From positions 1 to 47,733 of the forward strand of contig JAFZWF010000020.1 of NCBI GenBank assembly GCA_017617435.1: 47,733 nucleotides of DNA, read 5' to 3'. Below the pieces are notes generated by a model. The model was not told the origin of the DNA and did not search any database. It worked only from the letters and a program-made list of their open reading frames with translations. Below, in pieces: positions 1 through 47,733 of the stretch. Positions within the stretch are counted from its first letter, which is position 1, and every line of letters starts with the position of its first letter. The DNA comes from Bacilli bacterium (GTDB lineage Bacteria > Bacillota_I > Bacilli_A > RF39 > UBA660). The translations under genes and the position numbers were made by a program.

Positions 1-59
1 AGCATATTTTTTTATTTATAAGGAGTTTATATATATGTAAATCGTAATATGTCAAGTAA

Positions 60-88
60 TTGCAAAAAAACATGATGATTGCTATAAT
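60..88 (+). promoter_or_regulatory. Promoter of the pilin-like gene
   Basis: TTGCAA at 60-65 and a perfect TATAAT at 83-88 are separated by 17 bases. The predicted start of transcription lies about 25 bases before the ATG at 122. The ribosome site that follows is weak (AAAGATGG). Confidence 0.65.
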
Positions 89-121
89 TTAAATATAGTA
101 GAGAAAAGATGGTTTGATAAT

Positions 122-1144
122 ATGAAAAATAAGAAAAAAGGTTTTACACTAGTTGAACTTTTAGCCGTTATTGTGATTCTTGCAGTAATTATTTTAATAG
201 CTGTAACTGCAGTTATTCCTCGAATGAATAAAGCAAAAAAGTCATCCTTTATGAACGAGGTATTAATATACTTAAAAACAGCAAAGCAAATATCCCTTGC
301 TGATGGAAATCAAACTTGTTATAACATAAGTGAACTTGATGAATATATATCTAAAAAGAAAGATGGTTATTCAGGTGTTCTTTTTGTTAACCAAAAAGGT
401 GAATATAATATACACTTGTCAAACGGAGAATTTTATATAGTTACTGATGGATATCCATACATTGATGATATTAAAGATACCAAACCAGCTCAGTTTGTAT
501 CATCATGTACTGACACAAGTAAATCTTATACAATTACATATGATTTAGGTGGTGGTACTGTATCTTCTGCAAACCCAACATCATATACAGCAAATACACC
601 AACATTTACTTTAAACAATCCTACTAAAGCCGGATATAGATTTGTAGGTTGGTCAAGTAAAAACTTATTTGATGAAAAAACTCTCCTATCAGAAATAGCA
701 TCTTCTGAATATACAGATGGTTTTTATGTATTTACTAGTGCAAATCTAAAAAGTCTTTATGGCACAGCTAATGGTGGTTTTCCTATTACTGGATTTAAAA
801 CTGGTACAAGATATGCTGTGAGTATATACGGATATAACGTCGAAAATAATAGCAATAGCAATTTTCGTATTTACTATAAGTATTCAAATGATACAACCTC
901 TAATTTTGTTTTTAATTTAAGATCATATGGTAAGAAAACTAGTGCATCTACAAGTGGTAAAGATTTAGTTAATATTTATGCAAATTATAATAGTTCAACA
1001 AAGAATTATATACGTCATATTCAAGTTGAACAAGGAGCTTCAGTAACAGACTTCCAAGAATACATGGAGCCAACAACAAATGCCAAAGTTTATCGTGGTT
1101 CAGTAGGTAATAAAAAGTTTATTGCTAACTGGCAAGCAATCTAA
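122..1144 (+). CDS. Type IV pilin-like protein with a split InlB-type B-repeat
   Basis: This is probably an exported pseudopilin or minor pilin, anchored in the membrane or assembled through its N-terminal helix. Residues 1-35 show a class III prepilin signal: a Lys-rich leader, cleavage expected between Gly7 and Phe8 (KGFTLVELLAV), Glu at mature position 5, and a long hydrophobic helix. The passenger is unusual. Residues about 136-175 match the first half of an InlB/Flg_new B-repeat (YDLGGGTV, then GYRFVGW), and residues about 322-338 match its end (GSVGNKKFIANW). Between them lie about 145 residues, opening NLFDEK and closing IQVEQGASVTDFQEY, a closing pattern often seen in phage-tail or carbohydrate-binding jelly-roll domains. 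The gene is monocistronic, with its own promoter and terminator. No prepilin peptidase or pilus ATPase is nearby. The pilin N-terminus is secure; the binding role is inference. Confidence 0.85.
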   Translation: MKNKKKGFTLVELLAVIVILAVIILIAVTAVIPRMNKAKKSSFMNEVLIYLKTAKQISLADGNQTCYNISELDEYISKKKDGYSGVLFVNQKGEYNIHLSNGEFYIVTDGYPYIDDIKDTKPAQFVSSCTDTSKSYTITYDLGGGTVSSANPTSYTANTPTFTLNNPTKAGYRFVGWSSKNLFDEKTLLSEIASSEYTDGFYVFTSANLKSLYGTANGGFPITGFKTGTRYAVSIYGYNVENNSNSNFRIYYKYSNDTTSNFVFNLRSYGKKTSASTSGKDLVNIYANYNSSTKNYIRHIQVEQGASVTDFQEYMEPTTNAKVYRGSVGNKKFIANWQAI

Positions 1145-1157
1145 CATACATACAATT

Positions 1158-1188
1158 AAAACGTTATAATGAGTTATAACGTTTTTTT
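1158..1188 (+). terminator. Terminator of the pilin-like gene
   Basis: A perfect 12-base inverted repeat (AAAACGTTATAA / TTATAACGTTTT) with a 4-base loop runs into seven T residues shortly after the stop codon. Confidence 0.85.
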
Positions 1189-1233
1189 GTGTTATAAAGG
1201 ACTGTAAAATCTAATATTTTAGGGATAAATCAG

Positions 1234-1262
1234 TTGTTTTTATTAGTTAAATAAGTTATAAT
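1234..1262 (+). promoter_or_regulatory. Promoter of tig
   Basis: TTGTTT at 1234-1239 and TATAAT at 1257-1262 have a 17-base spacer and lie just upstream of the GAAAGG ribosome site of the trigger factor gene. Confidence 0.65.
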
Positions 1263-1290
1263 ACATACGTGTTTGAAAGGAAATGTAATA

Positions 1291-2541
1291 ATGAAAAAGA
1301 ATGTACATGAAATAGAAGTGAAAATTGAAGGAAAAGATTGGGGAAAATATCTTGATAAAGCCTTTAAAAAGAAGAATAAAGATACTAAAATAGACGGTTT
1401 TAGAAAAGGTCAAGCTCCAAAAGATATGTTTATTAAGAAATTTGGAATTGAATCTTTATACATGGATGCCGTTGATGCAGCTGTAGATGAAGCTTACAAA
1501 AAAGCATTAGAAGATGCAAAAATTATTCCAGTTGTAGAACCTAAACTCGATGTTAAATCAGTTGATAAAGATAAAGTCGAATTTAAATTCACTTTAATTT
1601 CTAAACCTGAAATTAAATTAGGTGAATATAAAAAATTAGGTGTTAAAAAAGAAACTGCAAAAATAACTAAAAAAGAAATCGATGAAGAAGTTGAAGCTCT
1701 AAGAAGTCAAATGGCTGAGATTGTTTTAAAAGAAAAAGGAGCTGTGGCAGAAAAAGATACAGCTGTAATAGATTTCAAAGGTTATGTTGATGGTAAAGAG
1801 TTAGAAGGAGGAACAGGTTCTAACTTCCCACTTGAAATTGGTAGCCATTCATTTATTCCTGGTTTTGAAGAAGGTTTAGTTGGAATGAAATCAGGAGAAA
1901 CTAAGACATTAGATTTAGAATTTCCAAAAGACTATGTCAAAGATCTAGCTGGTAAAAAAGTTAAATTTGATGTCACTGTTCACGAAATTAAAACTCGTAA
2001 ACTTCCAGAACTTGGAGAAGATTTTTATAAAGATCTTGGTTACGAAGATATGAAAACTGAGGAAGAATTTAGAAAAGAAGTTGAAAAAGTTTTATCTGAA
2101 AGAAAACAAAAAGAACTTGATGATAAATTCTTAGATGAATGCTTAGATAAAGCTTCAAATAACATGAAAGTAGATATTAATGATGAAATCATTGATGATG
2201 AAATTCATAGAATGATTCATGACGTTGAACATAAACTTCAAATGCAAGGTTTAACTATCGAGCAATATTATGAATTTACTGGTTTAACTCATGAAAAAAT
2301 GCATGAACAAATGCATGATGAAGCAGTTAAAAGAGTAAAACTTCGTTACTTAATTGAATCAGTTGCTGATGCTGAAAAAATTGATTTTACAAAAAAAGAA
2401 GTTGATGCTAAAGCTGAAGAAATGGCAACTAACTATGGAATCACTAAAGATGAGTTAATTAAAGCTTATGGATCTGATGAAGTTGTAAAATACGATATGA
2501 AAATGCATCGCGCCCTAGAAATTATTAAAGAAAATAATTAA
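1291..2541 (+). CDS. tig: Trigger factor (ribosome-associated chaperone / prolyl isomerase)
   Basis: Trigger factor docks at the ribosome exit tunnel and shields nascent chains. The ribosome-binding loop is visible as GFRKGQAPK near residues 37-45. An FKBP-type prolyl isomerase domain follows at roughly residues 150-235 (DFKGYVDGKELEGG, then PGFEEGLVGMKSGE), and an alpha-helical substrate cradle fills the rest. The length of 416 residues is normal for the family. The ATG at 1291 is preferred because GAAAGG lies at a suitable distance upstream; an in-frame TTG at 1273 would add six residues but precedes that ribosome site. The gene is alone, without the clpX neighbour common elsewhere. It has its own promoter and a terminator that overlaps the next promoter. 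Confidence 0.96.
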   Translation: MKKNVHEIEVKIEGKDWGKYLDKAFKKKNKDTKIDGFRKGQAPKDMFIKKFGIESLYMDAVDAAVDEAYKKALEDAKIIPVVEPKLDVKSVDKDKVEFKFTLISKPEIKLGEYKKLGVKKETAKITKKEIDEEVEALRSQMAEIVLKEKGAVAEKDTAVIDFKGYVDGKELEGGTGSNFPLEIGSHSFIPGFEEGLVGMKSGETKTLDLEFPKDYVKDLAGKKVKFDVTVHEIKTRKLPELGEDFYKDLGYEDMKTEEEFRKEVEKVLSERKQKELDDKFLDECLDKASNNMKVDINDEIIDDEIHRMIHDVEHKLQMQGLTIEQYYEFTGLTHEKMHEQMHDEAVKRVKLRYLIESVADAEKIDFTKKEVDAKAEEMATNYGITKDELIKAYGSDEVVKYDMKMHRALEIIKENN

Positions 2542-2552
2542 TTTAATTTTAA

Positions 2553-2587
2553 AATATGTTAACTAAAAATAGTTGACATATTTTTTT
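2553..2587 (+). terminator. Terminator of tig, overlapping the next promoter
   Basis: The inverted repeat AAATATGTTAACT / AGTTGACATATTT, with one G-T pair, leads into a T-run. Its right arm contains the TTGACA of the following promoter, so termination and initiation signals share the same bases. Confidence 0.75.
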
Positions 2588-2601
2588 ATTGGTGTTATAT
2601 T
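2573..2601 (+). promoter_or_regulatory. Consensus promoter ahead of the leader ORF and ABC exporter
   Basis: A perfect TTGACA at 2573-2578 and TATATT at 2596-2601 are spaced by exactly 17 bases. This is one of the strongest-looking promoters in the window. Confidence 0.75.
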
Positions 2602-2634
2602 TTAATCGAATCTGAATTAGAAAGGAGTGGGAAT

Positions 2635-2712
2635 ATGATTTTAGATTTAAATAACAAAAAAGTGGTTATGCAGGAACAACGAGTTGTATTTCCACTTTTA
2701 ATTCAAAAATAA
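2635..2712 (+). CDS. Putative 25-residue leader peptide upstream of the ABC exporter
   Basis: A very strong ribosome site (AAAGGAGTGG at 2621-2630) precedes an ATG that opens a 25-codon ORF ending in TAA. The peptide starts MILDLNNKKVV and ends VFPLLIQK. The ORF contains an inverted repeat of eight bases (AAAAGTGG / CCACTTTT) enclosing a smaller one (ACAA / TTGT), so the translated segment can fold into a long hairpin. It lies between a consensus promoter and the ABC exporter at 2755. A regulatory leader peptide (ribosome-stalling type, as known for drug-resistance ABC genes) is one reading; a small secreted or modified peptide handled by the exporter is another. I recognise no homologue. Confidence 0.5.
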   Translation: MILDLNNKKVVMQEQRVVFPLLIQK

Positions 2713-2754
2713 CTTAAAAAAATTATAAAAAAATAAAACAAACATGGAGGAAGT

Positions 2755-4488
2755 ATGAAAAAATTTAAAGAATTCATACCTCTGTGGAAGTATATTAAAG
2801 AAGACAGAAGAAAAATATTACTTTTAATGTTTTTCTTGTTTATATCATCATTTTCATTTATTTTTACCGGTTATTTAGTAGGTAATGCTCTTGAAAGTGT
2901 AACTGATGGGAATATTAAACGTGCAATTATATGTTTAATTTTATATTTTATTAATAGTGCCATTATTGATGATTTTTTTGGTATTTATGCACGTAAAGAA
3001 TTAGAAAAAATAGAAAGTAAAATTTCTCGAAACTTAAGTTATAGTGCTTATAATAAAGTATTAAATCTGCCTGCTGAAGCTTTTGAAGAAAAAACATCTG
3101 GTGAAATCATTAATAGAGTTACGCAAGATGCAAACCAACTAAGCTTTGTTTTTGGTAGGGTAATAAGAATTATCACAACATTTATTACAACATTTATTAT
3201 CTTTTTTTACATTATATATAACTCATATTTTATGGCTCTTGAGATCCTATTTGTACTTGGATTATTAGCACTTCTTTTAAAAAAATATAATCCTTTAATG
3301 AAAGATGCACATAAAAAAAGGAAAGCAAAACAAGATATACAAACTTCTTTAGTAACTGAATCCGTAAGAGGTATAAGAGAAATAAAAACTTTAGGTATCA
3401 AGAAAAACCTTTTAAAAGAAGGTGGAAAAAATGTTGATGCTATTGACCAAGGTAATATTAAGGAAATTAAACTAAATCGAGACTTTAATATTATTGGTGG
3501 TATTTTAAGAACATTAATGGAAGTAGTAGTATTTATAACTGGAGCTATTCAGTTATACTATGGTCAGATAACTGTAACATTCTTTATTGCGATGACATAT
3601 TATGTATACCGCTATACATGGCTTATGGAAGAAGTTAATGATTTTTCAATTGAATATCAAAAACTTAATGTTGCTTTATCAAGAATAAATGATTTAATTG
3701 AAAATAGATTATATAACGATGTTCCATACGGAAAAAAAGATATTAAAGATGTTAAAGGTGTTTTAGAATTTAAAAATGTATCATTTGGTTATCCAAATGA
3801 AGATCTTACCTTAAAAAAATTCAATTTAACTTTAAATCCAAACCGAAAAATTGCTGTTGTTGGTAAGTCTGGTCAAGGAAAATCGACGTTATTTAATTTA
3901 GTAACAAGAATATTTGATGTAAATGATGGTGAAGTTTTACTTGATGGTGTAAATATAAAGGATTTAACTGAAAAAAGTCTAAATAGAAACATCTCTATAA
4001 TTAGGCAAGATCCATTTATTTTTAATCGAACAATTAAAGAAAATTTTAAACTTATTGATGAAAACATTACGTTAAAAGAAATAAGAAAATACACCAAAAT
4101 GGCTTACTTGGATGATTACATTATGTCGCTTCCCAAAAAGTATGACACTATTTTAGGTGAAGGCGGCGTTAATCTATCTGGTGGTCAAAAGCAAAGACTT
4201 TCAATTGCAAGAACTCTTGCCAAACAAAGTAAAATAGTTCTTCTTGATGAAGCAACATCTGCACTTGATAATAACTCCCAAGAATATATTAAAAAATCTA
4301 TTGATAATTTAGTTAAAGATCACACAGTAGTTATTGTTGCTCACCGTTTATCAACAATTATCGATGCTGATGAAATTTATGTTGTAGACGAGGGTAAAAT
4401 AGTTGATAATGGTACTCATGAAGAACTACTAAAAAAATCTAAAATATATAACAATCTTTATCTAAATGAAGATTCAGATTCAAATTAA
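2755..4488 (+). CDS. ABC exporter, fused permease and ATPase
   Basis: This is a type IV-fold ABC half-transporter that should dimerise to export a lipid, drug or peptide. The N-terminal 320 residues contain about six membrane helices, the first at roughly residues 21-43. The ATPase domain starts near residue 338, with Walker A VGKSGQGKST (about 369-378), the signature LSGGQKQR (about 474), Walker B IVLLDEATSALD (about 494) and the switch histidine in VAHRLST (about 530). The length of 577 residues is typical. A GGAGGA ribosome site precedes the ATG. It is a single gene, so a homodimer is likely, and there is no peptidase domain. Substrate unknown. The structured leader ORF upstream suggests conditional expression. 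All catalytic motifs look intact. Confidence 0.93.
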   Translation: MKKFKEFIPLWKYIKEDRRKILLLMFFLFISSFSFIFTGYLVGNALESVTDGNIKRAIICLILYFINSAIIDDFFGIYARKELEKIESKISRNLSYSAYNKVLNLPAEAFEEKTSGEIINRVTQDANQLSFVFGRVIRIITTFITTFIIFFYIIYNSYFMALEILFVLGLLALLLKKYNPLMKDAHKKRKAKQDIQTSLVTESVRGIREIKTLGIKKNLLKEGGKNVDAIDQGNIKEIKLNRDFNIIGGILRTLMEVVVFITGAIQLYYGQITVTFFIAMTYYVYRYTWLMEEVNDFSIEYQKLNVALSRINDLIENRLYNDVPYGKKDIKDVKGVLEFKNVSFGYPNEDLTLKKFNLTLNPNRKIAVVGKSGQGKSTLFNLVTRIFDVNDGEVLLDGVNIKDLTEKSLNRNISIIRQDPFIFNRTIKENFKLIDENITLKEIRKYTKMAYLDDYIMSLPKKYDTILGEGGVNLSGGQKQRLSIARTLAKQSKIVLLDEATSALDNNSQEYIKKSIDNLVKDHTVVIVAHRLSTIIDADEIYVVDEGKIVDNGTHEELLKKSKIYNNLYLNEDSDSN

Positions 4489-4489
4489 T

Positions 4490-4519
4490 AAACTAGTGCT
4501 AAGAAGCACTAGTTTTATT
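4490..4519 (+). terminator. Terminator of the ABC exporter gene
   Basis: A perfect 11-base stem (AAACTAGTGCT / AGCACTAGTTT) with an AAGA loop is followed by a T-rich tract, starting just after the stop codon. Confidence 0.85.
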
Positions 4520-4540
4520 TGACTAAAAAATAAATATAGT

Positions 4541-4556
4541 GTATCATATTTGATAC
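4541..4556. promoter_or_regulatory. Operator-like inverted repeat upstream of the first MazF-like paralogue
   Basis: GTATCA-TATT-TGATAC is a perfect interrupted palindrome located 18 bases before the ATG at 4574, immediately upstream of the ribosome site. It could be a repressor site or a small RNA hairpin. Function unproven. Confidence 0.35.
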
Positions 4557-4573
4557 TTTTGGAAGTGAATTTT

Positions 4574-5878
4574 ATGAAAGAAACATTATTATCTTTTGGT
4601 GATATAATCTGGTGTGATCGTTCACATGATGGAATTGAAATAAGAGATGAAAACCATAAATATGGCCCCTATATTGTTATTGAGGACAACGATGATTTTG
4701 TTTATGCAATTTATGGATGTGGATATACTAGTGACAAAATAGTATATCAAAGTACATTTATTATTGAACCAATAAGAGGAACCGGAATAGATTTACTTAG
4801 AAAAAAAACAATGTTTCCAACAAATCAAATTATAAAAATGCAAAAAAAGAGCATAAAATCTTACATCGGTAGAATAAGTGAAAAACAAATAGAGATTTTG
4901 AAAAGAAAAATGATTAGAAATGATGAATTTGTACCAGGATGTAATAGTATGCTTAAAAAAAAGCCAGAGATTATTTTTAAAAATGGAGATATGTTCTTAT
5001 TTAATAACTGTAGCTATATAGTTGTTGATGATTCAAATAATAAATTTAATATTGTTATACCATACTCTTTTAATGGTTCTAAAACAGTATTTAATCTAGA
5101 TAAACCTAAAAAATTTGCTAAAAAAAGTGATGGGTTTAAATATACTAAAACTCTTGATGCTAAAAAATATGAAACTATAAATAATATGTACTTATCTGTT
5201 TTAATAAATAGTAGTGTTGGTCATAATGAAGATGTAAAAATAGAGCCAGGTAACATTATGATTTCAAACGGAATTATATATTACGTTTCTACAATAGAAA
5301 GTGGAAATTATCTATGTTATAAATTAATCCAAACAAAAGCAAATGAAGATATTATTATTAATGATTTATTATTTAATATTGATTTTGATCAAGTAAAAGT
5401 TAATATTAACGAAAAAAACACTTATTTTGTATCTAAAATATCTGAAGTTGAAATAGAAAAAATCAGAAAGCTAAAAAAAGAACGAAAAAGAATTAAGAAA
5501 AAACAAGCTACTTCTGAAAATAAATCATTAGATAAATCAAAAGAAAGAGCCTTATTTGGAAGAATTCTCGGAATAAAAAAATTACCTAATGTAAGAGTAG
5601 GCGCATATAGATATGAAAATAATTATTATCTTGAAGTAGTTGATCTTGATTGGTTAAAACAAGGTAGATTTATAACAAGAACTTATAGAATAGATGAAAT
5701 TATTCCTATAAGTAGTGGTCACTCTGAATTTGTATCGCTTATAGAGTCAATAACAGTTCAAATTAACGATCGAAGATATTTAGAATTTTTAAGAACTAAT
5801 GGTATATATGATCATAATAAAGTTATAAATGCACCAACAAGAAAAAGAAAACCAAATCAAAAAAGAAATGATAATTAA
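4574..5878 (+). CDS. Repeated MazF/PemK-like barrel protein, paralogue 1
   Basis: Function unknown. The N-terminal 105 residues have the layout of a PemK/MazF domain: FGDIIWCD at the start, YGPYIVIED where the family has a GxRPxLVI-type strand, and a closing segment ending SYIGRISEKQIEILKRKM that resembles the family's IGRLSEEEMEKV end. The Arg normally preceding the Pro is Gly, so ribonuclease activity is doubtful, and no antitoxin gene is adjacent. Two further barrel-like repeats follow (NGDMFLFNNCSYIVVDD near residue 130; PGNIMISNGIIYYVSTIE near 225), then a basic helical linker and a C-terminal domain ending INDRRYLEFLRTNGI. The ATG at 4574 is chosen because GGAAGTGA precedes it; the in-frame TTG at 4550 lies within a palindrome. 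It is paralogous to the next gene. Confidence 0.75.
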   Translation: MKETLLSFGDIIWCDRSHDGIEIRDENHKYGPYIVIEDNDDFVYAIYGCGYTSDKIVYQSTFIIEPIRGTGIDLLRKKTMFPTNQIIKMQKKSIKSYIGRISEKQIEILKRKMIRNDEFVPGCNSMLKKKPEIIFKNGDMFLFNNCSYIVVDDSNNKFNIVIPYSFNGSKTVFNLDKPKKFAKKSDGFKYTKTLDAKKYETINNMYLSVLINSSVGHNEDVKIEPGNIMISNGIIYYVSTIESGNYLCYKLIQTKANEDIIINDLLFNIDFDQVKVNINEKNTYFVSKISEVEIEKIRKLKKERKRIKKKQATSENKSLDKSKERALFGRILGIKKLPNVRVGAYRYENNYYLEVVDLDWLKQGRFITRTYRIDEIIPISSGHSEFVSLIESITVQINDRRYLEFLRTNGIYDHNKVINAPTRKRKPNQKRNDN

Positions 5879-5894
5879 AAATCGTTTCTTTTTT
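5859..5894 (+). terminator. Terminator of paralogue 1
   Basis: A 14-base stem (AAAAAAGAAATGAT / ATCGTTTCTTTTTT, one G-T pair) overlaps the stop codon and ends in a T-run. Confidence 0.7.
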
Positions 5895-5900
5895 CATTTG

Positions 5901-5929
5901 TTGACATTATAATTAAATTATATTAAACT
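5901..5929 (+). promoter_or_regulatory. Promoter of paralogue 2
   Basis: TTGACA at 5901-5906 is followed 17 bases later by TAAACT at 5924-5929. The -35 element is perfect and the -10 weak, so this gene appears to be transcribed independently of its neighbour. Confidence 0.5.
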
Positions 5930-5955
5930 AACCTTCAAAGAAAAGTGGGCTTTTT

Positions 5956-7290
5956 ATGGAAAATAATTATTGTTTTGGAGACATTTTGTGGTGTAAAAGA
6001 ACTTTTTGCTGTTCAAGCCTTAAAACAAGACATGAAGAAGGACCATTTATCGTTTTAAAACAAACTGATGGCTTTATCTATGCATTAAAAGGTGCAGGAG
6101 CTTGTAATGAGTCATCCAGACATGCACACAGTGTATATGTTACCAAAGATGATACTTTAAGTGACAATAGAATTGCTTTAAGAAAAGTAACAAAATTTCA
6201 ACCACATGAAATATTCGAAGTACCTTATGATTGCGTTATAAGAAAGCTCGGCACATTAAATAGTACAAAAATTAATGAACTAAAAAAGAAATTACTAATA
6301 CAAAGTTCTTTAGGTCGCATTGATTTAGAAAAAATAGGTGTTAACATAAAGGTAAAATTTATAGTAGGTGATATTATTTCTAACGGACACGAAAGATATC
6401 TAGTTATAGATGATAGTAATGATAAAAATTATATTGTTATTTCATATTTAGAAGCACCTACATCAAAAATGTACTTTGAATATATGTTTGATAACTTAAT
6501 ATTTATAAATAAGACTGACGAAAGTTATCAACTAATAGGTTCCTTATCACAAGATAGAATAACATCTATAAATAATCACTACTTTAAATTTAAAACAAAT
6601 GGATTATTTAATGTTTCTGATGACTCTAAAATTGATCCAGGTTCTCTAATAATTAGCTTCGGCAAACTATTTTATGTAAGTACAATTGAGCAAGATGTGT
6701 TACTTTGTTATCCAGTTGAACTTGTTGAAAAAAACAAAGGAAATTTTACATATAAAGGTTATTATTTTAATATATCGTTTAAACAAGAAAAAATAAGCAA
6801 AAATATAGAACGTAATTTTGTAGTTTTTAAATTAGATGATGAAAAAATGAATGTTATTAGAAAGTTAAAAAAGCAAGATAAAATTAATTCAAAAAAGAGT
6901 AGCTACAATATAAAAAAGAATCCACATAAAGAAATATATAAAAGGACACCAGATTACTATAAAATTGGTGATCCGAACTTTAATTATTTTAGTAAGGTAT
7001 TATACAAAAAAGGTGTTGATTCCTTAGGATATGCTGCATATGAAATAATAAGTAAAAGTAAGATAGACTGTGTTGATTTAGCTAAATTAACTCAGGGATC
7101 TTTTGAATTAGTTAGATTTGATATGTATCAGCTAGAATATGCAACAACAAATAGAGCTAATCTTTTACATATTATAGGAAGCATTGATAAAGAAATAAAT
7201 GATCCAAGATATGATGATTTTTTAATAGCAAATGGAATTTTTAATATTGATAAAGTTAAAAATGACATAAGTAGAAGTAGAAAAAAATAG
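5956..7290 (+). CDS. Repeated MazF/PemK-like barrel protein, paralogue 2
   Basis: Function unknown. It matches the preceding gene along its whole length: FGDILWCKR at the start, EEGPFIVLK in the second strand (again lacking the MazF Arg), a VGDIISNGHERYLVIDDSND repeat near residue 137, PGSLIISFGKLFYVSTIEQ near 233, a Lys-rich linker, and a C-terminal domain ending INDPRYDDFLIANGIFN. Sequence between these landmarks has diverged considerably, which argues for an old duplication and separate roles. It carries several Cys residues near the N-terminus (WCKRTFCC) that are not all shared with the paralogue. The ribosome site is weak. It has its own promoter and terminator. A toxin role is not supported; an RNA- or protein-binding role is only a guess. 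Confidence 0.75.
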   Translation: MENNYCFGDILWCKRTFCCSSLKTRHEEGPFIVLKQTDGFIYALKGAGACNESSRHAHSVYVTKDDTLSDNRIALRKVTKFQPHEIFEVPYDCVIRKLGTLNSTKINELKKKLLIQSSLGRIDLEKIGVNIKVKFIVGDIISNGHERYLVIDDSNDKNYIVISYLEAPTSKMYFEYMFDNLIFINKTDESYQLIGSLSQDRITSINNHYFKFKTNGLFNVSDDSKIDPGSLIISFGKLFYVSTIEQDVLLCYPVELVEKNKGNFTYKGYYFNISFKQEKISKNIERNFVVFKLDDEKMNVIRKLKKQDKINSKKSSYNIKKNPHKEIYKRTPDYYKIGDPNFNYFSKVLYKKGVDSLGYAAYEIISKSKIDCVDLAKLTQGSFELVRFDMYQLEYATTNRANLLHIIGSIDKEINDPRYDDFLIANGIFNIDKVKNDISRSRKK

Positions 7291-7313
7291 ATTCCCAAGG
7301 GAATCGTTTTTTT
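7290..7313 (+). terminator. Terminator of paralogue 2
   Basis: A short stem (GATTCC / GGAATC around CAAG) is followed by seven T residues immediately after the stop codon. Confidence 0.7.
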
Positions 7314-7324
7314 ATTTATATAAA

Positions 7325-7353
7325 TTGTTTTAAATATAAAATTATGGTAATAT
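7325..7353 (+). promoter_or_regulatory. Promoter of mutS
   Basis: TTGTTT at 7325-7330 and TAATAT at 7348-7353 have a 17-base spacer, 27 bases before the mutS start codon. Confidence 0.5.
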
Positions 7354-7380
7354 AAATATTAGATTTAATGGTGGTTTTGT

Positions 7381-9927
7381 ATGAATAGAAGCGAAGTAGA
7401 TTATAACAAATTAAGTCCGATGATGAAACAGTACATGGACATCAAAAAAGAATATGAAGAAGAACTTTTATTTTTTCGTTTAGGTGATTTTTATGAACTA
7501 TTCTTTGAAGATGGTATCTTAGCTTCTAGGGAACTTGAACTTACCTTAACAGGTAAAAATGCTGGCTTAGACGAAAGAATACCAATGTGTGGTGTTCCGT
7601 TTCATTCTGTATCACCATATATTGAAAAACTTGTAAATAAAGGTTATAAAGTTGCCATTTGTGAACAACTTGAAGATCCCAAAAATGTTAAAGGGATGGT
7701 CAAAAGAGGAGTTGTTCAAGTTATAAGCAAAGGAACAATCTTTGATTATGAACTTTTAAATAAAAATGAAAGTAACTATATTGCATCACTTCTTGATTTT
7801 AATCATTTATATATTTTAACTTACTGTGATATTTCAACCGGTAAGCTTTGCTCATTAACCCTTGAACACAATACTGATAATGTTATAAATGAGGTTTTAA
7901 GTTTAAATATAAAAGAGTTAATTATCGCAGATAATAATGATGCAAATTTAATTAATCTTTTAAAAAATCAATATGAAATAAGTTTAAACATTTCAAGTGA
8001 ATATTTAGAAGATAAAACTTTTGAAAAGCTTTTAGAACCTCTTAAAGATATGCATCAAAAAACTGGTGTTAAACATCTTTTATACTACCTAGTTATTAAG
8101 GAGTTAAAAGATTGTTCACATTTTAATGAAGTAACTATAATAAATAAAAAAGATATTCTTAAAATGGATATACATACAATTAGAAATCTGGAGCTTGTTG
8201 AAACGCTAAGACTAAAAGAACGTACTAATTCTTTATTGTGGCTTTTAGATAAAACTAAAACAGCTATGGGCTCAAGACTTTTAAGAGAGTGGATATTATC
8301 ACCAATTTTAAACAAAGAAGAAATTGAAAATAGATATAAAGAAATTGAAAAATTTAATACAGAATTTATTATTAAAGATGAGTTAAGAGAAAAACTCTCT
8401 TTAGTTTATGATATTGAAAGATTATCAGGTAAAGTTGTAGGTGGACAACTTAATGCAAGAGATTTACTACAACTAAAAAATTCTATAGGTGTTCTTCCAA
8501 GCATTAAAGAATTAATATCAAATTTAGATCTAAATTATGAAATTGATACGCACCAAGATATATATCTTCTTTTAGATAAAGCTATATATGAAAATCCTCC
8601 AGTTAGCATTAAAGAGGGCTATCTAATTAAAGAAGGGTACAACGAAGAGTTAGATGAACTTAAGAAAATAAGATCTGGAGGAAAAGACTTTTTATCTGAC
8701 TTTGAAAGAAAAGTCAAAGAAGAAACGGGTATTAAAAACTTAAAAGTCGGTTATAACAAAGTTTTTGGTTATTATATCGAAGTATCAAAAGGTCAAGTGA
8801 GTCTTGTTAAAGATGAATATAAATGGGACCGAAAACAAACTCTAACTAACTGTGAAAGATTTATATCACCACTTTTAAAAGAAAAAGAAGCAATGATTTT
8901 AAATGCAGAAGATAGAATTATTGAAATTGAATATAACTTATTTAATGAGATAAGAGATACAATCAAAAAAGAAGTTTTAGGACTTTTAAAAACAGCTTCA
9001 ACCCTTGCAAAGATGGATGTTATGCTGGCTTTATCTGTTTGTGCGGAGGAATACCATTTGGTAAAGCCAACACTAAATAGTGAAAATATTATTGATATAG
9101 TTGAAGGTAAACATCCAGTAATTGAAAAAGTATCAAAAGGATTATATGTCCCAAATGATTGTTTAATGGACGAAAAGATAAATACACTTTTAATAACTGG
9201 CCCTAATATGTCTGGTAAATCAACATATATGAGACAACTTGCAATAATTGTTATTATGGCTCAAATTGGCTCATATGTACCTGCAAAAAGTGCAAATTTA
9301 CCAATAATAGATCAGATATTTACAAGAATTGGTGCATCGGATGATTTAGTTTCTGGTGAATCAACCTTTATGGTTGAAATGAAAGAAGCTAAAAACGCTA
9401 TATGTAATGCATCAAAGAACAGTTTAATTTTATTTGATGAACTTGGACGTGGTACTGCAACATTCGATGGTATGAGTTTAGCTAAAGCAATACTAGAATA
9501 TGTTACATCTGAAATTGGTTGTAAAACTTTATTTTCTACTCATTACCATGAACTAACAGAAATTGAATCAACATATCCAACGATAAAAAATGTTCATGTT
9601 GCCGTTAAAGAAGAAGGGGAAGAAGTAACATTCTTGCACAAAATTAAAAATGGTCCTGTTGATAAATCTTATGGTATTCATGTTGCAAAACTTGCAAATA
9701 TGCCTAAAAAAGTCATTGATAGAGCATCGGTTATTTTAAAAGAATATGAAAAGGGAGTTAAATTAGACCCTGGAAGTAAAGTTCAACTTTCTATGGCATT
9801 TGATGAACCACAAACGGTTACTAACTCTATATTAGAAGAAAAATTAAAGGAAATTGATCCCCTTAATATGACACCAATGGAAGCATTAAACAAACTGTAT
9901 GAATTAAAAGAAATTTCTAAAGAATAA
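7381..9927 (+). CDS. mutS: DNA mismatch repair protein MutS
   Basis: MutS recognises mispairs and starts mismatch repair with MutL. The mismatch-wedge motif is F37-Y-E39 in GDFYELFFEDG. The lever and clamp regions follow, and the ATPase has Walker A GPNMSGKST at about residues 607-615 and Walker B LILFDELGRGT near 682. The C-terminal part has QLSMAF near residue 801, which fits a sliding-clamp binding motif, and ends in the conserved TPMEALNKLYELK segment. The length of 848 residues is typical of MutS1. The ATG follows a modest GGTGG ribosome site. mutL, often adjacent in Firmicutes, is not next door here. All key residues look intact. Confidence 0.98.
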   Translation: MNRSEVDYNKLSPMMKQYMDIKKEYEEELLFFRLGDFYELFFEDGILASRELELTLTGKNAGLDERIPMCGVPFHSVSPYIEKLVNKGYKVAICEQLEDPKNVKGMVKRGVVQVISKGTIFDYELLNKNESNYIASLLDFNHLYILTYCDISTGKLCSLTLEHNTDNVINEVLSLNIKELIIADNNDANLINLLKNQYEISLNISSEYLEDKTFEKLLEPLKDMHQKTGVKHLLYYLVIKELKDCSHFNEVTIINKKDILKMDIHTIRNLELVETLRLKERTNSLLWLLDKTKTAMGSRLLREWILSPILNKEEIENRYKEIEKFNTEFIIKDELREKLSLVYDIERLSGKVVGGQLNARDLLQLKNSIGVLPSIKELISNLDLNYEIDTHQDIYLLLDKAIYENPPVSIKEGYLIKEGYNEELDELKKIRSGGKDFLSDFERKVKEETGIKNLKVGYNKVFGYYIEVSKGQVSLVKDEYKWDRKQTLTNCERFISPLLKEKEAMILNAEDRIIEIEYNLFNEIRDTIKKEVLGLLKTASTLAKMDVMLALSVCAEEYHLVKPTLNSENIIDIVEGKHPVIEKVSKGLYVPNDCLMDEKINTLLITGPNMSGKSTYMRQLAIIVIMAQIGSYVPAKSANLPIIDQIFTRIGASDDLVSGESTFMVEMKEAKNAICNASKNSLILFDELGRGTATFDGMSLAKAILEYVTSEIGCKTLFSTHYHELTEIESTYPTIKNVHVAVKEEGEEVTFLHKIKNGPVDKSYGIHVAKLANMPKKVIDRASVILKEYEKGVKLDPGSKVQLSMAFDEPQTVTNSILEEKLKEIDPLNMTPMEALNKLYELKEISKE

Positions 9928-9932
9928 TCAAA

Positions 9933-9961
9933 TTGTAACCATATGTTGCAAGTGATATAAT
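9933..9961 (+). promoter_or_regulatory. Extended -10 promoter downstream of mutS
   Basis: TTGTAA at 9933-9938, a 17-base spacer and TGATATAAT (an extended -10, with TATAAT at 9956-9961) lie 24 bases before the next ATG. Confidence 0.65.
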
Positions 9962-9984
9962 TAATTTGAAAATGAGGTGGTAAA

Positions 9985-11334
9985 ATGCCAAACGAAGAGC
10001 ATTTCTTTTCAAAAATATTTTATACCTTATATAAAATGTTAACTAAAGAAGAACTTGGAATTAGTAATTATGATTTACTTGAAGAATCTTTGGTTGATGT
10101 TGTTCAAAAGGTGCTAGGTGCAGCTGTTGTTTTAAATTATAAAGGTATCATTGATAAGAATTTCAAAGGTTTTGCGTATTCAAACGAAGTTTCAAAACTT
10201 TTTGAGAATATTATTATAAATTATAAAAAAGAAGGTTCAATCGTTTCATCTATAAAAAATTATGGAGAAAACTATTTATGTGAAGCATCAGGATATAAGT
10301 ATGCCAATATTTTGCTTAAAAATATATATCGTTTGTATTCAAATAATAGAGAAAATGTTCTTATTTTAAAGTTTGATGATTGTTATCGCATTGATCAAAC
10401 AAATAATTTGCAAGGAAGAACGCCAATGCCTTCAATATACATTGATAATATAGCTAATCTCGATAAACTCTTAGAAGAATATATAAATAAAATTCAAAAT
10501 AGTGATTCATTTTATAAATGCATTTATTCATCAGATCCACAATTACTAACAGATGAAACGATAGGTGACATATTCTATTGGACACTTTTAAACATAAACA
10601 TTAACGAAACCCAATGCCTTGAAGATTATTTTAAAAAATATATCGATTTTCTTGATCAAGGCATATACAAAAATATTATGAGTAAACCTCTTAAAGTTGG
10701 TGAATTATTTGAGGATAATGTTTATGCCGTTGCTATTAGAAAAAACATTTCATATGAAACCCCTTACTGGTTATCATTTATTTTAGAAAAAAATAGGTTC
10801 TGTTTTCCTTTAGTGGCATCAGGAATATATGAATATGATGATGAAATGACAGCAGAGATAGTTACTGTTCAAGATTCGCAAGCTATTCCGTTTGACATAA
10901 ATAGGAATAATGAAATTAAAGATCGTATTAAAAAAGAATCTCCGAAAACACATAATTTTCGTGAACATAACCCAACACATTTATTTTCAATTCTATTTAC
11001 AATTGGCTATTTAAACGGAGCTAATATAACTAGTATTAATGTGTGTACGTATATGCCTTTTAGATATCAAAGACAAGTAATAGAAAATAATAAATCCGAT
11101 GAAGAAATTGATAGCTTTCAAAATAGAGTTGCAATGAAGAATTTATATTCATGGTTTAGGATCTTAGAATTTACTGAAGATATTGTTGTAGAAAACTATC
11201 CAGATAATGGTACTTTTTTAAGTTTAAAACTAAATAATGAAATCAAATTTAATAATAATTTATTTCAAAAAGTATATGATTTGGGTTATAATGCTGGTAG
11301 AGAAGCAAATAATTATAAGTCAAAAGAGATTTAA
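9985..11334 (+). CDS. Hypothetical soluble protein, 449 residues
   Basis: I do not recognise this protein. It has no signal peptide or clear membrane helix. The N-terminal half looks alpha-helical (for example LEESLVDVVQKVLGAAVVLN), and the middle has acidic helical stretches. The C-terminal third mixes strands and helices, with a segment SPKTHNFREHNPTHLFSIL followed by INVCTYMPFRYQRQVIENN. A GAGGTGG ribosome site sits at a good distance from the ATG, and an extended -10 promoter lies upstream. The gene ends 11 bases before the next start, which has its own GGAGGG site, so the two are very likely cotranscribed. The partner is a membrane-anchored protein, so this product may act at the inner face of the membrane; that is inference. 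Confidence 0.75.
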   Translation: MPNEEHFFSKIFYTLYKMLTKEELGISNYDLLEESLVDVVQKVLGAAVVLNYKGIIDKNFKGFAYSNEVSKLFENIIINYKKEGSIVSSIKNYGENYLCEASGYKYANILLKNIYRLYSNNRENVLILKFDDCYRIDQTNNLQGRTPMPSIYIDNIANLDKLLEEYINKIQNSDSFYKCIYSSDPQLLTDETIGDIFYWTLLNININETQCLEDYFKKYIDFLDQGIYKNIMSKPLKVGELFEDNVYAVAIRKNISYETPYWLSFILEKNRFCFPLVASGIYEYDDEMTAEIVTVQDSQAIPFDINRNNEIKDRIKKESPKTHNFREHNPTHLFSILFTIGYLNGANITSINVCTYMPFRYQRQVIENNKSDEEIDSFQNRVAMKNLYSWFRILEFTEDIVVENYPDNGTFLSLKLNNEIKFNNNLFQKVYDLGYNAGREANNYKSKEI

Positions 11335-11345
11335 CGGAGGGTATT

Positions 11346-12326
11346 ATGGTTAAGAAAAAAGAAATTGAAAAGGCAGAAAAAGAAGTCGAAGTAAAAGATT
11401 TAAGGGTAAAAAACTTTAAAGAAGATATTGATAAGTATATTAAAGAAAAATTAGAAACTGAATCCAAGAAAACAATTAATATTAAAGACTATAAAGCTGA
11501 AATAGATAAATATGTAAAAGAAAGAGTTGAAATTGAATCAGCATCACAAAGTGTTAAATTACTAAAAAAACAATTACACTCAAAAAAAGTAGCTAGTGCT
11601 GTTAAAAGTTTTATTATATTATGCTTACTAGCTTGCATTGGATACGGAGTATACTATTTATATGATGATGGTTACTTTGATGAAAATAAAAATAATAAAT
11701 GTCAAGTTACAACAACAAAAACTGATAAAACAGTAACTGATGATAATAAAACTGATACTCCTAAAAAGGTTGAAGTATCTCTTGATGAATTAAAAGTTAA
11801 ATATGCTTATTTACTAGATACAGTTATATTTGATGCAAATAGTAACTACACTAGAGATTATTATAGTGGTAATTTAACTAATGAAATTAAATTATATTTA
11901 TCATATAAACTTTTAAATGAAGATGATATTATTTCAAGTGATGATTCAAGCTATTTTGATGCCGCTATACTTGAATCTTCTTATAAAAAGATCTTTGGTG
12001 ATAACATTGATTTAACCTCTTTTAAATTTAATAATGCATCATATGTTTATCTGCCAGGAAAAGAAATATATATAACTAATAACAAAGCTAATGAAGTTAA
12101 AAACGTATCTCGTGAAATAACGGATATAACATTAGATGAAGATGACAATGTAATTATTACATGTATAGAAGGTTATGTAAGTCAACAAAATAAACTTTAT
12201 AACATTTTAAACAATAAAGAAGTTAAAGGTTATAAACAAGGTGATAGCTTAGTAAAATATAAAGATAAACTTAATACAATTAAATATGTATTTAATGATA
12301 ATTATTTAGTAAGTTTATATAAATAA
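11346..12326 (+). CDS. Hypothetical single-pass membrane protein with a charged coiled-coil N-terminus
   Basis: Function unknown. Residues 1-75 are Lys/Glu-rich and likely coiled coil, with a duplicated segment (FKEDIDKYIKEKLETES and YKAEIDKYVKERVEIES). One membrane helix follows at about residues 86-108 (SFIILCLLACIGYGVYYLY), then a Thr/Lys/Asp-rich linker and an outer domain of about 190 residues rich in Tyr, Asn and Asp. The positive charge before the helix predicts the N-terminus inside. The ribosome site CGGAGGG is strong. The gene lies 11 bases after the preceding hypothetical gene and is followed by a clear terminator, so the two form a small operon. The layout could suit a membrane-linked scaffold or sensor, but no family signature is visible. 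Confidence 0.78.
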   Translation: MVKKKEIEKAEKEVEVKDLRVKNFKEDIDKYIKEKLETESKKTINIKDYKAEIDKYVKERVEIESASQSVKLLKKQLHSKKVASAVKSFIILCLLACIGYGVYYLYDDGYFDENKNNKCQVTTTKTDKTVTDDNKTDTPKKVEVSLDELKVKYAYLLDTVIFDANSNYTRDYYSGNLTNEIKLYLSYKLLNEDDIISSDDSSYFDAAILESSYKKIFGDNIDLTSFKFNNASYVYLPGKEIYITNNKANEVKNVSREITDITLDEDDNVIITCIEGYVSQQNKLYNILNNKEVKGYKQGDSLVKYKDKLNTIKYVFNDNYLVSLYK

Positions 12327-12352
12327 GATAAATCGACAAGATTTATCTTTTA
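12325..12352 (+). terminator. Terminator of the two-gene hypothetical operon
   Basis: A 10-base perfect stem (AAGATAAATC / GATTTATCTT) with a GACAA loop is followed by T residues. It begins within the stop codon. Confidence 0.8.
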
Positions 12353-12366
12353 TTTATGAAATAATT

Positions 12367-12395
12367 TTTAAATATTTATCTAAACGTGTTATAAT
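12367..12395 (+). promoter_or_regulatory. Promoter of the nusB-xseA-xseB operon
   Basis: TGTTATAAT (an extended -10, with TATAAT at 12390-12395) has a poor TTTAAA -35 match 17 bases upstream. Transcription would begin only some 10 bases before the nusB start, giving a very short leader. Confidence 0.55.
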
Positions 12396-12412
12396 TGAAA
12401 TTGGTGATAGCT

Positions 12413-12814
12413 ATGGCATTAACTAGAAGTGAATTAAGAGAAAAATGTATGATCATTTTATATCAAAATGATATCTTAAATAAAAATAAAAATGATGGAG
12501 ATATTGACACCATCATTAAAGAAAATTTAGATATTGAAAACGATTTTGTAAAGGAAATTGTTTATGGTGTAATAACTCATTTTAATGAGCTAGATTCTTT
12601 ATGCAATAAATACATGAAAAATTGGACCATTGATCGTATTGATAAAACAGGTGCAGCAATTTTAAGAATTGCAACTTATGAACTAAAATATACTGACACA
12701 CCATCACTTGTTGTAATTAATGAAGCAATTGAACTTGCTAAAAAATATAGTGATGAAGAAGTAAGAAAAATGATTAATGCTGTACTTGATAAAATTATTA
12801 ATGAAGAAGAATAA
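12413..12814 (+). CDS. nusB: Transcription antitermination factor NusB
   Basis: NusB binds boxA RNA with NusE (S10) and supports antitermination on rRNA operons. The 133-residue all-helical protein shows family landmarks: LTRSELREKCMIILYQND at the start, a central FVKEIVYGVITH segment, DRIDKTGAAILRIATYELKY, and VVINEAIELAKKYSDEE near the end. The ATG at 12413 is chosen because GGTGA precedes it and because family members begin close to this point; the in-frame TTG at 12395 overlaps the -10 element. It is the first gene of the nusB-xseA-xseB cluster, an arrangement common in Firmicutes, with 26 bases to xseA. Confidence 0.95.
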   Translation: MALTRSELREKCMIILYQNDILNKNKNDGDIDTIIKENLDIENDFVKEIVYGVITHFNELDSLCNKYMKNWTIDRIDKTGAAILRIATYELKYTDTPSLVVINEAIELAKKYSDEEVRKMINAVLDKIINEEE

Positions 12815-12840
12815 CAAATTATTGAAAGGATAAATGCGCT

Positions 12841-14034
12841 ATGAATAATAAATATTTAACAATCTCTCAAATCAATGAATATGTTAAAATGCGTATTGAT
12901 AGCGATGCTAACCTAAAAAAAATATATCTTAAAGGTGAAATCTCGAATTTTAAAAATCATACGAGAGGTCACCTTTATTTTACTTTAAAAGATGATAATT
13001 CAAGGTTATCAGCTGTAATGTTTCAAAGCCAAGCGTATAATTTAAAGTTTACTCCTGAAGATGGTATGAATGTTTTAGTTGAAGGAAGGCTTTCATGCTA
13101 TCCAGCTCAAGGTACATATCAAATCTATGTAGATAAAATGGAAATGGATGGTCTTGGAGAACTTTATCTTGAATTTGAAAAATTAAAGAAGAAGTTATCA
13201 GAAGAAGGATTGTTTGATGAAAAATATAAAAAACCAATTCCAAGATATCCATCAAAAATTGGTATTGTTACAGCATCAACTGGTGCAGCTATAAAAGATA
13301 TTCTATCAACAATAAAAAGAAGATATCCGATATGTGAAACAATTTTATTTCCATCTTTAGTTCAAGGGGCTGGAGCAGGAAATGATGTAGCTAAACAAAT
13401 TGAAACGGCACAAAACTACGATTTAGATATCTTAATTGTTGGTCGTGGTGGTGGATCTATCGAAGATTTATGGGCATTTAATGAAGAAGTTGTTGCAAGA
13501 GCAATATTTAAATCTAAAGTGCCAATTATATCTGCTGTAGGTCACGAAGTTGATTTCACAATAGCTGATTATGTTGCCGATTTAAGAGCACCAACTCCAA
13601 CTGGAGCTGCTGAGATGGCTGTTCCTGTATTATCAGATGTTATATCAAATATTGATACACTTAAGATAAGGCTCCGAGAAAATATTTTAAAAACATTAAA
13701 ACAAAGTGAGTTAAGGTTAAATAAAATTAAAGATTCATTTATTTTAACTAATCCACTTGCAATGTATGAAGTTAAAGAAGAAAAATTAAATAATTATATA
13801 ATTACTTTAAATAAATATATAAGAGAATATTTAAATAATAAAAGACATATTTTAAATCTTGATTTAAATTCACTTAAACTTTTAAATCCAGTTAATATTA
13901 TGGAAAAAGGATATTCATTAGTTAGAGTAAAAGATCAAATTATTAAAGATAGTAAAGATTTAAAAAATGGTGACAAAATTGATATTAAATTATATAAAGG
14001 TGAAGTAATAGCCGAGGTAAAGGAGATTAAATAA
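12841..14034 (+). CDS. xseA: Exodeoxyribonuclease VII large subunit
   Basis: This subunit of exonuclease VII degrades single-stranded DNA into short oligonucleotides, which serves repair. The N-terminal OB-fold is seen in LKGEISNFKNHTRGHLYFTL. The catalytic domain carries KIGIVTASTGAAIKDI, then DILIVGRGGGSIEDLWAFN, then ISAVGHEVDFTIADYVADLR followed by APTPTGAAE. A long helical region and a short beta tail (EKGYSLVR) follow. The length of 397 residues is near normal. A GAAAGGA ribosome site lies 10 bases upstream of the ATG. Its stop overlaps the xseB start by one base (TAATG), so the two subunits are translationally coupled, fitting their fixed stoichiometry. Confidence 0.97.
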   Translation: MNNKYLTISQINEYVKMRIDSDANLKKIYLKGEISNFKNHTRGHLYFTLKDDNSRLSAVMFQSQAYNLKFTPEDGMNVLVEGRLSCYPAQGTYQIYVDKMEMDGLGELYLEFEKLKKKLSEEGLFDEKYKKPIPRYPSKIGIVTASTGAAIKDILSTIKRRYPICETILFPSLVQGAGAGNDVAKQIETAQNYDLDILIVGRGGGSIEDLWAFNEEVVARAIFKSKVPIISAVGHEVDFTIADYVADLRAPTPTGAAEMAVPVLSDVISNIDTLKIRLRENILKTLKQSELRLNKIKDSFILTNPLAMYEVKEEKLNNYIITLNKYIREYLNNKRHILNLDLNSLKLLNPVNIMEKGYSLVRVKDQIIKDSKDLKNGDKIDIKLYKGEVIAEVKEIK

Positions 14035-14255
14035 TGGAAAAAGAAAAATCATTTGAAGAAGCTTTAGAAGAACTAGAAAAAATAGTTAAAGAATTAGAAA
14101 TGGGAAATGCACCACTAGATGAAGCAATTAAAAAGTATACTACTGCAATGAACCTTGCAAAGATTTGTAATGATAGACTAGAAAATGCTACAAAAAGTGT
14201 TAATAAAATTTTAGAAGAAAACGGAAAATTGGAAGATTTTAATGTAGAAGAATAA
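14034..14255 (+). CDS. xseB: Exodeoxyribonuclease VII small subunit
   Basis: This is a 73-residue helical hairpin that binds the helical arm of XseA. The family signature is clear: SFEEALEELEKIVKELEMGN followed by PLDEAIKKYTTAMNLAK. The start codon overlaps the xseA stop. No ispA or folD follows; a hairpin and the dinD gene come next. Confidence 0.96.
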   Translation: MEKEKSFEEALEELEKIVKELEMGNAPLDEAIKKYTTAMNLAKICNDRLENATKSVNKILEENGKLEDFNVEE

Positions 14256-14257
14256 AC

Positions 14258-14291
14258 TTCGACAATTTTCTTGATTTTAACAGTATATAAT
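14258..14291 (+). promoter_or_regulatory. Putative dinD promoter with a TTCGACA box
   Basis: A perfect TATAAT at 14286-14291 lacks a normal -35 element. Instead TTCGACA lies at 14258-14264, so that TCGACA and TATAAT are 21 bases apart. The same layout occurs at 18816-18849. TTCGACA is the reverse complement of the known Spo0A box TGTCGAA, and unusually long spacing is known for Spo0A-activated promoters, but no such regulator is visible here. Confidence 0.45.
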
Positions 14292-14316
14292 AACTCTCCA
14301 CTAAGGAGAGTTTTAT
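14292..14316 (+). promoter_or_regulatory. Hairpin that buries the dinD ribosome site
   Basis: AACTCTCC (14292-14299) pairs perfectly with GGAGAGTT (14305-14312). The right arm contains the AAGGAG ribosome site of dinD, whose ATG is at 14315. Four T residues follow the stem, so it may also act as a weak terminator for the nusB operon. Transcripts starting downstream of the TATAAT at 14286 would lose most of the left arm and free the ribosome site. Confidence 0.6.
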
Positions 14317-15142
14317 GTTAGAGAATAGTATAAAATCAAATAACAATATATTCGAAAGTATTAAACACATTGATGACGATGGTAATGAGTACTGGTATGC
14401 TAGAGAACTTATGAAGGCTCTAGGATACATTAAGTGGGATAATTTTTATAAAGTTATACAATCAGCAAAATTAGCGATTATGAAGAGTTGTAACAATCCA
14501 GATGAACGACTTCCCGAAGTCAGGAAGTCGTTCATATCAGGTAATGGTGCAGTTAGATATATTATAGATTACAAATTGTCTCGATATGCTTGTTATTTAA
14601 TTGCACAAGAGGCAGATTCAAGGAAAAAAGTAGTTGCACTCGCAAAATCATATTTTGCTATTCAAACTAGAAAGATGGAATTAATTGAAGAAAACTATAA
14701 AAATATGTCTGAAGATGAAAAAAGGCTTCAAAACAGACAATTAGTTAAAAAAAAGAATACTTCACTTAGAAAAACAGCTGCTAAATCAGGTGTTAAGAAT
14801 TTTGCTCTTTTTAATAATGCAGGTTATAAGGGATTATATGATGGAAGAACAGCAGATGATATTTTTAAAGAGAAAAAACTAAATTATCGAAATGATATTT
14901 TGGATTACATGTGTAGTGGTGAATTAATTGCTAACTTATTTAGAATTAATCAAACTGAAGAAGCATTAATTAATAAAAATGTTGAAAGTGAAAAAGAAGC
15001 AGTTAATACTCATTTTATAGTTGGTAAAAATGTTAGAGATGTCATTATTAAAAGTGGAGGCACATTACCAGAAAACTATCCAACACCAGTAAAAAGCATA
15101 AAAGATATCGAAAAGTCAAATAATAAGAAATTAGTCCCATAA
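14315..15142 (+). CDS. dinD: DNA damage-inducible protein D (DinD-like, BRO-type N-terminus)
   Basis: DinD is a RecA-modulating protein induced by DNA damage in E. coli; its role in Firmicutes is less clear. The N-terminal BRO-like domain is visible from EYWYARELMKALGYIKWDNF, followed by IDYKLSRYACYLIAQEAD, the most conserved stretch of the family. The C-terminal part carries FALFNNAGYKGLYDGRTADD and a late segment ending VRDVIIKSGGTLPENYPTP. The length of 275 residues is normal. The ribosome site is sequestered in a hairpin directly before the ATG. A 13-base perfect inverted repeat lies inside the coding region at 14502-14535. I see no LexA box of the CGAAC-N4-GTTCG type upstream. Confidence 0.9.
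   Translation: MLENSIKSNNNIFESIKHIDDDGNEYWYARELMKALGYIKWDNFYKVIQSAKLAIMKSCNNPDERLPEVRKSFISGNGAVRYIIDYKLSRYACYLIAQEADSRKKVVALAKSYFAIQTRKMELIEENYKNMSEDEKRLQNRQLVKKKNTSLRKTAAKSGVKNFALFNNAGYKGLYDGRTADDIFKEKKLNYRNDILDYMCSGELIANLFRINQTEEALINKNVESEKEAVNTHFIVGKNVRDVIIKSGGTLPENYPTPVKSIKDIEKSNNKKLVP
14502..14535. repeat. Perfect 13-base inverted repeat inside dinD
   Basis: ATGAACGACTTCC (14502-14514) and GGAAGTCGTTCAT (14523-14535) flank an 8-base loop. It encodes part of DERLPEVRKSF, between the two conserved halves of the BRO-like domain, and is more GC-rich than the surrounding sequence. Confidence 0.85.
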
Positions 15143-15194
15143 ATCTTTTATTTATTTAATTTTTATAATATAATTATATCAGTTGGTGATTTAT

Positions 15195-16883
15195 ATGAAA
15201 TTAAAAGGAAGTTATTTTTATACTCTAAGAGAAGACGCTAAAGATGAAGAAAGTGTATCTGGTAACTTACTTGTTAGATCAGGAATGATTAAAAAAGTAG
15301 CTGCTGGTATCTATATGTATTTACCCTTAGGTTTAAAAACATATAAAAATGTCCAAAATATTATTAAAGAAGAAATGGATAAAGCTGGAGCACAAGAACT
15401 TTTAATGCCATCACTTATTCCTGCAGAAGTATATGATGCATGTGGAAGAGTAGAAGCATTTGGTTCCGATATGTTTAATTTAAAAGATAGAAAAAATGCT
15501 CATATGGTTTTAGGACCAACTCATGAAGAGTTATTTACTTTGGCTGCTAAAGCTATGGTAAGAAGTTATAAAGATTTACCATTTACTTTATATCAACAAG
15601 CAGAAAAGTTTAGAGATGAACCAAGACCTAGATTTGGTTTAATTAGAGTAAGAGAATTTGTTATGAAAGATGCTTACTCATTTGATAGAGATGATGAATC
15701 ATTACAAGAAAGCTACATGAAGATGTTTAATGCATATAAAGCTATCTTTGATAGAATGGGAATTGATTATAAAATAGTTAAGGCATCAGTTGGAGCTATG
15801 GGTGGAGATTTATCTGAAGAATTTCAAGCATTAACTGAAACTGGTGAAGATACTTTAGTTTTATGTGATAAATGTGATTATGCATCAAATATTGAAGTAA
15901 GTACATTTAAAGTCCTTGATCAAAATGAAGAAGAAAAAGAATTAGAAATGGTAGAAACTCCACATCAAGAAACAATTGAAGAAGTTTCTAACTTCTTAAA
16001 TGTTGATGTTAAAAAGACTGTTAAAGCTTTACTTATGACTATTGATGGTAAACTTACTATTTTCTTTATAAGAGGAGATAGAGAGTTAAATGAAGATAAA
16101 GCTTTAAAACTTGTAGGTGGTAAAGAACTTGGTTTCGCAGATGATGCATTAATTGCAACATCAACAGCTGTTCCTGGATTTACTGGGCCTGTTAACTTAG
16201 AAGGTGCAACTATAGTTGTAGATGAAGAAGTTTTACATATGAAAAACTTTGTAACTGGAGCTAATAAAGAAGGTTACCACTACATAAATACAAATGTTAA
16301 AGATTTTAAGTATGACATAGCTGGTGATATATCAAATGTTGTTGAAGGTGATATATGTCCAAACTGTGGTGGTAAAATCTACTTTAAAAAAGGTATTGAA
16401 ATAGGTAATACATTTAAACTTGGTAAACACTATGCGAAAGATTTAGGTTTAACATATTTAGATGAAAATAATCAAGAACAAGTTCCAACAATGGGTTGTT
16501 ATGGAATTGGCCCAGGAAGAGTGCTTGCATCAATTATTGAACAAAATCATGATGAACATGGAATGATTCTTCCGCTTGAAGTTGCTCCATATAAAGTATC
16601 CATTGTTGCAACAAATACAAGTGATGATAATATTATGAACTTTGCTAATAAGCTTCATGATGAACTTGAAAGTTTAGAAATCGATACAATCCTAGATGAT
16701 CGTGATGAAAGACCCGGAGTTAAGTTTAATGATATGGATTTAATTGGCGTTCCAATTAGAGTTACTATTGGTAAAAAGTTAGTTGATAACCAAGTTGAAC
16801 TTAAACTAAGAAGTGAAAAAGAATCAACAGATGTAAGTGTTGATGAAATAGTAAATAAAATAAAAGAAATCATAAAAAAATAA
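15195..16883 (+). CDS. proS: Prolyl-tRNA synthetase, bacterial type
   Basis: ProS charges tRNA-Pro with proline. Class II motif 2 is seen in EPRPRFGLIRVREFVMKDAY and motif 3 in GCYGIGPGRVLASIIEQ. Between them lies the bacterial-type insertion (about residues 220-400) that normally edits mischarged alanine; it includes the paired CDKCDY and CPNCGGK cysteines near its borders. An anticodon-binding domain closes the protein (DDRDERPGVKFNDMDLIG). The length of 562 residues is standard. The ATG at 15195 follows GGTGAT; the in-frame TTG at 15183 would add four residues. An AT-rich stretch with TATAAT at 15164-15169 precedes it, and the gap is too short for a T-box riboswitch. Confidence 0.97.
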   Translation: MKLKGSYFYTLREDAKDEESVSGNLLVRSGMIKKVAAGIYMYLPLGLKTYKNVQNIIKEEMDKAGAQELLMPSLIPAEVYDACGRVEAFGSDMFNLKDRKNAHMVLGPTHEELFTLAAKAMVRSYKDLPFTLYQQAEKFRDEPRPRFGLIRVREFVMKDAYSFDRDDESLQESYMKMFNAYKAIFDRMGIDYKIVKASVGAMGGDLSEEFQALTETGEDTLVLCDKCDYASNIEVSTFKVLDQNEEEKELEMVETPHQETIEEVSNFLNVDVKKTVKALLMTIDGKLTIFFIRGDRELNEDKALKLVGGKELGFADDALIATSTAVPGFTGPVNLEGATIVVDEEVLHMKNFVTGANKEGYHYINTNVKDFKYDIAGDISNVVEGDICPNCGGKIYFKKGIEIGNTFKLGKHYAKDLGLTYLDENNQEQVPTMGCYGIGPGRVLASIIEQNHDEHGMILPLEVAPYKVSIVATNTSDDNIMNFANKLHDELESLEIDTILDDRDERPGVKFNDMDLIGVPIRVTIGKKLVDNQVELKLRSEKESTDVSVDEIVNKIKEIIKK

Positions 16884-16909
16884 AGTTGTTTAAAAACAAC
16901 TTTATTTTT
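16881..16909. terminator. Bidirectional terminator between proS and the yibF-type gene
   Basis: TAAAGTTGTTT / AAACAACTTTA forms an 11-base stem with T-runs on both strands. It serves proS from the left and the convergent minus-strand pair from the right. Confidence 0.85.
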
Positions 16910-17649
16910 TATTTATCTTTTATTAAAGCCTTTGATGTTATATAAGATGTAATTGGAATTATAAGAATAGATGCTATAAATGATAGAAGTAATTTAGATA
17001 TTTCAACTACAAAAGATTTATAGTTTATTATGTATCCAAAACTAGATCCATAGTGCCACATAAAGAAACCTATAAATTCAGCAACAAGAGCGAAGTATAA
17101 GGTATTTATTGTTGTTGATAAGATATCTTTTCCAATATTCATACCTGATTTATAAAGATCTTTTTGATTTAAATAAGGATTATTTATATATACCTCGTTT
17201 AAAGCAGATGATACAGATATTGACGTATCAATTATAGTTCCTATAACCATTATTAAAAACATACCTATTAAGACATTTGTCATATCATAGTTTAAATCAA
17301 ATGAATAACCACCGATAGCTTCTAGGCTTTCAGCAGAAAACCCTTGTATATTTGCGTATTTTCCTAAAAAGAAAGTAAGAACAAATATAAATATTAACAC
17401 TATCATAATTGCTTTAAATGAAGATTTAGTTTTAAGATTTACTTCATTTAAACCAAATAAGGTAGTTGCTGATACAATAATGCATATAATAATAGCGTGA
17501 AGTATAGCATTAAGTCCAATACTTATTAAAAATAAATATACTAATATTAAAAATAAATTAAGATAAAATATACCAAATGTTTTAAAACCTCGTGATTTAC
17601 CAATTAAAACAAGTAGGGTAAATAGGATAATTGAAAGAATTGTTATCAC
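16909..17649 (-). CDS. YibE/F family integral membrane protein, second gene
   Basis: This is a polytopic membrane protein of 246 residues with about seven hydrophobic helices. Family features include GMFLIMVIGTIIDTSISVSS followed by ALNEVYINNP, and YKSGMNIGKDILSTTINTLY, both closely mirrored in the partner gene. The biochemical role of YibE/F proteins is unknown. Translation starts at a GTG that overlaps the TAG stop of the upstream gene by one base (TAGTG), preceded by GGAGATGAT, so the two are translationally coupled and probably form a heteromeric complex. It lacks the soluble N-terminal domain of its partner, consistent with an old duplication and division of labour. It ends in the bidirectional terminator shared with proS. 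Confidence 0.85.
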   Translation of the reverse strand: MITILSIILFTLLVLIGKSRGFKTFGIFYLNLFLILVYLFLISIGLNAILHAIIICIIVSATTLFGLNEVNLKTKSSFKAIMIVLIFIFVLTFFLGKYANIQGFSAESLEAIGGYSFDLNYDMTNVLIGMFLIMVIGTIIDTSISVSSALNEVYINNPYLNQKDLYKSGMNIGKDILSTTINTLYFALVAEFIGFFMWHYGSSFGYIINYKSFVVEISKLLLSFIASILIIPITSYITSKALIKDK

Positions 17650-18740
17650 TATTTATCATCTCCTTTCTTTTTATAAGAGTGGAGAATAAATGTTGATATA
17701 TATAAGGATATTGGAATAGCAAGGACTATACTAATGCAGCTTGTTAGAACAACTATTAGTTCAACCTGACTATACATTTTTAATGCATCTCCTAAAACTA
17801 TACCATTTTTCATAAGTAAGAATGTCATTGGTATTACAGATGTAAAACAAGTAAATAACATAACATTATTCATAGTTCCGATTATATCTTTACATATTTC
17901 TCTTCCTGATTTAACTAAGTTATGTTTGGTAATCTTTGGGTTTTTTTCAATAAGTTCATTTAGTGATGAACTTATTGTAATTGCAATATCCATAATAGCC
18001 CCAAGACCACTTAAAAGAATAGTTACATAAAAGAAGTTTTCATAATCATGAACTGCTTCTATATATTCAAGTGTCCAATATGGAATTGGTTTTTTATAAA
18101 GTTTAATAATTAAAAAAGCAAGGCCAAATGAAACAATGAAGGATGCAATAGATGAAAGCACTGATGCTAGCGTCTTTTTACTTTTACCATTCGTTATATA
18201 TAAGGATATCGTTACAAAAAGAGCAGATACAAATAAATATAAAAGGAGCATATTCCATGTTCCTGCGTGTTTTTGAAACATAAATATGGCTAAAAATGAT
18301 ATTACAATATTAACTAATAAACTAAGAAGAGTTTTAAAGCCTTTTTGACCTGCAACAAATATTATTGAATTGAAAAATATAACAAGAAGCACAGCTATAT
18401 ACTTATCTCGTTTAACTCCTGTTATACCAATTGCAGTATCGCCAGATTTAACCTCAACAAATAATTCACTGTTATTATGTACTTGCTCATCATATACACC
18501 AGATGTTGATGTATGATTAATAACTTTTATTTTTCTTCCTTTATCTTTACCATTTTTTATTGTTCCATATATTGTTTGCGTTATATGTTTTTCTTTAGTT
18601 GATTCATTGTCTTCAACTTTTTCAACGATTTTATCAACCTTTAAAATAGATCTTTTATATAAAAAGTGATCATTATAAATAAATAAGATAAATAAAAGAC
18701 TTATAATAATTGCTATTAAATATTTATATTTCTTTTTCAT
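17649..18740 (-). CDS. YibE/F family integral membrane protein, first gene
   Basis: The protein has 363 residues. One N-terminal membrane helix (about residues 7-24) is followed by an outer domain of some 85 residues (TIYGTIKNGKDKGRKIKV, then ELFVEVKSGDTAIG), which looks like the small beta domain typical of YibE. About seven more membrane helices follow. The signature ILLSGLGAIMDIAITISSSL plus NELIEKNPKITKHNLVKSGR matches the equivalent part of the downstream partner. Transport has been suggested for the family but no substrate is established. An AAGAGG ribosome site precedes the ATG. Transcription should start from the minus-strand promoter at 18788-18815, which is divergent from the surface-protein region. 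Confidence 0.87.
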   Translation of the reverse strand: MKKKYKYLIAIIISLLFILFIYNDHFLYKRSILKVDKIVEKVEDNESTKEKHITQTIYGTIKNGKDKGRKIKVINHTSTSGVYDEQVHNNSELFVEVKSGDTAIGITGVKRDKYIAVLLVIFFNSIIFVAGQKGFKTLLSLLVNIVISFLAIFMFQKHAGTWNMLLLYLFVSALFVTISLYITNGKSKKTLASVLSSIASFIVSFGLAFLIIKLYKKPIPYWTLEYIEAVHDYENFFYVTILLSGLGAIMDIAITISSSLNELIEKNPKITKHNLVKSGREICKDIIGTMNNVMLFTCFTSVIPMTFLLMKNGIVLGDALKMYSQVELIVVLTSCISIVLAIPISLYISTFILHSYKKKGDDK

Positions 18741-18787
18741 GTTTATACGCCTCTTTAATGATTAAGTTGTATAAATTATAACATATT

Positions 18788-18815
18788 ATTATATAATTTA
18801 TAATTTGCATTACAA
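18788..18815 (-). promoter_or_regulatory. Minus-strand promoter of the yibE/yibF-type pair
   Basis: Read on the minus strand, TTGTAA (18815-18810) and TATAAT (18793-18788) are spaced by 16 bases, about 48 bases before the ATG at 18740. The TTCGACA box at 18816-18822 abuts its -35 element. Confidence 0.6.
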
Positions 18816-18849
18816 TTCGACAATTATTTATAATTCTTACCAGTATAAT
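18816..18849 (+). promoter_or_regulatory. Plus-strand promoter-like element with a TTCGACA box
   Basis: TTCGACA at 18816-18822 and TATAAT at 18844-18849 have the same offset (28 bases from the box start to TATAAT) as upstream of dinD. The box lies between divergent promoters, so one bound protein could affect both. It faces the broken ORF at 18880. Confidence 0.4.
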
Positions 18850-18879
18850 AATTCATTAAATTTTAAGGAGTTAATAGTT

Positions 18880-19035
18880 ATGAATTATTATGAAATTTGA
18901 AAACTTTTAAGCGAAGCTGGTAGAAATTATGGTGATAATATAATAAGTGAGTATTTAAAAAATAATGCTTTACAACATGAAAACCGGTATTTATTGTACT
19001 GGTTATTTTTATGGTGTAAAACCATAAAAAAATAG
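18880..19035 (+). pseudogene. Possible remnant of a small gene, interrupted by TGA
   Basis: AAGGAG (18865-18870) precedes an ATG that opens MNYYEI and then meets TGA at 18898-18900. Reading through gives 51 codons to a TAG at 19033, starting KLLSEAGRNYGDNIISEYL after the TGA. The ribosome site and promoter argue for a once-functional gene or a very short leader peptide; the 3' part overlaps terminator-like hairpins, which argues that the coding part, if real, ended earlier or was lost. I recognise no family. Confidence 0.3.
18978..19032. terminator. Two adjacent hairpins, terminator-like
   Basis: AACCGGTA / TACTGGTT (one G-T pair) is followed by a T-rich tract on the plus strand. Directly after it TTTTTATGGT / ACCATAAAAA forms a perfect 10-base stem. 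Together they could insulate the surface-protein genes from upstream transcription. Confidence 0.5.
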
Positions 19036-19091
19036 TGTAATTTTGGTGTAAATTTATAAGATTTTACATTATCCTACAACTCAAAAAAAAT

Positions 19092-19144
19092 TGCAATATT
19101 TTCTTCAATATTGATTGACAAAAAACGTCAAATTACGATATTAT
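19092..19144 (+). promoter_or_regulatory. Promoter and operator-like repeats of the surface-protein operon
   Basis: TTGACA at 19115-19120 and TATTAT at 19139-19144 have an 18-base spacer. The -35 element lies in an inverted repeat TTGAC-N7-GTCAA (19115-19131). A second inverted repeat, CAATATT-N6-AATATTG, lies just upstream. Both are positioned as regulator sites. The rest of the 18,741-19,184 gap holds only the elements listed separately. Confidence 0.55.
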
Positions 19145-19184
19145 TATAAAGATAATAGTAGTAGTGTATCAGGATGTGTTGTAT

Positions 19185-19439
19185 ATGAAGGATATAATTA
19201 TGCTTTGTTTTTGTCTTTCATTGTTCCTATTAACCATAGGAATTTTTTGCATTTCCAGGTACATAAATTTATTTAATTTTTACAAAGATTCGAGGTTATT
19301 AATAAAACCACATAAACACTATTATCCAAGGTGGTTTTACCGAGATACGGGTCAAGGTAATAAGTTTAACTACTATTTAAAATATACACACAACACTACT
19401 ATAAAAAACGAACTAGGAAGTATGAGGTACGCAGTATGA
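19185..19439 (+). CDS. Small membrane protein coupled to the giant dockerin protein
   Basis: Function unknown. The 84-residue product has one strongly hydrophobic N-terminal helix (IIMLCFCLSLFLLTIGIFCI) and a basic, aromatic tail with HKHYYPRWFYRDTGQGNKF. The ATG at 19185 follows AGGATG; an in-frame GTG at 19164 would add seven residues without a clear ribosome site. Its TGA stop overlaps the start of the giant gene in ATGA, so ribosomes finishing here can restart on the giant. That coupling suggests a role in expression, export or anchoring of the giant, but this is inference. The TGA is the only TGA stop among the annotated intact genes here. The upstream promoter is strong. Confidence 0.65.
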   Translation: MKDIIMLCFCLSLFLLTIGIFCISRYINLFNFYKDSRLLIKPHKHYYPRWFYRDTGQGNKFNYYLKYTHNTTIKNELGSMRYAV

Positions 19440-22400
19440 AAAAGAGTAAATTATTTAAAATATTGTTAGTAATCTTTGCAGCATTTTTAGTATGTTTTAC
19501 AAATGCATATGCTGAAGGAGAAGGAGAAGGTGAAGAGACTCCAAAAACAGGTTGGACAAAAAGCGCTGACTATTGTTATGACCACCCTGAAAGAGTATTA
19601 ACTGTTCACTATATTGTAGATGGAAAAGAAGTTAACCCTAATGATCCTAATGCCGGTAACTGGTATTCTATAAGCGGATCTAAGAAGAACCCATGTACCA
19701 TTTACTATATTCCAGAAAGTTATTATAACTACAACACTGGATTTGGATCATCTCAAAAGATGTTTACTAATGAAGACGGCACATTAGGTGTAATTTATTG
19801 GTATAACAATCCAGAATTAGAAGGAAACCCAGTATTCTATTTATATCCAGATAATGACCCAGACAATAATGATATTTATCTATATGCTAAAACTGGAAAA
19901 ATTATCGAAGTATATGCAAATGGATATAAGAAAAAAGTTGTAGTTGGAAAAACTTATTCACCTGCAACAATGGAACCAGACTATGATGTTGAGGAAGGTG
20001 TAACTCACGATTATAGTGGTAAATCAGTAAACTATTGGAATTATTCAACAGAAGCTGATTATTTTTCGTATACCACAGACTATGCTGAAAATAATAGTAA
20101 CTCAACTTATACTTACTATCGAGATAAAACTTACACAACAGGTAGGAGTACAATTTTACCTGCTAAAGCTCAGTATTTACATGTAGATAATACACAATTA
20201 GTACAATTTATTAATTACGAGTCATGTCGTGGCAATGATAATTACCTATATTGTGACATAGCAAATCCAGATACTGGCGAGGCAATGACTTCAAAAGAAG
20301 TTCAAGAAATGCTAAATGATGAATACGCTTATAACACAGTTTATATTCATGACTATAAAAGAATTCCAAAGTATTATAAATACTTTGGTTTCATCGATAC
20401 CGAAGGTAGAGAATACCCTCAAGATTTTGTGATGCAAGAAGAATATGCTGGGCGTGCATTTACAACAGTTGTTGACGGAAGAATGTCATGCGCAACAAAC
20501 TCTATATCTCCATATAGTTCAAGTTCTTACGTTGCAAAAGTATATAACACAACTATCAACTTCCAAGGTGCTGAATATAGCGGTGATTTTAATACAAATT
20601 ATTTAACTAAATTAAAAACATATTATGGAAATGAATACTATCCTGATAATAAAACAAATTATTATTATTCAACTTGCGTTCCTTACGACGTTAACTATAA
20701 ATATACTTATACATTTAGTAACCCTAACATAAGAAGATATACTGTTGTAATTGAAGGTACTGAAGGTGTTAAGGTAAACCAAAACTCTGTATATAAACTT
20801 CCAAGTCAAGGTAAACCTAAATCAAGTGATGTTAAAGTTGTTACATTAAAATATCAAGATGGTGAAACTCCAGATGAAAGATTAACATATACAAGAACTT
20901 ATACTCCATCTGGATTTAAAATTGATGGTGTACACTATGATTTTGGTCAAGAAATTGTTGTAACAAGAGACCTATATATAACTTATGATTATACATCAGA
21001 AGTAACTGGACCAGATCTACCAACTCCTGAAAGAGAATTATTTAACTTTAAAGGTTGGTATGATGCAACTATCGGTGGTCACATTATAACTGATCCAAAG
21101 GAATTACAAGCATCTGTTTTATATGCTCAGTGGGGATCAGTAGATAAAGTTACTATTGTTAGACCTGATGGCATTCCTATAGAACTTGAAAAAGGTTCTA
21201 GTTATACTATGCCTAATATTTCTGATAAAGACGAAGTAGTAAATTCAAGTGTATCGTTTAACTATAATGATAGATCAGGAAGAACTGATGTATCTAAAGT
21301 TATTACATATTATAAGAAAAATGGTATTAAAGATAAATTAACAGGAGAAATCTATGCTGAAGGTGAAACAATTATTGCTAACCACAACATGGTTTTAACT
21401 GAAAATTATATTGTTACAAGAGTTCCTGCTACTTTCCCTAAAACTCCAACAAGAAATAATTATGAATTTGTTGGATGGTTTGATGCTGTTGAAGGTGGAA
21501 ATGAGTACACTGAATATAGTGGAGATCAAGACCTATCTTTATTTGCTAGATGGGAAGGTGATATAGAACAAGTTACCATCTATTTCCCTGATGGATTCTA
21601 TGTAACTATCGATAAAGGCGAAAGTTATACTTTACCTCGTATTGACTCAATTAATGATAAATATAAAGTGACATTTAAATATCAAGATGATGTAACAGCT
21701 GATAAGGAGCAATATGTTATTCATTCATATTTAAGTAATGGATGGATTATTGATGGTGATCGTTATGCTGCTGGTGAAGTTATTACGCCAATGGAAGACG
21801 TTTACTTAATTGAAGATTTTGTTGAAACTTATTCTTATCCTACATTTGAAGAAGTTGCTGATAGAGAATGGTATACATTTGAAGGTTGGTATGATGCAGC
21901 TGAAGGTGGAAACAAGGTTACATCTTACGAAGAATTAGAACCTGCAACATTCTATGCACAGTGGGAAGAAATTCCTTCTAAAGATATTGTCCTAGAAGAA
22001 GTTCCGGCAAAAACTGGTGGAATTGTTGCAAGTGTAACTTTCTATCCTAATAATGGTGATTCAACTGTTGTTAGTTATGTATCTAAAACATATGAACCTA
22101 ACGGATGGATCGTTGATGGTGTTCATTACAATGTTGGTGATACAGTAACAATTACAAGAACATCAACAATAACACCTGATTATGTTGAATCAACTTCTGA
22201 AGCTTCTTTCCCTGATAGGCCTTCAAAATCTGGTTATACATTCCAAGGTTGGTTTAATAAGGAATCTGGTGGAAACAGATACACTTCATATCGTGGAACT
22301 TCTGATTTAACTTTATATGGTCACTGGGCTCCAGAGGGAGAACCTCCTGTATTTTTATGTCGAAGAGCTAAAACATTACATGAAGATTATAGTTATCCAT

Positions 22401-25400
22401 ATGATACATATGGTAGCTTAGGAACTGATGGATCTCTTCAAACGGGAGATGCATTTGATTGTGATGTTAATGGAGATGGATATTATGATTCTTACGATGA
22501 AAGATTCTATTACTTAAGTGATTATTATGACACTCATACAAAAACATTTAATCCAACATATGCAACATTAGTTCATTCTGAAAATGATGAATATCAACAA
22601 TACGCAAGAAGTGTAAGTTATAATGGACCAACTGAGGTTACTCAGGGTCAATACTCTTCAAAATTGCCAAAAACAACTGAGTGGACTAATGTAACTTTAT
22701 ATCAAACTGAAAGAGCAATTTTAAATGCCGATGGAACTAATAGCAATACTGGTGGTACATATCCAGATAACTTTAGTTATACAGGCTATGCTGCCAGAAT
22801 GATAACTGCACAAGAAATTTCATCTGGATGTAATATAACAATTAAAAATAATGGTGGCATCACTGGAAGTATATCTTCTAAATGTGATTTCTTACAAGAA
22901 AATATGTTTAGTGATTGGGAAACAAGAGACCTTCGTTGGTGGCTTGAAAACCCTACTGCAAGTACTAATTATAAAGCTTTATTATATGATGGTTATGGCG
23001 TTGTAACAGATGATGTTTCTGTTTCATCAATGGAATTTGACGACAGCGGAAGAAGAAACGATTTAAAAGTTGCAATTGATGTACCTAAAGAGGCAATGGA
23101 AATTGATTTTTCACCTTTATACTATACATTAACATTCCCTGATTATACTGAAAAAGTGGTAGAAGGATCATCATTTGTTGTTCCTGCAAATAATTATGAA
23201 CGTGAAGATGAAGAAGTAACAATTATTTATAAATATCAAGATGGTGTTACACCTGATAAAGAAGTTATAATTCCAAAACATTTTCAAACATGGGGCTGGA
23301 CTGGAAGTTATTATGAAGGCGAAACAATAACTGTAAATAGTGATATTACATTTACTCCTGATTATCATACAAGTATTGATGATTTTGAACGTGCTAAACC
23401 TGTAAATCGTGAAGGCTATGAATTTGAAGGCTGGTTTACTCAAGCACAAGGTGGAGCAAAATATAGAATTGATTTATATGATAATACAAAGACTAATATA
23501 AATCAGATAGTATTATATGCTCACTGGCATCAAATTGATGATACTGTACCGGTTGAAGGCTTATTATGCCGAAGAGCTGAAACTCTACATTTCCAACTTT
23601 GCCAAACATCTCAATATTGTCAATATTATATGACAAATGGCGGATTAACATTTGGTAGACTTGGAGAAAGTGGTTTACTTTCTGATGGAGATGCTTTCGA
23701 CTGTGATGTTAACGGCGATGGTGTTTATGATGCTGATAATGAAAGATTCTATTACGTATCTGATTATTACGATACAGCAACTAAAACATTTGATCCTGAT
23801 TGGGCAGTTTTAATATACTATAATAACTACGGACCTAATGGTGCTGATGCAACTCAAGCTACAAAATATACAACTGCATCAACTGCTATTAATGGACCAG
23901 AACAAGCAATAACTTATTTGCCAACAACTGATGAATGGCCAAATGTCACTTTAAAAGAAACAACAAGAAGAATCTGGGGTGAATCTGGATACGGTGATGT
24001 TGTTGCTGGATATCCATATAATAATCCAACAACATTCTATCCAACTGAATTTAGCTATGAAGGCAAAGCAGCCAGATTACTTACTTCTCGTGAGTTATAT
24101 GCAGCTATGGCCCAAGATTATTTTCAACAATATTCAAAATATCAAAGTTTTATTAATAGCAACCGTGTAAGAATGGAAAATAGCCAGTACATGAATAGTT
24201 CTTATGCTTATGGTTATTGGCTAGAAAACCCTGTACCTTATGTAAGTAATAAATCTGCAGTATTTGTAACTAATGACCGTGCTACTGATGCTCAGATTTC
24301 ATTAAACAAAGGTGTTAGACCTGCTATTGATGTTCCGAAATCAAAAATAGAGATTCAATATTTAGATGCTTATAACATATATGTTGACGGCGTTAAAATG
24401 GGAAGCAAACGTCCAGGCGAAACATATACTACTCCTTCAGTAGATCCAAAAGAAGGAGAAGCAATTGCAACTGTTACTCTTGTTTATCAAGACGGTGCAA
24501 CCGAAAATCAAGTTATTGATTTATCAAAAGAATATTTAGCAAATGGTTATACTTTTAATAATAATCACTATGATGCTAGAGCAGATATTGTTGTTAATTC
24601 AGACTTATATTTAGTATCTGATTATGTTGAAGTTTATACTCCAGCTGATTTACCAACTCCAACTAAGCAATTTGTTAATTTTGTTGGATGGTTTGATGCT
24701 GCTGAAGGTGGAAATCAATATTCTATTTCAGATATTGATAGTGATATAACATTATATGCTCACTGGGATGCTCCTGTTGGACCTACAGTGCTTCCTACTA
24801 ACGACACACCAAAAGAGGGTGGAACTTATACTGTAACTTTTGATCCTCAAAATGAAGGACCACAAACAACAAGTACTGTTACAATTAGCTATACTCCAAA
24901 TGGATGGCTAGTTGATGGTGAACACTATGATGATGGAGCAGAGGTAACACTTACAGAAAACTCAGTTGTAATAGAGGATTATATCGTTACATCAACTCCT
25001 GCAGTATTCCCAGATAATCCTACAAAAGAAAATGCAATATTCTCTGGCTGGTATGATGCTCCAGTTGGTGGAAATAAATATACATCTTATGAAGAACCGG
25101 CTGATATAACATTATATGCAAATTACTACAGCGCTCCTGTTGGGCCTGATCAAAATAATATTTTATGTATTAAAGCCTCTTCACTACATTCAGAACCATG
25201 TGCTCAAAGAACAGGTAAAACTGATACCTGTACAGGTCTTGGCTGGTCTACAAACCAAAATGTAGTGTTCGGTCAAAGACCAACCGATGGAGAATTAAAA
25301 CCTGGAGATGCATTTGACTGTGATGTTAATGGCGACGGAGTATTTAATTCTACAAATGAAAGATTCTATTATGTAACTGATTATTATGATACATATACAG

Positions 25401-28400
25401 GGGAATTTGATACATCATATGCAACATTAATTTATTATAATGATACAGAAAATGGTGTTTCTTCAATTGGTTATAATAGTAATTATTCTGATGAAGATGC
25501 AAACTATAAAGGACCTAAAGTTGCATACCTTCATTTACCATCTACATCTCAATGGAGTAATGTAACTTTAAAAGATACAACTAGACAAATGCGTGGTGAG
25601 TATGGATCATTACATAATCAATTAATTAACTATTCAAATATTCCTTATGAAACATTTGAATATACTGACCGAGCTGCAAGACTTCTTACTCTACAAGAAG
25701 TAATGAGGGCTTGTGAAATTGACGAAGCTCGTACTAGTACAAATTACGATAATTTAAATCAAAAATGCTTATTCCTATACGAAAACACTGCCTTTACTAC
25801 TAATAATTCTGGAAATGGATATACTCGTACTTGGCTTGAAACACCAACTAATGGTTACAATCAATATTTTGACAATACGGCTAATGCTATATGGAGTTTA
25901 AATAATGGTGGTAGACAGGTACAAATTGGTTCACCTAGTGGAACATCAAGAGGTATAAGACCTGCAATTGATGTTCCAAAAGATAGAATTGATATTACTA
26001 TTTCAAATACACATTCTGTAACACTTCCAGATAGAGTTGATACTGTTGATCATGGAGCTGAGTATACAATTCCAGATAATAAGTATCCAAAGGCAAGTGA
26101 AACTGTAGCAACAATTACTTTAAAATATCAAGATACTGTTACACCTAATAGTACTTTAGATGTTATTCAATCATATACTCCTAATGGATTTACAATTGGA
26201 GAAACGCACTATAATGAAAGAAGTCTAATTACTGTTAATGAAGATATAACACTGGTTCCAAGTTATGTTGAAACTATTACACCAGTTACACTTCCAACTC
26301 CAACAAATACTGGATATACATTTGCTGGTTGGTATGATCAACCTGGTGGTACTGGAACTAGATATACAACGTATAGTGTAGCTGAAGATATTATTTTATA
26401 TGCTTACTGGACTTTAACTCCACCAACTGATGGAGAAGAGTATACTCTTCCAGCTAATACAGAAAAAGATAATGGACCAGTTTCTACTGTAACATTTGTT
26501 TATAACGATGGCTCAACTGCAAACACAACAAGTTTTGTTACTGCAAGCTTTGAACCAAATGGATGGCTAGTTGATGGTGTTCATTATAACGTTGGTGATG
26601 TTATCAACTATGAAGAAGGTATGGAAATTGTTCAGGATTATATACCTTCAGTTACAAACCCAGCAGTATTCCCAAATAATCCTGTTAGAAATGGTTACAC
26701 ATTTATTGGATGGTTTGATACTAACTCAAGTGCTGGTGGTCAAAGATACACTACATATAGTGGCACTAAAGATTTAACTTTATATGCTAGATGGCTTGAT
26801 AATAGTGGTGGAATTCTTCCACAATCTGATATTAAATGTAAAAGAGCAACAACTCTTCATACAGCATACTGCCCTGATAATGTTCAGTGGTGTAATGACT
26901 CTGGAAATGCTGGCGAGTACATTACATTTGGTAATATAAGTGACAGTACAGAGTTAGTTACAGGTGACGCTCTTGATTGTGATGTCAATGGTGATGGCAC
27001 ATTTGACGATGAAACTGAAAGATTCTACTATGTGTCTGATTACTACGATACTAATACAATGAGTTTCAATGGTTTATATGCATCTTTAATTTGGTATGAC
27101 GATTATCCTTATAGTACTGATACTCATCAAATTCGTTATATCCACTGGGATGACGATTTTACAAGTAGTTATATAGGACCAACAGGACCAATAAATGCTA
27201 CGCTTAATGGTAATAGATTATTGCCATTATCAACTGATTGGACAAACGTGTCTTTATATACCAACGAACGAGCAATTCTTCCAGCGCTTGAAAATATTTC
27301 TAATCCTACTATAGTTGATTATTCTGGACTTTCTGGAAGACTACTAAACTATAAAGAAGTAGAACAAGCTTGTGGTATTAATGTAACTTCAAATCAAATT
27401 TATGAATTACCTGAAAATTGTAGTTTCTTATGGGAAAATGCAATTCAAGATAGATATTATGAAATGGCATCTGGGCCATACTGGTTAGAAAACCCAGGAG
27501 ATTCAACTAATGCTATTGCAATGGAAACAGGTTATATTAAATTCTTCGGAACTAAATATGAAGATTATGAAGAAAGAAATTCAAGACCTGTTATTGATGT
27601 TGCTAAAGTTAATATTGAAGGTTTAGAGGTTTCTAACATTCATACAGTAACTTATCCAGATGGTTCAACTGAGAGAGTTTTACATGGTGGTACATTCATA
27701 TTCCCTGAAAATACTTCTACAAAAAATACCGAAAATGTTGCAACTGTAACATTTAACTACATGGATACATCTAGTACAGTTGAAGAAAGATATGTTACTA
27801 AATCATTTGTTGCAAATGGATGGAAAGTAAATAATACTCATTATGATAATGGTGCTTCATTTATTGTAAATAGCGATATTACTCTTGAATATGATTACGT
27901 AAGTACTATTCATGGAGCAGAATTTGTTGATGACCCAATTGATTATCATAATGCATTCATGGGATGGTTCGATAGCGTATCTGATGGTACAAAATATACA
28001 TCTTATGATGGTGAAGAAGATCTTATTTTATGGGCACATTGGGAAGATGCCGAAACCTTATTAAGCGGTTATACATGTCGTCGTGCATCAACACTTCATA
28101 CTGGAAAATGTATTGATAGACAATATGCTGAATGTAGTGAAATGGGTGTTGAAAATAACACTAAGCTTGAATTCGGTAATATTGGTATAAGTGGAGAACT
28201 TCATACTGGAGATGCCTTTGACTGTGATGTTAATGGTGACGGTACATTTGATTCTAAAAAGGAAAGATTCTACTATGTTTCTGATTACTACAATACAGAA
28301 ACAGGTGAGTTTGAAGATGATACAGCTGCATTAATTTGGTATACTGTTATACCATTTAAAGATGGTGTATCTGATATTCCAAGTATTACATTTACAAGTG

Positions 28401-31400
28401 TTGCTTATGATGTTGACTCATCATCTGAGTTAGGTATTAATAGATATGGACCTAGACATTCTTATCTAGCTCTTCCATCAACTACTGAATGGAGCAATGT
28501 TTCATTAAAAAATACACAAAGACAAATAAGAGCTTCATATGAGGATACTCTAAGTTCTAAAAAACTTAGCAACGGAACTTCTTTAAGTAAATTTACTTAT
28601 ACAGGAAGAGCAGCACGTTACTTAACTATTGAAGAAGCGGCAGCAGCCTGCGACGTCACACAAATTATAAGTACTTATGATTTTGCCCGTATTCCTTATT
28701 TACAACATTTCCCACTTAAATGTTCTTATCTACGTGAAGGTACACGTGTAGGAAATGGTGGAGGATTAGTAAATGGATTCTGGCTTGAATCTGTTAAATA
28801 TAATAGTACTTATAACGCTTGGTATTCTGATGGTAGTGCAATATATGACCGTGAAGCTTCATTTACGAGTATGAGCGTTAAACCTGTTATTGATATGCCA
28901 AAAGATAAACTTGAAATTGTACATATTCCAATGGCAAGCGTTTATATTGATGGAACTAAGGTTACAACATTTATTGCTGGAAACGAATATACAATTCCAC
29001 AAGTTCCAAATAAAACAAGCGTAAAATTTGCGACTGTTCAATTTGAACAACAAAATGGTAATGGTCGTATAACAAAACAAATTAATACTACTTATATTCC
29101 TGTTGGATTTACAGTAGGTGATGAAACTTATCAACCAGGTCAAGTTATTACTGTTGATGAAGATTTATATCTAGTTTCAAATTATACTGAAGGTATTGAA
29201 TATCCTACTTTCCCAGATGATCCTGAAAAACCTGGATATACATTTGTAGGTTGGTTTGATACAACTGATCCTGGTGGAGGTAACGAGTATAAAGTTCCTG
29301 AAGATTTTGCTACAGTTACTAAAAACCAAACTTTACGTATATATGCAAGATATGATGATGGCACTGTAACTGAAACTAACACTATTACATATCCTGATGG
29401 ACGTGTAGATGTAGTTAAACACAATAGTTATTACACAATGCCAAGAACTACTCATACTGCTTATTCTGAAAAAGTAGGTACAGCTGTATTTAAATACTAT
29501 AATGGACATCCAGATACTGAAAGTGATGTAATCAAAACTTACACACCAGATGGATGGAGAATTAATGGACATAAATATAATGCCGGTAATTCCCTTTATG
29601 TAAGTTCTGATTTAGTTGTTAATTATAATTATGCTGAAACTTATCATACTGATTTCCCAACACCTGATCCTACATATGAAGGACAAACTTTCTATGGTTG
29701 GTCAGATATGGATTATGGTGGATCATTCCGTACTGAAAGCACTGTTTATGGAGATATAGTTTTATACGCAGTTTATTATGCTAATCTTCCAAATTATGGT
29801 GATACATTTATTGTTCCACCAAACACTATAAGGACTCCTAAACAATATGTTGTTCATTTTGATCCGCAAAATGGAGATCCAGTTACAACAAGCTATGTTT
29901 ATATTGAACAAATTCCTGATGGATGGCTTGCTGCTGGTAGACATGTTTATCCAGGAGATGAAATAATATGGCAAGGTGGAGGCTTAACTGAAGTTTATAA
30001 CAATGGCGAAGTAACACCTGCAGAGTTCCCATCAACACCTACTAAAGCAGGTTATGAATTTACTGGTTGGTATGATCAACCTGCTGGAGGTAATAGATAT
30101 ACAACATATTCTCGTGATCGAAATATTACATTATATGCTCACTGGTATGATCCAAACGGTGGTGGAACAACAGAGGAGCCTTTATGTACCGTTGCTGATT
30201 ATATAGATGATGAATCCGAAAGCTATGCTACTATAGGTGAAGCCGGAACACTTGTTCCTGGTAATGCATATGACTGTGTAATTAACACTAATGGTGATAC
30301 TGGTAGATTCTATTATGTAAGTGATTATTATGATACACACACTAAAGAATTTGATGATACTTACCAAACATTTATTTACTCAGGAAATTATTATTTTGGT
30401 GAGGAACTTAATATAACTGACAATACATACGTTGAAACCAATTATGCAAGTAATGCATATAATGGACCAACAAGTCAGCTAAATCACTTGCCATCTAAAA
30501 ATGATTGGAATAATATATCTTTATATCAAAGTCAAAGACAAATTTTAACACCTGCAGGTGAAACTACTTTAGGTGGATATAATTTACCTAACTTTGATTA
30601 TGGAGATTCGCCTTCAAGACTTTTAACAGTACAAGAAGTAAATAGAGCATGTAACATTACTATTAGCTCTACTTCATATACTGATTTACCATATTCATGT
30701 AGATTCTTATCAATGAACCTTGATAACTTAAGTATCGAAGGTGCTGAGGGTTATGGATATTATCTAGAAAACCCAACAACAACTAGTGAAGCAGGATTTA
30801 TCTTCATGACTAATACTTATAATTCAAGAAATAATTATAGTGAACAAGTTCTTGCAAGGCCCGCAATCGATGTTCCAAAAAGCAGAATAGAAGGATTTAC
30901 ATCAAGCGTAACAACTTACACTGTTACATATCCTAATGGATATAAAGAAACTGTTGAACCTGGAACTGTAATTATAATTCCTGAAAATAATCAAGTTAAT
31001 AACAATATAGAGGGTGCAACCGTTACATTTAAACTTGGTAATGGTCAAAGTGATATTGTTAAACATGTTACTAACTCTGCTATTGGTAGTGGATACAAAA
31101 TCGATGGCGTTCACTATAACTCAAACTCACTATACACAGTAAATAGTGATATTACTCTTGAATATGACTATGTTGTTACTGCTGTTGGTGCTGCCGAGTT
31201 CCCTGCAGATCCAGTTAGAAATGATTATACGTTTGCTGGTTGGTTTGCTGATGATCTTGATGGAAGTCGTTACTTCAACTACAGTGGATATGATGATATT
31301 ACATTATATGCTCACTGGGATGACAATATGCCTTCATATATTTGTAAAAGAGCAACTGAACTTCATACAATAACTTGTGATTCAACAAATTCATATTGTA

Positions 31401-34400
31401 ATGATCATGATGTGGACTCTATTACTTACGGACAACTTGGAATTGATGGAGTTTTAACAGCTGGAGATGCCTTTGACTGTGATGTTAATGGTGATGGCAT
31501 CTATGATCCAGATACTGAAAGATTCTATTATGTATCTGATTACTATGATACATATAATGATGACTTTAATACTCATTATGGTGTATTAATATATTCAAAT
31601 AATACTATTAGTGGGGTTCCATCAACTGGTGGTGCAAACTATAACACTGATGGTTTAAATATAGAGTCGATAAATACATCTAATTTCCCTACATCTAGTC
31701 AGTGGAGTAATGTATCACTTTATGATACTTACCGCATTGTTCCATCTATAAATAATTCTGATCGTGAAATAGATTATGAAAATGCTGTTGCAAGATATTT
31801 AAGACTAGAAGAAGTTGAAAGAGCATGTGGAACTCACTCAAATCAAGAAGGATATTTAGATAACTGCCTATTCTTACTTGAAGATACAAATTATAAACAA
31901 GATGAACAAGATGAGCAAAACCATGTAATTTGGGATAGAGATGATTATACATCTGTTTATCTTGAAAATTCATACCTAGGTGATGATGGTAATGTATATA
32001 CTTTAAATTCTTATACAAGAAATGTTGCATTAAAATATTCATCATACTATGGTGTTATAAAACCAACTATTGAATTACCTAAAGAAGAAATAGAGATTTC
32101 CGTTCCTAATGTTTATAGTGTTTACATTGATAACACTAAAGTTAAAGACGTAGTTGATGGTAAAAACTATATTTTACCTAATAATGAATCAGTAAATTCT
32201 GAAAATATTGCAACTATCACATTTAAATATAATGATGGTATAACTTCAGATGTAACAAGAACTGTTACTAAGTCATACGAGGGAAATGGTTATACTTTAG
32301 GTGATGAACATTATAATGCTGGTGATGTAATTGTTGTTAATGAAGATAAATATTTAACAAGTAATTACATAGAAACTGTATCATCACCAACATTCCCAGC
32401 TAATCCAACTAGAACAGGATATGAGTTTGTTGGTTGGATAACTACAGAAAATTATGAACCATGGAATATTTACCCTATAGTATCTTCCTACGATGGATCT
32501 GAAAATATAACACTTTATGCACAGTGGAGACCATCTCAAGGTGCAGGTGATTGTTATATTCAATATATGGATACAGGTGAAATTGAAATTTACACATGTA
32601 ATGAAACTTTAACTGTTCCAAACAAAGTAGCATACGAATCTGAAACTTTAACATTTAATTATTTAAATACAAATAATGAAAACACTTCATTTGATGCTAC
32701 TTATAATTCATATCAAAGTGTTGTTAAATATACTGATCAAAATAATAGAGAATACACTCCGGGTGAAACTATAACTGTAAACGGTAAAGTTTACTTAAGA
32801 AGAACTTATAGTGATATTTCCTACGATGATACATTATTTACAACACCAAATGATGCTTATAGATTTATTGGTTGGTTCACATTAGAAAATGGTGGAACTC
32901 AGGTAAATAACTATACAGAATATAAAGAAAGTGGTTCAACTACAAGTAATGTTTACGGACACTATAATGAAGAAGGTAAATGTACTGTAGTTCTAGATGG
33001 CGAAGAAGTAGGAACTTATGATTGTGGTTCAAGCTATACACTTCCTGCTGGATCTAACGTTGATGAAGATATTGCTACTGTAACCTTCATAGATGGTGAA
33101 TCTACAACAACATCTAAAGTACATGCAACAAAAACATTTAGTAACTATAGTGTTAAAGTAGGATTAAATGGAACTGCTACAACTAATAATGCTAGTGAAA
33201 ATGTTACAGTTAGTGATAATACTTATATTACAAGTAACTACACTAATGTAACTATCACACCAGTTACAATTAGTAACTTAGCTGATAAAGATTATTATTC
33301 ATTTGAAGGATGGTATACAAGAGCAAATGGTGAAGGAGTTAAAGTAACTGGAAGTTATTCAAATGCAGTTGATATTACTCTTTACTCATACTATGTTGCT
33401 AAGAAAGCTCAATATTCATTCTATGATGCTATAAATGAATCAAATATTGGTTACATGGAAGCGACTTATGGAACTAGAATTGATACAAGTAGCATTAGAG
33501 CTAACGAATCAGGTATCAGTGAACATGAAATAAGATATGTTTACAATAATGGTACAAACGATTTTGTAGATAGATCATTTGCTATTTCTAATGAAATCGT
33601 TAGTTGGACTCAAGAAACAACTAATAAACCATATGCATTAATTCACACAGTTGATGTTGTTGGACCTATTAGTTTAAATGCTGTCTTTGGTGATGGTAAA
33701 GTCGCAACAAATATTACACTAGAAACGTTATCTGCTGATACATATCCAGGATATGATTTTGCTGGATGGTATACACTTCCTGTTGGTGGTAAACTTGTTA
33801 GTGCATCTGATATTAGAGAAGATAAAGATTATACTTTCTATGCACACTGGACAAGAAATAATACTAATATTTGTACACTAAATGACGGAACTACCATGGA
33901 ATGTCCTGAAGGAGAATCTCTAGTTGTACCAGCTTATAGTGAATCTATAGTTGGTAGAGTAAACGAAATCATTAATGGTACTTCTGATCAATATAAAGAT
34001 GAAATGTTAGAATCTTACGAAGTAGTTAAGACTTCATATATTGATTATGCTGAAGTTGATGGTGTTAAATACTATCCTGGAGATACTTATACAATTGGTG
34101 TAAATCCAGAAATTACAATTGTATATAAATCTTCTGTAACTACTCCTGTTACACTTGATACAAATATCGATGTTGATAGCGATTGGTTTAATGAAGATGA
34201 TGACATGATATTTGTTGGCTGGTTCACTGAAAGAACAGGTGGAACTCAGTTATTTAAATATGATGGTGAAGAAACAATTAATGTTTATGCACGTTATAAG
34301 GTTTATGATCCTGATGAAGAAACATATACTTTATATATTGAAGGCTTGGATGGAAATGTTATTTCTCAAGAAAATATTTCTAAAGGGACTAAGATAAAAC

Positions 34401-37400
34401 TATTTAAAGATCAATATTTAAATAATGCTCAATCTATTGAGTTATATGATTCTGATGAAACAACATTAATTAGTACAGTAAATATTAGCTTCATTCATGA
34501 AGCAAATAAATACTTAGTAAATGGAAGTTTACAAGATGTTGGTTCTTACATAACAATTTATGGTGATACATATGCTAAAGCATATGAAACTAATGTAACT
34601 AAGAATGTTGCTGGTTATAAAGAACCAAGTGATAGTACATTTACTGGTTACTTCACTGCAGCAAATGGCGGAACAAAAGTTGATGTAAATAATATTACCG
34701 AAGATGACAACATAGTATCTGCTTTATATGCTCACTATGTTGAAGAAACACCAAACGGCTACGTTAGAGTCGATTTTGATGGAGAAATTACTAATGTTCC
34801 TCAAGGATCATATATAACTCTTCCATTAAATAAAACTAAAGATTCAACAAGCTTTAATGTTAGATTCAATTTTAATAGAACTAACATTGAACCATATGTT
34901 GCAACTATTACAACTGAATATACTTTAGATAGTTATTTAGTAAATAATAGAGTTTATAATCCTGGAACTTCAGTACAAGCTAATAGTGATTTAGTAATTA
35001 GATCACATTACTCTGAGTCAAAAGACTGGGATGATGATACTAAGAATATATTAAATGCAACATACCCTGATTTCCCTACATTTGATGTTTTAGACGAAGT
35101 TCCTACATCATGGGTAATTGATCTAACAAATGGAACAACTATAGATGATGCATCAACTCTTAATAAATCAACAGAGTTATATGCTCACTATACACAATTT
35201 GCAAATGTTTACTTAAATGATGAAATTATTGCTCAAGTTAAGAAGGGTACAACATATACACTTCCAATTAATAATCTTCCTAAAAATTCAGATATTATTG
35301 GAACAGTAACATTTGTTTATAATAATGGTTCAGATGATACTACAAGTAACGTATACAAATACTACTCAGCAAGTGGTTGGTACATTGGTGAATCTGAATA
35401 TGTATCTGGTGCAAAGGTAACTGTTAATGAAGACATTACACTAGTTCCAAGATATAAAGAAACTGTTGTTAAAGCTGTATTCCCTAAAACTCCTGTTAAA
35501 GAACACTCAACATTCAATGGATGGTTCACATCACTTGATGAAAATGGTGAACAATTAACAGAATATAGTAGTGAAGGAAATATTGCTTTATATGGTAAGT
35601 GGACTGACAAAGTTAAGATTGTTGATCCAACAACTGGTGAAACAGAATATGTTGATCCAGGAACTGTAATAACTCTTGAGTCTCTTGATGATAAAGAAGA
35701 AAAGTTCTATAACATCACATTTGATTACAATTATGAAGGTGCTCCTTCAAACAAAGTTGTAAGAATATCAACTCAAGAAGTATTTAAAGGTTGGTTAATA
35801 AATGGTGTTTTACATCAAGCTGGTGAAGAAATTACAGTTGATGAAGACATTACTAAATCAGCTTCTTACGAAAAAGTTATTAATAATAAGAACTTACCAA
35901 ATGATCCAACTAGAACTGGTTATACATTTACTGGTTGGTATACATCTACTTCTGAATTATTCGGAAGTCTAGTTGATATAACTAAGATTGAATCAACTAC
36001 AACCGTATACGCCCATTGGGAAAACTTTGATCCTGAAACACAAGTAAAACTTACTTGGGATGGCGTTACATCCGTTCATGATAAAGGTGAAGTTATAAGT
36101 CTTGAAAAAGAAGGCACAACTCAAACTTCTACAATAGCAAATGTAACTTTCGTAATGAACAAAGAAGGCTATAGTGATAAGATTGTTAAGATAACTAATA
36201 CAACATTTGTTGATCATTTAATAATAAATGGAAATGATCATGCTGCAAATGGAACTTATACATTAAATGCGGATACTGTTATTACATCAGTATATGATGA
36301 AGAAACTAATTATCCTGCACTTCCTGTTATTTCAAGTGATGAATTTGAAGGATTCTATACAGCACCAACAAATGGTGAAATAGTTACAACGCTTCAAGGT
36401 GTAGCTGAAGATGTTACATATTATGCTAGATGGGGAGAGCCTGGTGGAGGAACTGTACCAGCAATAATTGATGGAGAAGAGATAGAAATCGATAATCCAT
36501 ATACTGTTCCAACAATGTATGGTGATGAGGAATCAATCACTGTTTACCTAGATTTAAATTATGATGAAGCTCCAGCTCCAACAGCAATGACAATCACATC
36601 ACAAAAGAAAGTTTTAAGTCAAAATATAAATGGTATTACATATTATCCAGGTGATGTTGTAGTTCTTCCAAAAAATAGTGTAATTACAACTAACTTATCT
36701 AATGAATATGAAACAACTACAAGTCCTGAATATCAAAAACCAAGTGATATTACATATGATGGTTCAACATATACATTCAATTACTGGACTGATGAAGATG
36801 GAAATGTAGTTGCATTAAGTAACTTAACTGGTATGGACTCAGCATATGACGGATCAACATTATATGCAAATTATCAGTACAAATATGATGATTACTTGAT
36901 CTTACATGTAATAGATGGAAGTTACGAAGAATATGTTCAAATAGAGCCAGATTCTTACGTATATCTTCCTAATTATGCAAATCAAGCAAACTCATCATCA
37001 ATTTACTTATATGTTGACGATTATGTATTAGGCGGATATGCAGATATTATAATTAGTCAAGACTATGAACTTAAAGAAACCATATTAAATGGTAAGAAGG
37101 TAAATAACTACTATTCGTTCTATATTGATGAAGATACAACAGTTAAATTTACATATTCTTTAAGTGATGTAAGTCGAGAAATCGACTATGAGTCTAAAGA
37201 CTTCTCTTACTTATTAGAAAAACCTCCAGTTCAAGTTGATGAATATAATATTTATACTGGATTAAATACAAATAGTGATGGTAGTGGAGAAACAGTTGAT
37301 ATCTTAACACTTACTCCATCTGATGATACATATGATGGTATATCCCTATATGTTATGTATGATGAAGGTGGATCAGTTAATACTACACTTACAATAGATG

Positions 37401-40400
37401 GAGAAGTATCAATAGTTCCAGTAGGTAACATTACATTACCTGATGCTAAGACTAAAGCAAGTGATACATTTAAAATTACTTACGATTATAATGATGGAAC
37501 TTCGAATAAATATACTCAAACAGTTAGTAGATCTTATGAGTTTGCTCATTATAAATTAAATGATGAAAATGCATCTCAAACAGAATATGCTGCTGGAAGT
37601 ACATTTAATATTACAAAACCATCTGAATTTAATAGTGTATTTAATATAACTTACAACTATCCAACAATGCATACATTAACAACAGAAGGATTCTTAGGTT
37701 GGTACACTGATAAAACTGGTGGAACAAAAGTAACAAATTTAAATAATATAACTGAAGAAACCACACTATATGCTAGATGGGATGATACAGTTTATTACAC
37801 AGTTCCTGAAGTTGCAGGTGAAGTCGGAAGTATTCAAATCTACTTCGATTACAACTACGAAGGTGCTCCAGCACCAATACCTGTTACAGTAACAAGCCAA
37901 AAAGAAGTTTTATATCAAACTATTAATGGCGTAGTTCATTATCCAGGAGAATTAATTAAACGAGATGGAGAACTTGATATTAGAACTGTTTATAGTGATG
38001 ATATTAGAACCACATTCTCACCAGATATTCCAGAACCGGAAGATAGAGATGAATATTTCTTCACTGAATGGATGATACTTGATGACCTTGAGTGGGACGA
38101 TGGGGATACCATTGATAACCACTTAATAAGTTTCTTCTTCTATGATATAAATGGATTTAACGAAAAATATGATGGTAAAACATTGTATGCATATTGGACT
38201 TATCACTATTATAGTGATCCAGAAGAAAGAGTTAAATTAAAGATTGATTTCCCTGGTTATTACTTCTACTATGAAGAATACGGCCGTGGTGATAGTTTAT
38301 CTTATGATTATTTCACAAGTGATCCGTTCTCTTCTTGGATTTACTTAGATTTATATGATGAAGATGATAATTATTATTATCTAAATTATGCAACTCCAAT
38401 GCTTCTTGATAAGATTATCCATGATGGTAAAACAGTAGACTTACATGATTCATTTATTGCAGAAGAGGATGGAACAATTTCATATTATTATGATATTGAT
38501 CCAGATGAAGAAACAATAATTGATGGTAGTTATCCGGATTACTTATTAGAAGAACCACCATATGAACATGATGGTAAAACATACGTAGGTGTATTTGATT
38601 CAACAGATGAAGATGCAAAACAAATAGATATAATAAATTTAAAAGGTACTGATGTTCAATATAGTAATAAAACATACTTTATTAGAAATATTGATGGTAT
38701 TGAAGAATACACATATTTATACCTAGATGATAATCCTGCTGTTCAAATTCCACTTGGAGATTGGACATTACCTGCGGCTACAACTAAGGATAGCAAAGAC
38801 TTCTTTGTAACATTTGATTACAATGATGGTTCAGGTAGAACTGCTAAACAAGCAATAACTCAAAACTATACTTTTGATCATTTCCACATTAATGGAACTG
38901 ATGAAGATTTACCTGCGCAAAGTCCTTACAATGTAACTACAGCAATTAGGATGAACAGTGTATTTACTAGCTCTTATAGTTATCCAACAATACTTGTAAA
39001 TACTAATAAGGTATTTGATGGATGGTACACTGAAAGAAACGGTGGAACTAAAGTAACAACTCTTCAAGGTATAACAGAAGCAACAACACTTTATGCTCAC
39101 TATAATGGAGATCCTAATGGATCAGCAATGACATTCGATGGTCAAGTATATGTTGTACCTGATGATGTTGATAGAATTAACCCACTTAACGATGGTTACG
39201 CAGCAAATCAAATTATTAAAAAAGCTGTCTTAACATTAGTTCTGGGTGAAAACAATAGTGAAACTCATACATTTAACACTGTAATCGATCACATTGGATG
39301 GACCGATGAAAACGGTGTTGAGTATGGTGAAATCATTGACTTAGCCGACGAAAATATCGGAAGTACATTTACATCTCGCTATAGTTATGACAATGTTGAA
39401 GATATTGATTTAAGTAGATATAACCCAGATGATAATACATTTAAGGGTTGGTTCACACAAGCAGAAGATGGAGAAAAAGTTACTATTTACTCTCCAGTTG
39501 AAGATGAAACATATTACGCACAATATTATGATGAACCTCAAGTAATAATTACTGTTGATGGAGAAGTTGAGTTATATCCTGTTGGATCTACTTATACTTT
39601 ACCTGATGCTAAGACTAAGACTGGTCCAAGCATTGTAATTACATTCGACCACCAAGATGGTAATGATACAACTACTACTAAATCATTTGATACTATTTAC
39701 ACATTCAGTGGTTATAGACTAGAGGCTGATCAAACATTATATGGTGCTAACTATTCATTTGATGATATTCAAAATGATATGACATTTACTTCAACATTTG
39801 CTAAATCACAAACAACACCTACATGGCCAGATGATCCAACTAAAGAACATTACTTCTTCTTAGGTTGGTTTACAGCTCCAGATTCAGGCTTACAAGTATT
39901 TAACTATGATGATATTTCAACAAACACTACTTTATATGCTCAGTATGTAAAAAATGCTGATGACTTCGTAACTATTACAAATAGTGCAACCGGAGAATCA
40001 ATTAGAGTTCTAACTGGAAGTGACTTCGTATATAGTGAAACTAAGTTCTATAAAGTAGATGAAGAAAAACTTGGTAAGGTAACATTTAAATTTAACTCGC
40101 CTGGTTATCCAGATGAAGAAGTTGAATTTAAAATCAAACATACTCCAAGTGGATTCTACGTAGGTGATGATACTGAAAACTTGATTGGTGTTAATACAGC
40201 ATATCAATTTAATGCTGATACAACTATTACGCCATACTATGACGAAGCTAATGATGTATACGATGGTACAATCGGAACAAGCATATTTGATTACGATATA
40301 ACTAAAGATGATGCTGAGGCAACATGCTTTAGTAAGACAAATCAAACTGATCCTCGTGATAACACAGCCTACACATGTTATACCGAATATGATAAAAACG

Positions 40401-42292
40401 ATGGAGATATAACACTATACTTACACTGGGCTCCAGTAAAAGCTATAAATGTTACTAAACCAGATGGTACTGTTGAAGTTCATAATATATACGACACTAT
40501 TGATCTTGGTGTAAACGATATCGATGGTGAAGATGATATTACCTATACAGTTAACCTAATTTATCATGACGGAGAAACCCAAGATGGCACTGTAACATAT
40601 TCTAAAATCTATTCAAATAATGGTTGGTTAATAACAACTGAAAATGGTGAAAATCATTACGATGATAATGCATCATATGAACTTATTGAAGATGTTGTAA
40701 TCAAACCAGATTACACTGTAACTGAAACAACAGCTACACTTCCAACTCCAACAAGAGATGATTACACATTCATGGGATGGAATAAACTTGAAAATGGTCT
40801 TGGTAAGTACTATAAAGATAGCGACATAAATGGTGCTAAATCCTCTGGAGAACTTACACTTCATGCTGTATGGTCTCATGAACAAACTGTAACTATTTCA
40901 TTCGACTCTCAAGGTGGTACTCCAGTTAATGACTATGTAAGAGTTTATGGAGAAGCAATTGGTGAATTACCTGAAACTCAAAGAGATAACTTTATCTTTA
41001 GAGGTTGGTACACTGATACAACATTTACAACTGAAGTTACTCCACAAACTATTGCGAAATATGACTCAACATATTATGCATTGTGGACTGAAGATATAAC
41101 TCCAGGCCCTGGACAAATTTCTGTTACATATCCAGATGGTTATGTTGATATTATTTCAATTGGATCTGCTGTATGGCTTCCAGATGAAAGTTACTACGTT
41201 GATAAACCAGACTTAAAAGTCGCAACTATCACATTCAAGTATCAAGATGAAGAAACAGATGATGCTTATGCATATGTTTACAAAACTTATACTCAAAGTG
41301 GATGGAAAGTAACAGGCGATGAATCTGGTACAACTATCTATGAACCAGATAGAGACATTTATCCAGAAGAAAACATCTATATCCAATATAATTACATCGA
41401 AACTACAATTGCAGATGACTTCCCTGATGATCCAACAAGAGATGATTACAACTTTGATGGATGGTTTGATATAGATGGAACAGAATATACAAGTTACCTT
41501 GGCGAAGATGATTTAACTCTTTATGCTAACTGGTCACTTGCTGGACCAACAGATATAAGTGTTGAATCTAATGCTTTAATCCTTGTTAAAGGTGAGGAAA
41601 AACAAATTGAAGTAATTACAACTCCTGCAAACTTAGAAAATGTTGAATATACGTATACAGTTGCAGAGGGAGGTAATGAAATTGTTACCGTATCTGATGA
41701 TGGTTTAATAACTGCCATTGGTGCTGGTACAACAACAGTTGAAATAGCTGTTAAAAATAATCCATCTGTTACAACTACAATTTCTGTTACTGTTTATAAT
41801 AATAGAATTACGTCACAAACACTTGATGTTGAAAATAGAGATTTAACAGGTGAAGATATCAGAATCATTATTGGTGCAGAACCTGAAACTATGGTTGAAG
41901 ACTTCTTAACTAATATTGATAATGAACTTGAATTCATCGAAGTTTATAACAAAGATGATGAATTAATTAGCCCAGATGATTATGCAGATGTATTAATTAC
42001 AACTGGAGCTAAATTAAAGCTTGTAATAAACGGAACTACTCATGATGAAGTTATCGTTATTATAAGAGGAGATATAAGTCAAGATGGATATGTTGACGTA
42101 CGTGACCAAGTATCTCAGCAAAAACACATTCTTGGATCTGAACTTATTACAGGTTACCAAGTATATGCAGCTGATTTATTTGAAGATAATGAAGCAACAA
42201 TTGATGATGTTATCGATGTTCGTGATAATGCACTTCTTGATAAATATATCTTAGGAAAAACAATAAGTTTAAACGAAAAGGAGGGTGATTAA
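19436..42292 (+). CDS. Giant secreted multi-repeat protein with a C-terminal dockerin-like domain (7,618 residues)
   Basis: This is a secreted surface or matrix protein of very roughly 0.85 MDa. A Sec signal peptide is clear (basic start, LLVIFAAFLVCF core, cleavage expected after AYA at residue 26). After a Tyr-rich N-terminal region, about 36 InlB/Flg_new-type units follow, recognised by FxGW[FY]xxxxGG and a closing LYAxW. Each is preceded by a longer beta segment with YPDG, ATVTFxYxDG and NGWxIDGxHY elements, giving about 100-120 residues per full unit. Seven copies of a separate module of about 250 residues interrupt the first half. The second half is B-repeat-like only and very acidic. 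The end has a Big_2-like domain (about 7370-7457) and two dockerin-like repeats (about 7545-7607). There is no LPxTG or enzymatic domain. Starts at the ATGA overlap. Adhesion or scaffold function is likely but unproven. Confidence 0.9.
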   Translation: MKKSKLFKILLVIFAAFLVCFTNAYAEGEGEGEETPKTGWTKSADYCYDHPERVLTVHYIVDGKEVNPNDPNAGNWYSISGSKKNPCTIYYIPESYYNYNTGFGSSQKMFTNEDGTLGVIYWYNNPELEGNPVFYLYPDNDPDNNDIYLYAKTGKIIEVYANGYKKKVVVGKTYSPATMEPDYDVEEGVTHDYSGKSVNYWNYSTEADYFSYTTDYAENNSNSTYTYYRDKTYTTGRSTILPAKAQYLHVDNTQLVQFINYESCRGNDNYLYCDIANPDTGEAMTSKEVQEMLNDEYAYNTVYIHDYKRIPKYYKYFGFIDTEGREYPQDFVMQEEYAGRAFTTVVDGRMSCATNSISPYSSSSYVAKVYNTTINFQGAEYSGDFNTNYLTKLKTYYGNEYYPDNKTNYYYSTCVPYDVNYKYTYTFSNPNIRRYTVVIEGTEGVKVNQNSVYKLPSQGKPKSSDVKVVTLKYQDGETPDERLTYTRTYTPSGFKIDGVHYDFGQEIVVTRDLYITYDYTSEVTGPDLPTPERELFNFKGWYDATIGGHIITDPKELQASVLYAQWGSVDKVTIVRPDGIPIELEKGSSYTMPNISDKDEVVNSSVSFNYNDRSGRTDVSKVITYYKKNGIKDKLTGEIYAEGETIIANHNMVLTENYIVTRVPATFPKTPTRNNYEFVGWFDAVEGGNEYTEYSGDQDLSLFARWEGDIEQVTIYFPDGFYVTIDKGESYTLPRIDSINDKYKVTFKYQDDVTADKEQYVIHSYLSNGWIIDGDRYAAGEVITPMEDVYLIEDFVETYSYPTFEEVADREWYTFEGWYDAAEGGNKVTSYEELEPATFYAQWEEIPSKDIVLEEVPAKTGGIVASVTFYPNNGDSTVVSYVSKTYEPNGWIVDGVHYNVGDTVTITRTSTITPDYVESTSEASFPDRPSKSGYTFQGWFNKESGGNRYTSYRGTSDLTLYGHWAPEGEPPVFLCRRAKTLHEDYSYPYDTYGSLGTDGSLQTGDAFDCDVNGDGYYDSYDERFYYLSDYYDTHTKTFNPTYATLVHSENDEYQQYARSVSYNGPTEVTQGQYSSKLPKTTEWTNVTLYQTERAILNADGTNSNTGGTYPDNFSYTGYAARMITAQEISSGCNITIKNNGGITGSISSKCDFLQENMFSDWETRDLRWWLENPTASTNYKALLYDGYGVVTDDVSVSSMEFDDSGRRNDLKVAIDVPKEAMEIDFSPLYYTLTFPDYTEKVVEGSSFVVPANNYEREDEEVTIIYKYQDGVTPDKEVIIPKHFQTWGWTGSYYEGETITVNSDITFTPDYHTSIDDFERAKPVNREGYEFEGWFTQAQGGAKYRIDLYDNTKTNINQIVLYAHWHQIDDTVPVEGLLCRRAETLHFQLCQTSQYCQYYMTNGGLTFGRLGESGLLSDGDAFDCDVNGDGVYDADNERFYYVSDYYDTATKTFDPDWAVLIYYNNYGPNGADATQATKYTTASTAINGPEQAITYLPTTDEWPNVTLKETTRRIWGESGYGDVVAGYPYNNPTTFYPTEFSYEGKAARLLTSRELYAAMAQDYFQQYSKYQSFINSNRVRMENSQYMNSSYAYGYWLENPVPYVSNKSAVFVTNDRATDAQISLNKGVRPAIDVPKSKIEIQYLDAYNIYVDGVKMGSKRPGETYTTPSVDPKEGEAIATVTLVYQDGATENQVIDLSKEYLANGYTFNNNHYDARADIVVNSDLYLVSDYVEVYTPADLPTPTKQFVNFVGWFDAAEGGNQYSISDIDSDITLYAHWDAPVGPTVLPTNDTPKEGGTYTVTFDPQNEGPQTTSTVTISYTPNGWLVDGEHYDDGAEVTLTENSVVIEDYIVTSTPAVFPDNPTKENAIFSGWYDAPVGGNKYTSYEEPADITLYANYYSAPVGPDQNNILCIKASSLHSEPCAQRTGKTDTCTGLGWSTNQNVVFGQRPTDGELKPGDAFDCDVNGDGVFNSTNERFYYVTDYYDTYTGEFDTSYATLIYYNDTENGVSSIGYNSNYSDEDANYKGPKVAYLHLPSTSQWSNVTLKDTTRQMRGEYGSLHNQLINYSNIPYETFEYTDRAARLLTLQEVMRACEIDEARTSTNYDNLNQKCLFLYENTAFTTNNSGNGYTRTWLETPTNGYNQYFDNTANAIWSLNNGGRQVQIGSPSGTSRGIRPAIDVPKDRIDITISNTHSVTLPDRVDTVDHGAEYTIPDNKYPKASETVATITLKYQDTVTPNSTLDVIQSYTPNGFTIGETHYNERSLITVNEDITLVPSYVETITPVTLPTPTNTGYTFAGWYDQPGGTGTRYTTYSVAEDIILYAYWTLTPPTDGEEYTLPANTEKDNGPVSTVTFVYNDGSTANTTSFVTASFEPNGWLVDGVHYNVGDVINYEEGMEIVQDYIPSVTNPAVFPNNPVRNGYTFIGWFDTNSSAGGQRYTTYSGTKDLTLYARWLDNSGGILPQSDIKCKRATTLHTAYCPDNVQWCNDSGNAGEYITFGNISDSTELVTGDALDCDVNGDGTFDDETERFYYVSDYYDTNTMSFNGLYASLIWYDDYPYSTDTHQIRYIHWDDDFTSSYIGPTGPINATLNGNRLLPLSTDWTNVSLYTNERAILPALENISNPTIVDYSGLSGRLLNYKEVEQACGINVTSNQIYELPENCSFLWENAIQDRYYEMASGPYWLENPGDSTNAIAMETGYIKFFGTKYEDYEERNSRPVIDVAKVNIEGLEVSNIHTVTYPDGSTERVLHGGTFIFPENTSTKNTENVATVTFNYMDTSSTVEERYVTKSFVANGWKVNNTHYDNGASFIVNSDITLEYDYVSTIHGAEFVDDPIDYHNAFMGWFDSVSDGTKYTSYDGEEDLILWAHWEDAETLLSGYTCRRASTLHTGKCIDRQYAECSEMGVENNTKLEFGNIGISGELHTGDAFDCDVNGDGTFDSKKERFYYVSDYYNTETGEFEDDTAALIWYTVIPFKDGVSDIPSITFTSVAYDVDSSSELGINRYGPRHSYLALPSTTEWSNVSLKNTQRQIRASYEDTLSSKKLSNGTSLSKFTYTGRAARYLTIEEAAAACDVTQIISTYDFARIPYLQHFPLKCSYLREGTRVGNGGGLVNGFWLESVKYNSTYNAWYSDGSAIYDREASFTSMSVKPVIDMPKDKLEIVHIPMASVYIDGTKVTTFIAGNEYTIPQVPNKTSVKFATVQFEQQNGNGRITKQINTTYIPVGFTVGDETYQPGQVITVDEDLYLVSNYTEGIEYPTFPDDPEKPGYTFVGWFDTTDPGGGNEYKVPEDFATVTKNQTLRIYARYDDGTVTETNTITYPDGRVDVVKHNSYYTMPRTTHTAYSEKVGTAVFKYYNGHPDTESDVIKTYTPDGWRINGHKYNAGNSLYVSSDLVVNYNYAETYHTDFPTPDPTYEGQTFYGWSDMDYGGSFRTESTVYGDIVLYAVYYANLPNYGDTFIVPPNTIRTPKQYVVHFDPQNGDPVTTSYVYIEQIPDGWLAAGRHVYPGDEIIWQGGGLTEVYNNGEVTPAEFPSTPTKAGYEFTGWYDQPAGGNRYTTYSRDRNITLYAHWYDPNGGGTTEEPLCTVADYIDDESESYATIGEAGTLVPGNAYDCVINTNGDTGRFYYVSDYYDTHTKEFDDTYQTFIYSGNYYFGEELNITDNTYVETNYASNAYNGPTSQLNHLPSKNDWNNISLYQSQRQILTPAGETTLGGYNLPNFDYGDSPSRLLTVQEVNRACNITISSTSYTDLPYSCRFLSMNLDNLSIEGAEGYGYYLENPTTTSEAGFIFMTNTYNSRNNYSEQVLARPAIDVPKSRIEGFTSSVTTYTVTYPNGYKETVEPGTVIIIPENNQVNNNIEGATVTFKLGNGQSDIVKHVTNSAIGSGYKIDGVHYNSNSLYTVNSDITLEYDYVVTAVGAAEFPADPVRNDYTFAGWFADDLDGSRYFNYSGYDDITLYAHWDDNMPSYICKRATELHTITCDSTNSYCNDHDVDSITYGQLGIDGVLTAGDAFDCDVNGDGIYDPDTERFYYVSDYYDTYNDDFNTHYGVLIYSNNTISGVPSTGGANYNTDGLNIESINTSNFPTSSQWSNVSLYDTYRIVPSINNSDREIDYENAVARYLRLEEVERACGTHSNQEGYLDNCLFLLEDTNYKQDEQDEQNHVIWDRDDYTSVYLENSYLGDDGNVYTLNSYTRNVALKYSSYYGVIKPTIELPKEEIEISVPNVYSVYIDNTKVKDVVDGKNYILPNNESVNSENIATITFKYNDGITSDVTRTVTKSYEGNGYTLGDEHYNAGDVIVVNEDKYLTSNYIETVSSPTFPANPTRTGYEFVGWITTENYEPWNIYPIVSSYDGSENITLYAQWRPSQGAGDCYIQYMDTGEIEIYTCNETLTVPNKVAYESETLTFNYLNTNNENTSFDATYNSYQSVVKYTDQNNREYTPGETITVNGKVYLRRTYSDISYDDTLFTTPNDAYRFIGWFTLENGGTQVNNYTEYKESGSTTSNVYGHYNEEGKCTVVLDGEEVGTYDCGSSYTLPAGSNVDEDIATVTFIDGESTTTSKVHATKTFSNYSVKVGLNGTATTNNASENVTVSDNTYITSNYTNVTITPVTISNLADKDYYSFEGWYTRANGEGVKVTGSYSNAVDITLYSYYVAKKAQYSFYDAINESNIGYMEATYGTRIDTSSIRANESGISEHEIRYVYNNGTNDFVDRSFAISNEIVSWTQETTNKPYALIHTVDVVGPISLNAVFGDGKVATNITLETLSADTYPGYDFAGWYTLPVGGKLVSASDIREDKDYTFYAHWTRNNTNICTLNDGTTMECPEGESLVVPAYSESIVGRVNEIINGTSDQYKDEMLESYEVVKTSYIDYAEVDGVKYYPGDTYTIGVNPEITIVYKSSVTTPVTLDTNIDVDSDWFNEDDDMIFVGWFTERTGGTQLFKYDGEETINVYARYKVYDPDEETYTLYIEGLDGNVISQENISKGTKIKLFKDQYLNNAQSIELYDSDETTLISTVNISFIHEANKYLVNGSLQDVGSYITIYGDTYAKAYETNVTKNVAGYKEPSDSTFTGYFTAANGGTKVDVNNITEDDNIVSALYAHYVEETPNGYVRVDFDGEITNVPQGSYITLPLNKTKDSTSFNVRFNFNRTNIEPYVATITTEYTLDSYLVNNRVYNPGTSVQANSDLVIRSHYSESKDWDDDTKNILNATYPDFPTFDVLDEVPTSWVIDLTNGTTIDDASTLNKSTELYAHYTQFANVYLNDEIIAQVKKGTTYTLPINNLPKNSDIIGTVTFVYNNGSDDTTSNVYKYYSASGWYIGESEYVSGAKVTVNEDITLVPRYKETVVKAVFPKTPVKEHSTFNGWFTSLDENGEQLTEYSSEGNIALYGKWTDKVKIVDPTTGETEYVDPGTVITLESLDDKEEKFYNITFDYNYEGAPSNKVVRISTQEVFKGWLINGVLHQAGEEITVDEDITKSASYEKVINNKNLPNDPTRTGYTFTGWYTSTSELFGSLVDITKIESTTTVYAHWENFDPETQVKLTWDGVTSVHDKGEVISLEKEGTTQTSTIANVTFVMNKEGYSDKIVKITNTTFVDHLIINGNDHAANGTYTLNADTVITSVYDEETNYPALPVISSDEFEGFYTAPTNGEIVTTLQGVAEDVTYYARWGEPGGGTVPAIIDGEEIEIDNPYTVPTMYGDEESITVYLDLNYDEAPAPTAMTITSQKKVLSQNINGITYYPGDVVVLPKNSVITTNLSNEYETTTSPEYQKPSDITYDGSTYTFNYWTDEDGNVVALSNLTGMDSAYDGSTLYANYQYKYDDYLILHVIDGSYEEYVQIEPDSYVYLPNYANQANSSSIYLYVDDYVLGGYADIIISQDYELKETILNGKKVNNYYSFYIDEDTTVKFTYSLSDVSREIDYESKDFSYLLEKPPVQVDEYNIYTGLNTNSDGSGETVDILTLTPSDDTYDGISLYVMYDEGGSVNTTLTIDGEVSIVPVGNITLPDAKTKASDTFKITYDYNDGTSNKYTQTVSRSYEFAHYKLNDENASQTEYAAGSTFNITKPSEFNSVFNITYNYPTMHTLTTEGFLGWYTDKTGGTKVTNLNNITEETTLYARWDDTVYYTVPEVAGEVGSIQIYFDYNYEGAPAPIPVTVTSQKEVLYQTINGVVHYPGELIKRDGELDIRTVYSDDIRTTFSPDIPEPEDRDEYFFTEWMILDDLEWDDGDTIDNHLISFFFYDINGFNEKYDGKTLYAYWTYHYYSDPEERVKLKIDFPGYYFYYEEYGRGDSLSYDYFTSDPFSSWIYLDLYDEDDNYYYLNYATPMLLDKIIHDGKTVDLHDSFIAEEDGTISYYYDIDPDEETIIDGSYPDYLLEEPPYEHDGKTYVGVFDSTDEDAKQIDIINLKGTDVQYSNKTYFIRNIDGIEEYTYLYLDDNPAVQIPLGDWTLPAATTKDSKDFFVTFDYNDGSGRTAKQAITQNYTFDHFHINGTDEDLPAQSPYNVTTAIRMNSVFTSSYSYPTILVNTNKVFDGWYTERNGGTKVTTLQGITEATTLYAHYNGDPNGSAMTFDGQVYVVPDDVDRINPLNDGYAANQIIKKAVLTLVLGENNSETHTFNTVIDHIGWTDENGVEYGEIIDLADENIGSTFTSRYSYDNVEDIDLSRYNPDDNTFKGWFTQAEDGEKVTIYSPVEDETYYAQYYDEPQVIITVDGEVELYPVGSTYTLPDAKTKTGPSIVITFDHQDGNDTTTTKSFDTIYTFSGYRLEADQTLYGANYSFDDIQNDMTFTSTFAKSQTTPTWPDDPTKEHYFFLGWFTAPDSGLQVFNYDDISTNTTLYAQYVKNADDFVTITNSATGESIRVLTGSDFVYSETKFYKVDEEKLGKVTFKFNSPGYPDEEVEFKIKHTPSGFYVGDDTENLIGVNTAYQFNADTTITPYYDEANDVYDGTIGTSIFDYDITKDDAEATCFSKTNQTDPRDNTAYTCYTEYDKNDGDITLYLHWAPVKAINVTKPDGTVEVHNIYDTIDLGVNDIDGEDDITYTVNLIYHDGETQDGTVTYSKIYSNNGWLITTENGENHYDDNASYELIEDVVIKPDYTVTETTATLPTPTRDDYTFMGWNKLENGLGKYYKDSDINGAKSSGELTLHAVWSHEQTVTISFDSQGGTPVNDYVRVYGEAIGELPETQRDNFIFRGWYTDTTFTTEVTPQTIAKYDSTYYALWTEDITPGPGQISVTYPDGYVDIISIGSAVWLPDESYYVDKPDLKVATITFKYQDEETDDAYAYVYKTYTQSGWKVTGDESGTTIYEPDRDIYPEENIYIQYNYIETTIADDFPDDPTRDDYNFDGWFDIDGTEYTSYLGEDDLTLYANWSLAGPTDISVESNALILVKGEEKQIEVITTPANLENVEYTYTVAEGGNEIVTVSDDGLITAIGAGTTTVEIAVKNNPSVTTTISVTVYNNRITSQTLDVENRDLTGEDIRIIIGAEPETMVEDFLTNIDNELEFIEVYNKDDELISPDDYADVLITTGAKLKLVINGTTHDEVIVIIRGDISQDGYVDVRDQVSQQKHILGSELITGYQVYAADLFEDNEATIDDVIDVRDNALLDKYILGKTISLNEKEGD
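20990..22330 (+). repeat. First block of InlB-type B-repeat units
   Basis: Four consecutive units end in FKGWYDATIGG, FVGWFDAVEGG, FEGWYDAAEGG and FQGWFNKESGG, each followed by a LYAQW-like close. They share the pre-repeat pattern PDG, then TxPxI/N, then VTFxYxD. Similarity is at protein level; the DNA has diverged. Confidence 0.85.
22352..32100 (+). repeat. Seven copies of a Cys-containing module with a DxDxNGDG loop
   Basis: Copies lie at about 22352-23106, 23564-24357, 25163-25996, 26831-27618, 28072-28920, 30179-30893 and 31337-32100. Each begins CxRAxxLH, continues with GDAFDCDVNGDGxxD and ERFYYVSDYYD, then LPxTxxWxNVxL, an ARLLTxxEV segment, a Cys-FLxEN segment and WLENP, and closes RPAIDVPKxxIE. 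The WLENP...RPA end resembles the WLRSP...RPAL pattern of DUF6273-type proteins. The DCDVNGDG loop resembles calcium-binding loops. One to three B-repeat units follow each copy. Copy six has lost the loop. Confidence 0.85.
36448..39110 (+). repeat. Two tandem copies of a 432-residue super-repeat
   Basis: Three degenerate B-repeat-like units occur twice in the same order with an offset of 1,296 bases between equivalent codons. Shared landmarks are YxxAPAPxxxTxTSQKxVL, LLExPPxxxDxxxYxG and LPxAxTKxSxxFxxTxDYND. The GW core is eroded in several of these units (YW, EW). Confidence 0.75.
41542..41807 (+). other. Big_2-like bacterial Ig domain near the end of the giant protein
   Basis: The segment from ISVESNALILVKGEEKQIEV through TTPANLENVEYTY and VSDDGLITAIGAGTTTVEIA has the classical Big_2 pattern. 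It separates the B-repeat array from the dockerin region. Confidence 0.85.
42068..42258 (+). other. Type I dockerin-like domain of the giant protein
   Basis: Two tandem calcium-loop and helix repeats are visible: GDISQDGYVDVRDQVSQQKH then ILG, and ADLFEDNEATIDDVIDVRDN then KYILG. The spacing and the closing hILG fit type I dockerins. The preceding 70 residues (LTNIDNELEFIEVYNKDDEL, then GAKLKLVINGTTHDE) match the small domain that often precedes such dockerins. Confidence 0.82.
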
Positions 42293-42294
42293 TT

Positions 42295-45200
42295 GTGAAA
42301 AAGTATTTTAAATATCTATTATTAGTTATTTCAGCAGTTTTAACTTTTGAAATATCAACTAATATTGCTTACGCAGATACTGCACATAAGTTATCACTTA
42401 GAGCTTATAACTGTAATAAACTAAACTCTAGTTCACAGTGTGTTGATGATAATAATACTGTTATTACACCACAAGCTCTTACAAACAATTCACAAATAGA
42501 TGTTGGTAAAATAATAAAACTTGAAATTTATTATGAAGCAGGCTCTCCTGAGATCGTATCAATGCAATTAGGTATTGATTATGATCCAAATAAGTTTGAA
42601 CCAGTACATAAAAATAATGCATTACTTACTCAAGTAAAAAGAAAAACGACATTAGACGGAGGAGTATGGCCACCATCGCCATCCTCCGATCCTGATGATC
42701 CGTATACTGATTGGACAGTTCAATCAAATGATTATGTCAATGTAACTTCAAATCAGTATCAACTTAGATTCTTAATTAAGGACCCAACACTTGAAACAAC
42801 ATTCTCCGGTTCTGGAGTTCTTGTAACAACATATGTTAAGGTTAAGGAAGATATAACACCAGGAGATGATTTAACTTTAAATTATAATAATTCTTATACC
42901 AAATTAACAACATATGATTTGGATCTAGTTCAAAGAACGTTAAGTGGTATAAATTTAAAAGTATATAAAGAACTTGATACAGATCCAACACTTTCAAGCA
43001 TAACTGTAACAAGTGGTGGAACAAATTATCTAACAAGTTTTAATAAAAATACTAAAACATACAATGTTTACGTTCCAAATGCTGTAAGTAGTGTAGTAAT
43101 TACTGGTGAGCCAACAAAATCAAGCACAGTACTTACTTATAGTCCATCAGCAACAAATAATAGTTATGGTTTAACTGTTAGTACAACTAAAACTGTAACT
43201 ATTTCAACAGTTGCTGAAGATGGCCAACACACTGATACATATACTGTTAAAGTATATAGATTAGATAATACTAATACTTTAAGCAGTTTATCGTTGAGTG
43301 GTGTAAGTTTTGGAACATTTAGTCCAAGTACAACTACTTATAATGCAACAAGCGCAGTTCCATATGCAACAAGTGCAACTACTGTAACTGCATCTGCAAC
43401 AAGTGGTAAAGCAACTCTTAATCCAACAAGCGGATCAAGCGTTGGTTTAAATGTTGGAAGTAATGCTGTTCAAATAGTAGTTACTCCAGAGTGTGCAAAG
43501 AGCACATATTCATCTGTTCCAAATAATGGAACTAGCGTATGTCAAACAAAAACATATACTGTTAACGTAACTAGAACAGCTGCATCTACAAATAACTACT
43601 TAAGTAGTTTAACTGTAAACGGAACATCTGTTCCTAATTTCCAAAAAACAAATGAAGGACCTTATAATGTAACAATAGGTTATGGTGATAGTCCAGCTAT
43701 TATAGCTGCTACTCCTGAAGATACAGATCATGCTGTTGTATCTGGTCAAATAGGTTCACAAGCAGTTAATGTTGGTGATACAACATTAACAATTACTGTT
43801 ACACCTGAAGATCCTGATACAAATCCAAGAAACTATACTGTAAAAATTCATAGAAAGAGTAATAATGCTAACTTAGCAAGTTTAAGTGTAACATCTAGTC
43901 CTCAAGGAACGATGAATCCAACATCATTTACTGCTGGAACTACAAGTTATACTTATACAGTTGGTCCTGATGTAACTGAAGTTACTGTTAATGCAACACC
44001 AGTTAGTGGTGCAACAGTATCTTATAGTCCTACATCAGCAAATAATAAATATAATCCAAATAATACTTCTAAGGTAGAAATTACTGTTACTCCTGAAGAC
44101 ACAGATCAATCTACAAAGAAATATACTGTTAATTTAGCAAGAACTAAATCAACAGATGTATCTTTAAATAGTTTAACAGTTACAAATGGTACACTTTCAC
44201 CATCATATAGTGATAGTGTTGATTCCTATAATATGGTAGTAGCTCCTAGTGTAACAAGTATTACAGTTACACCTGATCCAAAAGATTCAAGAACTACTGC
44301 AACTGTAACCGGAAATACTAATTTAAAAACTGGTGATAATACCGTAACAGTTACGGTTACTCCTGAAGCAGGTGAAACTGCAAAAAGAACTATTACTATT
44401 AACGTTAAAAGATTAAGTGATGATGCAACACTTTCTGCTTTATCATTAAGTGGTGTATCAATTGGTGAATTTAAACCAGGAACAACAACTTATACAGCAA
44501 CTGCTGTTCCATATTCAAAATCAACAACGAATATTACAGCTACTGCAACTGCAGGAAATAGTGTTGTTAACTCTATAACAGGTACAGGAAATAATAAAGC
44601 AATTAATGTTGGTGATAATACATTTAACATTGTTGTAAGCCCTGAAAACTGTAAGAGTACATATAGTTCTGTTCCAAATAATACATGTACTACTAAAACA
44701 TATACTGTTAATGTACATAGAAATAATAATAATGCTACATTAACTGGTATTGAAGTTAAAAATGGAACAACAACTTATGACTTAGATCCAGCATTTACTG
44801 ATGATTCTAAGAACTATATTGTTAAAGTTCCATATAATATTCAAACAGTTACAGTTACACCAACTAAAGCTGATACTAATGCAAGTGCAGTTGTTGCAAA
44901 TGCATCAAGTAATTTAAGTGTTGGTGATAATAACAGAAATATTACTGTTACTCCAGAAGATGCAACTGCAACTGGTAAAACATATAACTTAACTGTTAGA
45001 AGATTAAATAATGATGTAACGCTTTCATCATTAACAGTTAATGGTTCATCTATTTCAGGATTTGCTGCAAATAAGACAAGTTATGAAATAACTGTTCCTT
45101 ATGCAACTGATAAAGTTACAATTACTGGTGCACCTCATGATCCAAATGGTGAGGTAACAGGTAATGTTACAAATCAAGCTATTAGTGTTGGTGAAAATAC

Positions 45201-47733
45201 GATAACACTTACATCTAAAGCTGAAGATAGAACTATTACACAGCCAATTACTATAAAAGTAACAAGAACAGCAGCATCAACTAATGCTGATCTAGAATAC
45301 TTAAAAGTAGATGGTGAGTTAATTGAAGGTTTTGGAGCTAATAATATAAATTATAATATTTCAGTTCCATCAACAACATCTAGCGTTACTATTACTGCTA
45401 AAGCAGCTGATACTAAAGCTAAATCAGTTGTCATAACAAATAGTGGTAATATTTCACTAAATCTTGCTCAAACATCAACTGCTACAGTTGTTGTAACAGC
45501 TGAAAGTGGAGCAACTAAGACATATACTGTTAATGTATATAGAAAAAATAATGTAAATACCTTAACTGGTATTGAAGTTAAAAATGGAACAACTACTTAT
45601 GACTTAGATCCAGCATTTACCGATGATTCTAAGAATTATGTTGTAAGAGTTCCATATGATGTAGAAAATGTAACTATTACTCCAGCAAAAACTGATAGCA
45701 AATCAACTGCAACAGTTGCAAATGCATCAAGTAATTTAAGTGTTGGAAATAATAATAGAAACATTTCAGTTAAAGCAGAAGATACTGCCTTAACTGCTAG
45801 AGTTTATAACTTAACTGTTAGAAGATTAAATAACGATGTTACACTATCTTCATTAACATTTAATGGCTCATCTATTTCAGGATTTGCTGCAAATAAAACA
45901 AGTTATAATGTAACAATTCCATATACAACTGATAAAGTTACAATTTCAGCTGCACCTCATGATTCAAACGGACTAGTAACAGGTGCTGTTACAAATGAAT
46001 CTGTTGAAGCTGGTGGATCTAGAACATTTACTTTAACAGTTGCTGCTGAAGATAGAACAAAAACTCAAGATATAACTATTACAGTTAATAGAGTTGCTGC
46101 ATCAACTACAGCATCCTTAACAGATTTAACAATTGATAATGTAACTGTTCAAGGATTTGACCCAGCAGTATTTGATTATAATGTTGTAATGGGTTCAAAT
46201 ATTGAAAATATTACAATTGGTGCATCTGTAAGTGAAAATGCAACAATATCAAGTACTAGTGATATCGGATCAAAAGCTATCACAACTGGAGTTAATGATT
46301 TTGAAGTTGTTGCTATAGCTCAAGATGGATCAACAAGATTCCCATATGAACTACATGTTAAGAGATTAAATAGTAATAATAACTTAACAGGATTAACAAT
46401 ATCTGGTGATCCAAACGGAGAGTTAAGTTCAGCATTTAGTGCAAACACTACTGAATATACTTATACTGTAGGTCCTGATATAACAGAAGTTACAATAAAT
46501 GCAACTGGTGCAACTGGAACTACTGTTACTTATAGTCCTACATCAACAAATAATAAATATGATCCAAATACAACATCAAGTGTAACAATTACTGTTAGCC
46601 CTGAAAGTTGTAAGAGTGAGTATAGCGGTGTTCCAAATAATACATGTACTCCAAAAACTTATACTGTTAACTTAGTTAGAACAGAATCAAATATTAATAC
46701 ACTTTCTGGTATAACATATAATGGTACACCAATATCTGGATTTAATCCTACAACAACAAGTTATACTGTTGATGTTCCATATGATACTCCAACAATGACT
46801 GTTGCTGCTACACCTAGTGATGGTGATAGAGAAACAGTTACTGTTACACCTCCACAAACTTATGGAGTAGGTGATAACGTATATACAATCGCTGTTGAAG
46901 CTGAAGATGGTACACCAAATACTTATACAGTTACTGTTCATAGACAAAGTAATAATGCTAACCTTTCTGGTTTAACACTTGATAACGTTACATTAAACGA
47001 AGACTTTGATCCAAATACAACAGAGTATACTGCAACCGTTCCATATACAACTACTACTACTAATGTAAATGCAACTTTAGCAGATACTTCACTTGATCCT
47101 GATAATAATGTTGTAATAACTGGAGATACAAATCTTTCAGTTGGTAATAGTAATATCTTTACAATTACTGTTACTCCAGAAGATGCAAATGAACCAAGTA
47201 AAACTTATACAGTTACTGTAACAAGAGAAGCTGCTTCAACTGAAGCATACTTAACTGGTATTACAGTTAATAATGTTGCTATTGAAGGATTTGATAAAGA
47301 TATAACTTCATATACCGTTGATGTTTCAAATAGCATAACTGAAGCTAACATTGTTGGTACAGCTAATACTAATTCAACAGTTCAAGGTAATGGTAATAAG
47401 ACAGGACTTGTAGTTGGTGATAACGGACCATATACAATTACTGCTGTTGCTCAGGATGGACTTCCAGAACATTCTAAATCATATACAGTTACTATTCATC
47501 GTAAAGATACAAATAATAACTTAAGTGGTTTAACAATAACTGCTGATCCAGCTGGATCTTTAGATACACCATTTGATCCAGATACAACTGAATATACTTA
47601 TACTGTTGGACCTGATACTCCATCAATTACTGTTACTGGTACTCCTGATGGTAATGCTCAAGTTACTGGTGATGGAACATTTGATCCAACAACAACAGAT
47701 AAAATAGAAGTTGTTGTAACTCCAGAAGAAGGA
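42295..47733 (+). CDS. Giant secreted protein with cohesin-like N-terminus and cadherin-like repeats (partial, runs off the window)
   Basis: A GTG start, with AGGAGGGTGAT upstream and only two bases after the stop of the giant dockerin gene, opens a frame that stays open to the window end (1,813 codons). A signal peptide is evident (LLLVISAVLTF core, cleavage expected after AYA at residue 27). Residues about 65-215 look like a cohesin: IDVGKIIKLEIYYEAG, then VSMQLGIDYDPNKFEPV, then SGSGVLVTTYVKVKEDI. From about residue 232 there are at least 17 repeats of 80-100 residues with the cadherin-like beta-sandwich pattern (LSSLTVNG, F-P-TxYxVxVPY, TVTPED, KTYTVxVxR). The last is cut by the window edge. 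It very likely shares the operon of its neighbour. The C-terminus, and so any anchor, is unseen. Confidence 0.88.
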   Translation, partial: MKKYFKYLLLVISAVLTFEISTNIAYADTAHKLSLRAYNCNKLNSSSQCVDDNNTVITPQALTNNSQIDVGKIIKLEIYYEAGSPEIVSMQLGIDYDPNKFEPVHKNNALLTQVKRKTTLDGGVWPPSPSSDPDDPYTDWTVQSNDYVNVTSNQYQLRFLIKDPTLETTFSGSGVLVTTYVKVKEDITPGDDLTLNYNNSYTKLTTYDLDLVQRTLSGINLKVYKELDTDPTLSSITVTSGGTNYLTSFNKNTKTYNVYVPNAVSSVVITGEPTKSSTVLTYSPSATNNSYGLTVSTTKTVTISTVAEDGQHTDTYTVKVYRLDNTNTLSSLSLSGVSFGTFSPSTTTYNATSAVPYATSATTVTASATSGKATLNPTSGSSVGLNVGSNAVQIVVTPECAKSTYSSVPNNGTSVCQTKTYTVNVTRTAASTNNYLSSLTVNGTSVPNFQKTNEGPYNVTIGYGDSPAIIAATPEDTDHAVVSGQIGSQAVNVGDTTLTITVTPEDPDTNPRNYTVKIHRKSNNANLASLSVTSSPQGTMNPTSFTAGTTSYTYTVGPDVTEVTVNATPVSGATVSYSPTSANNKYNPNNTSKVEITVTPEDTDQSTKKYTVNLARTKSTDVSLNSLTVTNGTLSPSYSDSVDSYNMVVAPSVTSITVTPDPKDSRTTATVTGNTNLKTGDNTVTVTVTPEAGETAKRTITINVKRLSDDATLSALSLSGVSIGEFKPGTTTYTATAVPYSKSTTNITATATAGNSVVNSITGTGNNKAINVGDNTFNIVVSPENCKSTYSSVPNNTCTTKTYTVNVHRNNNNATLTGIEVKNGTTTYDLDPAFTDDSKNYIVKVPYNIQTVTVTPTKADTNASAVVANASSNLSVGDNNRNITVTPEDATATGKTYNLTVRRLNNDVTLSSLTVNGSSISGFAANKTSYEITVPYATDKVTITGAPHDPNGEVTGNVTNQAISVGENTITLTSKAEDRTITQPITIKVTRTAASTNADLEYLKVDGELIEGFGANNINYNISVPSTTSSVTITAKAADTKAKSVVITNSGNISLNLAQTSTATVVVTAESGATKTYTVNVYRKNNVNTLTGIEVKNGTTTYDLDPAFTDDSKNYVVRVPYDVENVTITPAKTDSKSTATVANASSNLSVGNNNRNISVKAEDTALTARVYNLTVRRLNNDVTLSSLTFNGSSISGFAANKTSYNVTIPYTTDKVTISAAPHDSNGLVTGAVTNESVEAGGSRTFTLTVAAEDRTKTQDITITVNRVAASTTASLTDLTIDNVTVQGFDPAVFDYNVVMGSNIENITIGASVSENATISSTSDIGSKAITTGVNDFEVVAIAQDGSTRFPYELHVKRLNSNNNLTGLTISGDPNGELSSAFSANTTEYTYTVGPDITEVTINATGATGTTVTYSPTSTNNKYDPNTTSSVTITVSPESCKSEYSGVPNNTCTPKTYTVNLVRTESNINTLSGITYNGTPISGFNPTTTSYTVDVPYDTPTMTVAATPSDGDRETVTVTPPQTYGVGDNVYTIAVEAEDGTPNTYTVTVHRQSNNANLSGLTLDNVTLNEDFDPNTTEYTATVPYTTTTTNVNATLADTSLDPDNNVVITGDTNLSVGNSNIFTITVTPEDANEPSKTYTVTVTREAASTEAYLTGITVNNVAIEGFDKDITSYTVDVSNSITEANIVGTANTNSTVQGNGNKTGLVVGDNGPYTITAVAQDGLPEHSKSYTVTIHRKDTNNNLSGLTITADPAGSLDTPFDPDTTEYTYTVGPDTPSITVTGTPDGNAQVTGDGTFDPTTTDKIEVVVTPEEG
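42494..42950 (+). other. Cohesin-like domain
   Basis: The pattern DVGKIIKLEIYYE ... MQLGIDYDPNKFEPV ... GVLVTTYVKVKEDITPGDDL fits the nine-strand cohesin/carbohydrate-binding superfamily fold: a GD-like first strand, an LxYDP motif, and a late G-L-x-x-x-x-x-VK strand. An unusual Pro/Asp-rich insert (WPPSPSSDPDDPYTDW) lies in the middle. Assignment is by eye. Confidence 0.6.
42989..47733 (+). repeat. Array of at least 17 cadherin-like beta-sandwich repeats
   Basis: Units start near LSSxxVxG and end near YTVxVxR. Units 7-9 and 10-12 are a recent three-unit duplication with an offset of 822 bases. Three units carry an insert of the type ENCKSTYSSVPNNTC. The array continues past the window. Confidence 0.85.
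44740..46130 (+). repeat. Tandem duplication of a three-repeat block (822-base period)
   Basis: TTAACTGGTATTGAAGTTAA occurs at both 44740 and 45562, followed by almost identical DNA coding GIEVKNGTTTYDLDPAFTDD. The following NDVTLSSL and AASTxAxL units are also duplicated in order. The near identity at DNA level marks it as recent, in contrast to the older repeats around it. Confidence 0.85.

What the first reader, a model, noticed from the sequence alone, without database searches (positions are those of the whole stretch)
42068..42950. Neighbouring dockerin and cohesin on two giant secreted proteins
The sequence shows a dockerin-like C-terminus on the 7,618-residue protein and, two bases after its stop, a new secreted protein with a cohesin-like N-terminal domain. 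Cohesin-dockerin pairs are known to build cellulosomes and related assemblies. Here neither partner shows a glycoside hydrolase, so the pair may build a non-catalytic matrix, sheath or adhesin fibre of very large dimensions. The translational spacing suggests coordinated synthesis.
Basis: partly seen in the sequence, partly recalled or inferred. Interest (0 to 1): 0.85.

Follow-up and report, generated by a model that had tools for sequence, protein, structure and literature searches.

The report
Anchored giant-protein chain, cohesin-dockerin linked
Uncultured gut bacteria of the class Bacilli carry a gene row in which each giant surface protein ends in a plug (dockerin) and the next protein in the row begins with a socket (cohesin), the last one sitting in the membrane, so they probably build a very long, enzyme-free surface fibre in gene order with joints known until now mainly from cellulose-digesting machines.

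Summary
The 7,618-residue protein (A) ends in an X-module/dockerin; two bases later starts a secreted protein (B) with an N-terminal cohesin. Pfam gives Cohesin 25.9 bits (cut-off 24.1) but Dockerin_1 only 20.1 (cut-off 22.9); a dockerin profile from relatives gives 33.7 bits, and predicted folds match solved cohesins (Z 15.7) and dockerins (Z 11.1). The window cuts the system short. Its last 130 bases equal the start of another contig, where B ends in a second dockerin, followed by two proteins (C, D) with N-terminal cohesin and a membrane helix. A–B–C recurs in relatives; all 14 complete C genes with upstream sequence follow a dockerin-ending gene. Each dockerin carries the same two-residue code in both repeats (A VR/VR, B LF/LF, a third one SA/SA), different between dockerins of one genome: separate specificities. 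No glycoside hydrolase and no multi-cohesin scaffoldin was found. Most likely A docks on B and B on C/D: an enzyme-free surface fibre assembled in gene order. The logic resembles the anchored ScaA–ScaB–ScaC chain of Acetivibrio, but with one cohesin per subunit. Binding itself is inferred, not shown.

The parts
19436..42292 (+). Gene A: 7,618-aa secreted protein with signal peptide, InlB B-type (Flg_new) repeats, seven DUF6273-like units with a CDVNGDG-like loop, Big_2, X-module, dockerin; no LPXTG at its C-terminus, no membrane helix apart from the signal peptide
41549..41779 (+). Big_2 domain preceding the X-dockerin of A
   Evidence: Pfam Big_2 36.7 bits; also in gene A of relatives
41801..42061 (+). 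X-module of A, next to the dockerin (beta-grasp-like in the model)
   Evidence: alignment A3, AF2 model, weak structural matches ThiS Z 5.4 and X-Doc 4wkz Z 6.7
42068..42262 (+). Dockerin A: repeats at 42071-42136 and 42191-42256, recognition dipeptide Val-Arg in both
42277..42284 (+). Shine-Dalgarno sequence AAAGGAGG of gene B inside the end of gene A
42295..47733 (+). Gene B, first 1,813 aa (2,503 aa when joined with contig C5)
42295..42372 (+). Signal peptide of B
   Evidence: sequence
42385..42963 (+). Cohesin of B (Pfam match 42481-42879)
42991..47733 (+). Array of cadherin-like beta-sandwich repeats of B (17 in the window, more in contig C5)
   Evidence: PF12733
47604..47733 (+). 130 bases identical to the end of contig C5 (reverse strand): the place where B goes on outside the window, to dockerin B (recognition dipeptide LF/LF) and the membrane-anchored cohesin genes C (694 aa) and D (572 aa)

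Best explanation
The window holds the outer part of a three-tier, non-enzymatic surface chain. Gene A makes a giant secreted rod of InlB-type repeats ending in X-dockerin A. A's dockerin is held by the N-terminal cohesin of B, made by the next gene; B is a second long rod of cadherin-like repeats that ends in X-dockerin B. B's dockerin is held by the N-terminal cohesin of C or its paralogue D, which carry a short cadherin-like stalk, one membrane helix and a cytoplasmic tail. Gene order equals order of assembly, A to B to C, outside to inside, and the joints are kept apart by different recognition residues (VR in A, LF in B; SA in a third dockerin of the same cell). The likely use is a very long surface fibre or adhesin, anchored without sortase or S-layer domains. 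Shown: architecture, conservation, fold, co-occurrence, distinct symmetric codes. Inferred: that adjacent partners bind, the polarity, the fibre, and adhesion.
For: Fold: cohesin B (pLDDT 91.7) and dockerin A match solved cohesins and dockerins. Continuation: exact unique 130-bp overlap gives B a C-terminal dockerin and puts C and D behind it; dockerin B 50.8 bits, cohesin C 99.2, cohesin D 55.2 with the local profiles (dockerin B and cohesin C were among the seeds of those profiles). Conservation: A-B-C present in L038, L039, L112, L115, L116 and, with named MAG records, L130, L131, L133, L134, L137 (partly the same genomes); A-B in L117 and L132. Gene C, found by its tail and not by any dockerin, is preceded by a dockerin-ending gene in 14 of 14 complete cases. 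A-type X-dockerin and B-type cohesin co-occur: 10 of 12 and 10 of 12 in 386 genomes, Fisher p 2e-16. Types stay separate in leave-one-out profiles: dockerins A 10/10, B 18/19, G 25/25; cohesins B 18/18, C 18/18, G 25/25 (core only). Residues 10-11 of the dockerin repeats are the most symmetric within a protein (z 11.7 and 14.6), differ between proteins, and in the window's genome read VR, LF, SA. A and B have no LPXTG at the C-terminus and no membrane helix beyond the signal peptide; C and D have one.
Against: Cohesin-like folds also occur in adhesins without dockerin binding (PrgB Z 12.6, antigen I/II Z 12.3). Dockerin A scores under Pfam's cut-off and its second calcium loop is degenerate. 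Distance correlations between partners order as predicted (docA-cohB 0.24 against docA-cohC 0.08; docB-cohC 0.41 against docB-cohB 0.33) but are weak with 8 genomes; mutual information was inconclusive. Two B genomes lack a strong A match (G208, G269), one A genome lacks a detected B (G095), and A is not next to the B found in G102 and G225. The B-C link in the window's genome rests on an assembly overlap.
Confidence: 0.72

Rival explanations
1. The joints are real but promiscuous or wired otherwise: dockerin A docks on C, D or the C20 anchor directly, and the cohesin of B receives other dockerin proteins, so there is no fixed A-B-C chain.
For: Partner choice is inferred from gene neighbourhood and co-occurrence only; in two relatives A is not next to B. 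In Acetivibrio ScaA can dock on ScaD directly or on ScaB, and cohesin type does not fix the partner (PMC3413522).
Against: A, B and G dockerins and B, C and G cohesins form separate types with different recognition dipeptides in one genome; A and B co-occur in the same few genomes.
Confidence: 0.15
2. The cohesin-like and dockerin-like domains are only structural end caps of giant adhesins and no longer bind each other.
For: Cohesin-like Ig folds occur in PrgB and antigen I/II and in TMEM132 (PMC6030884, title and abstract seen); dockerin A has a degenerate second loop and a sub-cut-off Pfam score.
Against: The recognition positions are the most symmetric in the dockerin repeats, which a vestige would not be expected to keep; dockerin-cohesin gene neighbourhood is tight and one-sided.
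Confidence: 0.1
3. A cellulosome-like enzyme complex (for plant fibre or mucin) whose enzymes lie in the unassembled part of the genome.
For: The assembly is only 71% complete; many named relatives are MAGs from ruminant guts; dockerin-bearing C1 peptidases exist in relatives.
Against: Only three dockerin proteins and four cohesins were found here, each cohesin on its own protein, none with a Pfam glycoside hydrolase.
Confidence: 0.03

Closest known systems
Acetivibrio cellulolyticus ScaA-ScaB-ScaC scaffoldin cluster (PMC3413522)
   Same: Clustered genes; an X-dockerin of one scaffoldin docks on the next one, whose dockerin docks on an anchoring cohesin protein; the links use different specificities set by dockerin recognition residues
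   Different: There 7, 4 and 3 cohesins per scaffoldin, carrying up to 84 dockerin proteins such as enzymes, anchored by SLH; here one cohesin per protein, no glycoside hydrolase found, giant repeat rods, single membrane helix as anchor
Single-cohesin anchors with a C-terminal TM helix ('nonSLH-anchoring scaffoldins', PMC11557425)
   Same: Cohesin plus C-terminal transmembrane helix, like C and D
   Different: That survey kept only genomes with a dockerin-bearing GH and a multi-cohesin protein, so a genome like this one would not have been scored
ANME dockerin/cohesin proteins (PMC9012536) and an Omnitrophota giant ORF with nine dockerins (PMC10066038)
   Same: Non-cellulosomal use, cell-surface or adhesive role proposed
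   Different: No conserved gene-order chain of single cohesin and dockerin rods is described in the passages read
Clostridium perfringens NagJ-NagH cohesin-dockerin (PDB 2ozn)
   Same: Secreted non-cellulosomal proteins joined by a cohesin-dockerin pair
   Different: The partners there are glycoside hydrolases (general knowledge); the cohesin and dockerin sequences differ
Limousia mucinolysome (PMC12997984)
   Same: Cohesin-dockerin assembly in gut bacteria, inferred largely from MAGs
   Different: A multi-enzyme complex for mucin degradation; no such enzymes are seen here

Membership tests
Cohesin (PF00963) | profile match over the curated cut-off | tested here: met
   25.9 bits against 24.1
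Cohesin (PF00963) | cohesin beta-sandwich fold | tested here: met
   AF2 pLDDT 91.7; the 27 best matches are cohesins, Z 12.9-15.7; PrgB follows at 12.6
Cohesin (PF00963) | binds a dockerin | not testable with these tools
   no complex prediction or assay
Dockerin type I (PF00404) | two F-hand repeats with calcium loops | tested here: met
   two repeats, first loop canonical, second degenerate; 1ohz_B rmsd 0.9 A over 56 residues, 8x39_A Z 11.1
Dockerin type I (PF00404) | profile match over the curated cut-off | tested here: inconclusive
   20.1 bits against 22.9 with Pfam; 33.7 bits, E 9.4e-10 with a profile of family dockerins; dockerin B is over the Pfam cut-off, 26.9 bits
Dockerin type I (PF00404) | binds a cohesin, calcium-dependent | not testable with these tools
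   inferred from symmetric recognition dipeptides
Cellulosome | scaffoldin with two or more cohesins | tested here: not met
   four cohesins found, each alone on its protein; assembly 71% complete
Cellulosome | dockerin-bearing glycoside hydrolases | tested here: not met
   three dockerin proteins found, none with a Pfam glycoside hydrolase; assembly incomplete
Sca-type anchored scaffoldin chain | dockerin of one member, cohesin on the next, anchor last, genes clustered | tested here: met
   A-B-C in the window with contig C5 and in relatives; binding not tested
Sortase-anchored surface protein | C-terminal LPXTG, helix, basic tail | tested here: not met
   A and B end in dockerins; no LPXTG at the C-termini of A-D, although the genome has sortases

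The most novel reading that the evidence does not exclude
A whole family of uncultured gut Bacilli uses neighbouring dockerin and cohesin genes as a general address system that is not built around glycoside hydrolases: each secreted protein (giant fibre, SH3-domain protein, papain-like peptidase) carries a dockerin with its own symmetric two-residue code, and the next gene supplies the matching socket on a membrane anchor. Its extreme form is the A-B-C chain, a fibre of about ten thousand residues assembled in gene order.
Probability: 0.55. Interest if true: 0.85.

Novelty: new variant of a known kind. Interest (0 to 1): 0.74.

Why it matters
Cohesin-dockerin joints are among the strongest protein links known (general knowledge) and have mostly been read as enzyme scaffolding. 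Here they seem to build the surface of genome-reduced, uncultured gut bacteria that spend 30 kb or more of a roughly 1-Mb genome on one fibre. Gene order would predict which partner binds which, giving many new orthogonal pairs (VR, LF, SA, AL, IL and others) that can be tested at once and used in protein engineering, and a handle on how these bacteria attach in the gut.

Tried and rejected
Complex prediction of A and B: the tool predicts one chain and takes only unchanged sequences; no fusion was tried. Inter-protein mutual information on 42 G pairs, 18 B-C pairs and both together: dockerin positions 10, 11, 15, 17 and 18 rank high against shuffled pairing in the G pairs, but phylogeny was not controlled, so inconclusive. 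Distance-matrix correlation with 8 operons: expected order, too weak. Direct PDB sequence search with cohesin B found nothing useful; the fold search did. Cellulosome rejected: no multi-cohesin protein, no dockerin-GH. Sortase anchoring of A or B rejected: sortases exist but A and B have no signal for them. X-module fold: only weak matches, left open. Literature: no hit for cohesin, dockerin and RF39 together; Peer et al. 2009 is not held. The GTDB family was not identified; named relatives are MAGs labelled Bacilli, Bacillota/Firmicutes and other names, many from ruminant guts.

Full report
What was checked. The window is one contig (C9) of a 927-kb, 71%-complete assembly, G000. Gene A runs 19436-42292 (7,618 aa) and gene B starts at GTG 42295 and is open at the window end. 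The two-base gap is real, with a Shine-Dalgarno sequence inside A's last codons and no terminator-like site.

The domains. Pfam finds Cohesin in B over its cut-off (25.9 bits against 24.1) and Dockerin_1 in A under its cut-off (20.1 against 22.9). I built a dockerin profile from 43 dockerins of the family that lie next to a cohesin gene; A was not among them. It scores A's C-terminus at 33.7 bits, E 9.4e-10. AlphaFold2 with alignments of relatives gives cohesin B at pLDDT 91.7 and X-dockerin A at 85.3. The 27 nearest solved structures of the first are cohesins (6kgc_A Z 15.7, rmsd 2.6 A, 143 residues); those of the second are dockerins (8x39_A Z 11.1; 1ohz_B rmsd 0.9 A over 56 residues). The piece before dockerin A is an X-module that also precedes dockerin B. 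So both domains are real, by sequence, fold and homology.

The rest of the system. The last 130 bases of the window are identical to the end of contig C5 (reverse strand) and occur once in each sequence compared. Joined there, B has 2,503 aa: cohesin, cadherin-like array, X-dockerin. It is followed by C (694 aa) and D (572 aa), each with a signal peptide, an N-terminal cohesin, cadherin-like repeats, one membrane helix and a cytoplasmic tail. A third couplet of the genome lies on C20: an SH3_3 protein ending in a dockerin (58.3 bits), then a cohesin (36.0 bits with the local profile), cadherin-like and membrane-helix protein.

Relatives. In 243 genomes of the same family Cohesin matches in 120 and Dockerin_1 in 183. 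Among the matches listed, 48 dockerins in 46 genomes have a cohesin 104-164 bp downstream on the same strand; there is no case on the opposite strand within 3 kb. In 43 loci that I read, the dockerin ends 3-12 residues before the stop and the cohesin follows the signal peptide of the next gene; the genes overlap slightly or lie at most 25 bases apart. Most of the dockerin proteins examined carry SH3_3 domains; in L045 and L051 a papain-like peptidase is docked the same way.

The A-B-C operon proper is rarer: B-type cohesins occur in 12 of 386 genomes at E <= 1e-5. A-B-C is intact in L038, L039, L112, L115 and L116, and A-B in L117. In L038 and L039 A consists of a glycine-rich domain, 21-34 cadherin-like repeats, Big_2, X and dockerin, so the outer part differs from the window's InlB-type repeats while the Big_2-X-dockerin end is kept. 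A scan of GTDB genomes with the gene C alignment found 22 loci, many of them gut MAGs named Bacilli bacterium. In every locus with a complete C and upstream sequence (14 of 14) the gene before C ends in a dockerin. This was not built into the search.

Co-occurrence. A profile of A-type X-dockerins gives strong matches (at least 150 bits) in 12 of 386 genomes, 10 of them among the 12 with a B-type cohesin (Fisher p 2e-16). In G102 and G225 A is in the genome but not next to the B found; in G042 A and B sit on contigs that share an exact 141-bp end, so they are probably adjacent; in G305 A is followed by a B-like gene whose cohesin the profile missed.

Specificity. In leave-one-out profile tests dockerins fall to their own type in 53 of 54 cases (A 10/10, B 18/19, G 25/25; with core domains only 52 of 54) and cohesins in 61 of 61. 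In 72 dockerins I compared the two repeats position by position. Positions 10 and 11, known recognition positions in type I dockerins (general knowledge; position 11 is discussed in PMC3413522), are the most symmetric of all against shuffling (z 11.7 and 14.6). The dipeptide is the same in both repeats in 8 of 10 A, 18 of 19 B and 31 of 43 G dockerins, against shuffled means of 1.1, 1.8 and 6.7. In the window's genome the codes are VR/VR (A), LF/LF (B) and SA/SA (C20). That is what working dockerins with dual binding mode and separate partners would look like; a vestige would not be expected to keep it. Which cohesin residues read the code I could not resolve.

Mechanism. The simplest reading is an anchored chain: A docks by its C-terminus on B's N-terminus, B by its C-terminus on C or D, and these sit in the membrane. 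Only C and D have a membrane helix; A and B have none beyond the signal peptide and no sortase signal at their C-termini, though sortases are encoded. The result would be a rod of about 10,000 residues with an InlB-type repeat head. That it is an adhesin or fibre is inference from the repeats and the lack of enzymes.

Comparison. The logic is close to the ScaA-ScaB-ScaC cluster of Acetivibrio cellulolyticus (PMC3413522). Differences: one cohesin per protein, so the chain cannot branch; no glycoside hydrolase; giant repeat rods; a membrane helix instead of SLH. It is not a cellulosome by its defining features as far as the incomplete genome shows. A 2024 survey of cellulosomes required a dockerin-GH and a multi-cohesin protein (PMC11557425), a filter this genome would not pass. 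Non-cellulosomal cohesins and dockerins as such are known (PMC9012536; PMC10066038).

Limits. Binding was not tested, and no complex model could be made. The C9-C5 join rests on assembly overlap plus the gene order of relatives. The genome is incomplete, so absence of enzymes is provisional. The lists of matches are truncated, so counts are lower bounds.

Noticed in passing
L007:6273-9229 (contig C20 of the same genome): SH3_3 protein ending in a dockerin (code SA/SA) directly followed by a cohesin, cadherin-like, membrane-helix protein; the same couplet occurs in dozens of genomes of the family.
   Followed up: partly
L006:10008-12092 and gene C of relatives: Conserved cytoplasmic tail motif YDDVVTKDELVDAI..KLKMLL.QEE.N, repeated up to three times in L038, L039 and L112; function unknown.
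   Followed up: no
window 22460-31500: Seven DUF6273-like units in A, most with a CDVNGDG calcium-loop-like motif (aa 1009 to 4015).
   Followed up: no
L045:997-7237 and L051:2057-7821: Papain-like C1 peptidase with C-terminal dockerin (in L045 with Flg_new repeats, in L051 with Big_2), directly followed by a cohesin gene.
   Followed up: no
L155 end and L114 start (G042 contigs C2 and C7): Exact 141-bp overlap joins a giant A (7,120-aa open frame) to B; a terminator-like hairpin lies between them.
   Followed up: partly
G215 contigs C22 (1152, 10328) and C24 (172): Three A-type X-dockerin matches with identical scores and an in-frame TAA in the frame; possible duplicates or broken copies.
   Followed up: no
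window 122-1144: Pilin-like protein: N-terminal methylation motif plus an InlB-type (Flg_new) repeat.
   Followed up: no
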